Shown here in pieces: positions 1 to 64,000 of a DNA stretch of 64,000 nucleotides. The notes beneath the pieces were generated by a model. The model was not told where the DNA came from. It made no database searches and saw only the letters and a list, made by a program, of their open reading frames with translations. The DNA is from a virus: IMG/VR virus record IMGVR_UViG_3300026519_000239, positions 1 to 64,000 of that record. One strand, 5' to 3'. The translations under genes were made by a program, and so were the position numbers. Position 1 is the stretch's first letter. Each line of letters begins with the position of its first letter.

Positions 1-201
1 ATTTTGTTCTTTCATCTTGGGCTTTTAGCAGATGACTATTTCTATAATGGAATGGGTACTACAATCATTCCTAGCAGCGATGTTGATGTTACTGCTGGCG
101 ATCATCCGATTGAAATAAAAAAAAAAGCGCCCCTTACAGTGCACAGATTCACCGGTGATGCTTGCGATGATCCATGGGCTGTATGGGACGCGCTAATTTA
201 A
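1..201 (+). CDS. C-terminal end of an unidentified protein, cut by the window edge
   Basis: An open frame runs from the first base to a TAA at 199-201 and has no ribosome-binding site inside the window, so it is most likely the last 66 codons of a gene that starts to the left. The visible part ends with an acidic, tryptophan-containing tail (CDDPWAVWDALI). I do not recognise the family. It points rightward like the tail genes that follow at 830, and converges with the leftward gene at 288-761. Confidence 0.45.
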   Translation: MLFFHLGLLADDYFYNGMGTTIIPSSDVDVTAGDHPIEIKKKAPLTVHRFTGDACDDPWAVWDALI

Positions 202-221
202 GTAGTTGCCGAATTATTCCT

Positions 222-249
222 CCTGCTACTGTATGTAACGAGTAGCAGG
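222..249. terminator. 9-bp hairpin between convergent genes
   Basis: CCTGCTACT (222-230) pairs perfectly with AGTAGCAGG (241-249) around a 10-base loop. It lies between the end of the rightward partial gene and the end of the leftward gene at 288. There is only a weak T-rich stretch 3' of it, so it may be a weak terminator or an mRNA end-protecting hairpin. Confidence 0.4.
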
Positions 250-287
250 CAGGCGTAGCTAGTTCTTTTCTTGGGTTGGGTACTGGT

Positions 288-761
288 CTATACGTCTGCC
301 TCTTTATTTAACATGGCATGTCTTATTTTTCGCCATGCTCTTGCATCATATGTATCCATAGTCTCTAGCCTACGAATCTTGATGCCCTTGTCTCCAATAA
401 ACGCTAATGTAAGCTGTCGACTATCCCCACGTATAGCCATTGCTGCAATTTTCATGCCAGCAAATTCTATGGAGTTATCCTCAGAAGTAATATATGACAC
501 TTCAATTTCATGATCTGAAGTGCCAGTAATAATCCATTCGCCAGTATCCTGTTTTTTTAAATCAGTTATCTTGATAGTTACGAATATACGGCTATTCCTA
601 GCAAAAGTGAGTTTTTCATATGTAAGTATCGTAGACCTTCCAGCCATTGGGGAATCTTCATCGTGACATAGCATGATTTCTGTTTTATCTGGATTTGTTG
701 TAGGCCATGGGAAGTTGCGTGCGAGTAGCAATCGACCTGATTTATTTGATGTATCTTTCAT
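288..761 (-). CDS. Hypothetical protein, 157 aa
   Basis: The ATG at 761 is preceded by AAAAGGAAATAAACT, a good ribosome-binding site. The protein is soluble, with no signal peptide or membrane segment. Its middle is rich in alternating hydrophobic residues (beta-like, around 45-125) and it has a basic C-terminal third. I do not recognise the family. It is transcribed away from the tail gene cluster and shares a divergent intergenic region with the gene at 830. Confidence 0.6.
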   Translation of the reverse strand: MKDTSNKSGRLLLARNFPWPTTNPDKTEIMLCHDEDSPMAGRSTILTYEKLTFARNSRIFVTIKITDLKKQDTGEWIITGTSDHEIEVSYITSEDNSIEFAGMKIAAMAIRGDSRQLTLAFIGDKGIKIRRLETMDTYDARAWRKIRHAMLNKEADV

Positions 762-778
762 AGTTTATTTCCTTTTAA

Positions 779-813
779 GTTGGGTTAGGTTTGGTAGCAC
801 ATACATGACTACC
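779..813. promoter_or_regulatory. Divergent intergenic region with promoter-like element
   Basis: Between the divergent genes at 761 and 830 the + strand reads TTGGGTTAGGTTTGGTAG, and GGTAG (793-797) can pair with CTACC (809-813). This resembles the leftward early elements at 53.6-58.6 kb (GGGTGTTTGGTT followed by a GG-starting hairpin) but is not an exact copy. Its role as a rightward promoter is inferred from position only. Confidence 0.25.
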
Positions 814-829
814 TTGGGTTAAACAGATA

Positions 830-1336
830 ATGTCAGTTACAAATTCTACTTATATCGGTGCATTAAACCATCCTGAAGGATGGTGGAATGTACATAGAGA
901 GGCGCTCTACCATACTGATCCAAGATTGTTCCGTGGATCAGCTCTTTTACAACACCCATATAACCACCCACATTCTATTCATGGGTCTGTTAAGACTGGG
1001 TGTTATGAGCATACTGGTTCGTACCTTCCATACCATTCTTGTGAACCTATTGGAATTAAGTGTAATCAAGAATTGGCCCCTGGCTGGGTTCTTGGTAAGA
1101 AGTATAAGAAGTGCGATCTAGTGGCCGTATGTTCTCCTACAGGAGACACATATATTGCTCAGAGTCTTATAGATGATAACTCTGAGTATCCGTTGACTGG
1201 GGTTACGATGACACCTCCCACATGGAAGCTCACTAACCTCAAGACAATCATTGATGGATTAAAGGCTGGGTGTACAGCTACTGTTCCTGTGAATACACCT
1301 CCACGTATCCTTAATGTACAAGCTATCGGAGGTTAA
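830..1336 (+). CDS. Hypothetical tail-region protein, 168 aa
   Basis: First gene of the rightward tail block. It is rich in His, Cys, Tyr and Gly in its first 100 residues (for example HPYNHPHSIHGS and CYEHTGSYLPYHSC), which suggests a compact, possibly metal-binding or disulfide-containing beta structure. There is no signal peptide. The ATG at 830 has only a weak upstream purine tract. Its stop lies 4 bases before the start of the first PKD/Ig-repeat protein, so it is probably co-transcribed and structural. Family unknown. Confidence 0.6.
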   Translation: MSVTNSTYIGALNHPEGWWNVHREALYHTDPRLFRGSALLQHPYNHPHSIHGSVKTGCYEHTGSYLPYHSCEPIGIKCNQELAPGWVLGKKYKKCDLVAVCSPTGDTYIAQSLIDDNSEYPLTGVTMTPPTWKLTNLKTIIDGLKAGCTATVPVNTPPRILNVQAIGG

Positions 1337-1340
1337 GAAA

Positions 1341-2891
1341 ATGGCACTTACAGGTACTTTGAAATTTAATGTCGTTGATGACGAACAGTCTCAAGTCAAG
1401 CTGACTATTGATTGGGGAGATGGTCAGACATTTATAGATCCTGCTGTACCGTCCAACGGGCAGTTGTATGAGAAGAGCCATACATATGCTACTGCTGGTA
1501 CGTATACGTATAAGATTACTGCTGATGATTTACAGTCACAGAACAATATTGGTATTCACCAAGGACAATGGACTATCACAGGGGCAGCAAATAACAATCC
1601 AACAATTCAAGCCATTCAAGATAAGGTATGGCCTGTAAACCAAAGTATTGTTCCATTTGCTGTTTTGGCTTCTGATCCAGATGGGGATACTCTCACTTAT
1701 ACCGTCACTGGACTTCCTGCTGGTGTTACGTTTAATCCGACTACCAAGCAAATTTCAGGTACGCCTACTGTAGCTCAGAATGCTGTTCCTGTTACCGTGC
1801 AGGTTACAGATAGTAAAGGTGGGTCAGCACAGGTACAGTTCAATGCTACTGTTATTGCCCCTAATGTAAATAATCCACCTGTCATTACATTCACAGGAAC
1901 TCCAGCATTTGATGAGGCAGGGAATGTTATCGGTGTTACGCCAAGTGCTACAGATCCACAAGGAGACACTATTACTTATCAGTGGAGTGTTGTGTCTAAG
2001 CCTGCTAGTTCTGGTGCTGTTACCTTCTCTAATCCAACTAGTATTAGCTCTGGCATCAAAGTTAATGCGCCTCTTTCTGGTGGCACCTATGTGTTTAGGC
2101 TGACTGCTACAGATAGCAAGGGTTCTTCATCCAGTAAGGACTTGACCGTAGTCAAATCCACTACTGTCAACATCCCCCCAATTGTCCTGTCTCGTGCTGA
2201 TGTCAACACTAAAGTAGGTACTGCTACTCCTGCTACTTCTCCAATTGTCGTTGAAGTTAATGATCCAAACGGGGATAGCATCACCAGTATCACCGCTACT
2301 GGCTTGCCACCGGGGATGACAGCTTCCCCGAAGCTGCTGTTCAATAAGCTGGAGATTTCTGGTACTCCAACTACTGCCGGTTCATACACAGTTACAGTTA
2401 CAGCTACAGATGCTCAAGGAGCGCAAGGCAGCAGGGCATTTAACATCATTGTTGCTGCTATTAATACGCCACCTATCATCACTGTGGATCAGTTTGGTCC
2501 TGTTAATACAGGTGGTGGCGGTACTACTAATACCCCACCAGTTATCGCTACAACTAGTACTAGTACAACGAAAACAGGCGGTACTGTTATCACGCCTAAG
2601 ACTGAATTTGGCATTGTTGGCTCAGATGCAGATGGCGATACGTTAACGTACTCATGGACTCCGGGTACTGGATTGAGTTACACAGATTTCTCCAATGCTC
2701 AGTCTATTGATACTACTGTGACGTTACCGACTGTAGCAGGCACTTACGCCTTGACGCTTAATGTAAGTGACGGCACTACTGCTGTATCCAAAACCTTTAC
2801 TGCTGTGGTTCAAGCTGCTAGTGGCGGCGTAACTGGTGGTGTAAGCAATGCTGCACCTACTCTTGAACTTGGCACGCCAACAGGTGGTTAA
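1341..2891 (+). CDS. PKD/Ig-repeat tail protein, 516 aa
   Basis: The ATG at 1341 follows CGGAGGTTAAGAAA, a strong ribosome-binding site; the frame opens earlier at 1314 but without one. The N-terminus is a PKD-like domain (IDWGDGQTF... HTYATAGTYTYKITADD). It is followed by repeated Ig-like modules of the 'putative Ig' type, each with DPDGDTLTYTVTGLPAGV and an SGTPT turn. Such modules are stalks or carbohydrate-binding parts of phage tail fibres and host adhesins. The first 100 residues are clearly paralogous to those of the protein at 4587. It sits directly upstream of the glycosidase-like protein. Confidence 0.8.
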   Translation: MALTGTLKFNVVDDEQSQVKLTIDWGDGQTFIDPAVPSNGQLYEKSHTYATAGTYTYKITADDLQSQNNIGIHQGQWTITGAANNNPTIQAIQDKVWPVNQSIVPFAVLASDPDGDTLTYTVTGLPAGVTFNPTTKQISGTPTVAQNAVPVTVQVTDSKGGSAQVQFNATVIAPNVNNPPVITFTGTPAFDEAGNVIGVTPSATDPQGDTITYQWSVVSKPASSGAVTFSNPTSISSGIKVNAPLSGGTYVFRLTATDSKGSSSSKDLTVVKSTTVNIPPIVLSRADVNTKVGTATPATSPIVVEVNDPNGDSITSITATGLPPGMTASPKLLFNKLEISGTPTTAGSYTVTVTATDAQGAQGSRAFNIIVAAINTPPIITVDQFGPVNTGGGGTTNTPPVIATTSTSTTKTGGTVITPKTEFGIVGSDADGDTLTYSWTPGTGLSYTDFSNAQSIDTTVTLPTVAGTYALTLNVSDGTTAVSKTFTAVVQAASGGVTGGVSNAAPTLELGTPTGG

Positions 2892-2893
2892 CG

Positions 2894-4573
2894 ATGGCTG
2901 ATGGTACTCTTATTATTCCATACCGTGTTACTGACGCTGACAGTCCTGCTAGTAGCCTTCGTATTAATTTCCTTGTACGAGATGCCAGTACGCAAGCAAT
3001 TGTTAGTACGTTTTATGTAACCCCTACAGCTTTGGGCCAATGGCTCAACGCATCCAAGGTACTTCCTGCCGGTACATACACAGTTGACGGAATTGTTACT
3101 GACGGTACAAATGCAAGTTCTGTTCAGAAAACTAATCCTGTTACTGTGGTTCCGGGGCAGGTAGTTACTGCTTCTTGGATTGGAGGCAACACAACATTTC
3201 ATATTGATTGGTCTAAGATGTGGCCTCTGGCCAATATCTGGAAGTCCTGTAGAGACCCAAGGAGAAGCCCTCTTGGTTCCTCTGGTACACAGACATGGGA
3301 TAGCAATGATGAATTAGTAACCAATACAGGCACTGTCAGTACAGCTATTGGAGTGTCCTACCCTGAGTTTCCTAAAGGCACTTATGTCGTTGAGTGGGAT
3401 GGCTCAGGGAGTATGACTGTGAATGGTGTCAATGTTCCTTCTACCGGCGGTACTGTGGCTATCCAATCAGGTGCTGGTCCAGAAGGGTCTATTTCTGTGG
3501 ATATACATGGAGTATGCACAGGAATCCGTATTTACAAAGAAGGACATGACCCACTGAAAGCTCACCCTGATTTTGTAGCCAAATTCTCTCAGCTTGGCGT
3601 TATCAGATTTATGGATCTAATGGGTACCAACTCATCTGTAGTTGACTCCATTACTGCACTTCCTAAGCCAGAAGATAGCTTCTATACAAGACAGTCTACT
3701 TATACTCATGATGGTGCAAATCAAGCCAGATACGGAGATGGGTTGCCTATTGAAGTTTGCTGCATGATTGCCAAGGAGTGTAATGCTATTCCTTGGCTTC
3801 ATTCATACCATTTACTGGATGATGCTGGCATTACAGAGATGGCACGGAGAGCTAAATCTGTGATGGGTACATTGCCATGTATTCATGAGTTTTCAAATGA
3901 ATGCTGGAATGATCAGCCTGATTTTCAGCAAACCAACTGGTGCCGTCAGAGAGGCATTGAAGCTGGTTTAGACCCAGCAAACCAATACCAAGCAGGCTAT
4001 CGGTACTACGCTAAACGGGTCATTGAGGCTGGTAGGGCATGGAAATCAGCCTATCCAAATACTGTCAATGTTTTGGCTTGGCAAAAATTAGAAGCTCAGT
4101 ATAAGGACTATTGGCAGCTCAATAATGTGTTGAAGCCCCAGATTGATTCTATGAATGGCATGGGCGATATAGACGCTGTATCTATATCTGGGTACCACGG
4201 CGGGCAGATAGTAAGTGTCGCGGATTGGTTTAATAATGTTGATGCTTACATGGCAGACACTAAGTCCTCATGGCAGGGGTTTAAAATTAATGTTGCTGAT
4301 GCATGGGGCAACAAGAAGTTCTTTGTTTATGAGGGAAACTGGTCTGGCATGGGGACAACTGATGTCATGCGTGATGCTCGATTTCAAGCCAAATTTGAGC
4401 AGCATTTACAAGATGCTTTCGATGTAGGCATCGACTTGTACTGTGTCTACACCATCATTGCTAAGAATGGCTCTGGGCAAGGATGGGGCATTTTGGATTA
4501 TCAAGGCCAAGCAACGTCTCCGGGATGGCAAGCTATTCTTGCTAAACTGGGACTCAAGAGTTTTCAGGTTTGA
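2894..4573 (+). CDS. Tail protein with glycoside-hydrolase-like (clan A) domain, 559 aa
   Basis: Residues 1-90 form a beta domain shared with the protein at 8838 (IPYRVTDADSPA... VTPTALGQWL... GTYTVDGIVTDG), probably an attachment domain. From about 100 the protein resembles a beta-sandwich followed by a TIM-barrel glycosidase. HEFSNECWND (331-340) looks like the Asn-Glu acid/base motif, with E336 the candidate. FFVYEGN (477-482) looks like the nucleophile strand, with E480 the candidate. This fits a clan GH-A hydrolase acting on a surface polysaccharide. The substrate cannot be told. The assignment rests on motif pattern only. Confidence 0.6.
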   Translation: MADGTLIIPYRVTDADSPASSLRINFLVRDASTQAIVSTFYVTPTALGQWLNASKVLPAGTYTVDGIVTDGTNASSVQKTNPVTVVPGQVVTASWIGGNTTFHIDWSKMWPLANIWKSCRDPRRSPLGSSGTQTWDSNDELVTNTGTVSTAIGVSYPEFPKGTYVVEWDGSGSMTVNGVNVPSTGGTVAIQSGAGPEGSISVDIHGVCTGIRIYKEGHDPLKAHPDFVAKFSQLGVIRFMDLMGTNSSVVDSITALPKPEDSFYTRQSTYTHDGANQARYGDGLPIEVCCMIAKECNAIPWLHSYHLLDDAGITEMARRAKSVMGTLPCIHEFSNECWNDQPDFQQTNWCRQRGIEAGLDPANQYQAGYRYYAKRVIEAGRAWKSAYPNTVNVLAWQKLEAQYKDYWQLNNVLKPQIDSMNGMGDIDAVSISGYHGGQIVSVADWFNNVDAYMADTKSSWQGFKINVADAWGNKKFFVYEGNWSGMGTTDVMRDARFQAKFEQHLQDAFDVGIDLYCVYTIIAKNGSGQGWGILDYQGQATSPGWQAILAKLGLKSFQV

Positions 4574-4586
4574 GGGGTAAGAACAG

Positions 4587-6164
4587 ATGGTTGATTATGT
4601 ATTGAAGTTCCGTGTACGGGATGCTGAACAAAGCGCGTGTGATGCAACAGTTGAGTGGGGAGATGGTAGTGCTAATGAGTCTATTATTGGAATTGCTGCT
4701 GATGACTCTCAAGTAGTTACCAAGAATCATAATTACGCAACTAATGGTACGTATACATTACGGATCACTGCTGATGACAAGCAGTCTGATAACAACACTA
4801 CTGTCTGGTCCCAGTCAGTGACAGTCACAGGCAACACTGCTGCAAACTCTGCTCCTACAATTACACAAGTGCCTGATAAGACGTTTATAGCCGGGCAGGC
4901 TATTACGCCAATTCAGATCAGTGGTACCGATCCAGACGGTGATACCGTGAGCTTTACGGTATCTGGCTTACCTGCTGGTTTGACTTATGATGCAACCAAC
5001 AAGCAGATCACTGGTACGCCCACTGGTACAGGCAGTTCCACCATTACTGTAGTTGGTTCAGATGGCAAAGGTGGTCAGAGCACGATGACATTTAATGCCA
5101 CTGTTAGCGCTACTACACCTGCCAACAAAGCTCCTGTTGTTGGTTCAGCTATACCAAAGATTCAAGTACTCAAAGGACTGGCTAAGACATTCACTATCCC
5201 ATCTAATGCGTTTTTTGACCCTGATGGTGATGCGTTGACATACTCACTGACTGGGGATAAGTTCAGCGCAGCCCTAACTGGCAATACGATCACCTTTAAT
5301 AACAGCCTGAATAGTGGCTATTTAATGGAGATTACAGCTACTGATCCTAGCGGGGCCAGTGCAAAGCAGACAGTGCAGGTAGAATTAGTAACAGTAAGTC
5401 CCGGTACTGCTCAGGACATGTCATTTACCAATACTGGTCCAATTGCTACTTTTAGCTTTGTTCCTAAGACTTCTCCTATTTTATCGCCTCAAGCCAAGCT
5501 AACTGCTGAAATTGATTGGGGGGATGGATCAAAGAACACCTATATAGGGCTGACTGCTGGTTCTCAGGTACAAAGGCAGCATACATATTCTGCTAACGGC
5601 AACTTTACTGCTAGAGTGCGGGTTAAGCACGATGGTGCTACTGATACATCGTACTCTAGCCCGATCAGTGCACTCGTCACCATTACAGGAGCCGCTCCTA
5701 ACAATAATCCAGTAATTCAGGCAATTGGCAATAAGACCTTTACTCAAGGTACTGCTATTACCTCTATTCCTCTTGTTGGGAATGATCCTGATGGGGATGC
5801 GGTCACATTCACAGTCACTGGGTTGCCTGCTGGCTTGAGTTATGACGCTACTAACAAGCGGATTGCAGGAACACCAACCGCCACTGGTTCAAACATCGTT
5901 ACTGTGAACGCTTCTGATGGTAAGGGAGGAACTGCTAGTACTACGTTTACCATCACCGTCAATGCTGCTACTCCGACCGCTATCGCTATAGCTGATAACG
6001 TGGGCACTAAGAATCCTGGCGAGACATTCACATATGACTTAGCTGCCAATGACACACCCTGTAGTCAAGGTACGACGACCTACGAACTGGTGCCTGGATC
6101 TGAAACCAATTGTAGCGTAACTATTGACCCGATTACGGGTGTAGCAACAATCACTGTGCAGTAA
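4587..6164 (+). CDS. PKD/Ig-repeat tail protein, 525 aa (paralogue of 1341)
   Basis: The ATG at 4587 has GAGGGGTAAGAACAG just upstream. The N-terminal PKD-like module (VEWGDGSANES... NHNYATNGTYTLRITADD) matches the module at the start of the protein at 1341. There follow Ig-like repeats (DPDGDTVSFTVSGLPAGLTYD, ITGTPTGTGS), a second PKD module (IDWGDGSKNTY... HTYSANGNFTARV) and a further Ig repeat. The duplicated architecture next to different enzymes suggests a branched receptor-binding complex. No enzymatic motif is visible. Confidence 0.8.
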   Translation: MVDYVLKFRVRDAEQSACDATVEWGDGSANESIIGIAADDSQVVTKNHNYATNGTYTLRITADDKQSDNNTTVWSQSVTVTGNTAANSAPTITQVPDKTFIAGQAITPIQISGTDPDGDTVSFTVSGLPAGLTYDATNKQITGTPTGTGSSTITVVGSDGKGGQSTMTFNATVSATTPANKAPVVGSAIPKIQVLKGLAKTFTIPSNAFFDPDGDALTYSLTGDKFSAALTGNTITFNNSLNSGYLMEITATDPSGASAKQTVQVELVTVSPGTAQDMSFTNTGPIATFSFVPKTSPILSPQAKLTAEIDWGDGSKNTYIGLTAGSQVQRQHTYSANGNFTARVRVKHDGATDTSYSSPISALVTITGAAPNNNPVIQAIGNKTFTQGTAITSIPLVGNDPDGDAVTFTVTGLPAGLSYDATNKRIAGTPTATGSNIVTVNASDGKGGTASTTFTITVNAATPTAIAIADNVGTKNPGETFTYDLAANDTPCSQGTTTYELVPGSETNCSVTIDPITGVATITVQ

Positions 6165-6182
6165 TTTTAGGAGTTTTTTGTT

Positions 6183-7238
6183 ATGCCATTTTCATTTGAG
6201 TACAACATCAAATGCAACGGAACAGTGGTTGATACAGCCATTGTTACTGGACAGATTAGCAACAGCGCGCCAGTAATAACCTCAGCGGCTAGCAGTGTCA
6301 CAAAGACAACGTGTACTATGTCCACGGCTGATTTTGGTATCACTGTCACTGACCCTAATAGCGATACTGTTACCTACTTATGGGAAGACGTTTCGCCAAA
6401 TGGGTCAGTGACTATCGCTGATAATACTTTGCTGGTTACTGATATTTCATTCAATGGCGTATCAGGCTCAACTACTGCATCTTATGCTGTCAAACTTACG
6501 GTATCAGATGGGAACTTGAGCACATCGCAGGTATTCAACATCACTAAAGAGGCCAATAAGCCTGCTCAGTTGGAATCCAAGCTGCCTGATTTTCTCATTG
6601 AAAAGGGGGCCGCATTTAGCTATCAGATACCTACGTCTTCGTTCTCTGATCCAGAGAATGATCCGGTGTCGTTCTTTTTGTCAGTAGGGATGCCTTCCGG
6701 TATTAGCTTTGATAAGACGACCAGAACGTTTTCAGGGACTCCGACGTCTTCTAACACTTATGGAAACGGCGTATTATTCAAAGATACTGGTAGCTGTGCT
6801 AATGGAGCCAGTGTTGGGGCGTGGTTTGGTTGGACTGTATATGATCAAGCTGATAGCAATAACCCGCTGAATACTGCCATGGTTACTCTGAATAACTCAG
6901 TTAATGTCCCTTATCTAGTATGCGAGGTAGGCGTCCCAGTAGATTACCCGCTACCTCCGGCGGCTTCATTTATTAATGATCCCGCTGGGAGGGCGTTCGA
7001 GCTGAGCGGTGCCTCTTTGCCACCAGGCCTGTCTGTTGACACCGCTGCTAATAAGATCGTCGGTACGCCAACAACGAGTAAGCTTGCTGGTGTATTGCTG
7101 TACTGCAAATTCGCAGGGACTATATACGCCGCCCGTCTGACATCGTTCCCGATAAAAGTGGAGCCAGCAGGCACCGGACTTCAAGTGGGTGCTACTGGTG
7201 TACTTGAGGGTACCGATCATTCATTTCCGGGGTACTAA
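6183..7238 (+). CDS. Ig-repeat tail protein, 351 aa
   Basis: Starts at an ATG with TAGGAGTTTTTTGTT upstream. The first 20 residues (FSFEYNIKCNG...) match the start of the next protein (FSFMYKISCGD...), a second type of shared N-terminal module in this cluster. Ig-like repeats follow (DPENDPVSFFLSVGMPSGISFD, FSGTPTS; LPPGLSVDTAANKIVGTPT). No catalytic motif is apparent, so it is probably a structural partner of the esterase protein that follows after one base. Confidence 0.75.
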   Translation: MPFSFEYNIKCNGTVVDTAIVTGQISNSAPVITSAASSVTKTTCTMSTADFGITVTDPNSDTVTYLWEDVSPNGSVTIADNTLLVTDISFNGVSGSTTASYAVKLTVSDGNLSTSQVFNITKEANKPAQLESKLPDFLIEKGAAFSYQIPTSSFSDPENDPVSFFLSVGMPSGISFDKTTRTFSGTPTSSNTYGNGVLFKDTGSCANGASVGAWFGWTVYDQADSNNPLNTAMVTLNNSVNVPYLVCEVGVPVDYPLPPAASFINDPAGRAFELSGASLPPGLSVDTAANKIVGTPTTSKLAGVLLYCKFAGTIYAARLTSFPIKVEPAGTGLQVGATGVLEGTDHSFPGY

Positions 7239-7239
7239 A

Positions 7240-8817
7240 ATGAGTGCTTTCTCGTTTATGTACAAAATCTCCTGCGGCGACAATGCGTTTGCCGCAGAAG
7301 TATCTGGTGTAGCTAATAGTCCATATAAAGTCGCAGTGTTTGTCATTGCCGGGCAGTCGAATACGCATTTTGGTAAAAATGACGTACCCACTACAGCACC
7401 GTTAGATCGTTTGTACCAAGTCGCCCGTGGCGGGGCCAATGATGGGACTGTTGTCCCTGTAGCATCTCTTCCGCTTGACTTCTCTAGTGCGACTTCTGAC
7501 CGCGCTGGATTCGGTGCGTTGTTTGCTAGCAAATACGCTACAGACAACCCCACGCATGATGTGATTCTTGTACCCACTGGTGTTGGGTCTACTTCTCTCA
7601 AATCTGGCGCGTGGCGAAAAGGTGGAAACTTGTATCAAGATACGATAGCCAGAGTAGCTATTGCATTGGCACATCATCCTGATGCTTTTTTAGCTGGGGT
7701 ACTGTGGCATCAAGGGGAGTCCGATGTTGGTAACGCCCAATATCAGAGTCAACTTGACGCCATGATTGCCGACATGCGCTCTGATATCGGTGTTCCTGAT
7801 GTCCCGTTCTTGCTTGGTACACTGTCCCCTTTGTGGCTTGAAAATAATCAATCGGGGCGGGATATCGATACCATTATCAGAGGAACTCCATCACGGGTTC
7901 CAAACACTACCTTGGTGGACGCTGCTGACTACCCGTTATTGACTAAGTACATGCGGTCTGAGGAGATACATTTCTCCTATAAGGCACAGCGTGTTTTGGC
8001 CGACAGATACTACCGGGCTTTTCTTGGCCGGCGTAGATTGGAAGCTGCTCACGCTATTTCATTTACCACGAGCGCGCGCATAGTAGTTGCTGCTGGATTT
8101 GATGTCGATTCTTATATCGTGCGTTATAGTAATAATGGTACTGACATGCAGTCCGTGAGCAGTAACGGTGAGTTGAGTATCAGCGGTTTATCTCCAGATA
8201 CTTCGTATTCGGCATTTGTGTACGGAGTAATTAACGGCGTTGAGACACAGCCTTTGCCTGTACAGTTTAGGACTATGTCTGAAGCTCCTAAACTAGCGAT
8301 AGTTGGGGTAAGGGATAAGCCCACGAACGAAGTCACTGGCAACGTACCAACTTCAGTGGTGTACCCCGATTTAAGTACCAGTGAGCACGGATGGTACAAG
8401 TACTACAACGTATTTTCTGGTGGCGGAGGGCTTCGTACTGACGCGGTAATACGTGTTGGCGACGCTTATAAAAAAGTGATTCATTTTACGATTGAAACTA
8501 TGCCGAGTTCACGTGGTAACTTGGTGAGTTCTAATCAAATATTTTCACATCACCTGAGCGTATTTTCAGACGGGCGCATAGCCGCTGGGCATGGGACAAA
8601 TTTTACCGTTGTAGAATCGGCGCCTGGAAAAATTCAGGCAGGTGTGTGGTACACAGCAGAAGTCGAATACGACGGTAGCAACCTCTCCTTGCATCTGGAT
8701 GAGGAGCTTATAGCATCTGCTGCTGTCGCTCCGATACCTGTAGATGGTGCTGTACAAGTTTTCGCTGCTGGCAGCAACGCGGTAATAGGTGCATTTGACT
8801 ATGTACTTGTTACTTAA
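7240..8817 (+). CDS. Tail protein with SASA-type carbohydrate esterase domain, 525 aa
   Basis: The ATG at 7240 lies one base after the previous stop; an earlier in-frame start at 7189 lies inside the upstream gene. After a 25-residue shared N-terminal module there is an SGNH/SASA-type hydrolase: AGQSN (38-41, nucleophile S40), a GVGSTSL block (about 114-120), WHQGESD (156-162), and the catalytic-His block EIHFS. The family removes O-acetyl groups from sialic acid or other polysaccharide sugars. A fibronectin-like segment and a C-terminal jelly-roll-like domain (VEYDGSNLSLHLDEELI) follow. It likely deacetylates capsule or LPS during adsorption. Confidence 0.8.
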   Translation: MSAFSFMYKISCGDNAFAAEVSGVANSPYKVAVFVIAGQSNTHFGKNDVPTTAPLDRLYQVARGGANDGTVVPVASLPLDFSSATSDRAGFGALFASKYATDNPTHDVILVPTGVGSTSLKSGAWRKGGNLYQDTIARVAIALAHHPDAFLAGVLWHQGESDVGNAQYQSQLDAMIADMRSDIGVPDVPFLLGTLSPLWLENNQSGRDIDTIIRGTPSRVPNTTLVDAADYPLLTKYMRSEEIHFSYKAQRVLADRYYRAFLGRRRLEAAHAISFTTSARIVVAAGFDVDSYIVRYSNNGTDMQSVSSNGELSISGLSPDTSYSAFVYGVINGVETQPLPVQFRTMSEAPKLAIVGVRDKPTNEVTGNVPTSVVYPDLSTSEHGWYKYYNVFSGGGGLRTDAVIRVGDAYKKVIHFTIETMPSSRGNLVSSNQIFSHHLSVFSDGRIAAGHGTNFTVVESAPGKIQAGVWYTAEVEYDGSNLSLHLDEELIASAAVAPIPVDGAVQVFAAGSNAVIGAFDYVLVT

Positions 8818-8837
8818 TTTAAAGTGGAAAGTATCTA

Positions 8838-10469
8838 ATGGCTATCATTAAAATACCTTACAAGGTGACAGACTCTGATAACCCAGCTCCGTCATCTATT
8901 ACTGTGACCATATCCATCTACTCAGACCAAGGATTCGTAAAGGAGTTCAATGTAACTCCTTCTGCTTTAGGTGTTTGGCTTGAAGCAAGTACTGATGTCT
9001 CACCAGGTAGATACTATGCTCGGGGAACTGTTACCGACGGAGCCAAGTCAGGCACAGCACAAGCCACGCCTACGGTGATCATCGGCGATCTAAGACTGGA
9101 ATCCATGAAAGCCAATGTTCCAGCGTATGGGTGGACTGATCTGCAAGCTGATGCTGACAAGTTCTTGAATGGCCAATCTTGGTTTAGCAACGAGACTGCT
9201 GAAGATGCCCACTGGAATCCATCTGCTGTGCAGGACGACACTTCTCCATATCGAGGCTCTGCTAATCCAGTCTCCATAAAGCAAGCTTTCCAGTGGGGCG
9301 CTACTATCGTTGATTGCGCTATCGCCGGGAGCATGCTGCTCGGTAAGGGGAACTCCACGGGGCAGCCGTACATGGACAAAGTTATCAACTACCTCAAGGT
9401 AGATGCTGGTAACTCTGTCTTGGATTTCAGCAATACATCCACGTGGATGTCAGACGGCTACCTCAATGGTGACGCTAATCGGCTTGATGTAGCAATGTGG
9501 GCAAGTAGGCAGATCGAGGCTTGGCGGTATGCTAGGCCTTATGCATCTGCTGCGGATAGAACCACCATTGATACCTATATTCGCAATATGGCTAGATGGT
9601 GCGTGGCTTGGCCAGCAAGACTAGTTCAAAAGAACTATTCCGATGGGAATTGGCGAGCTGATACTACTGATGCTATGCCAAGCACACTCATACAACGTAC
9701 AGGCACCAACTACTACGATCAGTTTGCAGGAGGCTATCTGTACGAAGGTGGCCCTAAGATGGCTTGGACTGGTGCTGGTGGGATGGAGAACCGTCAGTTA
9801 ATGTCGTTTGGTACTGGTGCTGCTGGTGCCCAGATCGTGGGGGATACTCAGACCCTGGCTGATGTGAAGAAGTTGTTCTTCTTATTCCTCAAGTATTACC
9901 TTCAGGGAGATGCCTGCGATATGCAGGATATGGTCAGGAACTACCAGGATACTGGCAATAACGGTATCACCTACCCAATAGTAGCTGTCGATGGTTTGGT
10001 GCGCGCTGCTGACGCTCTGGCGCTATCTGGTGATACGTCATTACTCACGATGGAGACCACTGGTGGGGCAGTCCATAACGCTGATCCCAGTAGGAATACT
10101 ACTTCCACTCAGCCAAAGAGCTTGAAGAAGGCGATCCAGCGCATCATTGATATTGTCACGAGGAAAACCACTCTCTATGCAGTAGGGCATGGTGGAGATG
10201 CTACGTACATTCTGGACTTCCAGACTGGCTCAGATAGCTCAGGAAACAGATCAAGGTGGTCTCCTGCTTTCATCATGGGTAGCTGGTCGTATTTGTATCC
10301 TGATCTAAAAGACAAGTTACTGGCTATTGGTAACTGGACTGACCCCGGCCTGCCTCCAAAGGGCACGTCACCTGATGGCGACTGGTCTGAAGCCACAGCG
10401 CGGCATGGACAGTTCACCTTGAAGGGTGACCGTAGGTTCATTGGGTTCAACGTAGATAGGGGGTATTGA
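8838..10469 (+). CDS. Tail protein with probable polysaccharide lyase-like domain, 543 aa
   Basis: Residues 1-90 repeat the anchor domain of the protein at 2894 (IPYKVTDSDNPAP... VTPSALGVWLEAS... GRYYARGTVTDG). The remainder is mostly helical with Trp/Tyr-rich blocks (QIEAWRYARPY, WCVAWPARL, NYYDQFAGGYLYEGG, MRHGQ-like turn near the C-terminus). This pattern is reminiscent of (alpha/alpha)-toroid lyases of the alginate or chondroitin type. I cannot point to certain catalytic residues, so the enzyme call is tentative. The anchor-domain call is secure. Confidence 0.5.
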   Translation: MAIIKIPYKVTDSDNPAPSSITVTISIYSDQGFVKEFNVTPSALGVWLEASTDVSPGRYYARGTVTDGAKSGTAQATPTVIIGDLRLESMKANVPAYGWTDLQADADKFLNGQSWFSNETAEDAHWNPSAVQDDTSPYRGSANPVSIKQAFQWGATIVDCAIAGSMLLGKGNSTGQPYMDKVINYLKVDAGNSVLDFSNTSTWMSDGYLNGDANRLDVAMWASRQIEAWRYARPYASAADRTTIDTYIRNMARWCVAWPARLVQKNYSDGNWRADTTDAMPSTLIQRTGTNYYDQFAGGYLYEGGPKMAWTGAGGMENRQLMSFGTGAAGAQIVGDTQTLADVKKLFFLFLKYYLQGDACDMQDMVRNYQDTGNNGITYPIVAVDGLVRAADALALSGDTSLLTMETTGGAVHNADPSRNTTSTQPKSLKKAIQRIIDIVTRKTTLYAVGHGGDATYILDFQTGSDSSGNRSRWSPAFIMGSWSYLYPDLKDKLLAIGNWTDPGLPPKGTSPDGDWSEATARHGQFTLKGDRRFIGFNVDRGY

Positions 10470-10470
10470 G

Positions 10471-10965
10471 ATGAAGCCGCATACACGTAAGCTGTACGAT
10501 CATTTCCCCGGTAAGACGACACACAATCGGCTAATTGGAGTGAAGCCAAGATTGGTTGAGGTGGTTGTTCTTGGGATGCGCTATAGCACTTTGGACTTCG
10601 GTGTTAGTGAAGGCAAGAGGACACTAGAGAGGCAGAAGCAGCTCTATCGTCAAGGGAAGTCTAGGACTATGAAATCTAGACACTTAGACGGCGAGGCAGT
10701 TGACATATACGTATCAAGAGGGAAAGACAACGGATACAACTTCGAGCAACTCTGCGAGTGCATGAAGGGCATCTGGTACGCCGCTGAATACTTCGATGTG
10801 TTGGGTAAGATGCGGTGGGGAGGAGTATGGGACAGGAGGCTGGATAAGCTCAATCCAGAGAAACTTCTGGATGAGCACAAAGCCTATGTGAAAAGGTTCA
10901 GGAGTGCGAAGGGTAGGAGTCCATTAGTTGACCTCCCTCATATTGAGTTTGCTAGTAATACCTAG
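10471..10965 (+). CDS. Endolysin, M15-family L-alanyl-D-glutamate peptidase type
   Basis: 164 residues, starting one base after the previous stop (TGAGATG). Zinc-ligand pattern of M15 peptidases: SRHLDGEAVDI gives H71 and D78, and DLPHIEF gives H157, with the conserved WGGVW turn at 116-120. The length matches T5-type endolysins, which cut the peptide cross-links of peptidoglycan. There is no signal peptide, so a holin would be needed; none is recognisable nearby. Last gene of the rightward tail block. Confidence 0.85.
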   Translation: MKPHTRKLYDHFPGKTTHNRLIGVKPRLVEVVVLGMRYSTLDFGVSEGKRTLERQKQLYRQGKSRTMKSRHLDGEAVDIYVSRGKDNGYNFEQLCECMKGIWYAAEYFDVLGKMRWGGVWDRRLDKLNPEKLLDEHKAYVKRFRSAKGRSPLVDLPHIEFASNT

Positions 10966-11010
10966 TTATCTAATTCACTACGTATATCGACAATGACAAA
11001 CAACCAACTT

Positions 11011-11052
11011 CCAACTGGTAGCAAGGAGAGCACCAGTTGGGAGTAGTTTTTC
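11011..11052 (+). terminator. Terminator of the tail block
   Basis: CCAACTGGT (11011-11019) pairs with ACCAGTTGG (11032-11040) over a 12-base loop and is followed by GAGTAGTTTTT. It lies in the 138-base gap between convergent genes (endolysin and MazG-like). Apart from this hairpin I see nothing in the gap. Confidence 0.65.
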
Positions 11053-11103
11053 CATGGAAGGAGGACTACAGGCCATAGCCACACAAAGACAATAATATCT
11101 ACA

Positions 11104-11841
11104 CTATGCTTCCACTGCCCCGTTAATAAAATTATTAGCAAAGACATCACGCTCAATAGTTCGCGTGCGCGCCTTTTCCTCAACAGTGTTGGCATAATTA
11201 TTTTCTTTCATTCTGTAACTCAGTTTGGCTACATTAGCATTAATGATCCTCTTACTAAGTTCTATAGCAAATTCATGTGAAAGTATCTTTTCCTCATCAT
11301 ATTTATTAAACCAACGAAGGATATTTATATCTTCGTTATATATTTCAAGTATTGAATGATCTTTCTCCCCGGAGTCAATATCATTAATAAACTCCGCTAG
11401 ATCATTTAGATTCATTACTACGCTACGTGTAAATACACGGATACTTTCAATAACTAATAGTTGAAGCTTCTCAGTGAAATCGGTTGAAGTAACTAAGTAT
11501 TCAACCCAGTTTGGTTTTAGATGTGCTTTTTTGACCATATCCAATAGATCAATTGCGTACCCTTGTAGCGATGTATTGGTTTCTTTAGTGGCTTCAGTAT
11601 CCCACTCAGATATTGCATCAATTGCGCTACTATCATCTCCATAAATTGTGTTGTGAACTGCTTGTGTATAGAAGAACAGATCACCAAGTTCTTCAAGTGA
11701 GTTATAGATGCTTACTGATTCAAGCAATTCATGGGACTCTGTAGCAACGCCCATAACTGCATGTAGGATGGCTTTCTCTTTGTCTGTAGCATCATGAGCA
11801 GGAATCATGAATTTATCATTTACGAAATTGCTGTAGTTCAT
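11104..11841 (-). CDS. MazG-like nucleotide pyrophosphohydrolase domain protein, 245 aa
   Basis: The N-terminal part has the paired acidic motif of all-alpha NTP pyrophosphohydrolases: TESHELLE (E35, E38) then SLEELGDLFFY (E50/E51, D54). MazG-like phage enzymes hydrolyse (d)NTPs or lower ppGpp. The C-terminal 150 residues have no recognised domain. The start overlaps the end of the secreted protease by 26 bases and has AAAAGGAAACAACA before the ATG. The upstream bases (AACCCAAACCAAAAGGA) recur before several leftward genes. Confidence 0.7.
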   Translation of the reverse strand: MNYSNFVNDKFMIPAHDATDKEKAILHAVMGVATESHELLESVSIYNSLEELGDLFFYTQAVHNTIYGDDSSAIDAISEWDTEATKETNTSLQGYAIDLLDMVKKAHLKPNWVEYLVTSTDFTEKLQLLVIESIRVFTRSVVMNLNDLAEFINDIDSGEKDHSILEIYNEDINILRWFNKYDEEKILSHEFAIELSKRIINANVAKLSYRMKENNYANTVEEKARTRTIERDVFANNFINGAVEA

Positions 11842-12430
11842 TGTTGTTTCCTTTTGGTTTGGGTTGGGCTAACTGTTGGAAGTCAGCATAGTGATGGTTT
11901 CCCATAGGGCTATTTTGAGTTGTGAGTACACCGATAGGTACCCACTTTCCATTGAACACTCCAAATACTGGTGAGCCACTCATGCCACTTACTACTGGCT
12001 CCCCGTCCAATTGAATGATCCAAGTACCTTGGCTTATATCCCTATCTACATACACTTTCCCTGTGCGGTGTACAACACAATGAGAGCCTTCTGGATAGCC
12101 CATGATGTGTATCTTTTGTCCTATTACTGGTTCAGGAAAGTCACCCTCCTGTATGTGATCGTTTGGATCAGCGAAGCGCACAATGTCATTTCCGAGGATT
12201 TCTACTACATAGCCTTTTGGGATGATACTTGGAAATGTGTATTCTTGAGCTTTGAGTACGTGATATGCAGAATACCAGGCATCCTTGTACTTATAGTAAG
12301 TACCATATGCAGTACTCCTATCAGATTGATGATAGACCCGTTCAACCCTTAATGGGAATAGTTCTGCTTGTGATTCTGCCGTCATACTTAGCAGCAGCAG
12401 TAGCGTAATGAGCTTTATAAGTGTGTTCAT
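11816..12430 (-). CDS. Secreted trypsin-like serine protease, 204 aa
   Basis: I chose the ATG at 12430; the frame extends to a TTG at 12493, but the ATG begins a typical signal peptide (Lys6, then LITLLLLLSM, cleavage about AESQA|E). The mature part shows a chymotrypsin-fold triad: SAYHVL (H57), an Asp in NDIVRFADPND (D82 or D88) and GMSGSPV (S151). It would act in the periplasm or outside the cell; a role in envelope remodelling or superinfection control is only a guess. The first 89 bases overlap the upstream gene in another frame. Confidence 0.75.
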   Translation of the reverse strand: MNTLIKLITLLLLLSMTAESQAELFPLRVERVYHQSDRSTAYGTYYKYKDAWYSAYHVLKAQEYTFPSIIPKGYVVEILGNDIVRFADPNDHIQEGDFPEPVIGQKIHIMGYPEGSHCVVHRTGKVYVDRDISQGTWIIQLDGEPVVSGMSGSPVFGVFNGKWVPIGVLTTQNSPMGNHHYADFQQLAQPKPKGNNNELQQFRK

Positions 12431-12680
12431 GGTATTCCGAAATCTCCGTGGAGGATATTGATGGCTTATATCCTGCTTCCTCCAATAGAGCAATTAAGGA
12501 ACCAATTCTTATAGATAGATACACCGAACGGAACGATAGAAGAGGGTACTCATGCTCTTCATTGGCTTGAATCACTTCATCATATGTTTTCTTTATGGCT
12601 CTGTTGAGTTTGTCAATTACTGCCGGTGTTAGGGTTGATACGCCTTGCACAACAGGCATAGGTGGGTTTTCTTCAAACAT
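12342..12680 (-). CDS. Hypothetical protein, 112 aa
   Basis: Leftward gene opening the protease/MazG cluster. The protein is predicted soluble and mostly helical, with no recognised motif. Its 3' end overlaps the signal-peptide start of the protease, so the two are translationally linked. The start at 12680 lies 74 bases from the divergent portal gene. A large dyad symmetry (12698-12729) lies between them. Confidence 0.55.
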   Translation of the reverse strand: MFEENPPMPVVQGVSTLTPAVIDKLNRAIKKTYDEVIQANEEHEYPLLSFRSVYLSIRIGSLIALLEEAGYKPSISSTEISEYHEHTYKAHYATAAAKYDGRITSRTIPIKG

Positions 12681-12697
12681 GTAGTTTAGTACCTCGT

Positions 12698-12729
12698 AGT
12701 TAAAAGGAGTGGTATCCTACCACTTAACT
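12698..12729. promoter_or_regulatory. Large dyad symmetry in the divergent cluster/portal intergenic region
   Basis: AGTGGTA (12708-12714), loop TCC, TACCACT (12718-12724) forms a perfect 7-bp, 3-base-loop hairpin. It is flanked by a second symmetric pair, AGTTAA (12698-12703) and TTAACT (12724-12729). It sits between the leftward gene at 12680 and the portal gene. Hairpins with a short stem and 3-base loop are the recognition element of N4 virion polymerase promoters, and an operator is the other option. The AAGGAG at 12703-12708 is inside the dyad, too far from ATG 12754 to serve as its binding site unless folded. Confidence 0.4.
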
Positions 12730-12753
12730 TACCTATACAGATGGTGTCCTCGA

Positions 12754-14754
12754 ATGTCTGAATATATCGATCATGGTGATGATCCAAGAATTGAGAAGTT
12801 GCAGCCTAAGTGGAAGAACCCACCTACACCAGAAGACTTATCTAATGTTCTCAATTCTTCCAGTAGTGAGTACCACAGCAATAAAAAACGCATTGATGAT
12901 TGGAAAGATCTGAGGCATGCAACTGGGAAGTACAAAATAAAGAAGTGCAATAACAAGCAACACTCTACTACTGTTCCCAAGTTAGCCCGTATCCACGCTG
13001 AATGGAGATACTCTTCACTTGCTGAGCCACTGCATGCTTCCAAGAAGTTAGCTAGCATTAAAGCCAATGGTGTTGAAGATATAGCCTTGGCTCGCCAACA
13101 ATCAGAAGTAGTTAACTACCATCTCAATAGGAATATTCGAAGAGTTGCTTTTATTGACAAAGCAGTACGTAGGTATGTTAATGAAGCAACTCTCTGTATT
13201 CGTTCTGGCTGGGTTAGAGAGGAAACCAAACAGAAGGTACAGAAGGTTGTACTTGGGGCTACAGGAGAGCCTATTGGAGAGATAGAGCAAGAAGAGATGG
13301 TCGTTACCAAGAATCATCCAGTTCTTGAAGTCATCCCTATTGAGCGTATCCGGGTTGACCCAGATGCTATGGGAGATTACGACAAAGCTCAATTCATTGC
13401 TTATGACTATCTAAGTAATTTGGATGATTTAAGAAAGCGTGGATACAAGAATCTGGAGGCTGTGAAAATAGCTAGGGCATCGGCTATCAATGAAGGTGTA
13501 GCCACATATACCAACTCTTCTAATAACCAAGTGTGGGTTACTGAATATTGGGGCAAGTGGGACATTAATGATGATGGTTCATTGGTTCCTATTATTGCTT
13601 CCTATGTAGGTGGAGTAATGATTAAGCTCCGTAAGAATCCATTTCCAGATGGTTTCTACCCATTCTCATTTGCACAATACATGCCTGATCCAGATAGTAA
13701 CTATGGGGAGGCTGATGCTGAATTATTACGTGACAGTCAGCTCATTAACGGTGCATTAATGAGAGGTGTATTGGATACCCTTGGTAAGTCAGCCGCAGGA
13801 CAAAGAGGCCTCAGAGCACAAGCATTGTCTCCTACTGAACGTAGGAAGTTTGAGAGGGGTGAGGACTACATGACTCGTGAAGGAGTCAACCCAGAGGATG
13901 CTGTGTATATTCATCAGTTCCCTGAAGTAAGCCAAACCCCATTGGTTCTATTGGATCGTGAAAGTAACTACGCAGAAGCTCTCACAGGCGTTAAGACATT
14001 CGGACAAGGTATTAATTCTACTTCTGTTGGGGATGTAGCCAGTAATGGCGAGAGAGCCATGGATGCAGCTTCAAAGCGTGAATCAGGTATTCTCAGGAGA
14101 CTTGCTGAATGCTTGTCTGATGCCTTCAAAAAGGTCAGCATGATGTGCTTGGCTTACCACACTCCTGATGAAGTAGAGCGCATTACAGGGCAGCCATACG
14201 TACCAGCAGAACCAGCAGGTATGCATGAAATGGATTTGACTGTGAGTGTACGTACTCCTGAACAAGACCAAGCAGATGCAGATAGGTTGGCTTTCATATT
14301 ACAAACAGTAGGTAATAACAGTGATCCAAAACTGGTTCAGCTTATATGGGGACAGTTGCTGAGATTGCAGAATCAGGACGACTTTGCTGACATTGTAGAA
14401 CAGTATGAGCCACAGCCTGATCCTCTTGAGATTGAAAGACAGCAGCTTGAGATTGAGTTGCTTAAAGCTCAGATTACAGAACTTCAGTCACAAGCTATGG
14501 AAAATCAAGCCAGAGGACAGAACTACCAAGCACAGGCTCAGAAAGAACAGTCACATGCTCGTAAGCTTGAGGCTGAGGCTGATAAAGCTGCTCTTGAGTA
14601 TGTGGAAGAAGAATCTGGTACTAACCATGAGAGAGAGAAAGAGTTGGCTTCAATTCAAGCTCAGAGCAATATTCAGCTAGCAGCTCTTAAAGGTAAACTG
14701 GAATTGCTTAAAGAGTCTGCTAAACCAAAACCAGCCCAAGGTAAGAGTAAATGA
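12754..14754 (+). CDS. Portal protein (N4 gp59-like), 666 aa
   Basis: A long portal-type protein: DNA-end proximal position, followed by scaffold and capsid genes, with the typical helical N-terminal third, the VIPIERIRVDPDA core strand, YMPDPDSNYGEADAELLRDSQ, and a long Gln/Glu-rich coiled coil at about 570-655. I place the start at the ATG at 12754; the open frame begins with a GTG at 12709 inside a strong hairpin, and neither has a convincing ribosome-binding site. It forms the dodecameric DNA entry channel of the capsid. Confidence 0.75.
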   Translation: MSEYIDHGDDPRIEKLQPKWKNPPTPEDLSNVLNSSSSEYHSNKKRIDDWKDLRHATGKYKIKKCNNKQHSTTVPKLARIHAEWRYSSLAEPLHASKKLASIKANGVEDIALARQQSEVVNYHLNRNIRRVAFIDKAVRRYVNEATLCIRSGWVREETKQKVQKVVLGATGEPIGEIEQEEMVVTKNHPVLEVIPIERIRVDPDAMGDYDKAQFIAYDYLSNLDDLRKRGYKNLEAVKIARASAINEGVATYTNSSNNQVWVTEYWGKWDINDDGSLVPIIASYVGGVMIKLRKNPFPDGFYPFSFAQYMPDPDSNYGEADAELLRDSQLINGALMRGVLDTLGKSAAGQRGLRAQALSPTERRKFERGEDYMTREGVNPEDAVYIHQFPEVSQTPLVLLDRESNYAEALTGVKTFGQGINSTSVGDVASNGERAMDAASKRESGILRRLAECLSDAFKKVSMMCLAYHTPDEVERITGQPYVPAEPAGMHEMDLTVSVRTPEQDQADADRLAFILQTVGNNSDPKLVQLIWGQLLRLQNQDDFADIVEQYEPQPDPLEIERQQLEIELLKAQITELQSQAMENQARGQNYQAQAQKEQSHARKLEAEADKAALEYVEEESGTNHEREKELASIQAQSNIQLAALKGKLELLKESAKPKPAQGKSK

Positions 14755-15071
14755 CGCCTGAACAAGAAGCAGTAGATACACTTCAACAACTCAGACACGC
14801 AATGGATAGAGCACGTAAGCTACAAAGGCTTATGGACTCTCCTGAGTGGGTTGAGTTGATCGAGGAAGGGTATCTTCTTCGAGATGTAATCCAAGCTAAT
14901 AGACAGCGAATCACAGCTAAAGACCCGACTCCACATGAATTGGTTCTGAATGGGGCTGCTGCTTTGGCTTTGTGGATTGACACTGTATTAAATGATGGTG
15001 TTAATGCAAGTGAAGCTATACCTGACTTACAAGAAGAAGTAAGTCAACTAACCCAACCTAGTGAGGATTGA
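14751..15071 (+). CDS. Hypothetical small virion-region protein, 106 aa
   Basis: Overlaps the portal stop by four bases (ATGA), so it is translationally coupled. Helical, acidic C-terminus, with no recognised domain. Its location between portal and scaffold matches the small gene gp58 of N4-type phages, but similarity cannot be judged by eye. Confidence 0.55.
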   Translation: MTPEQEAVDTLQQLRHAMDRARKLQRLMDSPEWVELIEEGYLLRDVIQANRQRITAKDPTPHELVLNGAAALALWIDTVLNDGVNASEAIPDLQEEVSQLTQPSED

Positions 15072-16204
15072 TGATGAATGAGAATGAAGCCCAAGAGCAA
15101 ACTCAAGATGAAGAAGTAGCTACCCCATTGGACAATATGTCTGATGAAGAAATTTTAGCTATGGATGAAGCATTTAGTGCAGCATCTAAGCAAGAAGAAA
15201 ATCCAGTTGATGAAGAGCAGGAGACAATTAAGGAGGAGACTGTAGATGACAGCTCTGAGAAGCAGGATGATGTTAAGCCAGAAGAAGACGAAGAATCTGA
15301 TGGAGAAGCTGGTGATAGCGACGTTAACGATACTGTTGACACTAGCAGCTCTAATGATGATTCTTCCAGTAATGGGCCTGATGAAGATGACGATGGAGAC
15401 CTTTTATTAAAGGTTAATATCAATGGTACTGAGGTGCCTATCAAAGATGTTGAAGAAGCTAGGATACTTATCGAGAAAGGAATTCAAGCACAGCAGAAGT
15501 ATGAGAAATCACAAGATAAGTTATCTTTGGCGCATACACTGGAAGAGCAGGGAATTAAAGATCAAGCGCAGGTGAACCTGCTTATTGAAGCTGCTAAAGG
15601 TAAGCCAGAAGCTATTGTTGAGCTTCTCAAGCAGAATGAATTGAGTATTGAGGATATTGAAGAGCTTACTGAGAAAGATACTGAGTACAAGCCAGATGAC
15701 TATAGTGTTGATAAGAAACAACTGGCAGTAGGTGAAGTACTTAATGAACTTGCTGCTGACAATGAGTTTAACAAGACTGCTGATGTACTCCGTGGTCTGG
15801 ATCAGGCTGATAAAGCATTGCTAGAAGAGAATCCAGAAGATATCCGTGTACTACATGATCACATTAAGAGTGGCGTATATAACCAAATTCAAGGATTGGT
15901 TCTGAAAGAGAAGATGCAAGGTAATTTGCAAGGAATGACCCAGCTACAGGCATACCAAGCCATGGTTCAGAAAGTAATGGAGTCAGTACCTGATATAAGT
16001 ACTTCCAATACTGCTACAAATAAAAAAGAAAAAGTTGATAAAACAGTAAGTACCAATGATAAAAGTAAAGCAGCAAGTGAAGCTGCTGATGCATCTTCTT
16101 CCGTAACTTCTGGTAAAGGAAGGAAGGATGATGCTAATGAAGGCTCGGTGGATTTGGATTCATTGTCAGATGAAGACATCCTCGCTATTGATTTCTACAT
16201 ATAA
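15071..16204 (+). CDS. Scaffold-like acidic protein preceding the capsid gene, 377 aa
   Basis: The start ATG at 15071 overlaps the previous TGA. The first 115 residues are extremely acidic and Ser-rich (many E/D), followed by a helical Gln/Lys-rich region and a Ser/Lys-rich C-terminus that ends with SDEDILAIDFYI. The motif 'SDEEILAMD' near residue 25 is echoed by 'SDEDILAID' at the C-terminus. Position and composition are those of a head scaffolding protein (N4 gp57 position). Confidence 0.65.
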   Translation: MMNENEAQEQTQDEEVATPLDNMSDEEILAMDEAFSAASKQEENPVDEEQETIKEETVDDSSEKQDDVKPEEDEESDGEAGDSDVNDTVDTSSSNDDSSSNGPDEDDDGDLLLKVNINGTEVPIKDVEEARILIEKGIQAQQKYEKSQDKLSLAHTLEEQGIKDQAQVNLLIEAAKGKPEAIVELLKQNELSIEDIEELTEKDTEYKPDDYSVDKKQLAVGEVLNELAADNEFNKTADVLRGLDQADKALLEENPEDIRVLHDHIKSGVYNQIQGLVLKEKMQGNLQGMTQLQAYQAMVQKVMESVPDISTSNTATNKKEKVDKTVSTNDKSKAASEAADASSSVTSGKGRKDDANEGSVDLDSLSDEDILAIDFYI

Positions 16205-16221
16205 CCGGAAGGGTGAAGTAA

Positions 16222-17694
16222 ATGGTAATGAAGTATAACGCTCCTCATACCAATCCATCGACGATGGGTGAGCAGGAGTTTGTCCGTTGGTACAAGCGCA
16301 GAGCGTTGGTTGACGCTATGCAAAATGAGTTTTTCGGTCAATTCTCTACCCGTGAGGTGATGCCGAAACACTATGGTAAGAAGATTAGTCAGGATGTTAT
16401 CCATCCTATTATCTCTGATCAGAACCTCACTTCTGAGGGTATTGATGCCAATGGATTGACTACTAATCGTAAAGTTACAATCACTATTGTAGCTGCCGGT
16501 AATACTGCTACCTACGCTATCCACAATCGCCTTCGTTCAGAGACACAGGCCACTCACTATGCTGTTGGTGAGGGTCCGGATGCTGCTACTGCACTAGCTA
16601 ATGCAAAAGCGGATGCAGTCAATATCTTTAAGCAACTCGGTGTATTCAATACTGACTACGACACTACCGTTGCTGAAGTAACCGATAACACTAAGTTCAA
16701 CCCTGTATGGGTTGTCTCTGTAAGTCCTGATGTACCGGCCACTGGTAATTTGTGGGCATCTTCTCGCAGCGTAGGTAACGTTACCCAAAAGATCCCGTAC
16801 ATCGGCGAAACTGGTGGACGTGTGAATCGTGTTGGCACTACTCGCCATAAGATCGAATCCACTCTGCGTAATGTAGGTATCTTCCGTGAATGGACTGCTG
16901 ATTCTGTTGACTTTGATACAGACCGTGAACTGCAAGCTCACTGGGAACGTGAGATGCTACGTGCAGGAATGGAAATCAAGGAAACTCTCCTTCAACTAGA
17001 TATCCTGAATTCTGCTGGTTTGGTTCGTTATTGCGGTGATGCTGTATCTACTGCCACTATGACTGGCGAAACAGGTGATGTGAAATCTGCTGTCACTTAC
17101 GAAGACCTGATGCGGCTGGATATGGATCAGAATGCAGTAAGGACTCCAAAGAAGATTTCAGCTATCTACGGCACACGTAGGGTAGACACCCGTACTGTTC
17201 AGAATGCACGTGTACTGCTGGTTGGTTCTGAACTGGTGCCCATGTTGCGTAAGATGAAGGACTCTTTTGGAGATCGTGCCTTTATTGGTGTTGAGAAATA
17301 TGGTGGCAATACTACTGGCTTGAAAGGTGAGATTGGTGCTGTCGGACCATATCGTATTGTTGAAGTACCTTCTATGCTGTACTGGGATGGTGCTGGTAAA
17401 GCAGTAGGTTCCAATGGTGGCAATGCTGGCTATCGTGAAACCAACGGCAAATACAACATCTATCCGATGATCTCCGTTGCTCCGGGTGCCTTTGCTGAAA
17501 TTGGCTTTTATGGTGCGAATGGCGGTTCTGTTGGTTCTAAATGGCTACGTATGACTAAGAAGCCTGGTATGGAAACTATGGATCGTAACGATCCTTATGG
17601 CAAGCAGGGAATTGAATCTTTGCAATGGTGGTATGGCTATTTAGCTATGCGTCCTGAGTGGATTGCCATGATCAAAACAGTAGCAGAGCTGTAA
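16222..17694 (+). CDS. Major capsid protein, N4 gp56 family
   Basis: 490 residues, with GGAAGGGTGAAGTAA just before the ATG. Recognisable N4 gp56-type features: QEFVRWYKRRALVDAMQNEFFGQFS, the MPKHYGKKISQDVIHPI loop, TRHKIESTLRNVGIFREWTADSVDFD, and the C-terminal GKQGIESLQWWYGYLAMRPEWIAMIKT. About 55 residues around 105-155 look like an inserted beta domain compared with a minimal HK97 fold. It builds the T-number shell. It is followed by a very strong terminator, which suits differential capsid expression. Confidence 0.85.
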   Translation: MVMKYNAPHTNPSTMGEQEFVRWYKRRALVDAMQNEFFGQFSTREVMPKHYGKKISQDVIHPIISDQNLTSEGIDANGLTTNRKVTITIVAAGNTATYAIHNRLRSETQATHYAVGEGPDAATALANAKADAVNIFKQLGVFNTDYDTTVAEVTDNTKFNPVWVVSVSPDVPATGNLWASSRSVGNVTQKIPYIGETGGRVNRVGTTRHKIESTLRNVGIFREWTADSVDFDTDRELQAHWEREMLRAGMEIKETLLQLDILNSAGLVRYCGDAVSTATMTGETGDVKSAVTYEDLMRLDMDQNAVRTPKKISAIYGTRRVDTRTVQNARVLLVGSELVPMLRKMKDSFGDRAFIGVEKYGGNTTGLKGEIGAVGPYRIVEVPSMLYWDGAGKAVGSNGGNAGYRETNGKYNIYPMISVAPGAFAEIGFYGANGGSVGSKWLRMTKKPGMETMDRNDPYGKQGIESLQWWYGYLAMRPEWIAMIKTVAEL

Positions 17695-17720
17695 GTCACT
17701 GACTTACTTGCTACACTTAT

Positions 17721-17749
17721 AAGGGACTGCTTCGGTAGTCCCTTTTTTT
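17721..17749 (+). terminator. Terminator after the capsid gene
   Basis: AAGGGACT (17721-17728) pairs with AGTCCCTT (17737-17744) around GCTTCGGT, containing a stable UUCG-type loop, followed directly by a run of Ts. A textbook rho-independent terminator. Confidence 0.9.
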
Positions 17750-17768
17750 ATGCGTATGAGGTAAACCC

Positions 17769-18500
17769 ATGACCAAGCAGAAACTCAGAAAACTTCTTCA
17801 AAATGAATTACGTGATGCAGGAGTTATTACCCGTGGTAATTACTCCATGGAAAAACTGCAAGACATGTATATTGGAAAGTATGGCATCAATGCTATGCAT
17901 GAATTTTTAATGAAGCATGGCTACCCAGCAGGTGACATTAAGGCACCAGAAGAAAATACGTCTACACCTATTCCAGAAGCAGAAGAAGCACCCCAAGCCA
18001 GTGCTAAGCAACCAACTGTTGTCGATGTACGAGAAGCTGCTGCTCTTATGGCTCAAGCTATTAAAGACGCTCAGCATGATAAGCAAACTCCTGTATATGA
18101 CTCCCCTGATGCTGCTCCTGTTGGTTCTGATGTTGCTCGTATGCGTGCTATCAAAGATAGGGAAGCTAGTGCTTTGAGACGCGTTCAGGTTACCTGCCAT
18201 GATCCACAGCTCATACAGCAAGAACGTCGTAACTACACAGTTCAAGTAGGCAACAGCTATGTCAGTACTCAACGGTATGTAGTACCATTTGATGTACCTT
18301 GGCATGTTACTGAGTTGGTTTATAACGTTCTCAAGGAACGCACTCATACCGTACTTACAGAAACCAACCCACCAAAGACCAAAATCGTCAAATCATTCAG
18401 TATCGTTGATCTTCCACCACTTACTCCTGAAGAAGCTGAGAAATTAAAGAAGGCACAGGAAGTGTTGAAAGAAGCTGATGATATAGCTAGCGAAGGGTAA
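17769..18500 (+). CDS. Virion-region protein, 243 aa
   Basis: Good purine-rich site GAGGTAAACCC before the ATG. It begins with a small helical domain (KLLQNELRDAGV... EKLQDMYIGKYGI), continues with a Pro/Ala/Glu-rich linker and ends with a beta-rich domain (RRNYTVQVGNSYVSTQRYVVPFDVPWHVTELVYNVL). The position corresponds to N4 gp55. Probably a head-completion or decoration protein; function unknown. Confidence 0.6.
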   Translation: MTKQKLRKLLQNELRDAGVITRGNYSMEKLQDMYIGKYGINAMHEFLMKHGYPAGDIKAPEENTSTPIPEAEEAPQASAKQPTVVDVREAAALMAQAIKDAQHDKQTPVYDSPDAAPVGSDVARMRAIKDREASALRRVQVTCHDPQLIQQERRNYTVQVGNSYVSTQRYVVPFDVPWHVTELVYNVLKERTHTVLTETNPPKTKIVKSFSIVDLPPLTPEEAEKLKKAQEVLKEADDIASEG

Positions 18501-18505
18501 TTCTT

Positions 18506-19288
18506 ATGGCTAATGCTGATCCATTTACAAGTCAACTATCGCAGATTGATACCCAAGGCACAGGGGTCATGGATGTCGTTATCCGTGGCTCTCTGGAATT
18601 TCTCAAGGAGGAGTATAAGGCACAGAGAATAATCCAGAAGGATTATGCTGCTATCGTTGCCCAGCTTCTCACTAAGTCAATGGATACTGCGTCTACGTAT
18701 GTACTACAGAAAGCATTGGCAGATGCTCAAGTAGAATCTGAGAAGAAAAAGAGTGAGAATCTCGCAGAAGAAGCAGCGCTATTGAGAGCCAAGACAGCCG
18801 CTACATTGGCTGATAAGGATTTAACTTTGGCTCGTATTCCGGCGGCTCAGAAAGAAACTCAGCTAATGGACAAGAAGCTACAACAAGCAGACGCTGAGAT
18901 TGCCTTGTCTCAGAAAGAGCTGGACATCAAAGAACAGCAGAGACTGGTAATGATTCAGCAAGTGGCTGAGTCTATTGAGAAGGTCAAGTTGATGGCTGAG
19001 CAAGTCAATAGAATGACTGAAGAGGTAGAATTGTTGAAACAAAGAGTTATTACTGAGAGGGGACAAACGGATGGAACAGCATTTAATGCTACCTCTATTC
19101 TTGGTAGACAATCTGCTTTGTATGAAGAACAAAAGAATGGATACGTTAAGGATGCAAAAGTGAAGGGAGCTAAACCAGTACTGGATTTAGCAGGTACTAC
19201 TATTGCCGCTACTGGCTTGAAGAATAATGCTTTTACAGATGCAGAACTTACTGCTGCATTGGCTGCACTCGCTACTGTGAGAGCATAA
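18506..19288 (+). CDS. Virion protein, N4 gp54-position, coiled coil, 260 aa
   Basis: Starts five bases after the previous stop. Long continuous heptad-like region from about 45 to 185 (AEEAALLRAKTAATLADKDL... QKELDIKEQQRLVMIQQV... EEVELLKQRV), followed by an Ala/Thr-rich end. In N4-type phages the protein at this place is an internal or tail-tube-associated virion protein. The assignment rests on gene order and coiled-coil character. Confidence 0.65.
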   Translation: MANADPFTSQLSQIDTQGTGVMDVVIRGSLEFLKEEYKAQRIIQKDYAAIVAQLLTKSMDTASTYVLQKALADAQVESEKKKSENLAEEAALLRAKTAATLADKDLTLARIPAAQKETQLMDKKLQQADAEIALSQKELDIKEQQRLVMIQQVAESIEKVKLMAEQVNRMTEEVELLKQRVITERGQTDGTAFNATSILGRQSALYEEQKNGYVKDAKVKGAKPVLDLAGTTIAATGLKNNAFTDAELTAALAALATVRA

Positions 19289-19308
19289 TCCACTGAGAGG
19301 GTGTACTT

Positions 19309-21273
19309 GTGCCTACATTAACGTTCTTTGGGTTAAGTACATCCTCCCTATATGATCTGGATGCCCTATCCTCTAAAGAGCCATACAAAGACTATCTCAT
19401 TAGTGGAATAAGCAATCATGCAACTGCTAATGAGATAGTTAGAGCATGGGCAATGGCTTCTCCTACAAGTAAGCTAAGACGCTTATGGACTGCACCTCGT
19501 GCTTCTGGAAAGGCTGAGTACTCGAATACCTATTTCGATAATACACCAATAAGTAAGCAAGCTATTCTGGCCAATTATGTGAGACGCGAATACCGTCCAA
19601 GTAACCGCTTGCCTGTTACATGGCCTGGAGTACAAATTAATAATCTAGACATTGATTCAATAGCCAAGACAATCTCATTTGATTTCACGTTCACTACTGG
19701 CATTGCTGGTCAGGGACATGTCGATTTGGATTTTAATGATCCATACATCAGATACATCAAAGCACCTGATATAGCTGCAAGGATGCTTCCTACTGAGCTT
19801 AGAACTTACAAGATACCTTGGAATACTCCTATCGTTATCAGGCAGCAAGAAGCTTCTACATATATAGAAACCAAAGACTACATCCAGCAGTTTGAATCTA
19901 TAACGAAAATCAAAACCAAGCCGTTACATGACGCTGTTCTGGATCAGCTTGATGCAGGTGTAACTATAGAGACAGCATGGATGATGCCTGTGCTAGAGCT
20001 AAACTCACTTAAAGATGACAGGCTATTAACTGCTGCTGGTATGGCTTTTCTACGTATCATGGAGGAGTTCAGTTCCAATGCAATATTTGTAGATAACTAT
20101 CCTGTCACTGGGCATGGGCTTACTGATGATCAGATTTATGACCTTGATTTTAGAAGAAAGTACAAGTTAGGGGGAGTTACTAATCTTGATACTACGACCG
20201 CTGGCACCCAATCTGAGTATGGGTGGCAGTTGTCCTTTAACAGCATAGGAGCAAGGGAAGTACCAGCAGGAACTGCTACTGGTTTCAAAGTAGTCAGCGA
20301 TCCAATTACATTCACTGTTCCTGGAACAGCGCTGTATTCAGATATATCTGATGAATATAACCCCGGTAAAATTAAGAAGTATGTGAACTCATACATTGAG
20401 CTTACATTCAAATGGAATGACAAGACCATTCGTCTATGGGCCAAAGACTACGTATTTAGATTTATCTATAGAGATCCAGGAGATACTCAATACAGTATCT
20501 ATGACACGCAAACTGGTACAGGTGACATCGGATACTACGTTCCTTTCCCTGTAGAAGTAGCACAAAGTCTTAACGTATATGATCGTGACATAGCTGTGTA
20601 TTCATCATGGCATATGATCATGTATGCCACCCAGAAGGTTAAGGTTAAGTGGTATCAAACCAAGCAATTTTCCAATCTGGTCAAAATTGCTGCTATTGCA
20701 TCTTTGATTGTTACACTCGGGCAGGACGCTCCTCTTGTAGCTGCCGTAACTGCTGCTACAGGTGTTACTGGAGCTGCTGCTGTAGCTATCGCATTAAGTA
20801 TCACTATTATTGCAGGGTACGCTGTAGGAGAACTTGCTAGGGTCCTTGTAGCCAAGTTCGGTGATATTGGTTACGTACTAGCTGTACTGCTTGCTATTGC
20901 GGCTGATAGCTTTTTAGGCACTGGCTCATTAGAAGGGGTACTGACTGCCGATATCGCTACCGCTGCTACAGCACTATTTAAGACATTTAACCTATACACA
21001 CAAATAGAGACACAAGAAGTCCTTGAGGCGATGGAAGAGTTTGAGGAAAAATACGAAGAAAGAATTGAACTCATCAAGGAAGCCAAAGACAAAATGCCTG
21101 ACATTAATGAATACTTGAGTACCAGTAGATGGAGGAATTTGGTTTCAAACCAAGACTTTGATACCAGTGCAGAAGAATTCCTGCACAAAACTACATCTAT
21201 CTTTTCTCTCTTTGATATAGATAGCGCCATGATACAGTCGTGGTATGACTTTAATTTAACACTCAAGGTATAA
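19309..21273 (+). CDS. Virion protein, N4 gp53-position, with membrane-like segment, 654 aa
   Basis: GTG start at 19309 with GAGAGGGTGTACTT upstream. The N-terminal 440 residues are mixed alpha/beta. Residues 455-540 are strongly hydrophobic and Ala/Val/Ile-rich (LVTLGQDAPLVAAVTAATGV..., VLAVLLAIAADSF), suggesting two or three membrane-inserting helices. An acidic helix at about 560-600 follows. Such a segment would fit a protein that forms part of the DNA-ejection channel through the cell envelope. Confidence 0.6.
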   Translation: MPTLTFFGLSTSSLYDLDALSSKEPYKDYLISGISNHATANEIVRAWAMASPTSKLRRLWTAPRASGKAEYSNTYFDNTPISKQAILANYVRREYRPSNRLPVTWPGVQINNLDIDSIAKTISFDFTFTTGIAGQGHVDLDFNDPYIRYIKAPDIAARMLPTELRTYKIPWNTPIVIRQQEASTYIETKDYIQQFESITKIKTKPLHDAVLDQLDAGVTIETAWMMPVLELNSLKDDRLLTAAGMAFLRIMEEFSSNAIFVDNYPVTGHGLTDDQIYDLDFRRKYKLGGVTNLDTTTAGTQSEYGWQLSFNSIGAREVPAGTATGFKVVSDPITFTVPGTALYSDISDEYNPGKIKKYVNSYIELTFKWNDKTIRLWAKDYVFRFIYRDPGDTQYSIYDTQTGTGDIGYYVPFPVEVAQSLNVYDRDIAVYSSWHMIMYATQKVKVKWYQTKQFSNLVKIAAIASLIVTLGQDAPLVAAVTAATGVTGAAAVAIALSITIIAGYAVGELARVLVAKFGDIGYVLAVLLAIAADSFLGTGSLEGVLTADIATAATALFKTFNLYTQIETQEVLEAMEEFEEKYEERIELIKEAKDKMPDINEYLSTSRWRNLVSNQDFDTSAEEFLHKTTSIFSLFDIDSAMIQSWYDFNLTLKV

Positions 21274-21278
21274 GCGTA

Positions 21279-21710
21279 ATGGGCATCTTTAATGGCATTC
21301 AAGGAGCGGACATTCTGTCTCCTACCAATCAGCTATCTCCTGTATCAGGAGCTGTAGGGGGAATTACTGATCCACAACAATCAGCTCAACTTGCGGCTGC
21401 TATTGAGAAACTAGGGACTGCTCAGAACTTCGGAGCTAACCTATCTACTGCTAAGTTTGGTTTAGGGGCATTAGGGGCTGGTTTTGATATCTACGCTGGA
21501 TTGAAGAATCTTGGATTAGCTAAAAAACAATTTAACTTTAACAGGAGCTTAGCTAATAGAAATCTAGCAAATCAAGCAGCAACTACAAATCTGGCTATTG
21601 ATAAGTATGGCTACAATAAATTAGCTGGCACTGGTTTAAATGCTCAAGATTTGGCTAAAGCTGTGGAATCTTATGTTGCCAGAAATAAGGTAGATGGTAG
21701 CCCTATCTAA
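21279..21710 (+). CDS. Virion-region protein, N4 gp52-position, 143 aa
   Basis: Ala/Gly/Leu/Asn-rich helical protein with a hydrophobic stretch about 57-75 (FGLGALGAGFDIYAGLKNLGLA) followed by an Asn/Ala-rich helix. It lies between the 654- and 321-residue proteins in a tightly packed operon. Composition resembles internal ejection proteins of podoviruses. Family unknown by eye. Confidence 0.55.
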   Translation: MGIFNGIQGADILSPTNQLSPVSGAVGGITDPQQSAQLAAAIEKLGTAQNFGANLSTAKFGLGALGAGFDIYAGLKNLGLAKKQFNFNRSLANRNLANQAATTNLAIDKYGYNKLAGTGLNAQDLAKAVESYVARNKVDGSPI

Positions 21711-21725
21711 TAGAGGTATTTTCTT

Positions 21726-22691
21726 ATGGGGACGATCACATGGAGAACAGTTACATCTGCTAATAACGCAGCCAGTAATGCTCTACAACTAGCAGGCCAG
21801 AAGCAGATCAGCGGTGCCTTCGATAAGCTGTCTGGATTGGTAGGGCAACGTCAACAAGATGCTGCTGCTATTGATCAAGCCAAGATAACAGGACAGCTAC
21901 TCAACAGAGATGCAACACAAGAAGAAAGACAAGTACTGGCTTCTTTATATGGTTCAGGTGTTACCGATCCAACTGCCCTGAAAAGTGCCCTAGATGCTTT
22001 CAAAGTATCCAGAGATGCTCAACGTGCACAAGTAGCTAAAGCTCGTGAAAATCAAGCTCAGAGAGCATTTGATGCACAGCTAGAGCAGTATAAGCAGGCA
22101 GGGCAGAACGCACGTACTAGGATGACTACAGGAGCCACTCTGGACGCTGCCAATGCTAGGGCACGGGCTGCATTGGAAGCCGCTGGCATCCGTGCTGATG
22201 CTGCGAAATACGGTGCAAGGCAAAGTGCGGCTGCAAGTAAATATGGAGCTGACACAAGAGCTGAGGCACAGTTACTTACTGCGTATTTGAATGGCTTGAA
22301 TAAGAAAGGAAGCAGTAAAGGAGGCAGTGGAAAAACTGCTAAAAAGAAGTACACACAAGAAGATGCTACAAAGCTAATTAAGGATGTGTATGGATTGTCT
22401 GGAACCAAGGTTGATCCAGATAAAACAGGTTCTCTTGTATCTGGTGTAATGGCTGCTCTTAATGGAGGAGCTACAGTAGATCAGGTTGGTTCAGCTATTG
22501 GATCTACTATCAATGATCCTTATTGGTTTAACCCCGCAGGATCTACCACTAACCTTCCATCTGATCCAGTAGCAGGGACTACTGAGTTTCTAAAGCTACT
22601 TGATACAGCTACTGCTAATGTAGGCGCATCTGGTGCTCCACAAGTAGATCCTGCTACAGTAGCTGCTGCACGGGCGTTGTTTAATAAGTAA
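21726..22691 (+). CDS. Virion-region protein, N4 gp51-position, 321 aa
   Basis: Highly Ala/Gln/Arg-rich helical N-terminal two thirds (for example QRAQVAKARENQAQRAFDAQ, then repeated AARARAALEAA-type helices), a Gly/Ser/Lys-rich linker around 195-215 and a small C-terminal domain. The composition resembles ejection or core proteins packed with the virion polymerase. It directly precedes the giant gene with one small gene between. Confidence 0.55.
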   Translation: MGTITWRTVTSANNAASNALQLAGQKQISGAFDKLSGLVGQRQQDAAAIDQAKITGQLLNRDATQEERQVLASLYGSGVTDPTALKSALDAFKVSRDAQRAQVAKARENQAQRAFDAQLEQYKQAGQNARTRMTTGATLDAANARARAALEAAGIRADAAKYGARQSAAASKYGADTRAEAQLLTAYLNGLNKKGSSKGGSGKTAKKKYTQEDATKLIKDVYGLSGTKVDPDKTGSLVSGVMAALNGGATVDQVGSAIGSTINDPYWFNPAGSTTNLPSDPVAGTTEFLKLLDTATANVGASGAPQVDPATVAAARALFNK

Positions 22692-22710
22692 CTATGAGGC
22701 AAGTATATAT

Positions 22711-22908
22711 ATGGCTACCAAGAAAGCTACTAAGAAGACTGATGAATTCACTGCCCTTTGTGAATCTATTCGATCCAAGATCAAGGCACTAGACAGTGAT
22801 ATTACAACTCTGGACTCTCAGTATAAGGGACGTGTGAGTTACGGTACTACTGCTGCTATGAGTCAGCTCGTAGACCGGCTTGGGTTTTTGGCCCAAGAAG
22901 TAAAGTAA
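22711..22908 (+). CDS. Hypothetical small protein, 65 aa
   Basis: ATG at 22711 with GAGGCAAGTATATAT upstream. The N-terminus is very Lys/Thr-rich (ATKKATKKTDEF), followed by a helical body. It ends 30 bases before a strong terminator, so it closes the operon that starts with the portal. Function unknown. Confidence 0.55.
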   Translation: MATKKATKKTDEFTALCESIRSKIKALDSDITTLDSQYKGRVSYGTTAAMSQLVDRLGFLAQEVK

Positions 22909-22937
22909 TCAGCAGCTACACTCATTTACGTTACACT

Positions 22938-22961
22938 AGCCCGGACTATCCGGGCTTTTTT
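22938..22961 (+). terminator. Terminator before the giant virion polymerase gene
   Basis: AGCCCGGA (22938-22945) and TCCGGGCT (22949-22956) form an 8-bp GC-rich stem with a 3-base loop, followed by TTTTT. It lies 27 bases before the ATG of the giant gene, so that gene is read by transcription leaking through this terminator or from an unseen promoter. This may keep the number of polymerase copies low. Confidence 0.9.
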
Positions 22962-22987
22962 GTGCCTATAACCTTTTGGAGATCGTA

Positions 22988-25900
22988 ATGAGTAAGCTAG
23001 ACGATCTGTTGTCAGCTCTATCGACTACTGCTGATCAGCGAGTAAACGCCGCAATGGATAAGTACACCAACATCTTTGGTGGTCCTTCTCCTGATCAACC
23101 AGTTCAAGTCCCAAAACAACAAGAGGCTGAAATTGCCTCACAGCGAGCGCAAACAACAGTAGAAGCACTGAATCCTCAACAACCTGCCCCTGAAGAAGCA
23201 CCACTTACTCCTGAACAACGTTTGGCTCAGATCAGCGGTGTTACGGATATTGATCCAAAGAAGGAGTACATAGAGGTCAAGACACCTGACGGCAAATCCA
23301 AACTAGTTGATGCTACCAGTTCAGATGGAGATAACATCACCAGAGCTATCAGGAACACGTATAACAATACAACTGAGCGTGGGTATGCACTGGATACATG
23401 GGAAGTTCCTCATGGTGGCAAGAAGCAACAAGAAGCTTTCTTCAACAGTAACAAGGGACAGAAGCAGCGTGAAGCAGCGGCTCGTATCCTTGGTATTTCT
23501 CCTGAGCAGGTTACCGCTGAGCACATCTTCACACTTGGGCAGAATGCAGCCAAAGAAAGAGCCAGACTCATTGCTGAGCATGGTGGTTTAGTTGGTTCAG
23601 TAGAGCTTGGTGATGTACGTAATGATCCAACTACAGGCAATCGAGTACTGTCTTCTACCAAATTAGCGGATGGTACTGATCTTCGTGACTTATTGAATAC
23701 GCCTCTACTAAATGCTGATTTCTACAGCAAATATAATTCCAGAGGTAGAAGAGATTACGAACTTGGGTCAACTAAGAATCCAGATGGAGGGGCAGTTCTC
23801 AGTGACGCTGAAGCTGCTAATCCATCTGCTGTTGGTTCTTTGGTTCAGATTGGTACCAGTGCTATTGATGCCTTCTTGCGTACTGGTTTAGGTGGCGTAA
23901 ATGCAGCCGCTAATACTGGTGTACAGATTGCGGCTGCTTTACAAGGCGAAGGTATTCAAGACCTTACACCAGAAGACAGGCAGATATTTGACAGGATTCG
24001 TGACACTGAGAAGAAGGGCAAGACGCTACTCAGTAAGATCGAAAAAGACCCTGTAGCTTCCAAAATAGATGTCATTGACCAAATGACAAACCAAGCCATT
24101 GAAGCTACTGGAGGTACGCCTGAGCAGCCTGTTGATAAGCTGGATAAGTACATGCAGGAAGCACTTGCTCCTGAAGAATACGCTATTTGGAAGGGTACAG
24201 CTAAGAGACCTGATACTCCTATCCAGAACAATGCTTTGGACTCTCTCACTAAGAAACCAGAGGGTATTCTAGATACGCTATCTCAATCAGCGGGCTTAGC
24301 TGCTGGATTGATATTTGGTTTCGGTACTGTGAAAGCTGCTGCTAATCCATCTGCTGCTATTCAACAAGCCAGGCAGCAAGTTGAAGGTACTGGTTTAGTA
24401 GACAAGACAGATAAGACTAAGTTTCAAAGATACAGTGAGGTTAAACAGCAACAGGAAACTGCTGCTAAAGCCATTGCTAACCCAGTAGATACAGTACTAG
24501 GGACAGAAGGGCGTAACGATCAGCAAGACAGATTTAGAGTTAACGCCAAGACTGGCAGAGCTGAGTATGTGCCTATGCACAACGCATATGGTGACAAAGC
24601 AGCCATGGAGATTCTCGATGCTGGTGCTGAAAGGATGGTTAAGGCTGGCGAGAAAGGAGATTACATAGGAGTAGTAAGTGAAGCTGCGTCTACATTATAT
24701 GACGTAGTAACTAAAGAGAAGACAGCTACAGCCAGTGCGTTTGCTGATGTTATTGGTTTAGCAGCAGCAACGATGTTTAACAAGAAAGGTGCTGTTGAAG
24801 AAGGTACTGGTTTCGTAGGGAAACTTGCTGGATTCGTAAAGAATCTGCCTAAAGGAGCTAATGGTCCTCAAGCCCTTAATACTGCTTTCAAAGCAGCCAA
24901 CATCGTTGGTTTACAGCAAGACAAGCTCACTGAAATGGAAACCAAATTCACTGAGCTGAATAAAGGTGAAGCTCCTACCCCAGAAGAGTATGAAAAGATC
25001 AAAGATCTATCTGTAGTAGCTTCTGCTGTGGATTTACTAGGCATTGCTATGTTTACTGGACCAGGCGGTAAGGCAATGTCTGAGATGCTCAGTAAAGCCA
25101 CTACCAAAAAAGCTGGACAGTTTGCTAGCAAAGTACTAGCTGAGATGGCAGGTACAGGTATTAATGGGTTGGATGAGGTAGCTGTAGAAGCCATTACTCA
25201 ACTCGGTACTAGGCAGCGTCAAGGGGACTTCGATAAGAAAGCATGGGCAGTATCTTTTCTCCAAGGGGCGCAAGCAAAAGCTCCTGGGGCTGTGCTTGAA
25301 GTAGCTACTAAAGGTATTCCATCTATTCCCGGAGATGTACTGGACGGCACTGTGAAAGCAGTGAAGATGTACCAGCGTGTCAATGACGTTGCGAAGGGGC
25401 ACAAGTTCACTATTGATGAAGAAGGGAATGTTCACTTCAAAGGGAAGGTGATGCCTGGAATGGTTCCTCCTGATCCAGAGACAGGTAAGTATCCTACTGA
25501 GGTTCCTAAGGATGTAGAGAAAGCTATCAAGCAGATGATCTACAAAGGGCAGGGAGATGCTGTAGTTAAGCATATTGCCAATACGAGAGCAGTGCTTGAA
25601 GGAGAGTTTACTGAAGAAGATCTTCAGAAACGCATCATTACTCCTTCTGTAGATATTGTTACAGAAGCCTCCATGGCTGCTGATCAGGCGTTCGTTGATA
25701 CTGCGGAGGTAGAGTCTCCTGAGACCGGAGAAACCGTTCCTGCTGAACCTGCGGTGCCTCAAGAGCTTGATGTTACTAATCCAGAGGAAGTTATTGCTGT
25801 ACTCAAGAACCAAGACATCCCGGTGGTTCAGAGAGCAGCTATTACACTGGCCGTGCAGTCTCGTATGCAGACTATTTATGGGCAGACTGTAGCTCAGATG

Positions 25901-28900
25901 CAAGAAGCAATGACTAAAGGAGAACTGGAAGGAGACAAAGCTGAAGCAGCTATTGCTTTATTGGATCAGTATGAAGCTTGGATTGATGTACTGAGTACAC
26001 AGGTTGATTCTCTGCCTAAGAATGAAAGGGTAGAGGCAGGCGTTATCTATCAGGAAAAAGGAGATCAATTACTTGCAGATATTATTCGTGGATCAGCACC
26101 TGAAGTAACCAAACAGGACACAGCCAAGAGTCCATTGGTTCAGTCGTACAAAAAAGTACTGGATTACATCAACACTCGTGATGAGGAAGATAATAAGACT
26201 GCTGATGATGTACGAAAAGAGGTACTTCAAGACGGAGAGAATGCATCAGGTAAGAAAGGACTTATGACTCATATGAAGGCTTTGGCTGTCGCGGGTATCA
26301 GTAAGAACCCAGAGGCTTTGGCTTATGCAAGAGCTGAGGTTAATAGCTTTCTGGCTTCTCAAACTGACAAGCTAAATAAGCTGAAAGAGGCTGTAGATGC
26401 ATATGAAGAAAGTGGCAATCCTGTACCTGTTTACTTCAAGAGCAACATAGCCAAGAAAGAACCAAACTTTGTTGTAGATAATCCAGGTAAGGTACGTAAC
26501 TTTATCAAGGTCATTGAGCAAGAAGTTCAGATGATTGGTGAAGTAGCTAAGATGGGAGATGAGCTACACAACAAGTTGAAGAACAATGAACCAATACTTG
26601 AGGATGCGTTGGAGAAGCAATTAAAAGAGACAGGTAAAAAAGTTTCTGATATTGCTAATGCTCCTAAGCAGAATCAGAAGAAGGAAGACAATGTTGCTAC
26701 CCAGAAAGAAGATAAAGCACCTGTTAATGCTGAAGTACAGACCACAGATAAGGCTGATACTGCTCCTACTAAGACACAGGTGGATGCTAAGAAAGTTGAG
26801 GATAAGCCAAAAGAAAAGCCAGTAGCTAAGAAAGCCAAGAAGAAGAAAGAGAAGCCAAAGGTAGATGTACTCGGTGACGAGGTTAAAGCTGAGCCTACAC
26901 CCGAAGAAATCAAAAAAGATACTGAGGATGCTAAACAGCAACAAGAAAAAACCAAAGAGCAATGGCTTGAAGATCCTCTTGTAGCTGACATTAAAGCTGC
27001 ATTTGAAGAAGCTCAGAATCAAGATCCAGAAGATAATGCTGATATAGCTGATCTTAAGCCTGTTCTGGATCTCACGAAGACTGAGAAGGTAGCCAAGGAG
27101 ACTTCCAAGGAAGCAACTCCTATGGTGAAAACAATACAGTCCCATACGAAGAACGTATCTATCCTGATGAAGCAGATAAGTTCTCGTAGGTATATGCCTC
27201 CGGGACTGAAGAAGCTGATGGAGTCGGGTAAACAACTTACTACTGACTACTTCTTGAAGGGGAGGAAGAATCCTACTGGTTTGTTGGCTCTACCTTCACT
27301 GACTGCTATCGGTAATTATCTCAAGGATGTTGGAGATACTGGCCTTGAAGCATTCAGGGCAGATTTGCTTGGTGAACTTGGTCCTGCAATGAAGAAGGAG
27401 CTATTCAAGCAATTCCAGAATTCAGCTAACTACGTGATAGGTAGAAAGCTATCTTTGGATAAGTTAGCTACCAGTCCTATTGGTTTGTTTCTAAATGAGA
27501 AGAATGAACTGGCTCCTCAGCTACGTAATGCAATGCTGCACACTGCTGTTGAATGGATTGCTGATAAAAGCGTAGCCAGTGTATTGAAGACTGACAAAGA
27601 GGTGTATGCATCTCTTGGATTAGACATCAAATCAGACTTCATTACTCCTTCTGTACTGGATGCTCTTAGAGACATGGGAGAGCTGAGATCTAAGTTAGCT
27701 GAACAGTTGGGCAATCGTGTACTGGAAGGGCTTGGTATTGATCTTAACTCCGATGTACCTGATGCTGGATTCAGACAGAGGCTAGTTGGTTCTATTGGAT
27801 TATCCATGCTGTCTGCTATGGCTAATATCAAGGATAAGAAAGGAGAGCCAATCATTCACTTCAACAGAGTTCCCTCTGAGTTGATGGCTGAACTTACTGA
27901 GACTGCTTCTGTATCCATGGAAGCCAGTCCTGTGTATGTCAGTCTCAATATTCAGAGAGATGAGTATCAACGTCCTGTAATGGATCAATCAGGTAGGGTA
28001 CGTGTAAACAATCTATTGGCTTACAAGATCAGGAAGAAGACGAATCAATCTAAAGAAATATACAAGAAGTACATGGAGCTGGCTTTTGGTAAGAAACCAA
28101 TAACTCGTACTACGAGCTATAAGCCATTCAAAATGCGTAAGCCAGAGGATATTAAGGATCGTCCTACTCGTAATAATAGCTATGGGCAACTAAGTGAAGC
28201 TGAGTTGGATCATGTGAACCAACTGCAACAAGTAGCTTTCAAAGCCAATCCACTGATCAAGATGATGGATCTTAAAGAAGGAAGGATGGCTATTGCCAAG
28301 ATGTTCGGGTACGTAGAACCCACTAGAGATGGTGATATTCCTTCTTTACCGCTTGATAAGGTGAAAGGTCAGCTAGCCAAGAATGAAGCGATTATCCGTG
28401 ATCTGGATGCTGTACTGGATAAGCTTTCAGAGCAAGACCAAACCATAGAAGAACTCACTAAAGCTAGAGATGAGGCTACTGACCCTAAAGACAGGGAACG
28501 TTTACAACGTGAGTTAAATCAAGCCAGAAAGAAAGAAATCTATTTTCCATTCAAGATAAGTACATTTGGTCGTGCGTTGGATAACGCTCAAGATCTAAGT
28601 ATTCAGAGAAGCAAGATACACAGGAATATCTTCACTCCTGCTGAGTCCACTCATACATTCCCGATGAGCGATACCAAATCTATGGAGGCCATTATGAAAT
28701 CCTTCATAGAGCCTCTTGGTTTGGATCGTGTGCGGATGGAGAGTGATCCTACAGGAGAGTTCATGGATAGATTTGCTATCAAGAATGCCGATGGTACATA
28801 CACTGCATCTGATCCTGTAATAGAGAAGGGAATACAGGCTATGCAGGCATTTCTGAGAGATGACTTTTACAAGCCAGAAGACATTACAGCAGCAGTGGAT

Positions 28901-31900
28901 GAGCTTGGTGAAGAAGGACACTCTTGGCTTGCTTTAATGGATGTAGCAAATATCCGTACTGCGCTTGAATCAGGCAACCCAGATGCATCGATAACAACTT
29001 ATAGCTACATCGAAGTAGATGGTATATCAAACGGAATTATGTCCATGTTAAGACAGGTGATGTCTGAATTTGATGCCAAAGAAGCAATTAATGATCCAAA
29101 TAGTTTCAGTGCTGAAGTATTGGATTTTGCGAATGCAGGCGGTATGTACATTGAAGGAGGTAAGTACCAATCCTACGGAGAGTATCTAGCTGATGGTGGG
29201 TATGACGTATACCAGAAGGTGATTATCAAAACTGCTGATGCTATGGATAGAGCAGTTACAGCCGCTAACAAGATGACTCCCAAGGATGTTACCAATCTAC
29301 GCATACGTCTTGAGAATGAGCAAGCCAAGTCAGCTAATAAACGGAACCAGTCGTTGATTGCTGAACTCAAGAGAGAGTTAGCTATTTATGCTGTTAAGGA
29401 CATCATTCCTGAGTTCGTAGTAGAGGGGACTAATCAAGTAACCAAGGGCGCAAGGAAAATTGGTAAGTCCTACGTATTGCCTAAGAACTACATGTCAGGA
29501 GACAAGGCAGCAAAGGAAGGTGTTGCTAGAGATATGTTGGATTCCATGAGAGCTGAGTTGGCTGAATTGGCATCAAAGGTGTCCCCTGTTGCTGTGATTA
29601 ACAATGATTCGAATGATGCTGATCTTAGAGCATTCAAGACTGCTGCTAAGCGTATGAATGCATTTCTAAGGCAAGTTAACCCTGAGATACCTGCCTACAC
29701 GTGGGACACAGCGAGAGAGCCTTTTAGTAAAGAACATGAAGCTCAAGCAATACAAGTCATAGTAGATGGTCTTGGTTCAATACTTGCTGATGGGTATTTT
29801 GAAGCAGCGGGTAAGTTTACAGAGACAGGAGGTAAGTCTCTGAACATTATTGGACAAGCTCAAGCCATTATTGTTAAGCACATTGCTCAGCAACGTATCA
29901 ATGCTGCGATGGAGAAAAAAGGAGGTGCTGTACTCAGTGAGGGTGAGCGTCAAAAAATTATGCAGGAGCTTGCTGATGAAGGAATTTATGTAGGAGCCAA
30001 GACACCTGATAGTGATGCTGATAGGTCATCATTCATTTTGGATGTAGTTGATCGTAAACCAATGGAAGATGCTCAAGGTGGGTACGTACAGAATGACTAC
30101 TCAGGAGACAGTAGAAGGCCCGGATATACCGTTCCTGTACGTGAGTTTGGTTTCGTAGATGGAGAGCTTGTAGATACTGGCATCAAGCCAGTGAAGTCAG
30201 CTAAAGCCTCTATATACGTTAAGCAACCTAGTTCTAAGATTGGTTTGAGGATGGCTATTGGTTTGAATATCAACCAAGAGTCAGCTACTAACAGACAGCT
30301 TGAAGGTAGCTCATATGATCTATTCGATGCTCAGTTGAATGATCCAATGAAAGATGCTGAAGCGTCTAAGAAGATCAACAAAGTATGGGAGACTTATCAG
30401 CAAGACAACTCCATGATGGAGAATGCTGTTAACCAGCTTGAGAGACTCATAGAGGCTAGCAAAAAGTTTAATAGCCCTGAACTTACAGGTGAGATCAATA
30501 GGTTCCTTGAGGAGCTTAATGATCATCCTGATAGTCCTATTGTAGGTGATACGCTGGATAAGCTACTAGTTGATGCCAAGAGCATGTCCAATCGTATCAA
30601 TCAAGCTAGAAGCCAATTCAATCAGGCTGTGAGTGTATCTGGTCAGTATGACTCTATAGGTAATGCTTATGAAGTCAAAGAATCCAATGTACATGGAAGC
30701 TCAGCTAGAAGGATTAATCTGGATACTTTCAAAAAAGGAGAGTCTGTTCCTGTAACCATGAGCAGTATTTCTATGCTGTGGGCGCAGACAAAGGCAGGGC
30801 AGAAGATTGGAGATACCAAGGAAGATGCAGCTTACATGGATGAAATATTCGGTAAGCATATTCTTCCAATGGTTCAGAGAGTACGTGGCCTCACAGTAGC
30901 TGTACAAAATAGTAGGTATGAAAGAGGTGGAGCAGCTAAGGGTAAGAATATTTTCATTAAGAGAAATTCTGCTGTACGTGAGTTAGCTACTGATATGAGT
31001 GATGCTGAGATCATGTTGCATGAGTTTACTCACCCGTTATGGGAAGAGGGATTCAGACAGGATTCATTGTCTTTGGATCAGGTCAGTAAGCTTATGGATG
31101 AAGCTATTGCTAGTGAGGAGTTCACTCCTGAAGCATTAATGGATAAGAGTCATCCTGATCCAGAAGAAGCCTACAATGCAGCTAAACAGTTGTATGACTA
31201 CATCACTTCTGATGTACATGAATTTGCTACTTTTGGTTTAACCAATGCTCGTGTACGAAGAGTGCTTAATCGCATTGAAACCAAGAAGACCAAGGGCAGA
31301 CCAAAGACACTGTTGAATCTTCTCAGGAGCATATTTGAGGCTCTACTAGGTAGATGGAAGAGCTATGAGAGTAAGAGTCCTTCTACTATTGGTGTAGAAC
31401 TTGAGAACATTGCAGGACGTTTCCAACAAGCAGCAGAAGCATCTAACAAGACTCTGTACAAGAGACTTGAGAATAAAGCATTCAAGGAGGTTAACAAGAA
31501 GATTGTAGAGCCAATAGTTGAGTGGCAAAAGAGTGTTACTGACAGAGCGCCTGATTGGAAGAAGGCTTTGGCTTTACCTGCTGGATTGCTTAGGAGTGAG
31601 TACACCACTCAGCTAGGCAAGTTAGGCGATCGGCTGGTTAAGGAACACCACGGAATATTGGCAGATGCAGCAAGGGAGATGCTTGGTCCTAATAAGGTAA
31701 CCAGACCATTCCATAGAATGTTGAGTTATGTGAATGAGCATGTGGACTCAGCAGCTATTAGAACCACTCAGGCAACCTCTCAAGTCATCACTGAATTGTT
31801 TAATAAGAAACTAACTAATAAGCAATGGAAAGCTCTTACAGATGGGTTACTGAGGACAGATGCGTATGTAGCTGAGCGAGCTATTGGTTTAGATGGATTG

Positions 31901-33937
31901 AAAGATATTGTATCTAACGATAAGTCAGATGAATATCGGAGTAGTGCAGTAGAAGACATTCGTTCTAATGGAGTATCTAAAAAAGATGTGCATATTATTG
32001 AGCAGAAAGTAATAGATTTGGTTCGTGCTACTAAGGGACTGCCAGTTACTGGAGAGATTGAACCAAATATAGCTGCCATTGCTTATAGTACGCTTGGTAA
32101 AGATATTCTGAAGGACACTCCTACTCTGAATAGCATTGTGAATCAAATAGGCGTCATGTACTTCGTAGAGTCCTATGGGTACTTGTCAGATAAAAAGAAA
32201 GGCATGATCAAAGACATGATGGAAGAAGAGAGTGTAGGCATTGAAGGGATGCTTGAAATCGTAGCTGCTAACAAGGAGAAAGAGATTGCAGGCAGATACG
32301 AGGGAGACCCTCTAAATATGATTGCTGGTGATATAGGGATCTTTGACCCAGAAGTAAGAATCATGGAAACCAGCAAGAAGAATAAGAATAATCATATTCT
32401 TCTGCGTGATCTTGGGAATGGATATGGAGTATTCAGAAATGGCTACGTAGCTTCTATGGATTATTCCAAGGGATTGTTTGGCTTGACTGATAAGAGTAGG
32501 AGACCAGGTACTTTCATATCTTTCGATGAAGCCAATAAGATGAAATCCACTGATGGCTTATTTAAGAGATATCGTAACGGTAAATTGATTGGGTATGAGC
32601 TGAGGCTTACTGAAAAGGATCAGAACAAACATATAGACAAGAATCGGCAAGCACATGAGCTGATAGGCAGCGAAGCTGGAAGGATCATGCGTGAGGATAG
32701 GACAGAGAAGTACAACCTCGAAGCTATAGACATGGTTTACGCTGATTGGGAAAGGAAGTATGCCAAGAATCCAAAGCAATGGATCAAGGTATCTACTAAT
32801 AGCAAGAATAGGCAGGTAGCTGAGTTTGCCCGTACGATGCCTAAGCATATGAAGGATAAAGCCAACGAGTTGTTTCCTAATGGTGAGATGTATGTGAGGA
32901 AGGAGCAGCTCAATTTATTGCTTGGATTCAGGAAACTTTCAGTGGCTCAAGAGATTGAGAGAGTTACCAAGAAGAAGTTACCAAGACCAGTAGTCAAGTC
33001 TATTGTTATCGGCCAAAAGCTATGGGAAACAGTTATATCTGACGTTAAATCCAAAACTATTCTGTTTACCCCAGCAGTCGTACTAGGCAACCAAATGAGT
33101 AACATGCTGTTGCTGAAATTGAAGGGAGTTGACTTTGAAGATGCCATTAGAGGGCAGGTAGAAGGATTGCGGCAGATCAAGATTCACTTAAAGTTGCAAA
33201 AGGAGATTGCAGCTCTTGAGGCTAAGCAGATAGCTGGGGATGTAAGCCCTACAATACAGAGACAGATTGATCGTAAAAGGACTAGGATGGAAAGCTTGGG
33301 TATTCATCCATTGATCAATGAAGGAATCTTTCAGCCTATCGTAGAAGACCTGTCATCCAGTGAGTTTGGGGATGCTCCTGTTGGCGTAGAGACTCTCAAG
33401 CTAGTAAGTCCTAGGTTGGCTGATAAATTGAATGTAGCTGGTGAGAAAGCACCTGCATGGGCACGTAAGGCAGGTGCTTTAATGATGCTATCCCCTAGTA
33501 CAAAACTAGGTAACAACATTAGGCTAGCAACATCCTACAGTGATGTACTGGCTCGGTATGTACTGTTTAATCATCTACGCAAGACTGAACCATCGAAAAG
33601 CCCCAGGGAGCATGTAGATGAAATTATGGATACATTCGTAGACTATGCTCCCAATACATCTAGAGGTATCCAGTTCCTGAATGATTCTGGCTTGTATATG
33701 TACACTAAGTTCTTACTAAGGACTCAGAGAATTATTGCAAGAACATTGGCTGATAGTCCTGATCGATTCATTGGGTTGCAGTTGGCTCAAGCAGTAGTTG
33801 GGGATTTGCCTGATATTGCGGATTCGCAAATGTTGACTGGGATTTCATTGGGAGGAGGAAGGACAGTTACTCCAGATGAAGCTATAGATACAGTAACCCA
33901 GTTACCGTTGTTCTATGCACTGAAACAAGTATTTTGA
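22988..33937 (+). CDS. Giant virion RNA polymerase (N4 gp50-like) with metallopeptidase motif, 3649 aa
   Basis: ATG at 22988 after TTTTGGAGATCGTA; the frame opens at 22976 without a better site. Position and size match N4 gp50 (3500 aa), the RNA polymerase injected with the DNA. Candidate single-subunit polymerase motifs, in order: a T/DxxGR-like STFGRALD (R1862), motif A IEVDGISNGIMSMLRQ (D2011), motif B RKIGKSYVLPKNY (R2156, K2160, Y2168, with exactly the R+4 K, R+12 Y spacing of T7 and N4), and motif C SYDLFDA (D2444). A HEFTH zinc-protease motif is at 2678-2682. The region 1330-1500 is Lys/Glu-rich and low-complexity. The C-terminal ~900 residues are helical, as in the large polyvalent virion proteins. 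It would transcribe the early genes right after entry. Confidence 0.75.
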   Translation: MSKLDDLLSALSTTADQRVNAAMDKYTNIFGGPSPDQPVQVPKQQEAEIASQRAQTTVEALNPQQPAPEEAPLTPEQRLAQISGVTDIDPKKEYIEVKTPDGKSKLVDATSSDGDNITRAIRNTYNNTTERGYALDTWEVPHGGKKQQEAFFNSNKGQKQREAAARILGISPEQVTAEHIFTLGQNAAKERARLIAEHGGLVGSVELGDVRNDPTTGNRVLSSTKLADGTDLRDLLNTPLLNADFYSKYNSRGRRDYELGSTKNPDGGAVLSDAEAANPSAVGSLVQIGTSAIDAFLRTGLGGVNAAANTGVQIAAALQGEGIQDLTPEDRQIFDRIRDTEKKGKTLLSKIEKDPVASKIDVIDQMTNQAIEATGGTPEQPVDKLDKYMQEALAPEEYAIWKGTAKRPDTPIQNNALDSLTKKPEGILDTLSQSAGLAAGLIFGFGTVKAAANPSAAIQQARQQVEGTGLVDKTDKTKFQRYSEVKQQQETAAKAIANPVDTVLGTEGRNDQQDRFRVNAKTGRAEYVPMHNAYGDKAAMEILDAGAERMVKAGEKGDYIGVVSEAASTLYDVVTKEKTATASAFADVIGLAAATMFNKKGAVEEGTGFVGKLAGFVKNLPKGANGPQALNTAFKAANIVGLQQDKLTEMETKFTELNKGEAPTPEEYEKIKDLSVVASAVDLLGIAMFTGPGGKAMSEMLSKATTKKAGQFASKVLAEMAGTGINGLDEVAVEAITQLGTRQRQGDFDKKAWAVSFLQGAQAKAPGAVLEVATKGIPSIPGDVLDGTVKAVKMYQRVNDVAKGHKFTIDEEGNVHFKGKVMPGMVPPDPETGKYPTEVPKDVEKAIKQMIYKGQGDAVVKHIANTRAVLEGEFTEEDLQKRIITPSVDIVTEASMAADQAFVDTAEVESPETGETVPAEPAVPQELDVTNPEEVIAVLKNQDIPVVQRAAITLAVQSRMQTIYGQTVAQMQEAMTKGELEGDKAEAAIALLDQYEAWIDVLSTQVDSLPKNERVEAGVIYQEKGDQLLADIIRGSAPEVTKQDTAKSPLVQSYKKVLDYINTRDEEDNKTADDVRKEVLQDGENASGKKGLMTHMKALAVAGISKNPEALAYARAEVNSFLASQTDKLNKLKEAVDAYEESGNPVPVYFKSNIAKKEPNFVVDNPGKVRNFIKVIEQEVQMIGEVAKMGDELHNKLKNNEPILEDALEKQLKETGKKVSDIANAPKQNQKKEDNVATQKEDKAPVNAEVQTTDKADTAPTKTQVDAKKVEDKPKEKPVAKKAKKKKEKPKVDVLGDEVKAEPTPEEIKKDTEDAKQQQEKTKEQWLEDPLVADIKAAFEEAQNQDPEDNADIADLKPVLDLTKTEKVAKETSKEATPMVKTIQSHTKNVSILMKQISSRRYMPPGLKKLMESGKQLTTDYFLKGRKNPTGLLALPSLTAIGNYLKDVGDTGLEAFRADLLGELGPAMKKELFKQFQNSANYVIGRKLSLDKLATSPIGLFLNEKNELAPQLRNAMLHTAVEWIADKSVASVLKTDKEVYASLGLDIKSDFITPSVLDALRDMGELRSKLAEQLGNRVLEGLGIDLNSDVPDAGFRQRLVGSIGLSMLSAMANIKDKKGEPIIHFNRVPSELMAELTETASVSMEASPVYVSLNIQRDEYQRPVMDQSGRVRVNNLLAYKIRKKTNQSKEIYKKYMELAFGKKPITRTTSYKPFKMRKPEDIKDRPTRNNSYGQLSEAELDHVNQLQQVAFKANPLIKMMDLKEGRMAIAKMFGYVEPTRDGDIPSLPLDKVKGQLAKNEAIIRDLDAVLDKLSEQDQTIEELTKARDEATDPKDRERLQRELNQARKKEIYFPFKISTFGRALDNAQDLSIQRSKIHRNIFTPAESTHTFPMSDTKSMEAIMKSFIEPLGLDRVRMESDPTGEFMDRFAIKNADGTYTASDPVIEKGIQAMQAFLRDDFYKPEDITAAVDELGEEGHSWLALMDVANIRTALESGNPDASITTYSYIEVDGISNGIMSMLRQVMSEFDAKEAINDPNSFSAEVLDFANAGGMYIEGGKYQSYGEYLADGGYDVYQKVIIKTADAMDRAVTAANKMTPKDVTNLRIRLENEQAKSANKRNQSLIAELKRELAIYAVKDIIPEFVVEGTNQVTKGARKIGKSYVLPKNYMSGDKAAKEGVARDMLDSMRAELAELASKVSPVAVINNDSNDADLRAFKTAAKRMNAFLRQVNPEIPAYTWDTAREPFSKEHEAQAIQVIVDGLGSILADGYFEAAGKFTETGGKSLNIIGQAQAIIVKHIAQQRINAAMEKKGGAVLSEGERQKIMQELADEGIYVGAKTPDSDADRSSFILDVVDRKPMEDAQGGYVQNDYSGDSRRPGYTVPVREFGFVDGELVDTGIKPVKSAKASIYVKQPSSKIGLRMAIGLNINQESATNRQLEGSSYDLFDAQLNDPMKDAEASKKINKVWETYQQDNSMMENAVNQLERLIEASKKFNSPELTGEINRFLEELNDHPDSPIVGDTLDKLLVDAKSMSNRINQARSQFNQAVSVSGQYDSIGNAYEVKESNVHGSSARRINLDTFKKGESVPVTMSSISMLWAQTKAGQKIGDTKEDAAYMDEIFGKHILPMVQRVRGLTVAVQNSRYERGGAAKGKNIFIKRNSAVRELATDMSDAEIMLHEFTHPLWEEGFRQDSLSLDQVSKLMDEAIASEEFTPEALMDKSHPDPEEAYNAAKQLYDYITSDVHEFATFGLTNARVRRVLNRIETKKTKGRPKTLLNLLRSIFEALLGRWKSYESKSPSTIGVELENIAGRFQQAAEASNKTLYKRLENKAFKEVNKKIVEPIVEWQKSVTDRAPDWKKALALPAGLLRSEYTTQLGKLGDRLVKEHHGILADAAREMLGPNKVTRPFHRMLSYVNEHVDSAAIRTTQATSQVITELFNKKLTNKQWKALTDGLLRTDAYVAERAIGLDGLKDIVSNDKSDEYRSSAVEDIRSNGVSKKDVHIIEQKVIDLVRATKGLPVTGEIEPNIAAIAYSTLGKDILKDTPTLNSIVNQIGVMYFVESYGYLSDKKKGMIKDMMEEESVGIEGMLEIVAANKEKEIAGRYEGDPLNMIAGDIGIFDPEVRIMETSKKNKNNHILLRDLGNGYGVFRNGYVASMDYSKGLFGLTDKSRRPGTFISFDEANKMKSTDGLFKRYRNGKLIGYELRLTEKDQNKHIDKNRQAHELIGSEAGRIMREDRTEKYNLEAIDMVYADWERKYAKNPKQWIKVSTNSKNRQVAEFARTMPKHMKDKANELFPNGEMYVRKEQLNLLLGFRKLSVAQEIERVTKKKLPRPVVKSIVIGQKLWETVISDVKSKTILFTPAVVLGNQMSNMLLLKLKGVDFEDAIRGQVEGLRQIKIHLKLQKEIAALEAKQIAGDVSPTIQRQIDRKRTRMESLGIHPLINEGIFQPIVEDLSSSEFGDAPVGVETLKLVSPRLADKLNVAGEKAPAWARKAGALMMLSPSTKLGNNIRLATSYSDVLARYVLFNHLRKTEPSKSPREHVDEIMDTFVDYAPNTSRGIQFLNDSGLYMYTKFLLRTQRIIARTLADSPDRFIGLQLAQAVVGDLPDIADSQMLTGISLGGGRTVTPDEAIDTVTQLPLFYALKQVF

Positions 33938-33948
33938 TAAGTAGGTAA

Positions 33949-33971
33949 GGGGGAGCTATCAAAACTCCCCC
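33949..33971. terminator. Hairpin between convergent late and middle genes
   Basis: GGGGGAG (33949-33955) pairs with CTCCCCC (33965-33971) around a 9-base loop. No T-run follows on either strand, but it lies exactly in the 42-base gap between the giant gene and the leftward gene ending at 33980. Confidence 0.5.
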
Positions 33972-33979
33972 AGCACCTT

Positions 33980-34378
33980 TCAAGAAGGAAATACACGCAT
34001 GCCATTTACTGCGTGCAAACGATTGTGTTTGAAGATGAGCGTGTCTTTGGCATACACACTTACGACTGATTCAGAGCCTCTTACAGGAAACAGTGCTTCT
34101 TCTGGTTTCTTAATCCATCTCCCATGAAGTTCATCGAATTTGGATTTAGATAATGTATTCAGGCTGCATACAAACATATTCGGATTTCGTTTCGCAAACA
34201 TGACATATATCCTATTAGCACTTACAGAGTACACAATGATGCAGCTAAGCATTACTCCTGCTACAAGTACTAACATTGCTACTAGAGCAATGCCAAATAC
34301 TTGAAACCAAAGATTGAAGCTATAAGCCATTGCTGCTACAAATAGCAGCAGCAATAATACAATCAGCAGCAGAGTCAC
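33980..34378 (-). CDS. Membrane protein, 132 aa
   Basis: GTG start at 34378 overlapping the stop of the upstream gene by one base. Two hydrophobic segments lie within residues 1-52 (LLLIVLLLLLFVAAMAYSF and VFGIALVAMLVLVAGVMLSCIIVY), followed by an 80-residue soluble basic tail. Last gene of the leftward replication operon. It could be an inner-membrane anchor or a holin-like protein; there is no direct evidence for either. Confidence 0.55.
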   Translation of the reverse strand: MTLLLIVLLLLLFVAAMAYSFNLWFQVFGIALVAMLVLVAGVMLSCIIVYSVSANRIYVMFAKRNPNMFVCSLNTLSKSKFDELHGRWIKKPEEALFPVRGSESVVSVYAKDTLIFKHNRLHAVNGMRVFPS

Positions 34379-35016
34379 TATGAGAACATATCGTCTTCGT
34401 CGGTATCTTCCTCATTGCTATCTTCAGCGGTAGAAGTGGCCTCTATTAACTGAGAGACCGCATCTTCAGCAGAAGTAGCTAACAGGCTGTTATCATCGTC
34501 ATCATCATCCAAGAATGGATTTTCAGGGGGTTCTTCCTGAGATTCTTGGAGAGCATCTAGTTCTGGCTCCTCAGAAGCTTCGTACTCATCAATGATGGCT
34601 TGTACTTCTTCCATAGACAGATGAACATCAATCTTCTTACCAGTCAGTTCTTCTGCTTTTTTTGCAAGTTCGATGTGAGCTTTGGTTCGTCGTATACGTT
34701 TTCTACTGGCTTCCTGTTTTTGCTCAGTAGATGTTTCATCCTTCTCCGATTTCTCAGTTTCATTTTCGTCGAATAAATCAAGTTGACTCTTAGTGGCCGA
34801 GTTTTCAGAAACATCAGCAGAAGTATCCTCACCAAAGTTAACAGGTACAGTAACCTCAATATAGACTGAAGTCTGGTCTTCACTGATCTCAGCCCTTATA
34901 GAGCTACTTTCACTGTTGATGTACTTCTGAAATTCAGGAATGCCGCTGAGAGCTAAAGATACTAGACTCTCAATAGACATTTCGGCGGACAGGGTTTGAT
35001 GGATTGCTAAATCCAT
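34378..35016 (-). CDS. Acidic protein with SSB-like tail, 212 aa
   Basis: I chose the ATG at 35016, preceded by AGGAGATATTCT; an earlier ATG at 35031 lacks a site. The N-terminal half is mixed, followed by a basic helix (ASRKRIRRTKAHIELAKK) and a very acidic C-terminal third with six consecutive Asp, ending in DEDDMFS. The last residues resemble the acidic-hydrophobic tail by which SSB recruits partners, and the gene is next to the SSB-like gene. Function unknown. Confidence 0.5.
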   Translation of the reverse strand: MDLAIHQTLSAEMSIESLVSLALSGIPEFQKYINSESSSIRAEISEDQTSVYIEVTVPVNFGEDTSADVSENSATKSQLDLFDENETEKSEKDETSTEQKQEASRKRIRRTKAHIELAKKAEELTGKKIDVHLSMEEVQAIIDEYEASEEPELDALQESQEEPPENPFLDDDDDDNSLLATSAEDAVSQLIEATSTAEDSNEEDTDEDDMFS

Positions 35017-35081
35017 AGAATATCTCCTCATGGTTGATTGAATCCCACCCCTGAGAATTCAAGGATGGGCAGGTAGACGGG

Positions 35082-35831
35082 TTAGGTGAAATCGAATCCT
35101 TCGTCATCGTCTTCTACCAATTCAGAATTGGTAGATGTGCTGGGTTCTTGAGGTGCTGGCTTGCTAGCTCCTTTCAGTGGTTTATACTGGTCCCAGTCTT
35201 TACCAGCATTAGCTTTTTCCCATTTTTCCAGCTCAGTACCCGGGTTGCTCGCATCATTCTCCAGCTCATATGGAGTTGCCTTATCCAGATTGGCAACAAT
35301 GCTCAGAATGGCAGATGTTTTACGTTCTGCCTGTGCAACCATCTTTCCATCAATTTGCTTGTACTTATTACTGATGCGGCGGGTAATGCCTGCATATAGT
35401 TCGGTTCCTACTAGTGGACCGATCACAGGAAGTTTCTTTGGTACCTCAGCACCAGCATCGAAGTCATAAACTTGGATTACTGTCGGTTTGATGTCAGGGA
35501 ACAATTCAGCCAGTGTCTTTCCTGTAGCTGCAATACACACTTTATTGGCTTTCACGTAATCACGTAATAGAACCTTCTTCCCGTCCTTTACGGTGTATGG
35601 CTTCTTGTTCTCTAGGACAGTGAGGTAAAAGGTAACTGTTGAGCCAGTATCAATCTCAAGCTCTAGTACCATTTCCTGCTTAGTATCGTCGTAAGCGTTC
35701 TTACGGATGTACGCTTTCTGTACAGTAGCCAGATAGACTCCTGTCTCAGGTACACCGAATGTCTTGGCGTCAGATGTCACTGCCTGTTTTGCGAGTGAGT
35801 CGTCTTCAATTGCAAATGGGTTTACTGCCAT
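35082..35831 (-). CDS. Single-stranded-DNA-binding protein candidate, 249 aa
   Basis: ATG at 35831 with AAGGAGACTCAAAAA upstream. The N-terminal two thirds are beta-rich (GVYLATVQKAYIRKN, MVLELEIDTGSTVTFYLTVLEN, VIQVYDF), as in an OB fold. The C-terminus is a Pro/Ser linker and a tail ending EDDDEGFDFT, the typical acidic-aromatic SSB tail. The position next to the Sak4-like ATPase and primase corresponds to N4 gp44/gp45. In N4 the SSB also activates host RNA polymerase at late promoters. Confidence 0.6.
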   Translation of the reverse strand: MAVNPFAIEDDSLAKQAVTSDAKTFGVPETGVYLATVQKAYIRKNAYDDTKQEMVLELEIDTGSTVTFYLTVLENKKPYTVKDGKKVLLRDYVKANKVCIAATGKTLAELFPDIKPTVIQVYDFDAGAEVPKKLPVIGPLVGTELYAGITRRISNKYKQIDGKMVAQAERKTSAILSIVANLDKATPYELENDASNPGTELEKWEKANAGKDWDQYKPLKGASKPAPQEPSTSTNSELVEDDDEGFDFT

Positions 35832-35844
35832 TTTTTGAGTCTCC

Positions 35845-36681
35845 TTATTGGAATAGTTCTTGAATATGGTCGAATACCATATCTAGATCGTTGTTGATGA
35901 AAGTTACATTGGGGGGGAACATTCCCGCAGGTGAACGGATAAGATGTGTATCCGCAGTGTCAGCATTTAGCTGTACTTGGAATACATGCCTACTGTTAGT
36001 AGCTGGGATGGTTTCCACTTTGTCGAGGAATTTGTGATCTTGATCCTCTAAAGCACCAAGAGGCATCAGGCTAGAATGCCAAGCTACTGTAAACAGCTTC
36101 TCTATTCCTACCTTACCTAGCCTACCTTGAAGGTTGCAGCGGTACTTGAATTCCTCTCCATCTTCGTCACCTTTGTAAGCCAGATGACCGAAGGCAACTA
36201 CCTGCATACCACTCTTTTTAGCAGCAGAGATAGTATCTTCTAGAAGTGCTGAGTAGTACCCCCAACCTGCCCTGGAATCTACAACTTCGTAAGGGTTGCC
36301 TTCCACATCAACTTTCTCAGTTGATGCTACGTACCGTTCATTGGTTTTCATCTTGCCATTTACTACCTTGCGTTGAGGTGTTTTGGCATTTATGAAATTA
36401 CGTGCATACGTATCAGCTAGCGTGTTGATAGTGTCCAATACGGCCATATCAAACAATCCAGATTCACCTGCCTTTTTCAAGATGGTAGGTAGCTGAGTTA
36501 CACAATCAGGTCGGATATCTTTGAAATGGGTTTTACCAATCCAAGGAACATCCTTGTCATCGAGGTTAATGAGTAGAGTTCTTTTTGCCAGCTCTGGTTT
36601 CAGGGACATCAGAGACGATGTTTTTCCTGCTCCCGGTGGACCGCTGATCAGAATTGGTGGTTTGTACGTCATGGTTGTCAT
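35845..36681 (-). CDS. Sak4-like RecA-fold ATPase, 278 aa
   Basis: The start at 36681 has CACGAGGAACCAAG just upstream; a longer frame from 36711 is possible. Walker A SGPPGAGKTS lies close to the N-terminus. The strand LLINLDDKDVPWIGK and the hydrophobic Walker B strand MAVLDTI follow, then MQVVAFGHLAY. This order fits the Sak4/single-strand annealing-associated ATPases of phages. It lies 13 bases from the SSB candidate, its expected partner in recombination-dependent replication. Confidence 0.7.
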   Translation of the reverse strand: MTTMTYKPPILISGPPGAGKTSSLMSLKPELAKRTLLINLDDKDVPWIGKTHFKDIRPDCVTQLPTILKKAGESGLFDMAVLDTINTLADTYARNFINAKTPQRKVVNGKMKTNERYVASTEKVDVEGNPYEVVDSRAGWGYYSALLEDTISAAKKSGMQVVAFGHLAYKGDEDGEEFKYRCNLQGRLGKVGIEKLFTVAWHSSLMPLGALEDQDHKFLDKVETIPATNSRHVFQVQLNADTADTHLIRSPAGMFPPNVTFINNDLDMVFDHIQELFQ

Positions 36682-36767
36682 CTTGGTTCCTCGTGTTGTC
36701 GATGAAGTCATGTGTGTTTCCGATTGGGTGTACCGTCATCTCAATGCGGTACTTCTTTGGTTTCATG

Positions 36768-38930
36768 TCATACGGCACTCTTATTGGCTCCTTTAGATTT
36801 GATTGATTTGAAAATGGTAGATACAAGTTCCTTGTCACTTAGTGGACTTGGTAACTTGCTGTTAAGTTCTCGTACAGTAGCCTCAATATCTGCTACTGAC
36901 ATATTGCTATCATTCAACACAGCCGCGTATCTGAATAGTGTGTTGTTTCTTGGCGCTCCCTTGATGATCTGACGTAAGAACCAATGCTCTAACCGTGTTG
37001 AGGCTTTCAGTGTCTTACGTTCATGTTCAAGGTTGGCTGCTGCTTCACTATCCGGAATAAACTCCAAGATATTGAATAGTTCAGTTCCTTTGTTGAGCTT
37101 GATATTCGAGTCATGTCCAAGCCACTTTCTTGATCTTTGGTTTGTAGCCCTATCAACTTGAAATGGAATGAAGTCATAAATCTTCTTCATCATCTCAGCG
37201 TAGGCTTCAGCATCCAGCTTCATGAAGTGGCTTGTAACTAATACAATTCTGTATCTTTCGTGGTTTGGTTTGCTGCTTTTGGTTTCATAGCTAATGAACA
37301 TGTATTGCCCAAGCAGTTCTTCAGCTACCTTACGTGGTACATATGGTCCAGTAGAATCATTATCAATATCCAGTACTATGAAGTTGAATCCTGGAATACA
37401 CGCTTTCTCAGAACGGCTCTCTTCACTGAGGTGATGCGTAATCCAATGTAACCCTTGGGTAACTATTCGCTTTCCTATGGCTTTGAGTGATCCACGAATG
37501 TTCTTATAGCCGTAGGTATGGTGATTACTTATAGCTAAATGGAGGTTGTCCATATTTGTTTCAGTGATCTCTTCGGCTGAGTACACCACAATTCCATTTG
37601 GTTTCTTATGCTGACGTAGAATGATGTTGTTTGATAGTCCCCACTCAGTAGCCAATTCTATGGTTTCCTTACGTACAGCCTCAGATCCTTTGAACCAAGG
37701 CAACGCAGACATAAGTTGAGCCATGGTCACTGGGTGAGATAGCTTGGCTAAGTAAGTAGCGATTAGTTCATGAGGCTGGGTTGAAGTATCTACATGTTGA
37801 ACATGAGGAGTAGCTTCTTCAAGTAGTTTGATGATGCTATCAACATGCTCACGCTCCATAGTACCTACGCCGTCATAAGCAGCAAGTACAGCAGCTCCTT
37901 TTACGATCCTCATGAGTCTATGTTGCATTTCTGTTTTGCGGTACTCAGAAGGCATATGAGCAGCTCTTTGAGCACATAGAGCGTCGTATTCAAAGATGTA
38001 CTTCATTAAGTCATCTTCTATATAGATTGTTTTGCCGATATTTTGTGGATTAGTCATCGACTTCACATGCTTTGTCATGCTTTCCAGAGTAGCTGGATCT
38101 CCTGTGTCATAGAGAGCCTTCACACGTTCCTCAGGCGTCGTAGAAGGCCTATTAGCTTCTGCGTTGTACACAATATGTGCCCTACGCCCAAGACCTGCTG
38201 TAAGCGTATGCATGAAGCTAGAATGCGTATCTGGGTTTTGGAGGTGAGCACCAGTACCAAATAGTAGAAGGTTTACTGGCACTGGCTTGGATTGTGTGTT
38301 TACTCGTTCATTATCCTTTGTGTTCTTGATTAGCTTATCCTTCATATTGCCCTGATCATAGGCAATGATCAGTCTTTGTAAGAACTGCCCATCAGCCCCA
38401 TTGACGCTGAATACTTCATCAATTGTTACGTTGATAGAGCCATACCCTGTCATTGCACAAGCCATCTGGGCCTGTCTGATGCCTGTAGGAGTGGCTTCAT
38501 CAGTAAACAGGGGTGGAATACCTAAAGAAGTTACTTCTTTTCTAGCTTTAGCTAAGGCTTCATCTTGAGGTGTTCCTTCTTTTTGCATAGCATTAGATCT
38601 GGCCTCTATCACATCTTCTGCGAAAGCTCTGAAGGTATTGGTATAGTTATTCTTCAAATCTTTCAGGATAGTGTCCTCCATTTCAGAAGTCATAATTCCT
38701 TTTCCTGAACCAGAAGGACTCAGGCAGACAGCAAACATATTGACTGGAAACTTATGGTTCCCAGGCATACATACTTTCGTATTCACTACTGATGCTGCTA
38801 CTGCTAGATAGAAATAGGTGACTGTTCTGGCAAACAGCTCATCTTGTGAGTTGGCTTTCTTTAATAGATGTTGAACCAGTACCTCTGTTGGTTCATGGTA
38901 TTTTAGCTTGTTAGCTGCGAATTCAGGCAT
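36768..38930 (-). CDS. Helicase-primase (N4 gp43-like), 720 aa
   Basis: ATG at 38930, with AAGGAGCATTACCAA upstream; a longer frame to 38975 lacks a site. The N-terminal half is a P-loop ATPase of the DUF3987-like type: CLSPSGSGKG (70-78, Walker A) and INVTIDEVFS (Walker B). The C-terminal part looks like an archaeo-eukaryotic-type primase: FIVLDIDND (the metal-binding DxD), FISYETKSSKPNHERYRIVLV, and VDRATNQRSRKWLGHDSN. The helicase part precedes the primase part. The start overlaps the stop of the RusA-like gene (ATGCCTGA). Confidence 0.7.
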   Translation of the reverse strand: MPEFAANKLKYHEPTEVLVQHLLKKANSQDELFARTVTYFYLAVAASVVNTKVCMPGNHKFPVNMFAVCLSPSGSGKGIMTSEMEDTILKDLKNNYTNTFRAFAEDVIEARSNAMQKEGTPQDEALAKARKEVTSLGIPPLFTDEATPTGIRQAQMACAMTGYGSINVTIDEVFSVNGADGQFLQRLIIAYDQGNMKDKLIKNTKDNERVNTQSKPVPVNLLLFGTGAHLQNPDTHSSFMHTLTAGLGRRAHIVYNAEANRPSTTPEERVKALYDTGDPATLESMTKHVKSMTNPQNIGKTIYIEDDLMKYIFEYDALCAQRAAHMPSEYRKTEMQHRLMRIVKGAAVLAAYDGVGTMEREHVDSIIKLLEEATPHVQHVDTSTQPHELIATYLAKLSHPVTMAQLMSALPWFKGSEAVRKETIELATEWGLSNNIILRQHKKPNGIVVYSAEEITETNMDNLHLAISNHHTYGYKNIRGSLKAIGKRIVTQGLHWITHHLSEESRSEKACIPGFNFIVLDIDNDSTGPYVPRKVAEELLGQYMFISYETKSSKPNHERYRIVLVTSHFMKLDAEAYAEMMKKIYDFIPFQVDRATNQRSRKWLGHDSNIKLNKGTELFNILEFIPDSEAAANLEHERKTLKASTRLEHWFLRQIIKGAPRNNTLFRYAAVLNDSNMSVADIEATVRELNSKLPSPLSDKELVSTIFKSIKSKGANKSAV

Positions 38931-39384
38931 TTGGTAATGCTCCTTTCTTGAAGATGTACAGATCGGCGTGCCCATGTTTAAGTGGGCTGCCTATTTTGCT
39001 TGAGATTGTGAAATGGATATCAGTCAGGTACTTGTAGTTGTCATCTTCCAAGTACCCCTCGTTAACCAAAATATCTAAAACAAACTTAGCTATCATTGTG
39101 CACATGTTATGCACGTCTGAGCGTCTATTGTTGGGCCTGTGATACACCACAAGACAGGTCACTACTCCTGTATATGGCTTATCTGGCTTAGGAGGCAGGT
39201 TGACACTGTACTTGTATTTTTGTTTCAGTGTGTTCTGAGTGAATCTGTTGTTGTAATTAGTAAAACCATTCAGATGGATTGGGTATAGTTTCCCTTTCTT
39301 AGACTTGCGAATCCAAATAGGTAGGTGTTTGATTTTATATAGTAGATTCTCTTTACAGTACACAAGATCATAAACACTACTCAC
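38923..39384 (-). CDS. RusA-like Holliday-junction resolvase, 153 aa
   Basis: The C-terminal half carries the RusA pattern: RSDVHNMCTMIAKFVLDILVNEG followed by LEDDNYKYL, giving the clustered Asp residues that bind the catalytic metals. A beta strand CLVVYHRPN precedes them as in RusA. The N-terminal 60 residues are basic. It would resolve branched replication intermediates before packaging. It overlaps the neighbouring genes on both sides by a few bases. Confidence 0.75.
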   Translation of the reverse strand: MSSVYDLVYCKENLLYKIKHLPIWIRKSKKGKLYPIHLNGFTNYNNRFTQNTLKQKYKYSVNLPPKPDKPYTGVVTCLVVYHRPNNRRSDVHNMCTMIAKFVLDILVNEGYLEDDNYKYLTDIHFTISSKIGSPLKHGHADLYIFKKGALPNA

Positions 39385-40250
39385 TTCCAGAATGGCTCCA
39401 GATGTTCTTTGATATGCGGATTAAATAAATCAACTTGTATCCGCTTATTCTTGATGACTAGCTGATGAGTACTAGCCATTCTCATTGTCCAGATAGCATG
39501 ATCCATAGTAAGTCCCTTGGATTTGAATGCAGCTACTACTCCATCCCAGTTTTCCTTTGGGGTGTTATTTACATTGACCCAATCGCCTACTTTTGCAGGG
39601 CCAATGCCTGGTACTCCTCCAAATCCATCAACAGGATCTCCTGTAATGCATTGTTCAAAGTGGAAGTAGTTAGCAAACTCCTTGGTTTGCTGAGTCCACT
39701 CTTTCCTCTTGTCATATCTGAAGTTACGTACTGGATTTGCTTTGTACACATCCTTATCGTTGGATGCGATAATGCAAGGCTTACCTTCTTTGTGAGCCGT
39801 CTTGGTGAGTAGCTGGATGACATCATCGGCTTCGTATTTGTCATGGTAGAAGGAATAGCTATACCGTGAGAATGAAGCGTATAGCGGGATATACATCCTT
39901 GGTACAGGTCTGCTCTTCCTGTTGGATTTATACCCACCAGTATCAATAGGGAGAGGCAAGCATTGTCTGAATTGGCTTGAAAGTTCGTATCCGAGTCTCT
40001 GGATAGCTACTCGTTTATTCTTTTCCCCTAGAGTGAAGTGCAGTTGTAGGTTATTTGAACCAAGCTCATCCATGAGCCTTTCGATAGCTGTATCTACTGT
40101 TTTATCAATGATTGCAGGGTAGTCTTCGGCATCCATACAATCCTCATTCTCAGCAAAAGCTTCTATCTGATCCAAATACCAAGATAGCTGATATACGAGT
40201 GAATCAGCATCTACCAAGACTATTGGATTTTGTATGGATACCTTTGACAT
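39381..40250 (-). CDS. 5'-3' exonuclease (FEN/T7 gp6 type), 289 aa
   Basis: Signature blocks of the PIN/FEN nucleases: IVLVDADSLVYQ (first metal Asp), YEADDVIQLL, CIIASNDKDVYK and the helix-hairpin-helix DGFGGVPGIGPAKVGDWV with its preceding Asp. Length agrees with phage exonucleases that remove RNA primers and trim ends. N4-type phages have this gene near the DNA polymerase. Confidence 0.85.
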   Translation of the reverse strand: MSKVSIQNPIVLVDADSLVYQLSWYLDQIEAFAENEDCMDAEDYPAIIDKTVDTAIERLMDELGSNNLQLHFTLGEKNKRVAIQRLGYELSSQFRQCLPLPIDTGGYKSNRKSRPVPRMYIPLYASFSRYSYSFYHDKYEADDVIQLLTKTAHKEGKPCIIASNDKDVYKANPVRNFRYDKRKEWTQQTKEFANYFHFEQCITGDPVDGFGGVPGIGPAKVGDWVNVNNTPKENWDGVVAAFKSKGLTMDHAIWTMRMASTHQLVIKNKRIQVDLFNPHIKEHLEPFWK

Positions 40251-40298
40251 TATGTGGCTCTCCTCGGGCTACTTGATTACAAGAGTGGTTATATGATG

Positions 40299-41858
40299 CT
40301 ACTGCTGGAACGTGACTGTGACATTCCTATTGAGTTCAGGATCATCAAGAGACAACTGCTCTCTTTCACCTACCGACACAAGAATCAGTCGATTCCTGTC
40401 AATGCCAAATGAAATCAACGCATCTGCCATTGCTTGTGCTCTGCGTTGTCCTAAGGCATCGTTGTATTCCTCACTACCTTCTTCTGAGCACATGCCAGTG
40501 ATAACAATATTCTTGTTACTGTTCATTATCATAGGTAGGTAGTGTTTGATGGCTTCGTAATCCGCAGAGTCAAGTTCTGCATTGTCATAGTTGAATAGAA
40601 CCAGTAGATGCAGCCCAGGAGTGAATTGCTCAGGCGTTGGTACTGGTTCCTCCACTTTTGCTTGAAACTGCACAGGCATAGTGGGAGGAGTATCCAGCAC
40701 TATTTCTTTGGAGCTGTTGCGTACGTATTTGAAGTCGTAGGATAGGATTTGGAAATCCTGAGCAAGGTATGTGTACCGCACAGGACCAATCCCTGCTGAG
40801 TAGCCAATTCCTTTGGCTCCATCAATTACAAAATCTTCTCTTGATGTATCTACAAGTTGAGCATTGAATCCAGCAAATACACCTTTGATGTTATATCCCA
40901 GAACCAACCCAATGGCTTGGTAGCCAATATTGTCATGGCCATTAATAGCAGCATCCATCAATGGTTTGTATGCTCTGATTTCGACACTAAAGTTGCTTTC
41001 AGATAAACCAATACCGGCTCCTATCATTGGAACGATAGAGTCTTCCCCTGAGCCAGTTATATTGTTGATAGGAGCCAGCCTAGCTGCCCCTACAGAGCCA
41101 GTAACGAAGATGTCTGCCGCCCTAGTACTTTTCAATGGAATCAGAGCAGCCAGGGCTAATAGAAACAGTACAGATGGACTACCCCCTCCAAACTGATTGA
41201 CCCCGTACTCAGGAGTTACTTCAATTGGCTTAGGAGTTGTTGGATTGGGCGTAGGTACATTTGGTTCTCCTGGCTCTCCTGTAGGTGATTTCTCACAGAT
41301 AACAGGAATACTTGTGTCTTTCGTTAAGCCAATGACAAGTGGGATAGTACTCTCTCCAATATTGGAGTCTGATAGCGTAGAAGCAATTAGTAGTCCTCCC
41401 GCCCCATTATCTTGAATTGTCAGATCAAATGGTGTCCATGTGTTGTACTGGATTGTGTTTGTATCGATTGTGAATGTCTGAGGAGGGACGGACGCATCGT
41501 TACTTTGATAAGTAAGCTTCAGCACTTCCCCCTCTAAATATGATGCAGAAGGTTCCCAATGCCATGCGGCCTTGGTTTCATCACTTACTGGGTTATTAGC
41601 CCAGATACGTATCTTCTTATTGGTACCTTCAGGGCATGCCTGTACTGGTTTTGTTACTACTATCTTGTCAGTTAGCGGAGTGTTGCAAATAGTGAATGCA
41701 GGGATGTCTGTGCTGGCTTCTATATACACTGGAATGTCGTAATCTACTGTATCATTCAGATCACCTACATGCTCCCAACAGGTATTTTCAGTACCAGTGA
41801 GTGCGTATGCGCTGGGTACTAGCAGAGTAGCTGCCGTGAGTGTTAACAAGTGCTTCAT
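40299..41858 (-). CDS. OmpA-type outer-membrane protein with internal second sorting signal, 519 aa
   Basis: Signal peptide 1-19 ending PSAYA. Residues 20-190 form a secreted beta-rich domain, followed by a Pro/Thr linker. At 224-246 there is GGGSPS, a hydrophobic stretch and basic residues, which resembles a GlyGly-CTERM-like sorting signal, and then STRA|AD resembling a second signal-peptidase site. Residues 248-380 look like an OmpA-type beta-barrel. Residues 415-519 are an OmpA C-terminal peptidoglycan-binding domain (LFNYDNAELDSADYEAI, GMCSEEGSEEYNDALGQRRAQAM, SVGERE). It lies among replication genes but is not one. A role in altering the host surface is inferred. Confidence 0.7.
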   Translation of the reverse strand: MKHLLTLTAATLLVPSAYALTGTENTCWEHVGDLNDTVDYDIPVYIEASTDIPAFTICNTPLTDKIVVTKPVQACPEGTNKKIRIWANNPVSDETKAAWHWEPSASYLEGEVLKLTYQSNDASVPPQTFTIDTNTIQYNTWTPFDLTIQDNGAGGLLIASTLSDSNIGESTIPLVIGLTKDTSIPVICEKSPTGEPGEPNVPTPNPTTPKPIEVTPEYGVNQFGGGSPSVLFLLALAALIPLKSTRAADIFVTGSVGAARLAPINNITGSGEDSIVPMIGAGIGLSESNFSVEIRAYKPLMDAAINGHDNIGYQAIGLVLGYNIKGVFAGFNAQLVDTSREDFVIDGAKGIGYSAGIGPVRYTYLAQDFQILSYDFKYVRNSSKEIVLDTPPTMPVQFQAKVEEPVPTPEQFTPGLHLLVLFNYDNAELDSADYEAIKHYLPMIMNSNKNIVITGMCSEEGSEEYNDALGQRRAQAMADALISFGIDRNRLILVSVGEREQLSLDDPELNRNVTVTFQQ

Positions 41859-41862
41859 AAGT

Positions 41863-42486
41863 TCATACCTCTCTTAGTATTAGATTGAAGGTTTTTAGTA
41901 ATCTGTCCTGCCACCCAAAATCTTTACCTCTGAATTGGGTGTAGTCCATTATGTTATGTCGGATATGGTTATGTGCCAGATGAGTTAGTAAAGTTTGGTT
42001 TAATTCCAAGAACTCACTCAAGTTATCTTCTGTTATTCCACCTCTCCCTAGAAGCTCCATACGAACTGGATCTCCAAGAACTTCCTGTAACGTTGTAGAA
42101 GCCATAGGGACAATAAGATGCACAGCTCTTTGAGAGTTGTCTCGTGCGGCAAGTTCTAGCTCACGCTTAACTCCTGCCTGCGCAAGATCTGATGGTTTGT
42201 TACCTAGAGTTTCCCAAAACGCCAATGTTGTAGCTGCATAGTCCAGCCCACTACGATCAACGATAAGTACCTGATCATTACGCACTGGTCTATTAATAAT
42301 GTTTCTCATCTCATCTATGGCATACATATATCGTTCATGCTGTGATTCCATAGATAGGGAAGCTATTCGTGGTACCAATTTACGTATAACGATTTTAGTA
42401 GTGCCTGAGTAGTACTCTTTGAATTTCCGTGCAAAGGAAGACTTACCTGTTGCAGGAACTCCAGATAGGAATATTGTGTCAATCAT
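41863..42486 (-). CDS. P-loop nucleotide kinase-like protein, 207 aa
   Basis: Walker A FLSGVPATGKSSFARKF at 6-22, a DRSGLDYAATT block (DRSxxD, as in thymidylate/deoxynucleoside kinases) and a basic C-terminal helix. Probably a phage nucleotide or polynucleotide kinase; the substrate cannot be told. Its ATG overlaps the stop of the DNA polymerase gene. Confidence 0.65.
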   Translation of the reverse strand: MIDTIFLSGVPATGKSSFARKFKEYYSGTTKIVIRKLVPRIASLSMESQHERYMYAIDEMRNIINRPVRNDQVLIVDRSGLDYAATTLAFWETLGNKPSDLAQAGVKRELELAARDNSQRAVHLIVPMASTTLQEVLGDPVRMELLGRGGITEDNLSEFLELNQTLLTHLAHNHIRHNIMDYTQFRGKDFGWQDRLLKTFNLILREV

Positions 42487-45130
42487 CGTCTATTGTTTGT
42501 GGTGTTGCCCATGTTGGATACACCTCAAATTCGCCTCCAAGTTTGATTGTGGAATGTTTGAGTTCAGGCAAACCAGCCCAACTCATTACATCAGGGACAT
42601 GCTTATTAAGCCAAGACAGCACTGATTTATCTGAGACGCTGAAGAAATAATTGGCGTCATGGATAAATGCCGAAGGGTGAATATCATAACGATACTTACT
42701 AGTCCATACACGGTTGAATAGAGCTATAGCTGCTCGTTGGTTCAATTGGCCGTATGACTGGCCTATTGCATTGATAACAGTTCTTGCAACCTTGGCAGCA
42801 TTGCTCTTGAGATTATCTACATCAGTACCTTGTAACGCTGGTGTATCTACTCTCAAACCAAAAGCCAATACAACATACCCATGTTTTGATCCATGGCTGA
42901 GTACCTTCTTACCGTACTCTTTGTACACTCTGTAGGTGTCGTTGAATGCAGCTTCAAGTTCTTTGGCTTCATCTTCTTGAAAGCCAGAGTTATTCATCAG
43001 TGTGATGTAAGTACCTTCATAGAACAGTGCGAAGGTAACTGACTTGGAAGCCCCTCTTAGCTTGCTGTAGTCATCTTGGATTGAGTTGATTAGTTCCACT
43101 TTGTTTTCTGGATTGGCTTCAATCTTCTTAGCCAATTCAGTCAGCTTATTGTGCTTCCAGTAGTGGAACGTATTGAAGCTATGAGAATCATACCCATCAG
43201 TATAGATAGCCAATAGGTTTGGGTCTCTGGTTCTTAAAGCTAGAGTTACTGCTTCGAGTGCATTGAAGTCTGCTCCTGAGAACATCTTGTCAGGAACTGT
43301 AGAACCAAAGCATTCCTTGATTGCTTTACCCCACTTAGAACCAGATGGGATGTTCTGTAGGTTAGGTTGGCTTGAGGATAGTCTTCCAGATGGGATAGTT
43401 CCTTGCCTAAAGTTACCAAATAACATCCACTGTCCATCTACCTTGTATGAGTATTTGAGAAACGCTGAGATGAACGTACTGAGTATCTTTGTGATGCTTT
43501 GATGCTCTAGTACCTTGTGGATGAATTGAGCAGCTTCAGAGTCCTCTGAGAGTCGATTGAGATGCTTTTTCATTGTCTTCTCACCAATAGCTGGTTGCCC
43601 GGTCTTGGTGGTGTCAACAACATCCAACCCAAAGTGAACATGGAGAATCCAAATGATGGCTCTATCTGAACCAGTAGAGAAATCAAACAGCCCTTGTGGT
43701 TCTTTCCATGCAATGAAGTTTTCCAGTGTTCTACCTTTACCTTTGATACTGGCTTGGTACGCTTTATGTTCACGTACTTTCAACTCTTCAATCCAAAGCT
43801 GCACACATTCCATATCGCATAGGTCTCTGTACAGTGGTTCCACTGCATTTTCCATGCGCTGTTTCAGAGCTAGTACCTTGTCTCTATTGATAGGCATCCC
43901 TGTCAACTCTGCTTGGATTGCTACTCTGGAGAACGGCATCATTAGCTGGTTATAGATTCTGTCTTGCTTCCTTACTCGTACCTTAGGCAGCAACTTTTCG
44001 TATTGATAGTAGGTACAGCAAGTGTCAATTGCGTTGTACTCCAGTAGCTCTGCAAGTGGCTGTGTTGTGATGTCTTCAACATCTAATCCATAGTTACCAG
44101 CAAATTCTACTGACAGCTCCTTGAGGCTTAGAGAACGTTTAGGGATAGCGTTGTAAGCTAGATAAGCCAAGTTCATGGTACATTGGGCATTGGTACACAT
44201 GATCTCTGTGCCGTCTACTTTGGCTTTGTTATTACTCAGCCTATTCTCCATGAACAAGTTGAATACTAGTTGCTTAACGTCATACTGAATGCCGTGATAC
44301 AGCCATGTGATCTTGCCTTGGTTCGCTGTGAAGAAGTCTCTCAGCAGCGTTCTTACTGGGAGGTTACGTCTGATACGCTTTGAGACTGTTAGTGGCTTAC
44401 AATGAAGCAGGGAGGATTTATCAGCCAGTTCAAATGGAACTCCATTGAACAAGTCTCTTCCTCTGAGGATGTCTTCTGTGCCGTCTTGGTATACAACTTC
44501 GTACTCACTTTCAGCATCTACTGCAAATGCTATTGCTGAGTGTGCATCCCATGAGAATGAGATGGTGCCGATACCTGCTTGTCCCAGTGTTAAGCCAAAA
44601 GCCTCAATGTCTACAGCAAGCGTATCGTGCTGTGAGAGGCTCTCTAAGGCTTTTTTGATTGCTTCATACCCTACTGGGTAGCTCACATCTTTCAGTACGG
44701 CCTTATCAAGGCTCTGACCCAAATACGCACTAGCAATAGCACTGATACTCAGGTTGTGTTCCTTGAGTAGTGCTGGATTGTGCTGCATGGCTCCAAAGTG
44801 GATGCCTTTGAATACTACTTGATTTCCGTATTGGGAGGCTAAAGGAACCCCAGCAAGTGCAGTTATTTTGGTGACTTTAGCGAATCTCTTGAAGTAATCA
44901 GATGAGCAGATAAGTAAGTGAGTAATGCCGTCTCTGTCTAACTGCTCTTGAAGTTCAGGGATGAACTCATTCATGATAGCAGCCGTAGCTTTACCTTTCT
45001 CATTGTGCTCTAAACCATAAAGCTTAACTTCTTCAGTAGTAACGCCAGCATTTTTAAGAGGCTCTATATAAGCTTCGAGTAGCTTTGTTCTCCAAGTTAC
45101 TGCTTTTTGAGCTATCAGTATTCCAATCAT
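42479..45130 (-). CDS. Family A DNA polymerase with 3'-5' exonuclease (N4 gp39-like), 883 aa
   Basis: Residues 1-160 are an extra N-terminal domain without a certain family. The proofreading exonuclease follows: LAVDIEAFGL (ExoI), WLYHGIQYDVKQLV (ExoII) and LEYNAIDTCCTYYQYEKL (ExoIII, Y-x3-D). Polymerase motifs: A SGADFNALEAVTLAL, B RGASKSVTFALFYEG, C SAFIHDANYF (HD). All catalytic Asp, the motif B Lys and the metal-binding Asp are present. It is the replicative polymerase of the phage. It overlaps the genes on both sides by 4-8 bases. Confidence 0.9.
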   Translation of the reverse strand: MIGILIAQKAVTWRTKLLEAYIEPLKNAGVTTEEVKLYGLEHNEKGKATAAIMNEFIPELQEQLDRDGITHLLICSSDYFKRFAKVTKITALAGVPLASQYGNQVVFKGIHFGAMQHNPALLKEHNLSISAIASAYLGQSLDKAVLKDVSYPVGYEAIKKALESLSQHDTLAVDIEAFGLTLGQAGIGTISFSWDAHSAIAFAVDAESEYEVVYQDGTEDILRGRDLFNGVPFELADKSSLLHCKPLTVSKRIRRNLPVRTLLRDFFTANQGKITWLYHGIQYDVKQLVFNLFMENRLSNNKAKVDGTEIMCTNAQCTMNLAYLAYNAIPKRSLSLKELSVEFAGNYGLDVEDITTQPLAELLEYNAIDTCCTYYQYEKLLPKVRVRKQDRIYNQLMMPFSRVAIQAELTGMPINRDKVLALKQRMENAVEPLYRDLCDMECVQLWIEELKVREHKAYQASIKGKGRTLENFIAWKEPQGLFDFSTGSDRAIIWILHVHFGLDVVDTTKTGQPAIGEKTMKKHLNRLSEDSEAAQFIHKVLEHQSITKILSTFISAFLKYSYKVDGQWMLFGNFRQGTIPSGRLSSSQPNLQNIPSGSKWGKAIKECFGSTVPDKMFSGADFNALEAVTLALRTRDPNLLAIYTDGYDSHSFNTFHYWKHNKLTELAKKIEANPENKVELINSIQDDYSKLRGASKSVTFALFYEGTYITLMNNSGFQEDEAKELEAAFNDTYRVYKEYGKKVLSHGSKHGYVVLAFGLRVDTPALQGTDVDNLKSNAAKVARTVINAIGQSYGQLNQRAAIALFNRVWTSKYRYDIHPSAFIHDANYFFSVSDKSVLSWLNKHVPDVMSWAGLPELKHSTIKLGGEFEVYPTWATPQTIDDD

Positions 45131-45525
45131 ATTTTGATTTCTCCACGATTTACAGCAGCTTGCATGAGTATATTTAACTGATCAGTTGAGCTACTGTTAT
45201 TCAACAAATGAAAAAGAGTTGTAAATGATTCATGTGTTTCGTTATCAATTGGTGGTGGATAGATTATCCATATTCGTTTATTTTGAGTATCAAATCGGGA
45301 GTGAGCGTATATTTTTATAAATTCTTGTTTTGTTGTTACGTGAAAAGTTCCTGGCGGAATTACAGTAGGGCTGGTTTCATAAACAAGAAAGTCTTTTGGA
45401 ACCTTGTGTATAAGCCATAGAAGTGCTTTAACTATTAGATCATTGCGTTCTTCTTTTAAGCTTGATTTTATAATCCAATACTTGCAGTTCCCTTTTCCAT
45501 AATGCATTGATACCAATTCGTACAT
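45127..45525 (-). CDS. Hypothetical protein, 132 aa
   Basis: Good site (GCAGGAGATGAACAA) before the ATG at 45525. Basic, mixed alpha/beta, with a WIIYPPP strand near residue 95 and a Ser/Asn-rich helical end. It overlaps the start of the DNA polymerase gene by four bases, so it is in the same operon. No family recognised. Confidence 0.55.
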   Translation of the reverse strand: MYELVSMHYGKGNCKYWIIKSSLKEERNDLIVKALLWLIHKVPKDFLVYETSPTVIPPGTFHVTTKQEFIKIYAHSRFDTQNKRIWIIYPPPIDNETHESFTTLFHLLNNSSSTDQLNILMQAAVNRGEIKI

Positions 45526-45606
45526 TTGTTCATCTCCTGCTTGGATTATAAATACGCAGTGTACTTAGTTGAGTTATTGTTATCTGTGTTGCATACCGAA
45601 GTAGGT

Positions 45607-46014
45607 TTACACATTTTCCAACTCCTTTTTATAAGCTATCCCTACTAGTACAGAAAGAGTTGCTTCATTTTCTGATTGGCTTACCATCTTCGGCAGTAAA
45701 TGTAATATTTTCCTTGCAGTATCGTAGGCTTTACCAAAATCTGTATCATTCATAGCTATTTCTTTCAAATCATGCACACTCCTATAAATGGTTCTTCTTT
45801 CATTTGGATTATTAGGAACTAGAGCTACTTCCATGTAGCTAGGAGAATATAATTTTGCAGTTATACGTAATTTGTTTGCAGTGGTGTCTATTTCTATATG
45901 CACATAATTAGTGTAATCGTATATGTAATCTTTGTAAGCCATGTGTAACAAGAAAAACAGTGGATCTATTGAGTTCGTATCAATAGATACTTCAACAATC
46001 TTTGTATTTTTCAT
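45607..46014 (-). CDS. Hypothetical protein, 135 aa
   Basis: Mixed alpha/beta soluble protein with no motif that I recognise. It lies between the helicase gene and the gene at 45127, each separated by a short non-coding gap (16 and 81 bases). The weak site before the ATG (AGAGAATCAAGTCC) suggests modest expression. Confidence 0.5.
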   Translation of the reverse strand: MKNTKIVEVSIDTNSIDPLFFLLHMAYKDYIYDYTNYVHIEIDTTANKLRITAKLYSPSYMEVALVPNNPNERRTIYRSVHDLKEIAMNDTDFGKAYDTARKILHLLPKMVSQSENEATLSVLVGIAYKKELENV

Positions 46015-46029
46015 GGACTTGATTCTCTG

Positions 46030-47304
46030 TTAAATGAGTATTGTGATTCCGTGCTTGTGGCGCGTGAAACCAACTAACATCATCCGTTTCAGTACTTCTG
46101 TTTGAGGACAACCACGGATGTCTCGTAAATCCAAAAATGTATAATCCACTGATAGCCCCATACTAGAATGAGTGGTTCTGAATTCGTATGGGACTATTGT
46201 GACATTAATAGAGCCTAAAGCCAGTGGTTGCCTTTTTTGTGTTATTCCGGGGATGTAGCAGTTAATTCTGCAATTGTTCTGGTTCCGTAATGTCTTACAC
46301 ATAGAAGACACTGAATCTGTCAGCTCTCTTACTGAGTTACCTGTCTTGGTTTTGATGTTGCTGCATAGCGTTTTGATAGCACCTAAATTTCTTTGTTGAG
46401 TAGGACTCATCTGGTCGAAATTAGATATATACTTTGTTTTTGCATCAAGTACTCTCCCCTTGTGTGCTTCAGATACCCACCTTACGCTTGTATCTTTATT
46501 AGCTTGTGTGAATAGATACTCTAATCGTTTAATTCTCCATGCTTGTACTGACATGGAGTACTTGGACTTAGCGCAGCGATTTATCTGCTCAATGAATTTG
46601 GATTCATCAGTCAAGTATCTAACTGATTTGTTATTTGGTAGATCATTAATATCTCGCTTACCGCTAAACCAATCCAAAGTATGTAGAAATACTTCACGTA
46701 CATTATCGTTAGCTGGTCTAAATAATGTACTTAGGTGAAGCTCTTTAAACCCTTTTGTGTACGCTGCTCCAGCACCATCTTCGTTGAAACTGAGTTGGTT
46801 TGGATCTCCAAAGAATATAAATCTGGTTTCTGGATAGTACTCATCTATAAGTGCAAAGAAGTCTTCTGATATATAGTTCGCTTCATCTATCAGTACTATC
46901 GCTGATTTACTGTTTGCCACTCTGGTTGGTATTCTTGCTTCATAGATAGTAGATCTTTTATATCTGAGCTTGCCGCTATATGTCACTGTGAAGTTAAGTA
47001 AGCTGAATACAGTACACTTCTCGTGATTGATTTCTTCTTCGTCATATACATCTGACATGCTATTTATTGTGTACGTGTAGAAGATATCATTGTTGTGTAG
47101 TAGTGGTGTTTTTACTCCAAATGGATCATCTGATGTCATTGCACGATTACGTTCAATTTTTATAAGCGTATCCATATAGTCCTGTAGCTGTTTAATAAGT
47201 CGAGTTTTTCCAGCCCCTGGACCACCTGTGACTACTAAGCCACGTTCATCTTCCTTATTCATAATCCAGTCATATATTTCAATAACCATTTCATTATGGT
47301 TCAT
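46030..47304 (-). CDS. SF1 DNA helicase (Dda/RecD-like; N4 gp37 position), 424 aa
   Basis: Walker A VTGGPGAGKTRLIKQL (about 25-40), Walker B IVLIDEANYISEDFF, motif III RFIFFGDPNQLSFN, and the C-terminal motifs THSSMGLSVDYTFLDL (motif V) and LVGFTRHKHGITILI (motif VI). This is a compact superfamily 1 helicase. The gene overlaps the VWA protein stop (ATGA). It would unwind DNA at the fork or during recombination. Confidence 0.8.
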   Translation of the reverse strand: MNHNEMVIEIYDWIMNKEDERGLVVTGGPGAGKTRLIKQLQDYMDTLIKIERNRAMTSDDPFGVKTPLLHNNDIFYTYTINSMSDVYDEEEINHEKCTVFSLLNFTVTYSGKLRYKRSTIYEARIPTRVANSKSAIVLIDEANYISEDFFALIDEYYPETRFIFFGDPNQLSFNEDGAGAAYTKGFKELHLSTLFRPANDNVREVFLHTLDWFSGKRDINDLPNNKSVRYLTDESKFIEQINRCAKSKYSMSVQAWRIKRLEYLFTQANKDTSVRWVSEAHKGRVLDAKTKYISNFDQMSPTQQRNLGAIKTLCSNIKTKTGNSVRELTDSVSSMCKTLRNQNNCRINCYIPGITQKRQPLALGSINVTIVPYEFRTTHSSMGLSVDYTFLDLRDIRGCPQTEVLKRMMLVGFTRHKHGITILI

Positions 47305-48500
47305 TTTGATTTCTCCAATTTGAGTATCTTTCCAAAGGAAGGCTTAAAATCTTGGTTGCAGTTTTGAGTCATAAGCCAGATAACATTTACTCTGGGCTGA
47401 TGTATAGGCATAGTTACATATCCATCTGTGGCTATGACTATGGTTCTTTTCTTGGATTTCATGTTTTCTCTAATCCATTGAAATACGAAATCCAACGAAG
47501 TTCCACCACCTCCAGTAATCTTGATGTCATTGAAGTCAGCAGTTTTATTAACATTGATAACTTGCTGTACTTTAACGTCCCAAGTAAGGAGAGTTATTTC
47601 TATTCCTATTCTTGGGAGCTTCTTAATGACATCAAGCATCATTCCAATGTCTTCTCCGCTAATAGAACCAGAAACATCCATTGCAAATACCATCTCTATA
47701 TTTGGTACTTCGTACCTTGCAGGTATAAAACCATAGACAGCTCTTCGAGAAGGATATGGTGCAGGATACTTTCTAATCATTTTCTGTGCTGTTTTGGTAA
47801 GGTATCTGTCCCATTTAATCTTTTTAGTTCTGCTCTTTTGTATCTTTCTTAGCCATTTTCCTGACATGGTTCCCATGTTTTTATTTTGTATCTGGTCAGC
47901 TATTGCAGCAGCTTCAATGGCATTTTCTACATTGAACGTAGCTGGATTACTGCCTGTGGTAGGAGTTGAGTCATCAGATTCATCATCACCATCACTTCCA
48001 TTAGGGATAGGAGTCATTACGGCAAAGGCATCTATCACAGCAGCAGGTGGTTGGTTCTGGATTAGCATTTCAAAAGTTTCTTCAAATGAATGACCCCTTA
48101 ATTGCTTAATATTCGGAAAGCTACCCCACAGAGAAGAAGGGGCACCTGCTTCTTCTTGGAAATCCAGTAATGAAATATCCATTGCAATGTTCGTTATGTC
48201 TTTATTCTGCTCGTATTTCTCAACCCCTTCTGCTCTGTTCGTATGCTCATGTATGATATGTCCTAGTTCATGTACAAGAGTACGTAGTCGTTCTTCTGTT
48301 GAGTTTTTGAACCATTGGTCATACAGAATGATTGTGTTTCCGTTAGTAGCTCCAGAAATCTTAGGATCATTTTCATATGGGCCTCCTCCATATTTGATAG
48401 GCCACCTAGACAATGCATGGAATACGAACGGTACATGGAATATTTCCAGCACCGTTTCTCCTACCATGTTTTCCAATGTATGTGTATCAATCGTTGTCAT
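47301..48500 (-). CDS. VWA-domain protein with metallopeptidase-like HELGH motif (N4 gp25-like), 399 aa
   Basis: The N-terminal part has LVHELGHIIHEHT (HELGH at 77-81), the pattern of a zinc metallopeptidase-like domain. The C-terminal part is a von Willebrand A domain with an intact metal site FAMDVSGSISG (D275, S277, S279) and a Gly-rich loop ITGGGGTS. Such proteins pair with MoxR-type ATPases, and the ATPase is the next gene upstream. In N4 the equivalent pair (gp24/gp25) is a host-shutoff or regulatory unit of uncertain mechanism. Confidence 0.75.
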   Translation of the reverse strand: MTTIDTHTLENMVGETVLEIFHVPFVFHALSRWPIKYGGGPYENDPKISGATNGNTIILYDQWFKNSTEERLRTLVHELGHIIHEHTNRAEGVEKYEQNKDITNIAMDISLLDFQEEAGAPSSLWGSFPNIKQLRGHSFEETFEMLIQNQPPAAVIDAFAVMTPIPNGSDGDDESDDSTPTTGSNPATFNVENAIEAAAIADQIQNKNMGTMSGKWLRKIQKSRTKKIKWDRYLTKTAQKMIRKYPAPYPSRRAVYGFIPARYEVPNIEMVFAMDVSGSISGEDIGMMLDVIKKLPRIGIEITLLTWDVKVQQVINVNKTADFNDIKITGGGGTSLDFVFQWIRENMKSKKRTIVIATDGYVTMPIHQPRVNVIWLMTQNCNQDFKPSFGKILKLEKSK

Positions 48501-48514
48501 GAGGCACTCTCCTA

Positions 48515-49558
48515 TTACAGTGTCTTCTTAATCCACTTTGTGTTTTGGTTCACTACTTCCATGACTGTTTTGTTAGCCAATAGTGAGCTGAAATCCAGCG
48601 ACTTCTTGCTTAGCAGTTGAGAAATAGTTACTGCTATCAGCTCAGGTCTCTTAAAATTCTCTAAGCACTGGATCACCTTACCTGCATTGTCATTAGTGGC
48701 TGAATCAATTAATGCAGTAGCCAGTATCCACCTAGCACTTACAGACATGTCTGTAGTAAGAATTAGCTCTGGATCATTTATGGCTTGCTTCACAGTAAAG
48801 GGAGGAGCCTCTCTTACGAAGGTCAGGAAAGTGGAGCCAATAGTATTCCCAACTGTGGCTTGAACCAGAGCTTTTACCTTCTCTGAATACTTCACTGGCT
48901 TATGCATGAACAGTGTACTCAGGTTCTCCCACGCACGTGGTGAAGGGAACGCTGGATCGCTCTCAATCGTGTCAGGATCGAACTTGTGGATTGCTTCAGG
49001 CATCATTGCAAGGAATGCTCTGATAGTGGCTGAGAGACCTTTATTTGAAGCATAAGCCAAGAAGTTATTTGTATCTGGCTCAACGTTGATATGCATCATC
49101 CTGTTCAGTAGGGGAGCAGGCAGGTCTTCGTCGAATCCCCCGTCACTGTACGTATTCCGTGCTGCTACGAATCTTACAAATGGGTGGATTTGGTACGTAT
49201 CAATTCTGCGCTCTTGAAGGATGCTGTAGACGCTCTTTTGTGTGCTTGGGTCCCCAGCTTGGATTTCATCGAAAAAGATGACACAAGGACGTTTGAGATC
49301 ATCTGTGATGAGCGGAACGATAGCAGTAGGGTGGTATTGTGTACGTCCCTCATCGTTCACTGAGAGCAGTCCTACAATATCTGTCCTCTCTTTGGTAGAC
49401 AGTGCAAATGCTCTCATATCCCAGCCGTTCTCCCGGCACATCTCTTCAATGAGAGCAGTCTTACCAATACCTGATTTGCCAGTCAGCAATACAGGTACAT
49501 TTTGCTTTACAGCATGTGCAGTAAGATCTAGTGTGTGTTCAAAGTTAAGCTTGATCAT
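48515..49558 (-). CDS. MoxR-type AAA+ ATPase (N4 gp24-like), 347 aa
   Basis: Start at 49558 after TTGGAGAAACCA; the frame runs four codons further to a TTG. Walker A LLTGKSGIGKTALIEEM, Walker B CVIFFDEIQAGDPSTQ, sensor 1 VRFVAARNTYSDGG, and the arginine-finger region LLNRMMHINVEPD. It forms a chaperone-like pair with the VWA protein 14 bases downstream. It follows a strong terminator that separates it from the RNA polymerase gene. Confidence 0.8.
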   Translation of the reverse strand: MIKLNFEHTLDLTAHAVKQNVPVLLTGKSGIGKTALIEEMCRENGWDMRAFALSTKERTDIVGLLSVNDEGRTQYHPTAIVPLITDDLKRPCVIFFDEIQAGDPSTQKSVYSILQERRIDTYQIHPFVRFVAARNTYSDGGFDEDLPAPLLNRMMHINVEPDTNNFLAYASNKGLSATIRAFLAMMPEAIHKFDPDTIESDPAFPSPRAWENLSTLFMHKPVKYSEKVKALVQATVGNTIGSTFLTFVREAPPFTVKQAINDPELILTTDMSVSARWILATALIDSATNDNAGKVIQCLENFKRPELIAVTISQLLSKKSLDFSSLLANKTVMEVVNQNTKWIKKTL

Positions 49559-49591
49559 TGGTTTCTCCAATTATGTTGTGTGTGTGTATAG

Positions 49592-49634
49592 AAAAAAAAA
49601 AAGCCCACCTAAACCAACTAAGGTTTAGGTGGGC
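49592..49634 (-). terminator. Terminator after the RNA polymerase gene
   Basis: On the minus strand GCCCACCTAAACC pairs with GGTTTAGGTGGGC (13 bp; + strand 49603-49615 and 49622-49634), followed by 11 T. A further 7-bp hairpin (CCTACAT/ATGTAGG, 49639-49654) lies just upstream. Together they end the transcript of the RNA polymerase gene. Confidence 0.92.
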
Positions 49635-49661
49635 AATGCCTACATTTATGTAGGTCAGAGG

Positions 49662-51764
49662 TTAAGTGATGAAACGGTGCATAGAGTTAATCATATGAGA
49701 TGGAACCGATGACTTGTGTGCGTTTAGGCTACGTTCTTGTGAGCAAGGAACAGTTACCAAGTCAGGTCTATTCCATCTGTCCATGAAGAAACTCATGGCC
49801 ATATCCCGGAATGTATTCAGATAGCCGGGAGGCATCATGAAAGCATCATGGATGTCTATGAGTGCAGGGATGGTTACACCTATCCGTCGAGCCAAAGCAC
49901 CATCCAGTGAATGGATAGTATTGGCTCCAGCAGCTAGATTCCTTCCATCTGGGTTGCCTACAGTAATCACCATAGACACCCCACTCTCCTCATCAATAAC
50001 TACCTCCTTTTTCTGTGTACATACATAGAACGCCTTATATGTGCCACTGGTATAATCTGAGTGAATGTCAGGCATGCGCACTACACAGTCTTGATCAGTG
50101 AACTCTGCAAGTTTGCATTGGTTCAGATGTGTGTTAACAGCAGGAATTACTTTCTGTATCCCCATTTGCAAAGCCACTGCTGAACTAGCATCCACTCTCT
50201 CATACGCAGAAGTACTTCCATACATGATAGGCATGAGGAGTGTATTCTTGAGGAACTTACGATCATCAGGAGCGTTCCACATACCGGTCTCTTTGGCTGC
50301 TTCTAGTACTTCCATGTACACATCTACTGGAGGTGTATACAGTTCGTCATACCAGTTATCTGTTAGTAGATTGCTAACAGAAGCTGTTTGTACACATCCG
50401 TAGATAGCACCAATCCACTGAGTAGCATTGGAAGTGAAGTCAACAGTGATAAGCCTTCTGCTTACTTCATAAAGATTTCCTTTTCTAAGCAAGTCAATGG
50501 TCTTCTCAGCATACTTCCATGCATAGTACTCATTGTCTTTCTCAGGTGTTTCTACTGTTTTGCGGTTGCACACAATATCTAAGCCATATTGAAGCCTGTC
50601 CATGAAAGAAGCTTTCTCTTCCACGAACTTACCTAAGTACCACAACACACTAGGCACTACCTCAGCTCTTTCTGATTCCAGTCCTTGAAACATACAAATT
50701 GCAACATCCTCAGCATCTAGCGTAGGCAGTTGCTTGATAAGCAGTTCATCTGCTGTTCTTGTTATATTTATCTCCTTAATTATCTCAGGAGTTACAAGAC
50801 AGTTTCTTAGATGATGGTATTGCTTAATTGCATTGTAGTTTCTACCGCGGGAATCCAGCTCAGGAATAAACCAAACATCGAAGCCAAGTTCATGATAGGT
50901 GTACATCAAATCACGGCATAGATTGTAGTGATAAATCACTGACTCTCGCGTGGCTTCCTTGATGTAGTTACCATTTTTGTCTTCTGCTGTGGGTTCCCAG
51001 TGCTCAGACAGAATATCTACATCTATATCAAAAGTCTGCTCAGCCAATGAAAACAATATTTGCTTCTTTGGCTTTTCCATATACTTTGGTACAGATTTTG
51101 TATATCCAGTATATCTTCCGTCTTCTTTCAGCTTCGCAAATACAGCGTTGATAATGTTACGACTAGCAATTGCTGAGAGGCTTTTCGGAACACACATAGG
51201 AAGCAAGCCAGTATTGCATTGCTTATCTACGTTAATTGCCTTTGGACAGTGAAGATCATGGATATCTATAATACTGCCCTTTACTGTGAAGAGTTTGGTT
51301 TCTTCTCCTATGCGTTTCAGCATTTGGTACAAAGTATTGCCAGTTTTCTCTACCTCTTCTTCGTACTTCTCACCTGCGTTGAGGGCAGAGATACCATGAT
51401 GACTTAATACCGTATGCAGCAATCCATGGATAAGCGTCTGTACAGCCATAGTCTTTGTAGGCTGCATGCTGAGCTTAACTAAGATGGCTGTATACAGTTT
51501 GCCAACGATGTCTAATGAATGGTTTGGAAATGCTTGCACCAGAATTTCTCTGACTTTTGTGAAAGCTAATTTATAGCCTTCATTGTTGTCATAGAGATCA
51601 GTCAAATATTCTTTAGCAAATTGCTTTCCTATATCGTTGCTATACCATTCAAGTATAAATTCATTTACCTTTATGGCTTTATCTGTGTTTGATAAGTCAT
51701 CTTTATTTATATATCGGATGTAGGCTCCCATAACGGGAGCCAGTATCTGTGGTTTACGTTTCAT
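49662..51764 (-). CDS. Single-chain T7-type RNA polymerase (N4 RNAP II counterpart), 700 aa
   Basis: Motifs of single-subunit RNA polymerases: DxxGR at ELDSRGRNYN (D304-R308), motif A ITVDFTSNATQWIG (D442), motif B DDRKFLKNTLLMPIMYG (R502, K506, Y515; one residue longer between K and Y than T7), and motif C LIDIHDAF (H639-D640). At 700 residues it is smaller than T7 RNAP (883) and close to the sum of the two N4 RNAP II subunits gp15+gp16. So the two-gene N4 enzyme appears here as one fused chain. It would transcribe middle genes. Its position, upstream of the AAA/VWA pair, is that of N4 gp15/gp16. Confidence 0.88.
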   Translation of the reverse strand: MKRKPQILAPVMGAYIRYINKDDLSNTDKAIKVNEFILEWYSNDIGKQFAKEYLTDLYDNNEGYKLAFTKVREILVQAFPNHSLDIVGKLYTAILVKLSMQPTKTMAVQTLIHGLLHTVLSHHGISALNAGEKYEEEVEKTGNTLYQMLKRIGEETKLFTVKGSIIDIHDLHCPKAINVDKQCNTGLLPMCVPKSLSAIASRNIINAVFAKLKEDGRYTGYTKSVPKYMEKPKKQILFSLAEQTFDIDVDILSEHWEPTAEDKNGNYIKEATRESVIYHYNLCRDLMYTYHELGFDVWFIPELDSRGRNYNAIKQYHHLRNCLVTPEIIKEINITRTADELLIKQLPTLDAEDVAICMFQGLESERAEVVPSVLWYLGKFVEEKASFMDRLQYGLDIVCNRKTVETPEKDNEYYAWKYAEKTIDLLRKGNLYEVSRRLITVDFTSNATQWIGAIYGCVQTASVSNLLTDNWYDELYTPPVDVYMEVLEAAKETGMWNAPDDRKFLKNTLLMPIMYGSTSAYERVDASSAVALQMGIQKVIPAVNTHLNQCKLAEFTDQDCVVRMPDIHSDYTSGTYKAFYVCTQKKEVVIDEESGVSMVITVGNPDGRNLAAGANTIHSLDGALARRIGVTIPALIDIHDAFMMPPGYLNTFRDMAMSFFMDRWNRPDLVTVPCSQERSLNAHKSSVPSHMINSMHRFIT

Positions 51765-51783
51765 TGTTTTTACCTTCTTTGGT

Positions 51784-52110
51784 TTAGAAGAATTTCAGGT
51801 TAGAGCCATTCTTCCTTTTAATAGCTCCAGCAATTTCACCGGGGTCAACTTGGGTGAACTTAGCTGTATCATGGGACTGCTTAGTAGCAGCCTCTGTGAC
51901 GATCAATACTCCTTCCATCGTCACGTCCATGACGTCAATGTTATTATCAATACACCGATCCAGCACAGAGTCCCACAGGGCTGTTCCTGTATTGGATCCA
52001 GTAATGTATTTTGTGTTCACCAGTAGTGACAATGGGAGTTCCAAGTCATAAGTAACCCCTTCTTTGTCTTTCACAGTTGTTTTGATGGTTCCTTTCAAAA
52101 TTGCACTCAT
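51784..52110 (-). CDS. Hypothetical protein, 108 aa
   Basis: I place the start at the ATG at 52110 (CTGGAGAAACTATT upstream); the open frame runs to 52242, inside the next gene. Beta-rich N-terminus (GTIKTTVKDKEGVTYDLELPLSLL), helical middle and basic end (KRKNGSNLKFF). It ends only 19 bases before the RNA polymerase gene and is probably in the same transcript. Family unknown. Confidence 0.55.
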   Translation of the reverse strand: MSAILKGTIKTTVKDKEGVTYDLELPLSLLVNTKYITGSNTGTALWDSVLDRCIDNNIDVMDVTMEGVLIVTEAATKQSHDTAKFTQVDPGEIAGAIKRKNGSNLKFF

Positions 52111-52138
52111 AATAGTTTCTCCAGTGTGTGTGTGTAGT

Positions 52139-52474
52139 TCAGTTGTGTTGCGATGGTTTAGCGTTATTGATAGTAGCAGCCCATAGTTTCTGTGCTTCAC
52201 CTGGGCTTTCTCCAACGTAACGTACCAATGTACGTGAGCCATAGTTCAGCTCAACGCATTGACGGGCTAATGATGCCCATATACATACATACCCAACCAC
52301 CTCATCTTGCTGATCTTCTGAGTCAGTCTCATAGATAGTTAGTTTGTCTTCCCCTTGGTTTTCAAATACAGGCACGGTGACCAGTACATCCTCTCCACCA
52401 TGTAGTTCTTCCATGGCTTTGATAAATTTCTCTTTGGTTAATGGACGTTCATGTTTAGATACTCTGCGTGTCAT
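52139..52474 (-). CDS. Hypothetical protein, 111 aa
   Basis: Basic N-terminus (TRRVSKHERPLTKEKF), acidic middle and a beta strand VVGYVCIWASLARQCVEL. No recognised motif. It directly follows a 27-residue membrane peptide gene and precedes the RNA polymerase operon. A GT-rich stretch, GTGTGTGTG, lies before the downstream gene. Confidence 0.5.
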   Translation of the reverse strand: MTRRVSKHERPLTKEKFIKAMEELHGGEDVLVTVPVFENQGEDKLTIYETDSEDQQDEVVGYVCIWASLARQCVELNYGSRTLVRYVGESPGEAQKLWAATINNAKPSQHN

Positions 52475-52475
52475 T

Positions 52476-52559
52476 TTACTTTTTCCTCATGATTTCAATT
52501 AAAACCATAGCTACATAAGCCAATACAGCAAATGTAGTTATAACCAGCAGGTTCTGCAT
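52476..52559 (-). CDS. Small single-pass membrane peptide, 27 aa
   Basis: A short leftward frame: ATG at 52559, stop at 52476, one base from the next start. Nearly all of it is one membrane helix (NLLVITTFAVLAYVAMVLIEI) with a positive C-terminus (MRKK), giving N-out topology. Upstream bases (GGATTGAATAA) give a weak site. The close packing with its neighbours supports a real gene. Confidence 0.45.
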   Translation of the reverse strand: MQNLLVITTFAVLAYVAMVLIEIMRKK

Positions 52560-52563
52560 TTAT

Positions 52564-52665
52564 TCAATCCTTACCGTCGAAGTACCAGAATACTGTAAAG
52601 AACACTACTGATATAAAAACCAGCAGGTAAGTAGCTACTTCTCCATTCAAGATTTCGTTAGGCAT
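52564..52665 (-). CDS. Small single-pass membrane peptide, 33 aa
   Basis: ATG at 52665 preceded by ATTGGAGATAAAGAT, a good site; stop at 52564, four bases from the next gene. Central hydrophobic helix TYLLVFISVVFFTVFWYF flanked by acidic N- and C-termini. Together with the 27-residue peptide and the beta-barrel gene upstream it forms an envelope-directed mini-cluster. Confidence 0.5.
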   Translation of the reverse strand: MPNEILNGEVATYLLVFISVVFFTVFWYFDGKD

Positions 52666-52679
52666 ATCTTTATCTCCAA

Positions 52680-53210
52680 TTAAAAGTTATATAAAAATCC
52701 AAATACAGCTCCTACACGGAGTTTTCTTTCTCCGTGATAGTACTCCACTATTTCCTGCTCGCATTGCATGAACTCGCCTACAGTACAGCTTGTATGAAGC
52801 TCTGTGCGCTTCTTTCTGTACCAGCCCCAGTTAGGTAGCATGTAGATAGAAACTCTCTTCACAGGCGAATACAGTAATCCAGGGAGTACACCAATTCTGC
52901 TGTCATACCTGGCTAATGAAAGCCTGAATGCTGTCTTCTGGCTTAGTTTGGTTTCCCAGCTTATGACAGGAGTCATTTGGCCAAATGAGTTTCTAAATAC
53001 TCCTAAGCCAAAGCCAGAGTTATGGATAGCACCAATACCTGGAGTGAAAGAGTGTAGCTTCTCCCCTCCTTTCTTCTCTGTGATGCCTACATGGTAAGCA
53101 CCAACTATGGCTTGGTATCTCCACTCACTGTTATCTGCCTTGGCTTTGGCAGCCCAGAACCAAACAGCAAAGATAAGGGCTATGATGATTATCTGAGTTC
53201 CTGTATTCAT
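52680..53210 (-). CDS. Probable outer-membrane beta-barrel protein, 176 aa
   Basis: N-terminal hydrophobic helix (IIIIALIFAVWFWAAKAKA) ending in a plausible signal-peptidase site before DNSEW. The rest alternates hydrophobic and polar residues with many aromatics. It ends GAVFGFLYNF, a C-terminal aromatic typical of the signal recognised by the outer-membrane assembly machinery. The size suits an 8-stranded barrel, like PagP or OmpX; no active-site residues can be assigned. It is one of two outer-membrane proteins encoded here. Confidence 0.6.
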   Translation of the reverse strand: MNTGTQIIIIALIFAVWFWAAKAKADNSEWRYQAIVGAYHVGITEKKGGEKLHSFTPGIGAIHNSGFGLGVFRNSFGQMTPVISWETKLSQKTAFRLSLARYDSRIGVLPGLLYSPVKRVSIYMLPNWGWYRKKRTELHTSCTVGEFMQCEQEIVEYYHGERKLRVGAVFGFLYNF

Positions 53211-53214
53211 CTGA

Positions 53215-53601
53215 TCACCCTCTCTGTTTGGTTTGGTGTTTCAGAGAGTTTACCCATTCAGCAAACACTTCATCTTCTCTAAGCAGAGTAGATAGCTTGC
53301 TGAATTGACGAACCAGATAAGGCAAGTCAGGGAGTGTTGGGAGCAGTACGCTCATATCATCCATATGAGCATTGATGCCTACTCCATAGGAGTACAAATC
53401 TTTTACATATTCATCCCAGATACGTTTTTCCTCACCAGTTGCAGTAAGAGCTTGCTTTAACTGATACGCTCCTACTTCAACTAACGCATCCTGCATATTG
53501 TAAAGTTGGTTATCAGAAATCTGACCCAGAGCTGTAGAACAGATTCCGTTTACAGCAGTGGTGAGTTTAAGAGACATCCAGCCAAAATTGTTACTAATCA
53601 T
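53215..53601 (-). CDS. Hypothetical protein, 128 aa
   Basis: Start ATG at 53601, preceded by GAGGTAATTGAAA; the frame extends two codons to a TTG. Helical, neutral, no recognised motif. It is the first gene after a phage-type promoter element (53642-53674) whose leader contains TTAAACCAAAACA, also found before the gene at 57287. It overlaps nothing and starts the small-gene operon leading to the RNA polymerase. Confidence 0.55.
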   Translation of the reverse strand: MISNNFGWMSLKLTTAVNGICSTALGQISDNQLYNMQDALVEVGAYQLKQALTATGEEKRIWDEYVKDLYSYGVGINAHMDDMSVLLPTLPDLPYLVRQFSKLSTLLREDEVFAEWVNSLKHQTKQRG

Positions 53602-53641
53602 TTTCAATTACCTCATGTGTGTGTTTTGGTTTAAGAGTTCA

Positions 53642-53674
53642 GGCAGTACTGAATACTACCCAAACCAAACACCC
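53642..53674 (-). promoter_or_regulatory. Phage promoter candidate: conserved 12-mer plus hairpin (copy 1)
   Basis: On the minus strand GGGTGTTTGGTT (53674-53663) is followed after two bases by GGTAGTA-TTCAG-TACTGCC (53660-53642), a 7-bp stem with one G-T pair. It lies about 40 bases upstream of the ATG at 53601. The same 12-mer occurs exactly at 55.7, 57.3 and 58.6 kb, always before a leftward operon. Confidence 0.7.
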
Positions 53675-53731
53675 CCCAAAACTCAGAAACACTCTATAAG
53701 TGGGTTTTGGTTTGCAGTTTACGGAGGGCAT

Positions 53732-53771
53732 AAAAAAAGCCCCAACAATCATTTTCAGACTATTGGGGCTT
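53732..53771 (-). terminator. Leftward terminator
   Basis: On the minus strand AAGCCCCAA (53771-53763) pairs with TTGGGGCTT (53745-53737), followed by a run of seven T. It lies just upstream of the promoter element at 53674 and insulates that operon from upstream transcription. Confidence 0.8.
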
Positions 53772-53814
53772 CACTCTCTCAACACACACATTGGGAGTTC
53801 TTGAAATTAAAAGA

Positions 53815-53898
53815 GACACTATCCATCAATGGGTAACTGGGTAGTGTCAATTCGGTTTTGGGAGAAACCAAGAAGGATTCTATCAAGTAGGTTTCTCC
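53815..53898. other. Two inverted repeats in the 53602-54004 intergenic stretch
   Basis: GACACTA (53815-53821) pairs with TAGTGTC (53842-53848). GGAGAAACC (53861-53869) pairs with GGTTTCTCC (53890-53898). Both stems have 20-base loops and no T-run. They lie between the terminator at 53732 and the rightward promoter at 53937, in a 400-base stretch with no gene. Role unknown; regulatory or mRNA processing hairpins are possible. Confidence 0.5.
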
Positions 53899-53936
53899 TG
53901 TCAACCAGAAATCTTAGTTTACATACTTCTATTCAC

Positions 53937-53964
53937 TTGATAAGTAAGCAGGAGTATGTAGACT
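53937..53964 (+). promoter_or_regulatory. Sigma70-type promoter candidate for the gene at 54005
   Basis: TTGATA (53937-53942), 16-base spacer, TAGACT (53959-53964), about 40 bases before the ATG at 54005. Matches the host consensus at 5 of 6 and 4 of 6 positions. Good position, moderate sequence. Confidence 0.4.
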
Positions 53965-54004
53965 AGGGTACTTCACTAAACCAACCCAATGGAGGGTTAG
54001 CACT

Positions 54005-54262
54005 ATGGTAGATACACCTATGAAACGAGCACGTAGAGAGGTAGGGCAAGAGTTTGCAGATCGACTTGATCCTGATACCAAGTACACTATCAATCGCCTT
54101 GCTGAGCTGGTAGAAGAGCTTTCAGGATACTACAACAAAGCCAAAGCCAAAGAGTTTCGTAAGCTCTTGGTTCAGCTCCGTAAGAGCGTTACTGCTACTC
54201 GTAGCTTTACTATGGAGTTGGATGCTAAGCTGCCTAAGCGCAGCGATTTCAACCCACAGTAG
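54005..54262 (+). CDS. Small basic protein, 85 aa, isolated rightward gene
   Basis: The only rightward gene between 34 and 64 kb. ATG after GGAGGGTTAGCACT. Helical and basic at both ends (MKRARREVG; KAKAKEFRKLLVQLRKSVTATR), so it might bind nucleic acid or a host protein. It has its own promoter-like sequence and is closed by a large bidirectional terminator, a self-contained unit. Family not recognised. Confidence 0.6.
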   Translation: MVDTPMKRARREVGQEFADRLDPDTKYTINRLAELVEELSGYYNKAKAKEFRKLLVQLRKSVTATRSFTMELDAKLPKRSDFNPQ

Positions 54263-54281
54263 CTCCTTTATCTCAGGCTGT

Positions 54282-54339
54282 AAAAAAAGTAGCCCCTAGA
54301 GCCTTGTATAACTTCTACAAGATACTCTAGGGGCTTTTC
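54282..54339. terminator. Bidirectional terminator
   Basis: AGCCCCTAGAG (54291-54301) pairs with CTCTAGGGGCT (54325-54335); an inner stem CTTGTA/TACAAG (54303-54308, 54316-54321) extends it. T-rich bases follow on the + strand and a 7-T run follows on the minus strand. It separates the rightward gene 54005-54262 from the leftward gene ending at 54349. Confidence 0.9.
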
Positions 54340-54348
54340 TTTGGCTTC

Positions 54349-54846
54349 TTACTTAGTAGCTACGTATACCACCTCATCATCTACTTGACCGAGTTCAGCA
54401 GCATGACGTTCAGCCTGCTGAATGATCTCTTTGTCCTCACGCATCTCCTGCATGAGCTTCATAGCCTTCTCCTTGACCTTCTCAGCCGATTCTCCGTAGG
54501 ATGCATCCACTTGATCCATCAAGTCTCGAAGTTGCTTTGTGGCTTCAATCTGACGCTTCGTGGCTTCTGTGTGTACTCGCAACTCCATGATCTCTAGATC
54601 AGTAGCTGCACAGAACTTGTCAGCCTTTGCCATGGATTCAGCCAAGCGAACTTCAAGAGTTCTCTCGAACTCAATATTCATTCGTTTTTTCTTCAGCTCA
54701 GCCTCTTTCTTCCACTTATCCAAGTGGGCATCCAAGTGAGCAGTAAGACCGTTATGCACCTGGGTAGCGGGCTTGATTACATCCATGGTTCCTTTGGATA
54801 CGGCGTCATAGGCTGTCTTGATTCCGTTGTAAATAGTGTTAAGCAT
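54349..54846 (-). CDS. Coiled-coil protein, 165 aa
   Basis: Helical, charged protein with heptad-like repeats from about 40 to 150 (KKEAELKKKRMNIEFERTLEVRLAES; EATKRQIEATKQLRDLM). It starts with an amphipathic helix (MLNTIYNGIKTAYDAVSKGTM). It resembles in overall design the 132-residue protein at 58139, which also begins with a short helix followed by a long coiled coil. Both may be membrane-peripheral scaffolds. No family recognised. Confidence 0.6.
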   Translation of the reverse strand: MLNTIYNGIKTAYDAVSKGTMDVIKPATQVHNGLTAHLDAHLDKWKKEAELKKKRMNIEFERTLEVRLAESMAKADKFCAATDLEIMELRVHTEATKRQIEATKQLRDLMDQVDASYGESAEKVKEKAMKLMQEMREDKEIIQQAERHAAELGQVDDEVVYVATK

Positions 54847-54871
54847 TGGTTTCGTTCCTCTTTGTCTTGAG

Positions 54872-54913
54872 ATTAAAAATAAGCCCTAATCCAGACGAAT
54901 CCAGAAAAGGGCT
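54872..54913 (-). terminator. Leftward terminator between small genes
   Basis: On the minus strand AGCCCT (54913-54908) pairs with AGGGCT (54887-54882), followed by TTATTTTTAATC. It lies between the genes at 54964 and 54846. No promoter is visible before 54846, so it is probably a partial terminator. Confidence 0.6.
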
Positions 54914-54963
54914 AACTGTAGGAGGGTGAGCAGTTTTAACCCATACTCAGGGGTAATCCAAAA

Positions 54964-55641
54964 TTATACGTCTACATCAGTTGAAGACGTACCGAAGTCT
55001 TTGAATACATCTTCAGCATCATTGGTATTGCTACTATACGCCTCCATAGCAGCCTGGAGACGCTTTGTAGGTTGAATATTAGCTACTACTCGATTTCCAT
55101 TCTGGTTCAGATACCGAACCAGAGCTTGGGCTACTGGCTTAGCCAGCGATGATCCAGCAAGGTTGATGGTACGAGAAGCATCTGATGGGTGGATCAGGTA
55201 GTAGTTGATCCAGCATTCGTGTGTTTTTGCTTTCATGTCCCGTTTCTTCTTGCGCTCCATTTGCTGGGCCATGAAGATATCTTTGAATGCACTATCGGTA
55301 TCCTGTGACCGTTCAGAAGCCACGAATTCAGGAGCAGTTGAATAAACAACTTCTCCTTCGATGTTGATGTCAAATACGACGTTCGGGATGATAGGAAAAG
55401 TATTGCTGCTAAGCACCTCATCTACGATTTGCTGAGTCAACGCTTTCGTCAAAGCATTACTGTCTTGGCGCACTTTCGCAAATGTGTAAGGTACGTTGTC
55501 TCCCACATTTACATCAGTAAGCCAACAAGTGGCGATACCGCCTTGAGTCTCTTCGATGACTTCAGCAGGAGTTGGTACTGTATCTGAACCAGTGTTAGTC
55601 AGTTCTACGATTTTCTTCAGATCTTCAGCATTGAAATACAT
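54964..55641 (-). CDS. Hypothetical protein, 225 aa
   Basis: I chose the second ATG (55641): GAGGAAATGAAC places the site 8 bases before it. The N-terminal region is beta/alpha, the middle carries a basic stretch (MERKKKRDMKAKT), and the end is acidic Ser/Asp-rich. No family recognised. It is the first gene after promoter element copy 2, about 40 bases away, so it is probably strongly expressed early. Confidence 0.6.
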   Translation of the reverse strand: MYFNAEDLKKIVELTNTGSDTVPTPAEVIEETQGGIATCWLTDVNVGDNVPYTFAKVRQDSNALTKALTQQIVDEVLSSNTFPIIPNVVFDINIEGEVVYSTAPEFVASERSQDTDSAFKDIFMAQQMERKKKRDMKAKTHECWINYYLIHPSDASRTINLAGSSLAKPVAQALVRYLNQNGNRVVANIQPTKRLQAAMEAYSSNTNDAEDVFKDFGTSSTDVDV

Positions 55642-55679
55642 GTTCATTTCCTCTTTGATTAAGTTAATAAGTAAGTTCA

Positions 55680-55715
55680 GGATTAGCTTTCTCTAATCCC
55701 ACAAACCAAACACCC
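55680..55715 (-). promoter_or_regulatory. Phage promoter candidate: conserved 12-mer plus hairpin (copy 2)
   Basis: On the minus strand GGGTGTTTGGTT (55715-55704), four bases, then GGATTAG-AGAAAG-CTAATCC (55699-55680... 7 bp perfect stem). It lies about 40 bases before the ATG at 55641. Upstream on the same strand a second, degenerate copy of the TCAGAGTGTGG... block is repeated. Confidence 0.7.
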
Positions 55716-55862
55716 CAAACCACACTCTGAAAACACCTTCTACACCCCACACCAAACCACCACACTCTGACGACTACTACTACGATGACAAACCAAACCA
55801 ACAACAACAACAACCAACCACTAAACCAAACGAATGAAGGCTGGATAGTAGTTGGTTAGTTG
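55716..55862. repeat. C/A-rich low-complexity stretch (G/T-rich on the transcribed sense)
   Basis: The + strand is almost free of G here (ACCAAACC, CAACAACAACAACAACC, ACTACTACTACG, CCACCACACTCTG). CACTCTGA occurs twice. It lies directly upstream of promoter element copy 2 and downstream of the broken lipoprotein gene. It may be a single-strand-prone region for polymerase loading; nothing coding is visible. Confidence 0.5.
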
Positions 55863-55867
55863 GATTA

Positions 55868-56284
55868 CTAGTACTTGATGTTGTAATCCATAGACGACTG
55901 TGCGTATACGTTACCTTCCAGTAACTCAAGAATTAGATTACCCTGCTCCATGCACACATCAGTTGGAGCAATAGTAGTCTCCCCTTCTATTACGCAGTCT
56001 CTTAGGAATGTATCTAGTCCTTCCAAGACCATTTGTCGATATGTATACACATCAGTGTAGATGGTAACTTTCTCTTCTCCAGTCCTAGGAACTTGGATGT
56101 TATATTGTGTAATTGGGATGATTGTTTTGCTCGGAGCTTCAGCTACTCTGGTTCCTGAGTCAGATTAGATATCTGTTTGCGGCTTCGCCTGATCCAAAGA
56201 TATTGGAGTATCTGCTTCTGTCTGACAGGCAGTTAGCATAACTAGGATGATTGTTGACATTATTGCTTGGATTGGTGTTTTCAT
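55868..56284 (-). pseudogene. Lipoprotein gene interrupted by one in-frame TAA
   Basis: From the ATG at 56284 (GAGAGAAACCT upstream) the frame encodes a lipoprotein signal peptide with lipobox LTAC (Cys20) and 19 more residues. It then meets TAA at 56165-56167. The same frame continues without a shift for another 98 codons to a TAA at 55868, beginning SDSGTRVAEAPSKTIIP and ending YAQSSMDYNIKY. Without the stop it would be a normal 138-residue lipoprotein. A nonsense mutation, read-through or sequencing error are the options. The downstream half alone has only a GTG (56050) as a possible start. Confidence 0.65.
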
Positions 56285-56314
56285 AGGTTTCTCTCTCTCT
56301 ATTATCTATTGGTT

Positions 56315-56350
56315 TAAAAAATTAGGAGAACCAGCATAAGCTAGCTCTCC
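56315..56350 (-). terminator. Leftward terminator
   Basis: On the minus strand GGAGA pairs with TCTCC (56350-56346 and 56329-56325) with an inner AGC/GCT pair, followed by TAATTTTTT. It ends the small operon with the zinc-ribbon gene before the lipoprotein gene. Confidence 0.6.
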
Positions 56351-56359
56351 GTAGGTTGG

Positions 56360-56536
56360 TTATATTGGCTGACCGCACCCAACGCATTCTGGGCCGTCGC
56401 CATCTCTATGGATAGTTCCACAGAATGGACACACCAGCTCTTTTACTGGTGCTATTCTGTCCAGTGTTTTGTTTACCTCTTCTGAGTCAGTATATGTAGC
56501 TGACTCATGGTCAGTTGCTGTGTCTTTGTCCATCAT
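56360..56536 (-). CDS. Zinc-ribbon small protein, 58 aa
   Basis: ATG at 56536 with AAGAGAGGTAACTAAAT upstream. The C-terminal part has VCPFCGTIHRDGDGPECVGCGQ, that is CxxC...CxxC, a zinc-ribbon. The N-terminal 35 residues are acidic and Thr/Ser-rich. Small zinc-ribbon proteins of phages often bind host RNA polymerase or act as adaptors, but nothing specific can be said here. Confidence 0.65.
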   Translation of the reverse strand: MMDKDTATDHESATYTDSEEVNKTLDRIAPVKELVCPFCGTIHRDGDGPECVGCGQPI

Positions 56537-56551
56537 ATTTAGTTACCTCTC

Positions 56552-56770
56552 TTACATTATAAGTTGGAGTAGGAGCACTGTTTTAACCCCTGCTATAAAA
56601 GCCATCAGCAGCAACAATGCTGTCATTACTGCTTCTAGAGCCATTGTGATCCAATCGCCTTGCTTGAAGTCCCAGTACACTAACTTTTCGAATAAGACTG
56701 CAATCCATACAAATGCTGTTGCAGTAGTAGCTGCAATTATCACTAGTGTGCCTACAATCAATTGTTCCAT
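56552..56770 (-). CDS. Small two-helix membrane protein, 72 aa
   Basis: ATG at 56770 after AGAGGAAAAGGAA. Two strong membrane segments, about 5-28 (IVGTLVIIAATTATAFVWIAVLF) and 44-65 (LEAVMTALLLLMAFIAGVKTVLL), with a short polar connection (EKLVYWDFKQGDW). Small early membrane proteins of this type can be holins, pinholins or superinfection-exclusion proteins; position in the early region makes holin less likely. Confidence 0.6.
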   Translation of the reverse strand: MEQLIVGTLVIIAATTATAFVWIAVLFEKLVYWDFKQGDWITMALEAVMTALLLLMAFIAGVKTVLLLQLIM

Positions 56771-56795
56771 TTCCTTTTCCTCTATTAGTTAGATT

Positions 56796-56833
56796 AAAAA
56801 TAAGGGACTGACATAAGCCAGTCCCTTATTTTT
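56796..56833. terminator. Bidirectional terminator
   Basis: AAAAATAAGGGACTG (56796-56810) pairs with CAGTCCCTTATTTTT (56819-56833), a 15-bp stem that includes its own T-runs on both strands. It ends the gene at 56841 and precedes the small membrane protein. Confidence 0.9.
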
Positions 56834-56840
56834 ATGGAGA

Positions 56841-57287
56841 TTAGAGTCCGTATACGAACCCTATGTGTTTAAACACCGAGGATTTCCGTACTGATCCATC
56901 CTCCTGTACCTCTTCTACGCTTTCTCTTCTTGAGAAAGCATAGACCGGCTGGATTCCATTCCTTAGTAGCTCCTCTTGTAAAGGAGCCATCAGAAATGGA
57001 GCTCCTCCTATCATTACTTGGATCGGTTGTTCTGAGTTTTGATCAAGCAACTTGGCGATGTTAGCTAGTTGCCTTGCACGATGGAGTGGCTCAAGATCGT
57101 ACGGCAGCTCTTCAAAAGTAAGGATGTCTTCCAATGTGCTGGGCATCCTTGTAAGAAAATCCTCTGTGTCTCCTCCTGTCTCCTCTAGATACTCCACGTA
57201 CATCTGGAGTGCTTCATTGTAGTCTACAACTCCTTCTGCACGCTGTTCTTCTGTTGCTTTGTGTTGAGTGAAATTGATGATCATCAT
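56841..57287 (-). CDS. Hypothetical protein, 148 aa
   Basis: ATG at 57287 after AGAGGTAAACCT. Begins MMIINFTQHKATEEQ and has a conserved-looking block IQVMIGGAPFLMAPLQEELLRNGIQPVYAFSRRESVEE near residues 90-125. This pattern looks like a Rossmann-like alpha/beta protein, found as an uncharacterised gene in many genomes; I do not know its function. It is driven by promoter element copy 3, which lies 31 bases upstream. Confidence 0.6.
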   Translation of the reverse strand: MMIINFTQHKATEEQRAEGVVDYNEALQMYVEYLEETGGDTEDFLTRMPSTLEDILTFEELPYDLEPLHRARQLANIAKLLDQNSEQPIQVMIGGAPFLMAPLQEELLRNGIQPVYAFSRRESVEEVQEDGSVRKSSVFKHIGFVYGL

Positions 57288-57317
57288 AGGTTTACCTCTT
57301 TGTTTTGGTTTAAGTTA

Positions 57318-57346
57318 GGTCTATGGAAGACCCCAACCAAACACCC
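57318..57346 (-). promoter_or_regulatory. Phage promoter candidate: conserved 12-mer plus hairpin (copy 3)
   Basis: On the minus strand GGGTGTTTGGTT (57346-57335), two bases, then GGTCT-TCCAT-AGACC (57332-57318), a 5-bp stem. A 15-base palindrome CTAAGTTaAACTTAG (57346-57360) lies just upstream of the 12-mer. The leader after the hairpin contains TTAAACCAAAACA as in copy 1. Confidence 0.7.
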
Positions 57347-57626
57347 TAAGTTAAACTTAGATACAAGTAGCTATAGCAGGGATATAAGTGTAGTTATAAA
57401 TAAGCGGAATAACCTTGTAAAGAGTGTGTGTAGGAGTATTGATAGAAATGGTAATGAAATCAATGATATAGGTGAGAATATAGGGAATAGGTACATAGTG
57501 AGGGTAAGTTATTGAAAAATAAGGAGAATTTCTTATGTATGATGGGAAGGAAGTGTAATGAAATCAATGGGATATGGAGTATTCTTAAAGAGATAGTTGA
57601 ATGGGAAATTGTGGAAAAATCGTTAA

Positions 57627-57666
57627 AAATCAATGACTTACAGAACAAATCAATGACTTACAGAAC
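57627..57666. repeat. Tandem perfect 20-bp repeat, two copies
   Basis: AAATCAATGACTTACAGAAC occurs at 57627-57646 and again immediately at 57647-57666. It is followed two bases later by a strong hairpin. Confidence 0.85.
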
Positions 57667-57668
57667 AC

Positions 57669-57707
57669 GCTATGTCGATATAAGCATACGTATCGACATA
57701 GCATTTT
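57669..57707 (+). terminator. Strong 12-bp hairpin with T-run
   Basis: GCTATGTCGATA (57669-57680) pairs perfectly with TATCGACATAGC (57691-57702) and is followed by ATTTTT on the + strand. It has the form of a rightward intrinsic terminator although no rightward gene precedes it. It may end a small RNA or form part of an origin. Confidence 0.7.
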
Positions 57708-57720
57708 TGCACCTAAAAAT

Positions 57721-57764
57721 AGCCTACATGACAGTGCATTACAGCCTACATGATAGTGCATGTA
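57721..57764. repeat. Tandem near-perfect 22-bp repeat, two copies
   Basis: The first 11 bases AGCCTACATGA and the block AGTGCAT are identical in 57721-57742 and 57743-57764, with a single substitution between them. A second iteron-like pair about 80 bases from the first one. Confidence 0.75.
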
Positions 57765-57813
57765 ATGAATTTAATTCTCTTTGTAAATCAGTAACTTAGC
57801 TACTTATGGATTG

Positions 57814-57822
57814 TGTGGATAA
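57814..57822 (-). promoter_or_regulatory. DnaA-box sequence
   Basis: TGTGGATAA on the + strand is TTATCCACA on the minus strand, the consensus DnaA box. It lies 50 bases beside the tandem repeats. One 9-mer match can arise by chance; context makes it worth noting. Confidence 0.4.
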
Positions 57823-57971
57823 CTGAGCCAAAGAGTGTGATTTCAATTTGTTTAAAACTTACATGAGTAAAAATATACGTATGATGGTAAATAAATTATA
57901 TTTTTAATTATAACTAAACCAAAGATAAGGGTTGAGATTGGGGTAAATATAATTTATTTATTAGGATTATT

Positions 57972-57984
57972 AATCCAATGGATT
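57972..57984. other. 5-bp stem, 3-base-loop hairpin
   Basis: AATCC-AAT-GGATT. The same CC-AAT-GG core forms hairpins at 59077-59093 (7 bp) and near 59117. Short stems with 3-base loops are the recognition element of N4 virion polymerase promoters, so these are candidate sites. Confidence 0.3.
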
Positions 57985-58093
57985 GGTGAGTTGGAGGAGT
58001 TGATTTAATTGTTGGTTAATTTAGTGAGAATTTCTCGTGGCTCTATTTAGCTGTGTGAGTGTGAGTGTGATGAGTGTGTGAGAGTGTGTGGTT

Positions 58094-58138
58094 AAAAAAT
58101 AAGCCCCACTACCGTTAGGTAGCAGGGCAATGAGGCTT
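58094..58138 (-). terminator. Terminator of the coiled-coil gene
   Basis: On the minus strand AAGCC...GGCTT with an inner CTACC/GGTAG stem and GTTA-type loop, followed by ATTTTTT. It starts right at the stop of the gene 58139-58537. Confidence 0.75.
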
Positions 58139-58537
58139 TTAGAAGAACTTAATGTCTTCGGTCGCCTCAGAGATCCAGTCATCTGGGTTAAACTTAGGTT
58201 TATCCTTCTTCTCTGGAGTCGGCTTCTCTTCAGGGATCTGTCCAGATGCTTTCAGCTCTTGTATCTTGAGCTGTAACTCCTTGGTATTTAGCTGAAGCTT
58301 TTCGATCTCATATTCCTTCTCGAGTTTATACACGGCAGTACGTGCTGCTGCTAGCTTAAGCTTAGACTTAAGCTTTTGTTCCAGTTGGAGTTTCTGCTTT
58401 GAAGCCCTGTACTGGGCCTTCATCTTTTCTCCCTCAAGGGCGGAACTCGTATACAGGCTTAGAATCTCATGGGCCTCAATTGCAGGCTTTACTGCTCTTT
58501 TGATTACAGTCATGGTCTTGTTTACTGCGTCTTTCAT
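58139..58537 (-). CDS. Coiled-coil protein, 132 aa
   Basis: ATG at 58537 after GTAGGAGGGATTAGTA, an excellent site. A short N-terminal helical part, then a long Lys/Gln/Glu-rich coiled coil from about 35 to 95 (KLQLEQKLKSKLKLAAARTAVYKLEKEYEIEKLQ) and a Pro/Lys-rich tail ending SEATEDIKFF. Similar in design to the gene at 54349. Driven by promoter element copy 4. Function unknown. Confidence 0.65.
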   Translation of the reverse strand: MKDAVNKTMTVIKRAVKPAIEAHEILSLYTSSALEGEKMKAQYRASKQKLQLEQKLKSKLKLAAARTAVYKLEKEYEIEKLQLNTKELQLKIQELKASGQIPEEKPTPEKKDKPKFNPDDWISEATEDIKFF

Positions 58538-58580
58538 TACTAATCCCTCCTACAGGCTAGTATGTTAAGTGACGGACTAC

Positions 58581-58612
58581 GGTAGCCCCATGCTACCTAG
58601 AACCAAACACCC
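58581..58612 (-). promoter_or_regulatory. Phage promoter candidate: conserved 12-mer plus hairpin (copy 4)
   Basis: On the minus strand GGGTGTTTGGTT (58612-58601), three bases, then GGTAGC-ATGGG-GCTACC (58597-58581), a 6-bp stem. It lies 44 bases before the ATG at 58537. A CCCCGGGG palindrome directly upstream. Confidence 0.7.
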
Positions 58613-58655
58613 CGGGGGGCAGGTCGGATCCAGTCCACGTACAGACACCCCCTAA

Positions 58656-59006
58656 GCCACTGTCTGCTGCTAATATATTTTTGATGTCAGAAGTTTTTTC
58701 ATACCACTGTCTATTAGTAGTATATTTTTGATGTCAAAAGTTTTTCTCCCTCACACCTAAGCTACCACTCTCTGCTAATGGTAGATTTTTTACCTCAAAA
58801 CTTTTTCTTAGATATTTCTAAGCCACTCTCTGCTGATGATATATTTTTTGTCCCAGAACTTTTTTTCATACTACCATCTGTTGCTAATAGATTTTTTATG
58901 CTGAAACTTTTTCCCTATACTGCTCTCTATTAGTAGTATGTTTTTTATCTCAAAAGTCTTCCTATACTGATCTCTATAATTAACAGATTGCTTATCTTAA
59001 TAATCC
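58656..59006. repeat. Degenerate tandem array, about seven units of ~46 bp
   Basis: Units begin near 58656, 58701, 58762, 58822, 58868, 58914 and 58962. Each has a block like CCACTCTCTGCTAAT, a short GTAG/GTAT arm, a T-run (ATTTTTT), a TCAAAA-type block and a second T-run (CTTTTTC). Several units have an incomplete stem (for example CTACCA/TGGTAG at the third) directly before the T-run, so they look like weak terminators in series. No gene is visible here. Confidence 0.75.
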
Positions 59007-59076
59007 TCTCAATCCAGTACTATTCCTCTTAAGTTGGTTTCTATCCTTAATCTTCTTAGTTGTTGTATCTCTTAAT

Positions 59077-59103
59077 CTAAACCAATGGTTTAGCTATAGC
59101 TAA
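59077..59103. other. 3-base-loop hairpin overlapping a 14-bp palindrome
   Basis: CTAAACC-AAT-GGTTTAG (59077-59093) is a perfect 7-bp stem. TTAGCTATAGCTAA (59090-59103) is a perfect palindrome sharing its right arm. A shorter ATCC-AAT-GGAT follows about 20 bases later. The surrounding 59.0-59.45 kb is AT-rich without a supported gene. Confidence 0.45.
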
Positions 59104-59473
59104 CTTGTACTCTAATCCAATGGATCTCTACAGCTAGTTTGTATTTGGTTTCTGGTTTTACTGTTTAGCTAAATTTAGGTTTTATCTATATATACAAGAT
59201 AGGTATATGTAGTAGTTAAATTCCGTTTCCTAAAAATTTAGCTAGTATAAATTTATATCTGAAAGTTTTTCTAAGCCAATAGTTGATAGATTGAGTATAG
59301 AGTTAGTTGAATGATGTTGGTTTAGTTTGGATTGAACCAATAGAAGAGAAGAGATAGATAGAGATAGCTGAATGAGAGTGAGATTTAGATTCTGGATTAG
59401 ATATAGGGAGGGAGATATAGAGATGCAGAATGGTAGTAGAAAACTGAGGGTAGTAAATAGTAGAGATACGCTA

Positions 59474-59526
59474 CGCTGAACCAAAGATGATAGTGGAGAC
59501 TATGGTCTATCTTTATTGGTTCAGCG
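59474..59526. repeat. 11-bp inverted repeat with inner stems
   Basis: CGCTGAACCAA (59474-59484) pairs with TTGGTTCAGCG (59516-59526). Inside are AGAT/ATCT and ATAGT/ACTAT pairs, so the whole forms one long imperfect hairpin. The block TTGGTTCAG occurs again at about 59552 and TTGGTTCAGCGAA at about 61211. Confidence 0.7.
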
Positions 59527-59556
59527 AAGCGCAATTAGAGATGAGAGTGTATTGGT

Positions 59557-59901
59557 TCAGTTAAGCTTATCAATAGTTATTGAACCAACAGCAGAAGCAT
59601 TGAAAGTATCTGCTATAACGAAATGCTTAGCATAAGTATCATTCAACAGTTCCTTAACGTCCTTGATGCTCACTGCACCGTTTATGATAGGTACAGTATT
59701 TGAGTTCATGGATGTTCCGTATCTGATGTTTACAAGGAATGCTAAATTTCTATCACCAGGTGTTCTTGCTATCATATATACAAGATCATTTCTTGTATCT
59801 ATAAGCTTGGTTCCAACTGCAAGTACTGTTGCTCTGTCATGTGTAATTGCTTCAACTGTGAGAGTTGTCTTTGTTACTAGGATGTTGGGTTGTTTAGTCA
59901 T
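59557..59901 (-). CDS. Hypothetical protein, 114 aa
   Basis: Start ATG at 59901 after AACAGGAGAAACCAG; a longer frame to 59949 overlaps the upstream gene but lacks a site. Beta-rich with Thr/Ala/Val-rich strands (VTKTTLTVEAITHDRATVLAVGTKL). No recognised family. It is the last gene of a three-gene operon from 60429. Confidence 0.6.
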   Translation of the reverse strand: MTKQPNILVTKTTLTVEAITHDRATVLAVGTKLIDTRNDLVYMIARTPGDRNLAFLVNIRYGTSMNSNTVPIINGAVSIKDVKELLNDTYAKHFVIADTFNASAVGSITIDKLN

Positions 59902-59941
59902 CTGGTTTCTCCTGTTAAGTGTTGTGTTGATTTCTACATTG

Positions 59942-60145
59942 CTAGCCATACATGGCTTTCTTGAGAATTCGTTTGATGACTCTTTCCCATTTGGATTGGG
60001 AGTAGTTAGGAATTGGCTTATCCCACATTGGTCCTTTACGAGTCAATGCATAGATTGCGTACAGAAGCCTTAGATCAGCATTCTTGGTATTGGCTCTATT
60101 GGATTCTAAGAAGTACTCCCTAAATGTCTTTGGTTTGGTTGTCAT
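59942..60145 (-). CDS. Hypothetical protein, 67 aa
   Basis: ATG at 60145 overlapping the stop of the upstream gene (ACATGA). Helical, basic (KWERVIKRILKKAMYG). Small early phage proteins of this kind often bind host proteins; the family is unknown. Confidence 0.55.
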   Translation of the reverse strand: MTTKPKTFREYFLESNRANTKNADLRLLYAIYALTRKGPMWDKPIPNYSQSKWERVIKRILKKAMYG

Positions 60146-60429
60146 GTTCGTATCTGATCCATCAATTGCTCTAATCCATAGAGTTCAATGACTTTATTTA
60201 AGGAGTCAGTGATGATCCTACTCAACGGATAATCAAACTGGTAGGTAGTAGATAAATAGGACACTTTCTCTATGTGGAGAGGAGTATTCACCCTTACTAC
60301 GAAACGATCATACTTATCCCATTTCAGTATGTCCAGTACTATTCCCAATGGAAGTTTTCTTTTGGTTTTATTGTCGTAATCTACAGTGAGTACATGTTCT
60401 AGTTTCTCTTTCGTAAAGTCAGTATTCAT
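60142..60429 (-). CDS. Hypothetical protein, 95 aa
   Basis: ATG at 60429 with GCAATAGGAAAAATCA upstream. Mixed alpha/beta, with a hydrophobic strand (KLPLGIVLDILKW). First gene of a three-gene leftward operon that follows the C/A-rich stretch with a degenerate promoter element. Confidence 0.55.
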   Translation of the reverse strand: MNTDFTKEKLEHVLTVDYDNKTKRKLPLGIVLDILKWDKYDRFVVRVNTPLHIEKVSYLSTTYQFDYPLSRIITDSLNKVIELYGLEQLMDQIRT

Positions 60430-60440
60430 TGATTTTTCCT

Positions 60441-60605
60441 ATTGCTGCTATTGATTCATTGACCCAATAAACCAAACCAAAGATAGCTCATTCTCACAGT
60501 ATCTACTACAAGCTCACTAAGGCTTCCCACCAACCACACCCCCAAAACACCACACACCAAACCAGCCCAACCAAACCACACCAAACAAACCAACCCAACC
60601 TACTA
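60441..60605. repeat. C/A-rich stretch with degenerate promoter-like element
   Basis: The + strand is nearly G-free (ACCAAACCAGCCCAACC, CACACCAAACAAACC), with several ACCAAAC blocks. On the minus strand GGGTGTGGTTGGTGG followed by an AAGC/GCTT hairpin (60510-60525) resembles the exact 12-mer plus hairpin elements at 53.6-58.6 kb. It would drive the operon beginning at 60429. Confidence 0.45.
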
Positions 60606-60817
60606 TGCATGTTGCTGATTGAGAGAATTTATAGAATTTAGAGATATCTGACTTAGCTTAGATAGCTAATTTATAGAGATAGGAATAGAGGAATAATTTA
60701 GTTAGCTGATGGAGCTGAGAATCCTACGGACATAATACCCCATTACCAGTTAGGAGGAGGCCCAGGGGTTGATTTGCAGTCCCGTGGATTTCCTTCGAGA
60801 GGTTAACTAGCCTCCCT

Positions 60818-60958
60818 TACTGTATATATCTATATATTAGTTATATAGATTGGGTATATACAGTATCTAACTAATAATTCTACCAGACTCTCTTTGAGTC
60901 ACTATTCAAGTTGTTATCTTGAATAGGTCAGTTATATAACCTAGTAATTATCTACTAG
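60818..60958. other. Cluster of consecutive hairpins
   Basis: TACTGTATATA (60818-60828) pairs with TATATACAGTA (60855-60865), with an inner ATCTATAT/ATATAGAT stem. Next GACTC-TCTTT-GAGTC (60886-60900). Next CTATTCAAG-7-CTTGAATAG (60902-60926). Then the palindrome GTTATATAAC (60931-60940) and CTAGTA-6-TACTAG (60941-60958). About 140 bases of almost continuous inverted repeats, with no coding. Confidence 0.75.
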
Positions 60959-61127
60959 ACTCCTAACTGCCAGGTTGTCAGGGGTTGGACATTGCCTGGA
61001 TTAAAGTTATAAGGCTTCTTTGGGTTTAATAGCTCTGCGACCTTATAGCGCTTGCGATGGTATGTTGGATTGTTGTTGGGGTAGCTAATCCTACTCACCA
61101 ACCCGCCCCCTGCGGATACACGCGTTA

Positions 61128-61350
61128 TACAGAAAGTTATAGATAGATACAAGAGCTTTCTGTAAGAGAGATATAGAACCAACCCTAATTCAGCTATTCC
61201 TTTACTTTTTTGGTTCAGCGAACGAAGTGAGCGTTGCAAGCCGTTAAGGGGGGAAAGGAAGGGCTTACGTAGCGTAGCGTAGTAAGCCCTGACGTCCGGA
61301 GCGTAGCGGAGGCCCCCCAAGGCGCGCAGTGAGCGTAGCGAACGAAGTCT
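61128..61350. repeat. Palindromes and GC-rich TACG/GAACGAAG repeats
   Basis: TACAGAAAG (61128-61136) pairs with CTTTCTGTA (61156-61164). GGGCTTAC (61261-61268) pairs with GTAAGCCC (61282-61289) around repeated GTAGC. GCGAACGAAGTGAGCG-like and GCGTAGCG blocks occur several times, ending with GTAGCGAACGAAG. The open frame 60955-61320 on the minus strand crosses these palindromes and has no binding site, so I treat it as chance. From 61351 to about 61700 I see nothing definite. Confidence 0.6.
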
Positions 61351-61758
61351 CTACCTTAGAAAGCCAATCTAGATATACCCAATCTTCTAGCCCTTTTTTA
61401 TGGGCACAAAGCAATACTGTATTCCGCCATACAGACCACTTCCGCTACCGATACCTCCCCTGAGAATTGATGCTCCATTCACTACGTTCATTCCGCATAA
61501 ATTTCAGGGGGGCATCTCCGCTCACGTGGTCTTACTGGCTCCATACAAAGAATCCCTGTCGGGAGGTGAGAATATGCCTCTAATTCTTCACTGAATGCGC
61601 TGTGAGTGGATTTCAGCTATTGAGATGATGATAGGTAGGGGTAGACGGGTTAGAACGCAATACAGAGAGGATTTTGGATTTGCAGATGTTGCTGGGCTGA
61701 GATGAGTGGGGATGGGTGTGAGCTAGAAGGTAAGATTGATGGTGAGTTGAGTTATTAG

Positions 61759-62295
61759 CGGGCAGGAGAGATCAAAGACCCCAAGGGGGAGAACCTGGGG
61801 AAAAAGACTGGTTACTGCGTAGCTTGTTCTTATCTGCCCGGTGAGATCAGTATTTGTGCGGTATTGGCCTTGCCGGGATTTCGTACTGACTACAACAGTA
61901 ACCATTGTCAGTACAGCGCACGGGTCGAGGGAATCCATCACGTCAATCAGGCACCGGCTTCAACGGTAGTCTCGTTACAGACTGCTGCGTTATTGTCCTG
62001 ACTGCACTGGCTTTGCAGACTCACTACGATGGGCAATCAACTTTATCGAGTAACTGTACCGTCTACAGGTATCAGCATATTGGCTTATGTATGAGCATGC
62101 TAGTAGCTTTTAGCTCCACTCTCCGCCGGGGTCGTACTCAAGGTATGGCATTGGTAACGTGCCGCCCTTGCTTGAACAGTTTACCGCTGAAACCACGGAT
62201 TCTCTGAACAGTATCTAGCTATGAACGTCTCATGCTGATACTCAACGTCTGCCCCGCCCGGTTGTGATATTGGGCCTCTTAAACGCTAACAAGCG
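61759..62295 (-). ncRNA. Candidate large structured non-coding RNA
   Basis: About 540 bases, richer in G and C than the flanks, with no supported gene. Helices: CGGGCAG/CTGCCCG (61759-61765, 61834-61840); GTACTGAC/GTCAGTAC (61883-61890, 61907-61914), enclosed by GTGCG/CGCAC (61856-61860, 61917-61921); AGTCT/AGACT near 61975; CTGCA/TGCAG near 62000; and a 10-bp long-range GTATCAGCAT/ATGCTGATAC (62069-62078, 62232-62241). Nine bases of the 61891-61906 loop (CAGTAACCA) are complementary to TGGTTACTG (61809-61817), a kissing or pseudoknot pairing. A good promoter points into it from the right. The 3' end is not defined. Confidence 0.5.
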
Positions 62296-62301
62296 ATTGT
62301 G

Positions 62302-62330
62302 ATTCTACGTTGTGGGTTTTGACTTGTCCA
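62302..62330 (-). promoter_or_regulatory. Sigma70-type promoter for the candidate RNA
   Basis: On the minus strand TGGACA (62330-62325), 17-base spacer, TAGAAT (62307-62302): 5 of 6 matches in both hexamers with optimal spacing. It starts just after the terminator of the upstream operon and points into the gene-free 61.7-62.3 kb region. Expected start near 62295. Confidence 0.6.
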
Positions 62331-62347
62331 GTACAAAGTAGTGGCGT

Positions 62348-62414
62348 AAAAAAGCCCTGAATACCTCCTACAGCATTCAGGGCCGGGGTTGCCAGTAGAG
62401 GAACGGTTACTGGC
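62348..62414 (-). terminator. Leftward terminator with additional hairpin
   Basis: On the minus strand GCCCTGAAT pairs with ATTCAGGGC (62383-62375 and 62362-62354), followed by six T. A second stem, GCCAGTA/TACTGGC (62391-62397, 62408-62414), lies at the very end of the gene. It ends the operon 63875-62415. Confidence 0.9.
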
Positions 62415-62867
62415 TTATTTCGATAGAAAGGGGTTACTCCCAACACTACCTTTCTGAATATTATGGAAGTTCAGATGTGCATGGAACTTCGGATGCTTCA
62501 TTATCTTGTGTCTGATGAGCTTTCTGGCTTCTTTGCAGGTCTTCAGGTAGTTTGTATTGGCTCTGAGTCCTTGAAGCGTCCTGCGTTCATACAGAGCGTC
62601 TTTTGGATCAACATTCATGGCGTAGATATGCTCTGCCAGTTTGGTTAGAAGTGTTCTGTAGTGGATGTACTCTTTGTCCCTTTGAGATTCGTAGTGATAC
62701 TCATCGTCCCTGCTGTTTTGAATAGTGCTGTCATAGTCAATCAGACATTTTCCTAGTGCTTTCACCAGATGATAATCAGTGAATGCAGGTGAGTTTTCAA
62801 CCAGTGTCAGCGTGTAGTACATGATTTTCTGAGCGAGGGTTTCATTAGTTTTAATTTCAACTAGCAT
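62415..62867 (-). CDS. Hypothetical protein, 150 aa
   Basis: ATG at 62867 with TAGGAGAAACATCT upstream. Helical and basic, with Tyr/His-rich charged C-terminal half (KTCKEARKLIRHKIMKHPKFHAHLNFH). No recognised family. Last gene of the operon entering from the right. Confidence 0.6.
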   Translation of the reverse strand: MLVEIKTNETLAQKIMYYTLTLVENSPAFTDYHLVKALGKCLIDYDSTIQNSRDDEYHYESQRDKEYIHYRTLLTKLAEHIYAMNVDPKDALYERRTLQGLRANTNYLKTCKEARKLIRHKIMKHPKFHAHLNFHNIQKGSVGSNPFLSK

Positions 62868-62882
62868 AGATGTTTCTCCTAT

Positions 62883-63872
62883 CTATAGGTTATTGAATGC
62901 ATTTTTCATGCCAAGTCGTTGGCATATTGCGTAAAGCAACTCCAAATCCAATTGGTTTGGTAGTAAGTTCTGTACCATTGTCTTTAAAGATGATGTTCCG
63001 TATTTACTGTATTTCTTGGTTCTACAGAAAGCTTTAAATTCATCCACCGAGAATGCATCCATTGGCGTAGGAAGAGTACGCAGCGCTCGTACTTTAACTA
63101 ACTGTGATGGATGAAGTTCTGATATGGGAATCAATGTCCAATACGTTCCTGTAGATCTGAACCAGTAGAACTTTCCCGTTGATGCTACATAGCGAATAGA
63201 ACCTCCGGGAGCATCCGTCCACACTCTTGTTGTATCGTCTTTTAGGTTTACTAAAGATTCAACCCACGAATGCCACCCAATATCTACAGCTAGCATATTA
63301 GCTATGTGTCCTGTATCCGGTTGCTGTAGGTGTTTTGGCTGCTTGATCGCAGTTAACCCATCCATGGTTGTGAAGTCAGTTAGGTACAGTCCTCCATAAT
63401 CAACTGAGTTGTTGAGGATGTTGTCTCTGTACTCTTTTGGGCTGGTTAGTTTCAGTTTCTTGGATGATCTTGTTGGAAAGCTTAGAAGTCCCTTCGGAGC
63501 ACCTATAGCAATGTTTCCTAGTCTAAGCATTGATTGAGTGCTTGTCTCTTCGTAGGATGCGTATGGAGGCGTTCTAGGCAGCATTTTGTGTATGACATTA
63601 GCCCATGCTGAGAACATTGCTCTATGGCGCGTAGGGAGGATTGAGTAAGACAACGCTGCTTCTACTGCACTGTTCCATAACATGATCTTGAACATACTGT
63701 CGTTGCGTTTCTCATACGCCAGTAGAATTGCTGCTATCACATCCTTCTTCATCGTGAATGATGGGTACTTCGGAGGATATCTGTACACGTGATGGTAGTT
63801 GTACTCTGTATCCAATAGTGGATTCAGATACTCCTCCTGTGTCTTTGGTTTAGAGTGGAGTAGCGATGTCAC
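62883..63872 (-). CDS. Hypothetical protein, 329 aa
   Basis: GTG start at 63872 that overlaps the region just after the upstream stop (TAACAGTG) and has CAGGAGACTAACA before it. Mixed alpha/beta soluble protein, with a beta strand KFYWFRSTGTYWTLIPISELHP and a helical C-terminal domain (about 265-329) containing a small SAP-like pattern (DEFKAFCRTKKYSKYGTSSLKTMVQNLL). Function unknown. Confidence 0.6.
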   Translation of the reverse strand: MTSLLHSKPKTQEEYLNPLLDTEYNYHHVYRYPPKYPSFTMKKDVIAAILLAYEKRNDSMFKIMLWNSAVEAALSYSILPTRHRAMFSAWANVIHKMLPRTPPYASYEETSTQSMLRLGNIAIGAPKGLLSFPTRSSKKLKLTSPKEYRDNILNNSVDYGGLYLTDFTTMDGLTAIKQPKHLQQPDTGHIANMLAVDIGWHSWVESLVNLKDDTTRVWTDAPGGSIRYVASTGKFYWFRSTGTYWTLIPISELHPSQLVKVRALRTLPTPMDAFSVDEFKAFCRTKKYSKYGTSSLKTMVQNLLPNQLDLELLYAICQRLGMKNAFNNL

Positions 63873-63874
63873 TG

Positions 63875-64000
63875 TTAGTCTCCTGTGTATACGATGGTTT
63901 CAGTTCCTCTCTTGTATGAAGGTACGTGGATTGTGCTTGCATCCTTTACTTTCAAGAATGCTGCTCTTAGCGTTGGGTGTACAGATCGACCGCACCGTAA
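63875..64000 (-). CDS. C-terminal end of a gene cut by the right window edge
   Basis: An open frame enters from the right edge and ends at TAA (63875-63877), giving at least 41 residues including HPTLRAAFLKVKDASTIHVPSYKRGTE. It overlaps the start region of the next gene, so they are coupled. Too short to identify. Confidence 0.5.
   Translation of the reverse strand, partial: LRCGRSVHPTLRAAFLKVKDASTIHVPSYKRGTETIVYTGD

Follow-up and report, generated by a model that had tools for sequence, protein, structure and literature searches.

Genomic context of the virion RNA polymerase gene

The analysed stretch of DNA, hereafter the window, comprised bases 1-64000 of a virus record of 74,335 bases and was found to contain a giant open reading frame (ORF) with an ATG start and no internal stop (Table 1). 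This ORF is the N4-type virion RNA polymerase (vRNAP) of an uncultured N4-like phage, and the identity proposed in the first-pass annotation was borne out by profile, motifs, fold, domain order and gene order alike. The protein matched PHROG 2206 (virion RNA polymerase) at E 1.3e-173 and its PDB sequence matches were confined to N4 gp50, while no Pfam match above the curated cut-off was found for the vRNAP or for its zincin domain. The giant single ORF was located in the late structural module beside the gp51 and gp52 counterparts and was found to contain the conserved C2 region. By analogy with N4 (PMC12633501, PMC4496689, as far as their accessible text goes), the protein is inferred to be packaged in the virion, ejected into the host and used in early transcription.

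The vRNAP gene was preceded on the plus strand by portal, PHROG 2346, PHROG 2120, major head protein, PHROG 2130, PHROG 2050, gp53-like and gp52-like genes, followed beyond the vRNAP by SSB, Sak4, primase, exonuclease, DNA polymerase, helicase, gp25-like, gp24-like and RNAPII genes on the minus strand. This is the order of the N4 annotation, as had been proposed. The core genes of N4, from terminase, portal and major head protein through gp53/gp52-like, vRNAP, SSB, Sak4, primase, exonuclease and DNA polymerase to gp25/gp24-like and RNAPII, were present in N4 order, as in Schitoviridae. Neither tRNA genes nor Rfam matches were found. A minus-strand ORF at 52680-53210 showed a weak match to the PagP-like PHROG 3600 (E 1.1e-5).

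Table 1. Features of the vRNAP locus and their positions
Feature	Position	Strand	Remark
Terminase	L004:6011-7669		
ORF in place of N4 gp53	19309..21273	+	phrog_2220, E 1.8e-24
ORF in place of N4 gp52 (ejection protein)	21279..21710	+	phrog_2646, E 1.3e-13
ORF in place of N4 gp51 (ejection protein)	21726..22691	+	position; weak PHROG match only, phrog_5158, E 8.3e-4
Intrinsic-terminator-like hairpin and T run	22938..22961	+	directly upstream of the vRNAP start, after the gp51-like ORF
vRNAP gene, N4 gp50 counterpart	22988..33937	+	3649 aa
vRNAP N-terminal part, residues 1-1394	22988..27169	+	ends in a low-complexity linker (about 1215-1390); boundary from RNAP model
Single-subunit RNA polymerase domain, residues 1395-2588	27170..30751	+	model pLDDT 70.8; N4 mini-vRNAP Z 24.8
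R1862, TxxGR-type motif	28571..28573	+	aligned to N4 R1421, invariant
D2011, motif A	29018..29020	+	aligned to N4 D1556, invariant
Motif B, R2156 K2160 Y2168	29453..29491	+	aligned to N4 R1663 K1667 Y1675; R and K invariant
D2447, motif C	30326..30328	+	aligned to N4 D1948, invariant
Zincin-type domain B, residues 2602-2774	30791..31309	+	predicted counterpart of decayed N4 C2 start; 75.2 bits, profile without window
HEFTH, residues 2678-2682	31019..31033	+	motif search, profile
E2745, predicted third zinc ligand	31220..31222	+	Glu in 17/17 live B domains
Rest of C2, residues 2775-3649	31310..33934	+	best conserved part of vRNAP
RNAPII gene	49662-51764	-	one ORF, 700 aa

Relatives of the phage

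A megablast search with window positions 1-25000 returned no matching phage record, and single-protein IMG/VR scans, run with the primase and with the RNAP and C2 parts of the vRNAP, returned no relative. The C2 part was found to match 437 records, all below 60% identity, with the best at about 27% among the matches listed. In a C2 tree of 57 rows the window was placed among uncultured IMG/VR phages, nearest to locus L021 (27% identity), on a long branch whose exact place is unsure. The phage appears deeply branched from the known Schitoviridae sampled.

Conserved motifs and fold of the polymerase

The polymerase part was found to contain STFGR (1858-1862), IEVDGISNGIMSMLRQ (2008-2023), RKIGKSYVLPKNY (2156-2168) and SYDLFDA (2442-2448), followed by HEFTH behind the polymerase, each present once and at the position first reported. 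The columns R1862, R1879, D2011, G2016, G2052, Y2075, R2156, K2160, D2447 and N2464 were invariant in the window and 35 IMG/VR relatives; R1862, D2011, R2156, K2160 and D2447 were invariant over 17 sequences and again over 36. The polymerase motifs are judged not to be due to chance. The motif C aspartate had been assigned to D2444, but that column was found to be unconserved (K in N4; N, P, A or D elsewhere) and the conserved aspartate is D2447 of LFDA, so that the distance from motif A to motif C becomes 436 residues.

The TxxGR, A, B and C motifs of single-subunit RNA polymerases were present with N4-like spacing. The R+4 K+8 Y spacing of motif B was the same as in N4, and of the N4-like distances reported earlier, the 149 residues from R to motif A (135 in N4) stood as given whereas the 433 residues from A to C needed the above correction (392 in N4). 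As background, the comparison used the motif residues and distances of T7 and the residue numbering of N4 mini-vRNAP.

The predicted model of residues 1395-2588 (pTM 0.71; pLDDT and Z score in Table 1) was found to align with N4 mini-vRNAP over 955 residues at 4.9 A, whereas the best T7 chain reached Z 17.9 over 489 residues, and Foldseek hits 1 to 10 were all N4 vRNAP structures. The expected N4 polymerase fold was thus recovered, and the opposite outcome, a model lacking it, did not occur. The residues R1862, D2011, R2156, K2160, Y2168 and D2447 probably form a T7-type active site.

The HEFTH domain

Domain B of the window was found to contain the HExxH motif followed by a downstream glutamate, as in zincins. 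The metal site appears to be intact, with H2678, E2679, H2682 and E2745 present, and zinc binding is inferred. The HEFTH motif and E2745 were located in two helices of the CTD model (pLDDT 69.1), preceded by a stretch of pLDDT below 50; model residues 65-95, which lie in the first half of the zincin-type domain, were below 50 and no beta sheet was predicted there. Pfam zincin matches of the B-domain members were weak and scattered (best E 0.0011, in 2 of 15 members).

The metallopeptidase motif proposed behind the polymerase was retained as far as the two histidines and the downstream glutamate are concerned, which are conserved as in zincins; peptidase activity and zinc are predictions from sequence, and protein cleavage by the domain is possible. 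An HExxH was present in this part of all 82 vRNAPs covering the region and is, on that count, not due to chance. The motif had been thought absent from N4, but N4 contains HELVH at 2228, described in the accessible text of Iyer 2017 (PMC5512222) and Bellis 2025 (PMC12633501). HExxH itself is therefore not new to N4-type polymerases, the N4 motif having been in print since 2017. Nothing in the analysis spoke for the suggested role in cell-wall passage.

Two zincin-type domains behind the N4 polymerase

The solved N4 vRNAP was reported to contain the HExxH motif in subdomain C1 (2124-2375), followed by C2 (2376-3500), which has no structural likeness to anything known (Bellis 2025, PMC12633501, accessible text); the MPTase domain was placed at N4 2130-2448 by Iyer 2017 (PMC5512222, likewise). 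In the first alignment the window HEFTH was found opposite N4 F2456, within C2. A first local alignment around HExxH had equated HEFTH with the domain of N4 HELVH, an assignment that was dropped after structure mapping, profiles and the count over 82 proteins.

In the RNAP model, window residue about 2583-2588 corresponded to N4 residue about 2100. The CTD model, aligned regardless of motifs, was found to begin its N4 match at window 2586 and N4 2373 (Z 19.5, 549 residues, rmsd 23 A). Because the one model ends near N4 2100 and the other resumes at N4 2373, C1 is missing in the window. No match of the Z1 profile, built from 13 C1 domains, was found upstream of window domain B, and the C1 zincin domain that marks the N4 subtype was absent from the window vRNAP.

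The Zs profile, built from 13 vRNAPs with a single zincin and without the window and L021, was found to match window 2602-2774 with 75.2 bits, whereas reversed decoy proteins reached at most 1.8. The same profile matched N4 C2 at 2439-2561, a stretch without HExxH, with 37.7 bits (i-E 5.7e-12 for 82 sequences), and the likewise HExxH-less C2 start of LIT1 and Pylas with 62.7 and 73.1 bits, as compared with 9.5 bits on N4 C1. Exceptions were DSS3phi2 and ZX86, in which the only listed Zs hit was on C1, and S6, in which the better hit was on C1. A profile of 15 live B domains (window included) searched against all PDB sequences was found to match N4 gp50 first, at the two stretches 2439-2563 (38.3 bits) and 2223-2330 (13.1 bits), followed by a WLM metalloprotease at E 0.019.

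The relation between the two domains was further seen in proteins with a single zincin, in 12 of 16 of which the same stretch was hit by both Z1 and Z2 (the profile of the place aligned with HEFTH in the same 13 proteins as Z1), as in L060 with 32.9 and 63.8 bits; this ties the two domains together. The window domain alone scored 30.0 bits with Z1 and gave no hit over 5 bits with the dead-B profile (Z2), and hhalign gave P 7.8e-11 and 1.7e-4, respectively. The better Z1 score is read as reflecting a shared active site, because domain B is favoured by the live-B profile, by the tree and by the structure mapping alike. The N4 CTD is accordingly predicted to comprise two related zincin-type domains, a live C1 and a second, at the C2 start, with a decayed site; the window HExxH domain would be the counterpart of this decayed second zincin and not of live C1. 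No report of a decayed second zincin in N4 C2 was found in the accessible literature searched, including PMC12633501, PMC5512222, PMC4496689, PMC10925440, PMC8472413 and PMC10654107, in which subscription literature is thinly covered.

Distribution of live and dead sites among vRNAPs

The sample consisted of 82 vRNAPs covering the region, namely the window, 16 isolates and 65 of 77 IMG/VR loci; the other 12, in which the ORF is shorter than 1000 aa, did not enter the domain count. The 77 loci were obtained by a search with the five-sequence alignment A3, alignment A1 (17 sequences) being too diverse as a query. Near-copies were present among the 82 rows, and grouping at 70% C-terminal identity gave 52 clusters.

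At least one intact HExxH zincin behind the polymerase was found in all 82 rows, the window included, and vRNAPs with neither site intact were absent (0 of 82). A live C1 together with a B domain without HExxH was found in 65 vRNAPs, and a live B without HExxH in the preceding 420 residues in 16, three of which (L038, L043 and L074) are cut off upstream so that a C1 is possible there. Both zincins were live in L021 only. By cluster, 37 were found to contain a live C1, 14 a live B and one both. The first histidine and the third-ligand glutamate were retained in all 66 Z1 and all 17 live B domains. None of the 65 dead B domains had His at the first histidine position, which was occupied by Leu (35), Ala (12), Phe (8), Val (4), Ile (4) or Tyr (2); the second histidine position was mostly Glu (47) and the third ligand mostly Arg (45; Glu in 2), and the middle Glu of HExxH was retained in 55.

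A maximum likelihood tree was built from 66 domains (26 Z1 and 40 B) of 40 of the 82 proteins. Z1 and B were split with support 100/99, and the 25 dead B domains formed one clade within the live ones (98/95; 97% of 200 bootstraps), which points to a single loss of the B site in the C1-bearing lineage. The window B was placed beside the B of L021 (96/88), and the C1 copy of L021 was found on a long branch. The pattern over 52 clusters indicates that the catalytic site is under selection, and it suggests that one working zincin copy is always kept in one of two places by these phages.

In L087, one of the 16 vRNAPs with a live B alone, on a 111-kb IMG/VR contig, two overlapping ORFs (starting at 1525 and 7106) were found to encode the polymerase and the zincin-CTD, and Z1 matched nowhere outside B; the split may be real or a sequencing frameshift. 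A further zincin-like match with HEIHH (18.2 bits) was present in the N-terminal part of the L064 vRNAP, at residues 510-630.

RNAPII and the early region

The RNAPII gene of the window was found to encode one chain, the C-terminal half of which matched the gp16 profile at E 4.6e-14. The DxRGR motif, contained in gp15 in N4, was present at 304-308 of the same chain, ahead of the gp16 part; apart from it the N-terminal half showed no clear likeness to gp15. Among 37 vRNAP-bearing records, 33 others were found to contain a gp16-matching frame of 75-476 aa, one further row (G001) contained the match in a frame of 3080 aa, the size of the vRNAP of that phage, and in three no gp16 match was found. 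The window RNAPII is likely to be a gp15-gp16 fusion. A 2015 review (PMC4496689, accessible text) reports heterodimeric RNAPII in all vRNAP-bearing species but two, in which gp16 is split further.

Terminator-like hairpins similar to that ahead of the vRNAP were found in 8 of 17 vRNAP upstream regions scanned, the window included, and the hairpin at 22938-22961 might hold the vRNAP copy number down. The promoter hairpin scan was found to give hits in N4 at 95, 564 and 4553, taken as P1-P3, and the same scan gave no clear family of N4-type promoter hairpins in the early region of the window. Hairpins with a 3-nt loop and stems of at least 5 numbered 10 in this region versus about 13 expected by chance, and the best pair shared 19 of 40 positions versus 22 and 21 among the three N4 hairpins. 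Words around AACCAAAC and GGTTTAG were enriched in the early region, and no convincing promoter element was found around them. Record positions 52000-65000 contained long inter-ORF gaps, and copies of words around AACCAAAC and its complement were numerous there, at a higher density than elsewhere in the genome; such words may be promoter or terminator elements. A 47-nt repeat was present seven times at 58651-59007, in a part of the early region with little coding sequence.

Interpretation

The best explanation of the whole, to which a probability of about 0.83 is given, is an N4-type vRNAP without C1 and with a live zincin at the C2 start, at least one intact site being kept in one of two domains and limited proteolysis being the likeliest role. 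The vRNAP would be made late, packaged and ejected into the host, where it would transcribe the early genes with its T7-type active site. Behind the polymerase, where N4 contains a linker and live C1, the window protein would continue without a break into the counterpart of C2. C2 would begin with a domain of zincin type, with the site decayed in N4 and its kin and intact in the window. N4-type polymerases would thus retain one or more intact zincin sites, in one of two related domains. The enzyme would most likely act by limited proteolysis once ejected, the target being a host or ejectosome protein or, under a condition found only inside the cell, the vRNAP.

The zincin could instead act in cis, with a cut in the ejected vRNAP between polymerase and CTD that would lift the inhibition of transcription by the CTD. 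The zincin lies at the border of the two parts, the N4 CTD damps transcription (PMC12633501, accessible text), L087 encodes polymerase and CTD as two ORFs, and autoproteolysis is one option proposed in Iyer 2017 (PMC5512222, accessible part), but the L087 split may be a sequencing frameshift, and recombinant N4 vRNAP is reported to have shown no sign of degradation (Bellis 2025, PMC12633501), which makes constant self-cleavage unlikely. Cleavage in cis is on balance considered unlikely, and our best guess is a zincin target in the host or the ejectosome, or cleavage on a signal inside the cell.

A site that cleaves nothing, and either binds metal for structure or performs a non-protease HExxH chemistry, is considered rather improbable. 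HExxH is also present in other enzymes (Bellis 2025, PMC12633501, accessible text), no cleavage by N4-type zincins is reported in the accessible literature searched, and the Pfam zincin matches were weak, as noted above; yet the HExxH glutamate and the three ligands were retained in every live domain, and the glutamate speaks against a structural site because a purely structural one would not need it. That HEFTH belongs to the N4 C1 zincin, the window being an ordinary N4 vRNAP in which nothing moved and the first C2 domain was lost, is very improbable: HEFTH does lie 231 residues after motif C, inside the 225-346 range of 13 C1-bearing isolate phages, and the domain alone favours Z1, but the profile made without the window, the place within B in the domain tree, the grouping with the second of the two domains that L021 owns and the continuation of window 2586 onto N4 2373 are all against it.

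For the preferred reading, a live zincin at the C2 start, a wider form is moderately favoured, in which a functional zincin, placed in one or the other of two related domains, would be required by every N4-type virion polymerase, N4 C2 starts with a dead copy after one loss in the lineage with live C1, and the protease would be an essential enzyme of the ejected complex. The dead copy would also supply an origin for part of N4 C2, a region for which no similar structure is known (Bellis 2025, PMC12633501). According to the same paper, it is unknown what the vRNAP C-terminal domain specifically contributes to early transcription.

Comparison with known systems

The zincin-like MPTase domain of polyvalent proteins (Iyer 2017, PMC5512222, accessible text) was described with HExxH, a Glu in the following helix and fusion to N4-like RNAPs, features shared with the window domain; that text gives one or more MPTase domains, and in its accessible part a decayed copy at the N4 C2 start is not mentioned. 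The isolate Vibrio phages BUCT194, D454 and 1.169.O were found to contain a single live zincin at the B place and no C1, as in the window, with 18-22% identity to it in the domain, and their record annotations do not mention a zincin. L021 (IMGVR_UViG_3300013795_000031) was the nearest relative of the window in both trees, with a C2 27% identical, but differs in containing both zincins with HExxH (1906 and 2213), unique among the 82.

N4 gp50 (PDB 2po4, 9pnr and 9pnt) shares with the window vRNAP the order NTD, linker, single-subunit RNA polymerase, zincin and C2, the same catalytic residues, and a gene placed between gp51 and the oppositely directed replication genes. The polymerase of the window was 13% identical to that of N4 in the structural alignment, and the residues beyond motif C numbered 1552 in N4 and 1202 in the window. 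The window vRNAP is a variant of the N4 type in which the second of the two sites carries an intact zincin, and its chief interest is what it reveals about the N4 vRNAP, in which C1 appears live and the first C2 domain decayed, whereas the window lacks C1 and its C2 domain appears live.

Follow-up and report, generated by a model that had tools for sequence, protein, structure and literature searches.

The DNA analysed here, a stretch of 64,000 nucleotides referred to below as the window, is part of a 74-kb contig (a record of 74,335 bases) from a divergent N4-like phage of the Schitoviridae, a distant relative of phage N4. It encodes a virion RNA polymerase (vRNAP) and a second polymerase, RNAPII (Table 1). 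The eight vRNAP catalytic residues tested (R424, K437, R440, E557, D559, K670, Y678, and D951 of N4 mini-vRNAP) are all identical. Alignment places the RNAP domain of this protein at about residues 1370-2500. No close relative of the phage was found by nucleotide search, through RNAPII or primase peptide patterns, or by terminase alignment, in which the best identity was 53% (80 of 556 loci retained). Nine of ten early proteins were without a PHROGs family and nine of the ten proteins tried were without a Pfam family, the other giving one weak sub-threshold match. Rfam returned no family match.

Four copies of the 12-mer GGGTGTTTGGTT, all on the minus strand, lie in the early region, ahead of the RNAPII gene. 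The preliminary description had listed four mismatch-free copies, and each is present at its coordinates; there are no others in the record, and the middle (replication) region has none. Together with its complement, this is the only 12-mer on the contig with at least four spaced copies on one strand. When up to two mismatches are allowed, 17 matches are found against 4.0 expected, a number reached by none of 100 shuffles. On the non-template strand all 12 bases are G or T (six G), the template strand being pure A/C, and the word cannot fold. Sites 3 and 4 have strand-biased G/T tracts, which are also found at 60.5 kb; sites 1 and 2 lie outside the top G/T tracts, and a 7-copy repeat array adjoins site 1.

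Table 1. Polymerase genes and sequence elements discussed in the text, in window coordinates (z, fold score over the 50 nt starting at the 12-mer; hairpins are written stem-loop-stem).
Feature	Coordinates	Strand	Basis or proposed role
Virion RNA polymerase (vRNAP), 3653 aa	22976..33937	+	PDB matches to N4 vRNAP; proposed 12-mer reader
RNAPII, single 700-aa chain	49662..51764	-	phrog_2051; alignment with gp15+gp16 of five phages; downstream of site 4
Site 4 hairpin, GGTAGTA-TTCAG-TACTGCC, one G-T pair	53642..53660	-	Proposed 5' mRNA hairpin; z -4.49
Site 4 12-mer	53663..53674	-	Proposed promoter core; exact-copy search
Site 3 hairpin, GGATTAG-AGAAAG-CTAATCC	55680..55699	-	Proposed 5' mRNA hairpin; z -3.04
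Site 3 12-mer	55704..55715	-	Proposed promoter core; exact-copy search
G/T-biased tracts at and upstream of site 3	55706..55838	-	87-90% G+T, 60-nt windows
Site 2 hairpin, GGTCT-TCCAT-AGACC	57318..57332	-	Proposed 5' mRNA hairpin; z -1.29
Site 2 12-mer	57335..57346	-	Proposed promoter core; exact-copy search
Site 1 hairpin, GGTAGC-ATGGG-GCTACC	58581..58597	-	Proposed 5' mRNA hairpin; z -2.82
Site 1 12-mer, GGGTGTTTGGTT	58601..58612	-	Proposed linear promoter core; exact-copy search

Behind every 12-mer stands a GG...CC stem of 5-7 bp with a loop of 5-6 nt, as had been described (4/4). The same geometry, which was set after the sites had been seen, follows only 322 of 148,276 genome positions (0.22%) and 18 of the 971 positions that come after a G/T-rich 12-mer (1.9%, a count in which the four sites are contained). 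Stem positions 3-5 vary on both sides between copies and still pair, which supports the earlier claim that the hairpin is under selection. The spacing between 12-mer and hairpin varies by 2 nt, and the ribosome site is free of the hairpin. A leftward gene or operon follows each element, its start codon ~30-43 nt from the hairpin end and ~47-63 nt from the 12-mer end (counted by hand); the previously given distance of 30-45 bases is thus correct from the hairpin and too short from the 12-mer. An intrinsic terminator separates the element from the preceding gene at sites 2, 3, and 4. None is listed ahead of the element at site 1, which counts against a promoter function.

Two degenerate copies that had been proposed did not hold up. 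Near 60510-60545, the matching word (60532-60543) has two mismatches, lies in an almost pure G/T tract and shows no significant fold (z +1.03), while the one at 779-813 has more than two mismatches and a fold z of +0.17. No clear copy of the 12-mer accompanies the first early unit (near 60.5 kb), and this too weighs against reading the elements as promoters.

The textbook example of a polymerase that a DNA hairpin unlocks is N4 vRNAP, and vRNAP enters the cell together with the phage DNA. In the known vRNAP promoters (N4 P1-P3), a DNA hairpin with a 3-nt loop is followed by T|GG at the start site, at a fixed distance of 11 after the loop centre, or 13-14 in some promoters. The template loop is conserved as 5'-G-purine-A-3' and has a C:G closing pair (PMC4496689). 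The present elements resemble P1-P3 and their Schitoviridae counterparts in their early-region location, orientation, and number (a few ahead of early units), and in the accompanying virion polymerase with its identical catalytic residues. They differ in that the upstream DNA hairpin with a 3-nt loop is replaced by an exact G/T-only 12-mer, and the hairpin lies downstream of this conserved word. Canonical vRNAP promoters (5-7 bp stem, 3-nt loop) numbered zero on the minus strand of the window between 52000 and 62000; the same scan returned seven sites in Pylas, six in Pollock, three in N4, two in LUZ7, and four in VCO139. A looser scan of the window gave a single 3-nt-loop hairpin, which lies upstream of site 2 and of no other site.

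The four hairpins were themselves considered as N4-type promoter hairpins and rejected, their loops being of 5-6 nt rather than 3 and none being a TNC loop closed by a C:G pair. A variant with a larger loop, extruded from supercoiled DNA and bound by vRNAP on the template strand with transcription starting downstream, would suit the genome region, the polymerase family and the maintained pairing of the stems. It is nevertheless improbable, as the loops also differ in sequence, T|GG is absent in roughly 33-36 nt past the loop centre (0/4 sites), and the conserved word is upstream of the hairpin instead of in the loop and start site. On the template strand, moreover, the G-T pair of site 4 would read as an A-C mismatch.

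The hairpins in the window look like another structure of the relatives, namely the hairpin at the 5'-end of the mRNA rather than that of the promoter. A flush GG...CC stem of at least 3 bp opens the transcript at 21 of 36 promoter-like sites in relatives, compared with 4.06 expected and with none of 1000 shuffles as high, where related promoters were counted separately and the shuffles preserved base composition only, not dinucleotides. All 36 sites were retained, including at least two (L022 plus strand and L110) that may not be early promoters. When the sites are grouped by their first five transcript bases, some member has the stem in 11 of 20 groups. The scan that yielded the sites required T|GG and is therefore uninformative on the generality of T|GG. 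A fold-energy version of the test was not significant, with 22/36 in relatives against 19.9 expected and 4/4 in the window against 2.1. N4 P1 and P2 share with the present elements a GG...CC hairpin in the early leader. In those portions of the vRNAP promoter literature that were searched, no mention was found of a flush GG...CC hairpin at the early transcript start.

On balance, we favour the view that the four elements are early promoters, each composed of a linear core and a 5' mRNA hairpin, and that they are probably read by vRNAP. We infer the promoter function, the start site, the polymerase, and the protection of the mRNA from these sequence features. The 12-mer would be a linear, unfoldable promoter core, and transcription would start at or a few bases past the 3' part of the word, the candidate positions being the GG within GTTT|GG and the first GG of the hairpin. 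With a start ahead of or at the hairpin's GG, the hairpin would be transcribed and would therefore form the 5'-end of each early mRNA, where it would precede a free ribosome site and probably protect the message. As copies are found in the early region only, vRNAP is the likeliest reader of the 12-mer. The preliminary description had offered either a site for one of the two phage polymerases or a promoter plus 5'-protecting mRNA hairpin; the latter fits best, and the former is plausible if the site is the 12-mer, the hairpin being unlike an N4-type promoter. Against this explanation, the loop-contact residues of vRNAP are altered here; two of the three are different in Pylas and LUZ7 as well, yet both phages keep hairpin promoters. 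If transcription starts at the hairpin, the 2-nt variation in spacing would be odd for a single-subunit polymerase. A comparable arrangement is found in T7-like promoters, in which a linear word is followed by a transcript that opens with GG and folds at once; the mRNA of the T7 gene 10 leader begins with a 5' hairpin. T7 promoters are ~23 bp long with a fixed start, whereas here 12 bp are held in common and the distance to the hairpin is variable.

The 12-mer could instead be the promoter of RNAPII, with the hairpin lying within RNAPII transcripts. The N4 RNAPII promoter is an AT-rich core from -7 to +2 with no hairpin (PMC4496689). The short core of the present elements, likewise without a hairpin, is near this length, and an unusual RNAPII made as one 700-aa chain could have its own specificity. 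This assignment is unlikely, since the 12-mer is G/T-only rather than AT-rich and is absent from the middle region, the expected territory of RNAPII. The RNAPII gene itself would then have no visible early promoter, unless it were made by the host polymerase.

The folds reach into the 12-mer, whose GGUU pairs with sequence beyond the hairpin; at three of the four sites they are stable. This would be consistent with a purely RNA-level leader, a shared early 5' UTR element that is protective or bound by a phage or host factor, in which case transcription would be driven from another place, such as a host sigma-70 promoter. Sigma-70-like matches do occur nearby; they number 19 between 52000 and 62500 against 23.6 expected from shuffles, and no -35/-10 pair common to the four sites was found. 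With no further upstream sequence in common among the sites and the ribosome site outside the hairpin, we regard such a leader as a poor candidate. Least probable of all, and very unlikely in our view, is a reading of the elements as DNA sites that serve replication, packaging, or a structural protein and fall between operons by chance. The G/T tracts and the repeat array beside site 1 would suit such sites; however, sites 1 and 2 are not in the top tracts, and every copy is oriented with the genes and stands at a UTR-like distance from a start codon.

Exact copies of the 12-mer are absent from the records of 19 distant relatives. One match with a single mismatch was found in 9 of the 19, and a reversed-pattern control also scored in 7 of 19. 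Families of repeated 10-mers followed by hairpins were detected in relatives L025, L054, L058, L060, and L067, of which that in L025 was on viewing a ribosome-site repeat. In an unbiased scan of 72 sources, the layout of a repeat family of the GGGTGTTTGGTT type with a hairpin occurred solely in the present genome.

Returning to the proposed reading by vRNAP, we tentatively suggest that the N4-type virion polymerase of this lineage may have dropped the DNA-hairpin promoter, reading instead a G/T-only 12-mer on melted DNA and keeping the 5' GG...CC hairpin. A phage of this family whose polymerase is intact but which lacks the promoter hairpin would allow the part played by that hairpin in recognition and unlocking to be studied separately from catalysis. 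Many early transcripts in relatives, those from N4 P1 and P2 among them, start with the flush GG...CC hairpin, which suggests a general design of vRNAP transcripts.

The preliminary description had placed four exact copies of a 12-mer on the minus strand, each with a GG-stem hairpin 2–4 bases further on, and all four stand as described (sites 1–4; Table). The 74,335-base record contains no further copy, and both the replication region and the structural genes are free of it; complement aside, it is the only 12-mer in the record with at least four spaced copies on one strand. It consists of G and T only and therefore cannot fold on itself on either DNA strand. At all four sites, the start codon of a leftward gene follows about 47–63 nt after the 12-mer and 30–43 nt after the hairpin, and these genes lie between 58.6 and 53.6 kb. 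Between the preceding gene and the element, an intrinsic terminator was found at sites 2, 3 and 4, and the same terminator scan listed none ahead of site 1. A DNA site with some other use would be an unlikely alternative. Immediately upstream of site 1, a non-coding stretch holds seven copies of a ~47-nt repeat (spacing 47–61), possibly an origin or binding array. A candidate small RNA has a sigma-70-like sequence (TTGACA-N16-TAGAAT, TG before the second hexamer, 11/12 match) and an intrinsic terminator about 105–170 nt after it; a 138-nt stretch, terminator included, folds at z −5.92.

Features in the window and in two relatives
Feature	Position	Strand	Remark
12-mer, site 1	58601–58612	−	
12-mer, site 2	57335–57346	−	
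12-mer, site 3	55704–55715	−	
12-mer, site 4	53663–53674	−	
Intrinsic terminator, between preceding gene and site 2	58128–58103		
Intrinsic terminator, between preceding gene and site 3	56350–56325		
Intrinsic terminator, between preceding gene and site 4	53772–53736		
G/T tract before early genes	60541–60600	−	98% G+T, non-template strand
G/T tract before early genes	55706–55838	−	87–90% G+T, non-template strand
Repeat array	58651–59007		
Candidate small RNA	53904–53736	−	
Gene-poor stretch	60955–62400		
Second RNA polymerase (RNAPII)	49662–51764	−	Single 700-aa chain
Promoter-like hairpins, VCO139 (L100)	768, 1259, 3061		T|GG at 13 nt, not 11
Promoter-like hairpin, LUZ7 (L098)	3701		T|GG at 13 nt, not 11

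All four hairpins begin with GG and end in CC. Of all positions, 0.22% are followed by this geometry; for positions after G/T-rich 12-mers the share is 1.9%, versus four of four here. The first two stem pairs are G-C at every site. Position 3 is T-A, T-A, A-T and T-G across the four sites, position 4 A-T, C-G, T-A and A-T, and position 5 G-C, T-A, T-A and G-C; both sides vary in step, and pairing is therefore maintained. A purely RNA-level leader would be a less probable alternative. Folding of the 50 nt from each 12-mer gave z values of −2.82, −1.29, −3.04 and −4.49, versus +1.03 and +0.17 for the degenerate copies claimed near 60510–60545 and 779–813, which we do not retain as family members.

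Canonical promoters of the N4 virion RNA polymerase (vRNAP) are DNA hairpins with a 3-nt loop and a T|GG start. In N4, our scan (stem of at least 4 bp, TNC loop, C:G or G:C closing pair, T|GG 9–15 nt from the loop centre) picked up three sites and no others within the first 9 kb, with starts at 107, 576 and 4565, which we take to be P1–P3. It also returned seven in Pylas, six in Pollock, two in LUZ7 and four in VCO139. Loop centre and T|GG are 13 or 14 nt apart in the last two phages; since 13 nt replaces 11 there, start spacing seems to vary among Schitoviridae lineages. The same scan found no canonical promoter on the minus strand of 52000–62000 in the window. A looser scan gave one N4-like hairpin in the early region, CTAAGT-TTA-ACTTAG (6 bp, 3-nt loop) at 57353 (−), immediately 5′ of the site 2 12-mer and absent before sites 1, 3 and 4; it may be a remnant hairpin promoter or a chance occurrence. 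The hairpins after the 12-mers could, less probably, be promoter hairpins with a larger loop.

To judge from sequence, they resemble instead the transcript hairpin of relatives. Predicted N4 transcripts start GGACA-TGT-TGTCC (P1) and GGATG...CATCC (P2); P3 has no flush 5′ stem. Among 36 canonical-looking, non-independent sites from 17 loci, flush Watson-Crick stems counted from +1 reached at least 3 bp in 21 (4.06 expected; no more than 11 in any of 1000 shuffles), at least 4 bp in 11 (1.1) and at least 5 bp in 8 (0.28); when sites were grouped by the five bases at the transcript start, such a stem was present in 11 of the 20 groups. For 78 hairpins that share the T|GG but differ in loop or closing pair, the corresponding counts were 15 (10.2), 4 (2.9) and 2 (0.7). 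A test of the minimum-energy fold alone did not separate the two sets.

The record, of which the window covers 64,000 bases, has ends that overlap by ~137 bases as read from the sequence, a one-base homopolymer difference aside. It encodes an N4-type DNA polymerase (top phage match 36% identity), primase and ATPase, a terminase 47–51% identical to those of five Schitoviridae, and a cysteine-free 3653-aa match to N4 vRNAP. No nucleotide-level relative was found in the collections searched, and the phage is a divergent member of Schitoviridae without close relatives there. About 1.4 kb between the late-side and first early genes lacks a convincing gene and is possibly the physical genome end.

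According to PMC4496689, N4 vRNAP is carried into the cell along with the DNA, early genes are transcribed by it, and RNAPII is heterodimeric in nearly all vRNAP phages. Five N4-like phages compared have RNAPII in two genes, whereas in the window one chain carries both the DxRGR motif, found on gp15 in N4, and motifs A, B and C, found there on gp16. The RNAPII gene (49.7–51.8 kb) lies downstream of all four sites. The 12-mers might, less probably, be RNAPII promoters. We propose that the linear 12-mer would instead be a recognition element for vRNAP, whose catalytic residues are intact in the alignment (8/8 tested). At the loop-contact positions, the alignment has A in place of K114, K in place of R119 and F in place of W129; all five other vRNAPs compared retain R119, but K114 and W129 vary there too and the region aligns poorly, so these changes lend weak support. 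Melting at the 12-mer may be aided by G/T-biased tracts: those at sites 3, 4 and 60.5 kb form the record's four top minus-strand windows, and the two tabulated have its highest G+T. Transcription would begin at either of two GG pairs, GTTT|GG, with T|GG context and fixed distance, or the hairpin GG, which would give a flush hairpin but at a distance varying by 2 nt. From position, repetition and exclusion, we infer that the four elements probably act as promoters.

The open literature searched (including PMC4496689, PMC3715699, PMC12633501, PMC6027278 and PMC13001222) describes neither a hairpin-free vRNAP promoter nor a transcript hairpin flush with the 5′ end, which does not by itself establish novelty. 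The exact 12-mer is absent from 19 distant records. A scan of 72 sources, the window's record and the 71 of 116 loci of at least 9 kb, for GG-hairpins 30–75 nt before a start with a ribosome site and an upstream 7-mer common to at least three places found the family in the window's record only. As far as the sequences compared indicate, the 12-mer and hairpin family is therefore lineage-specific.
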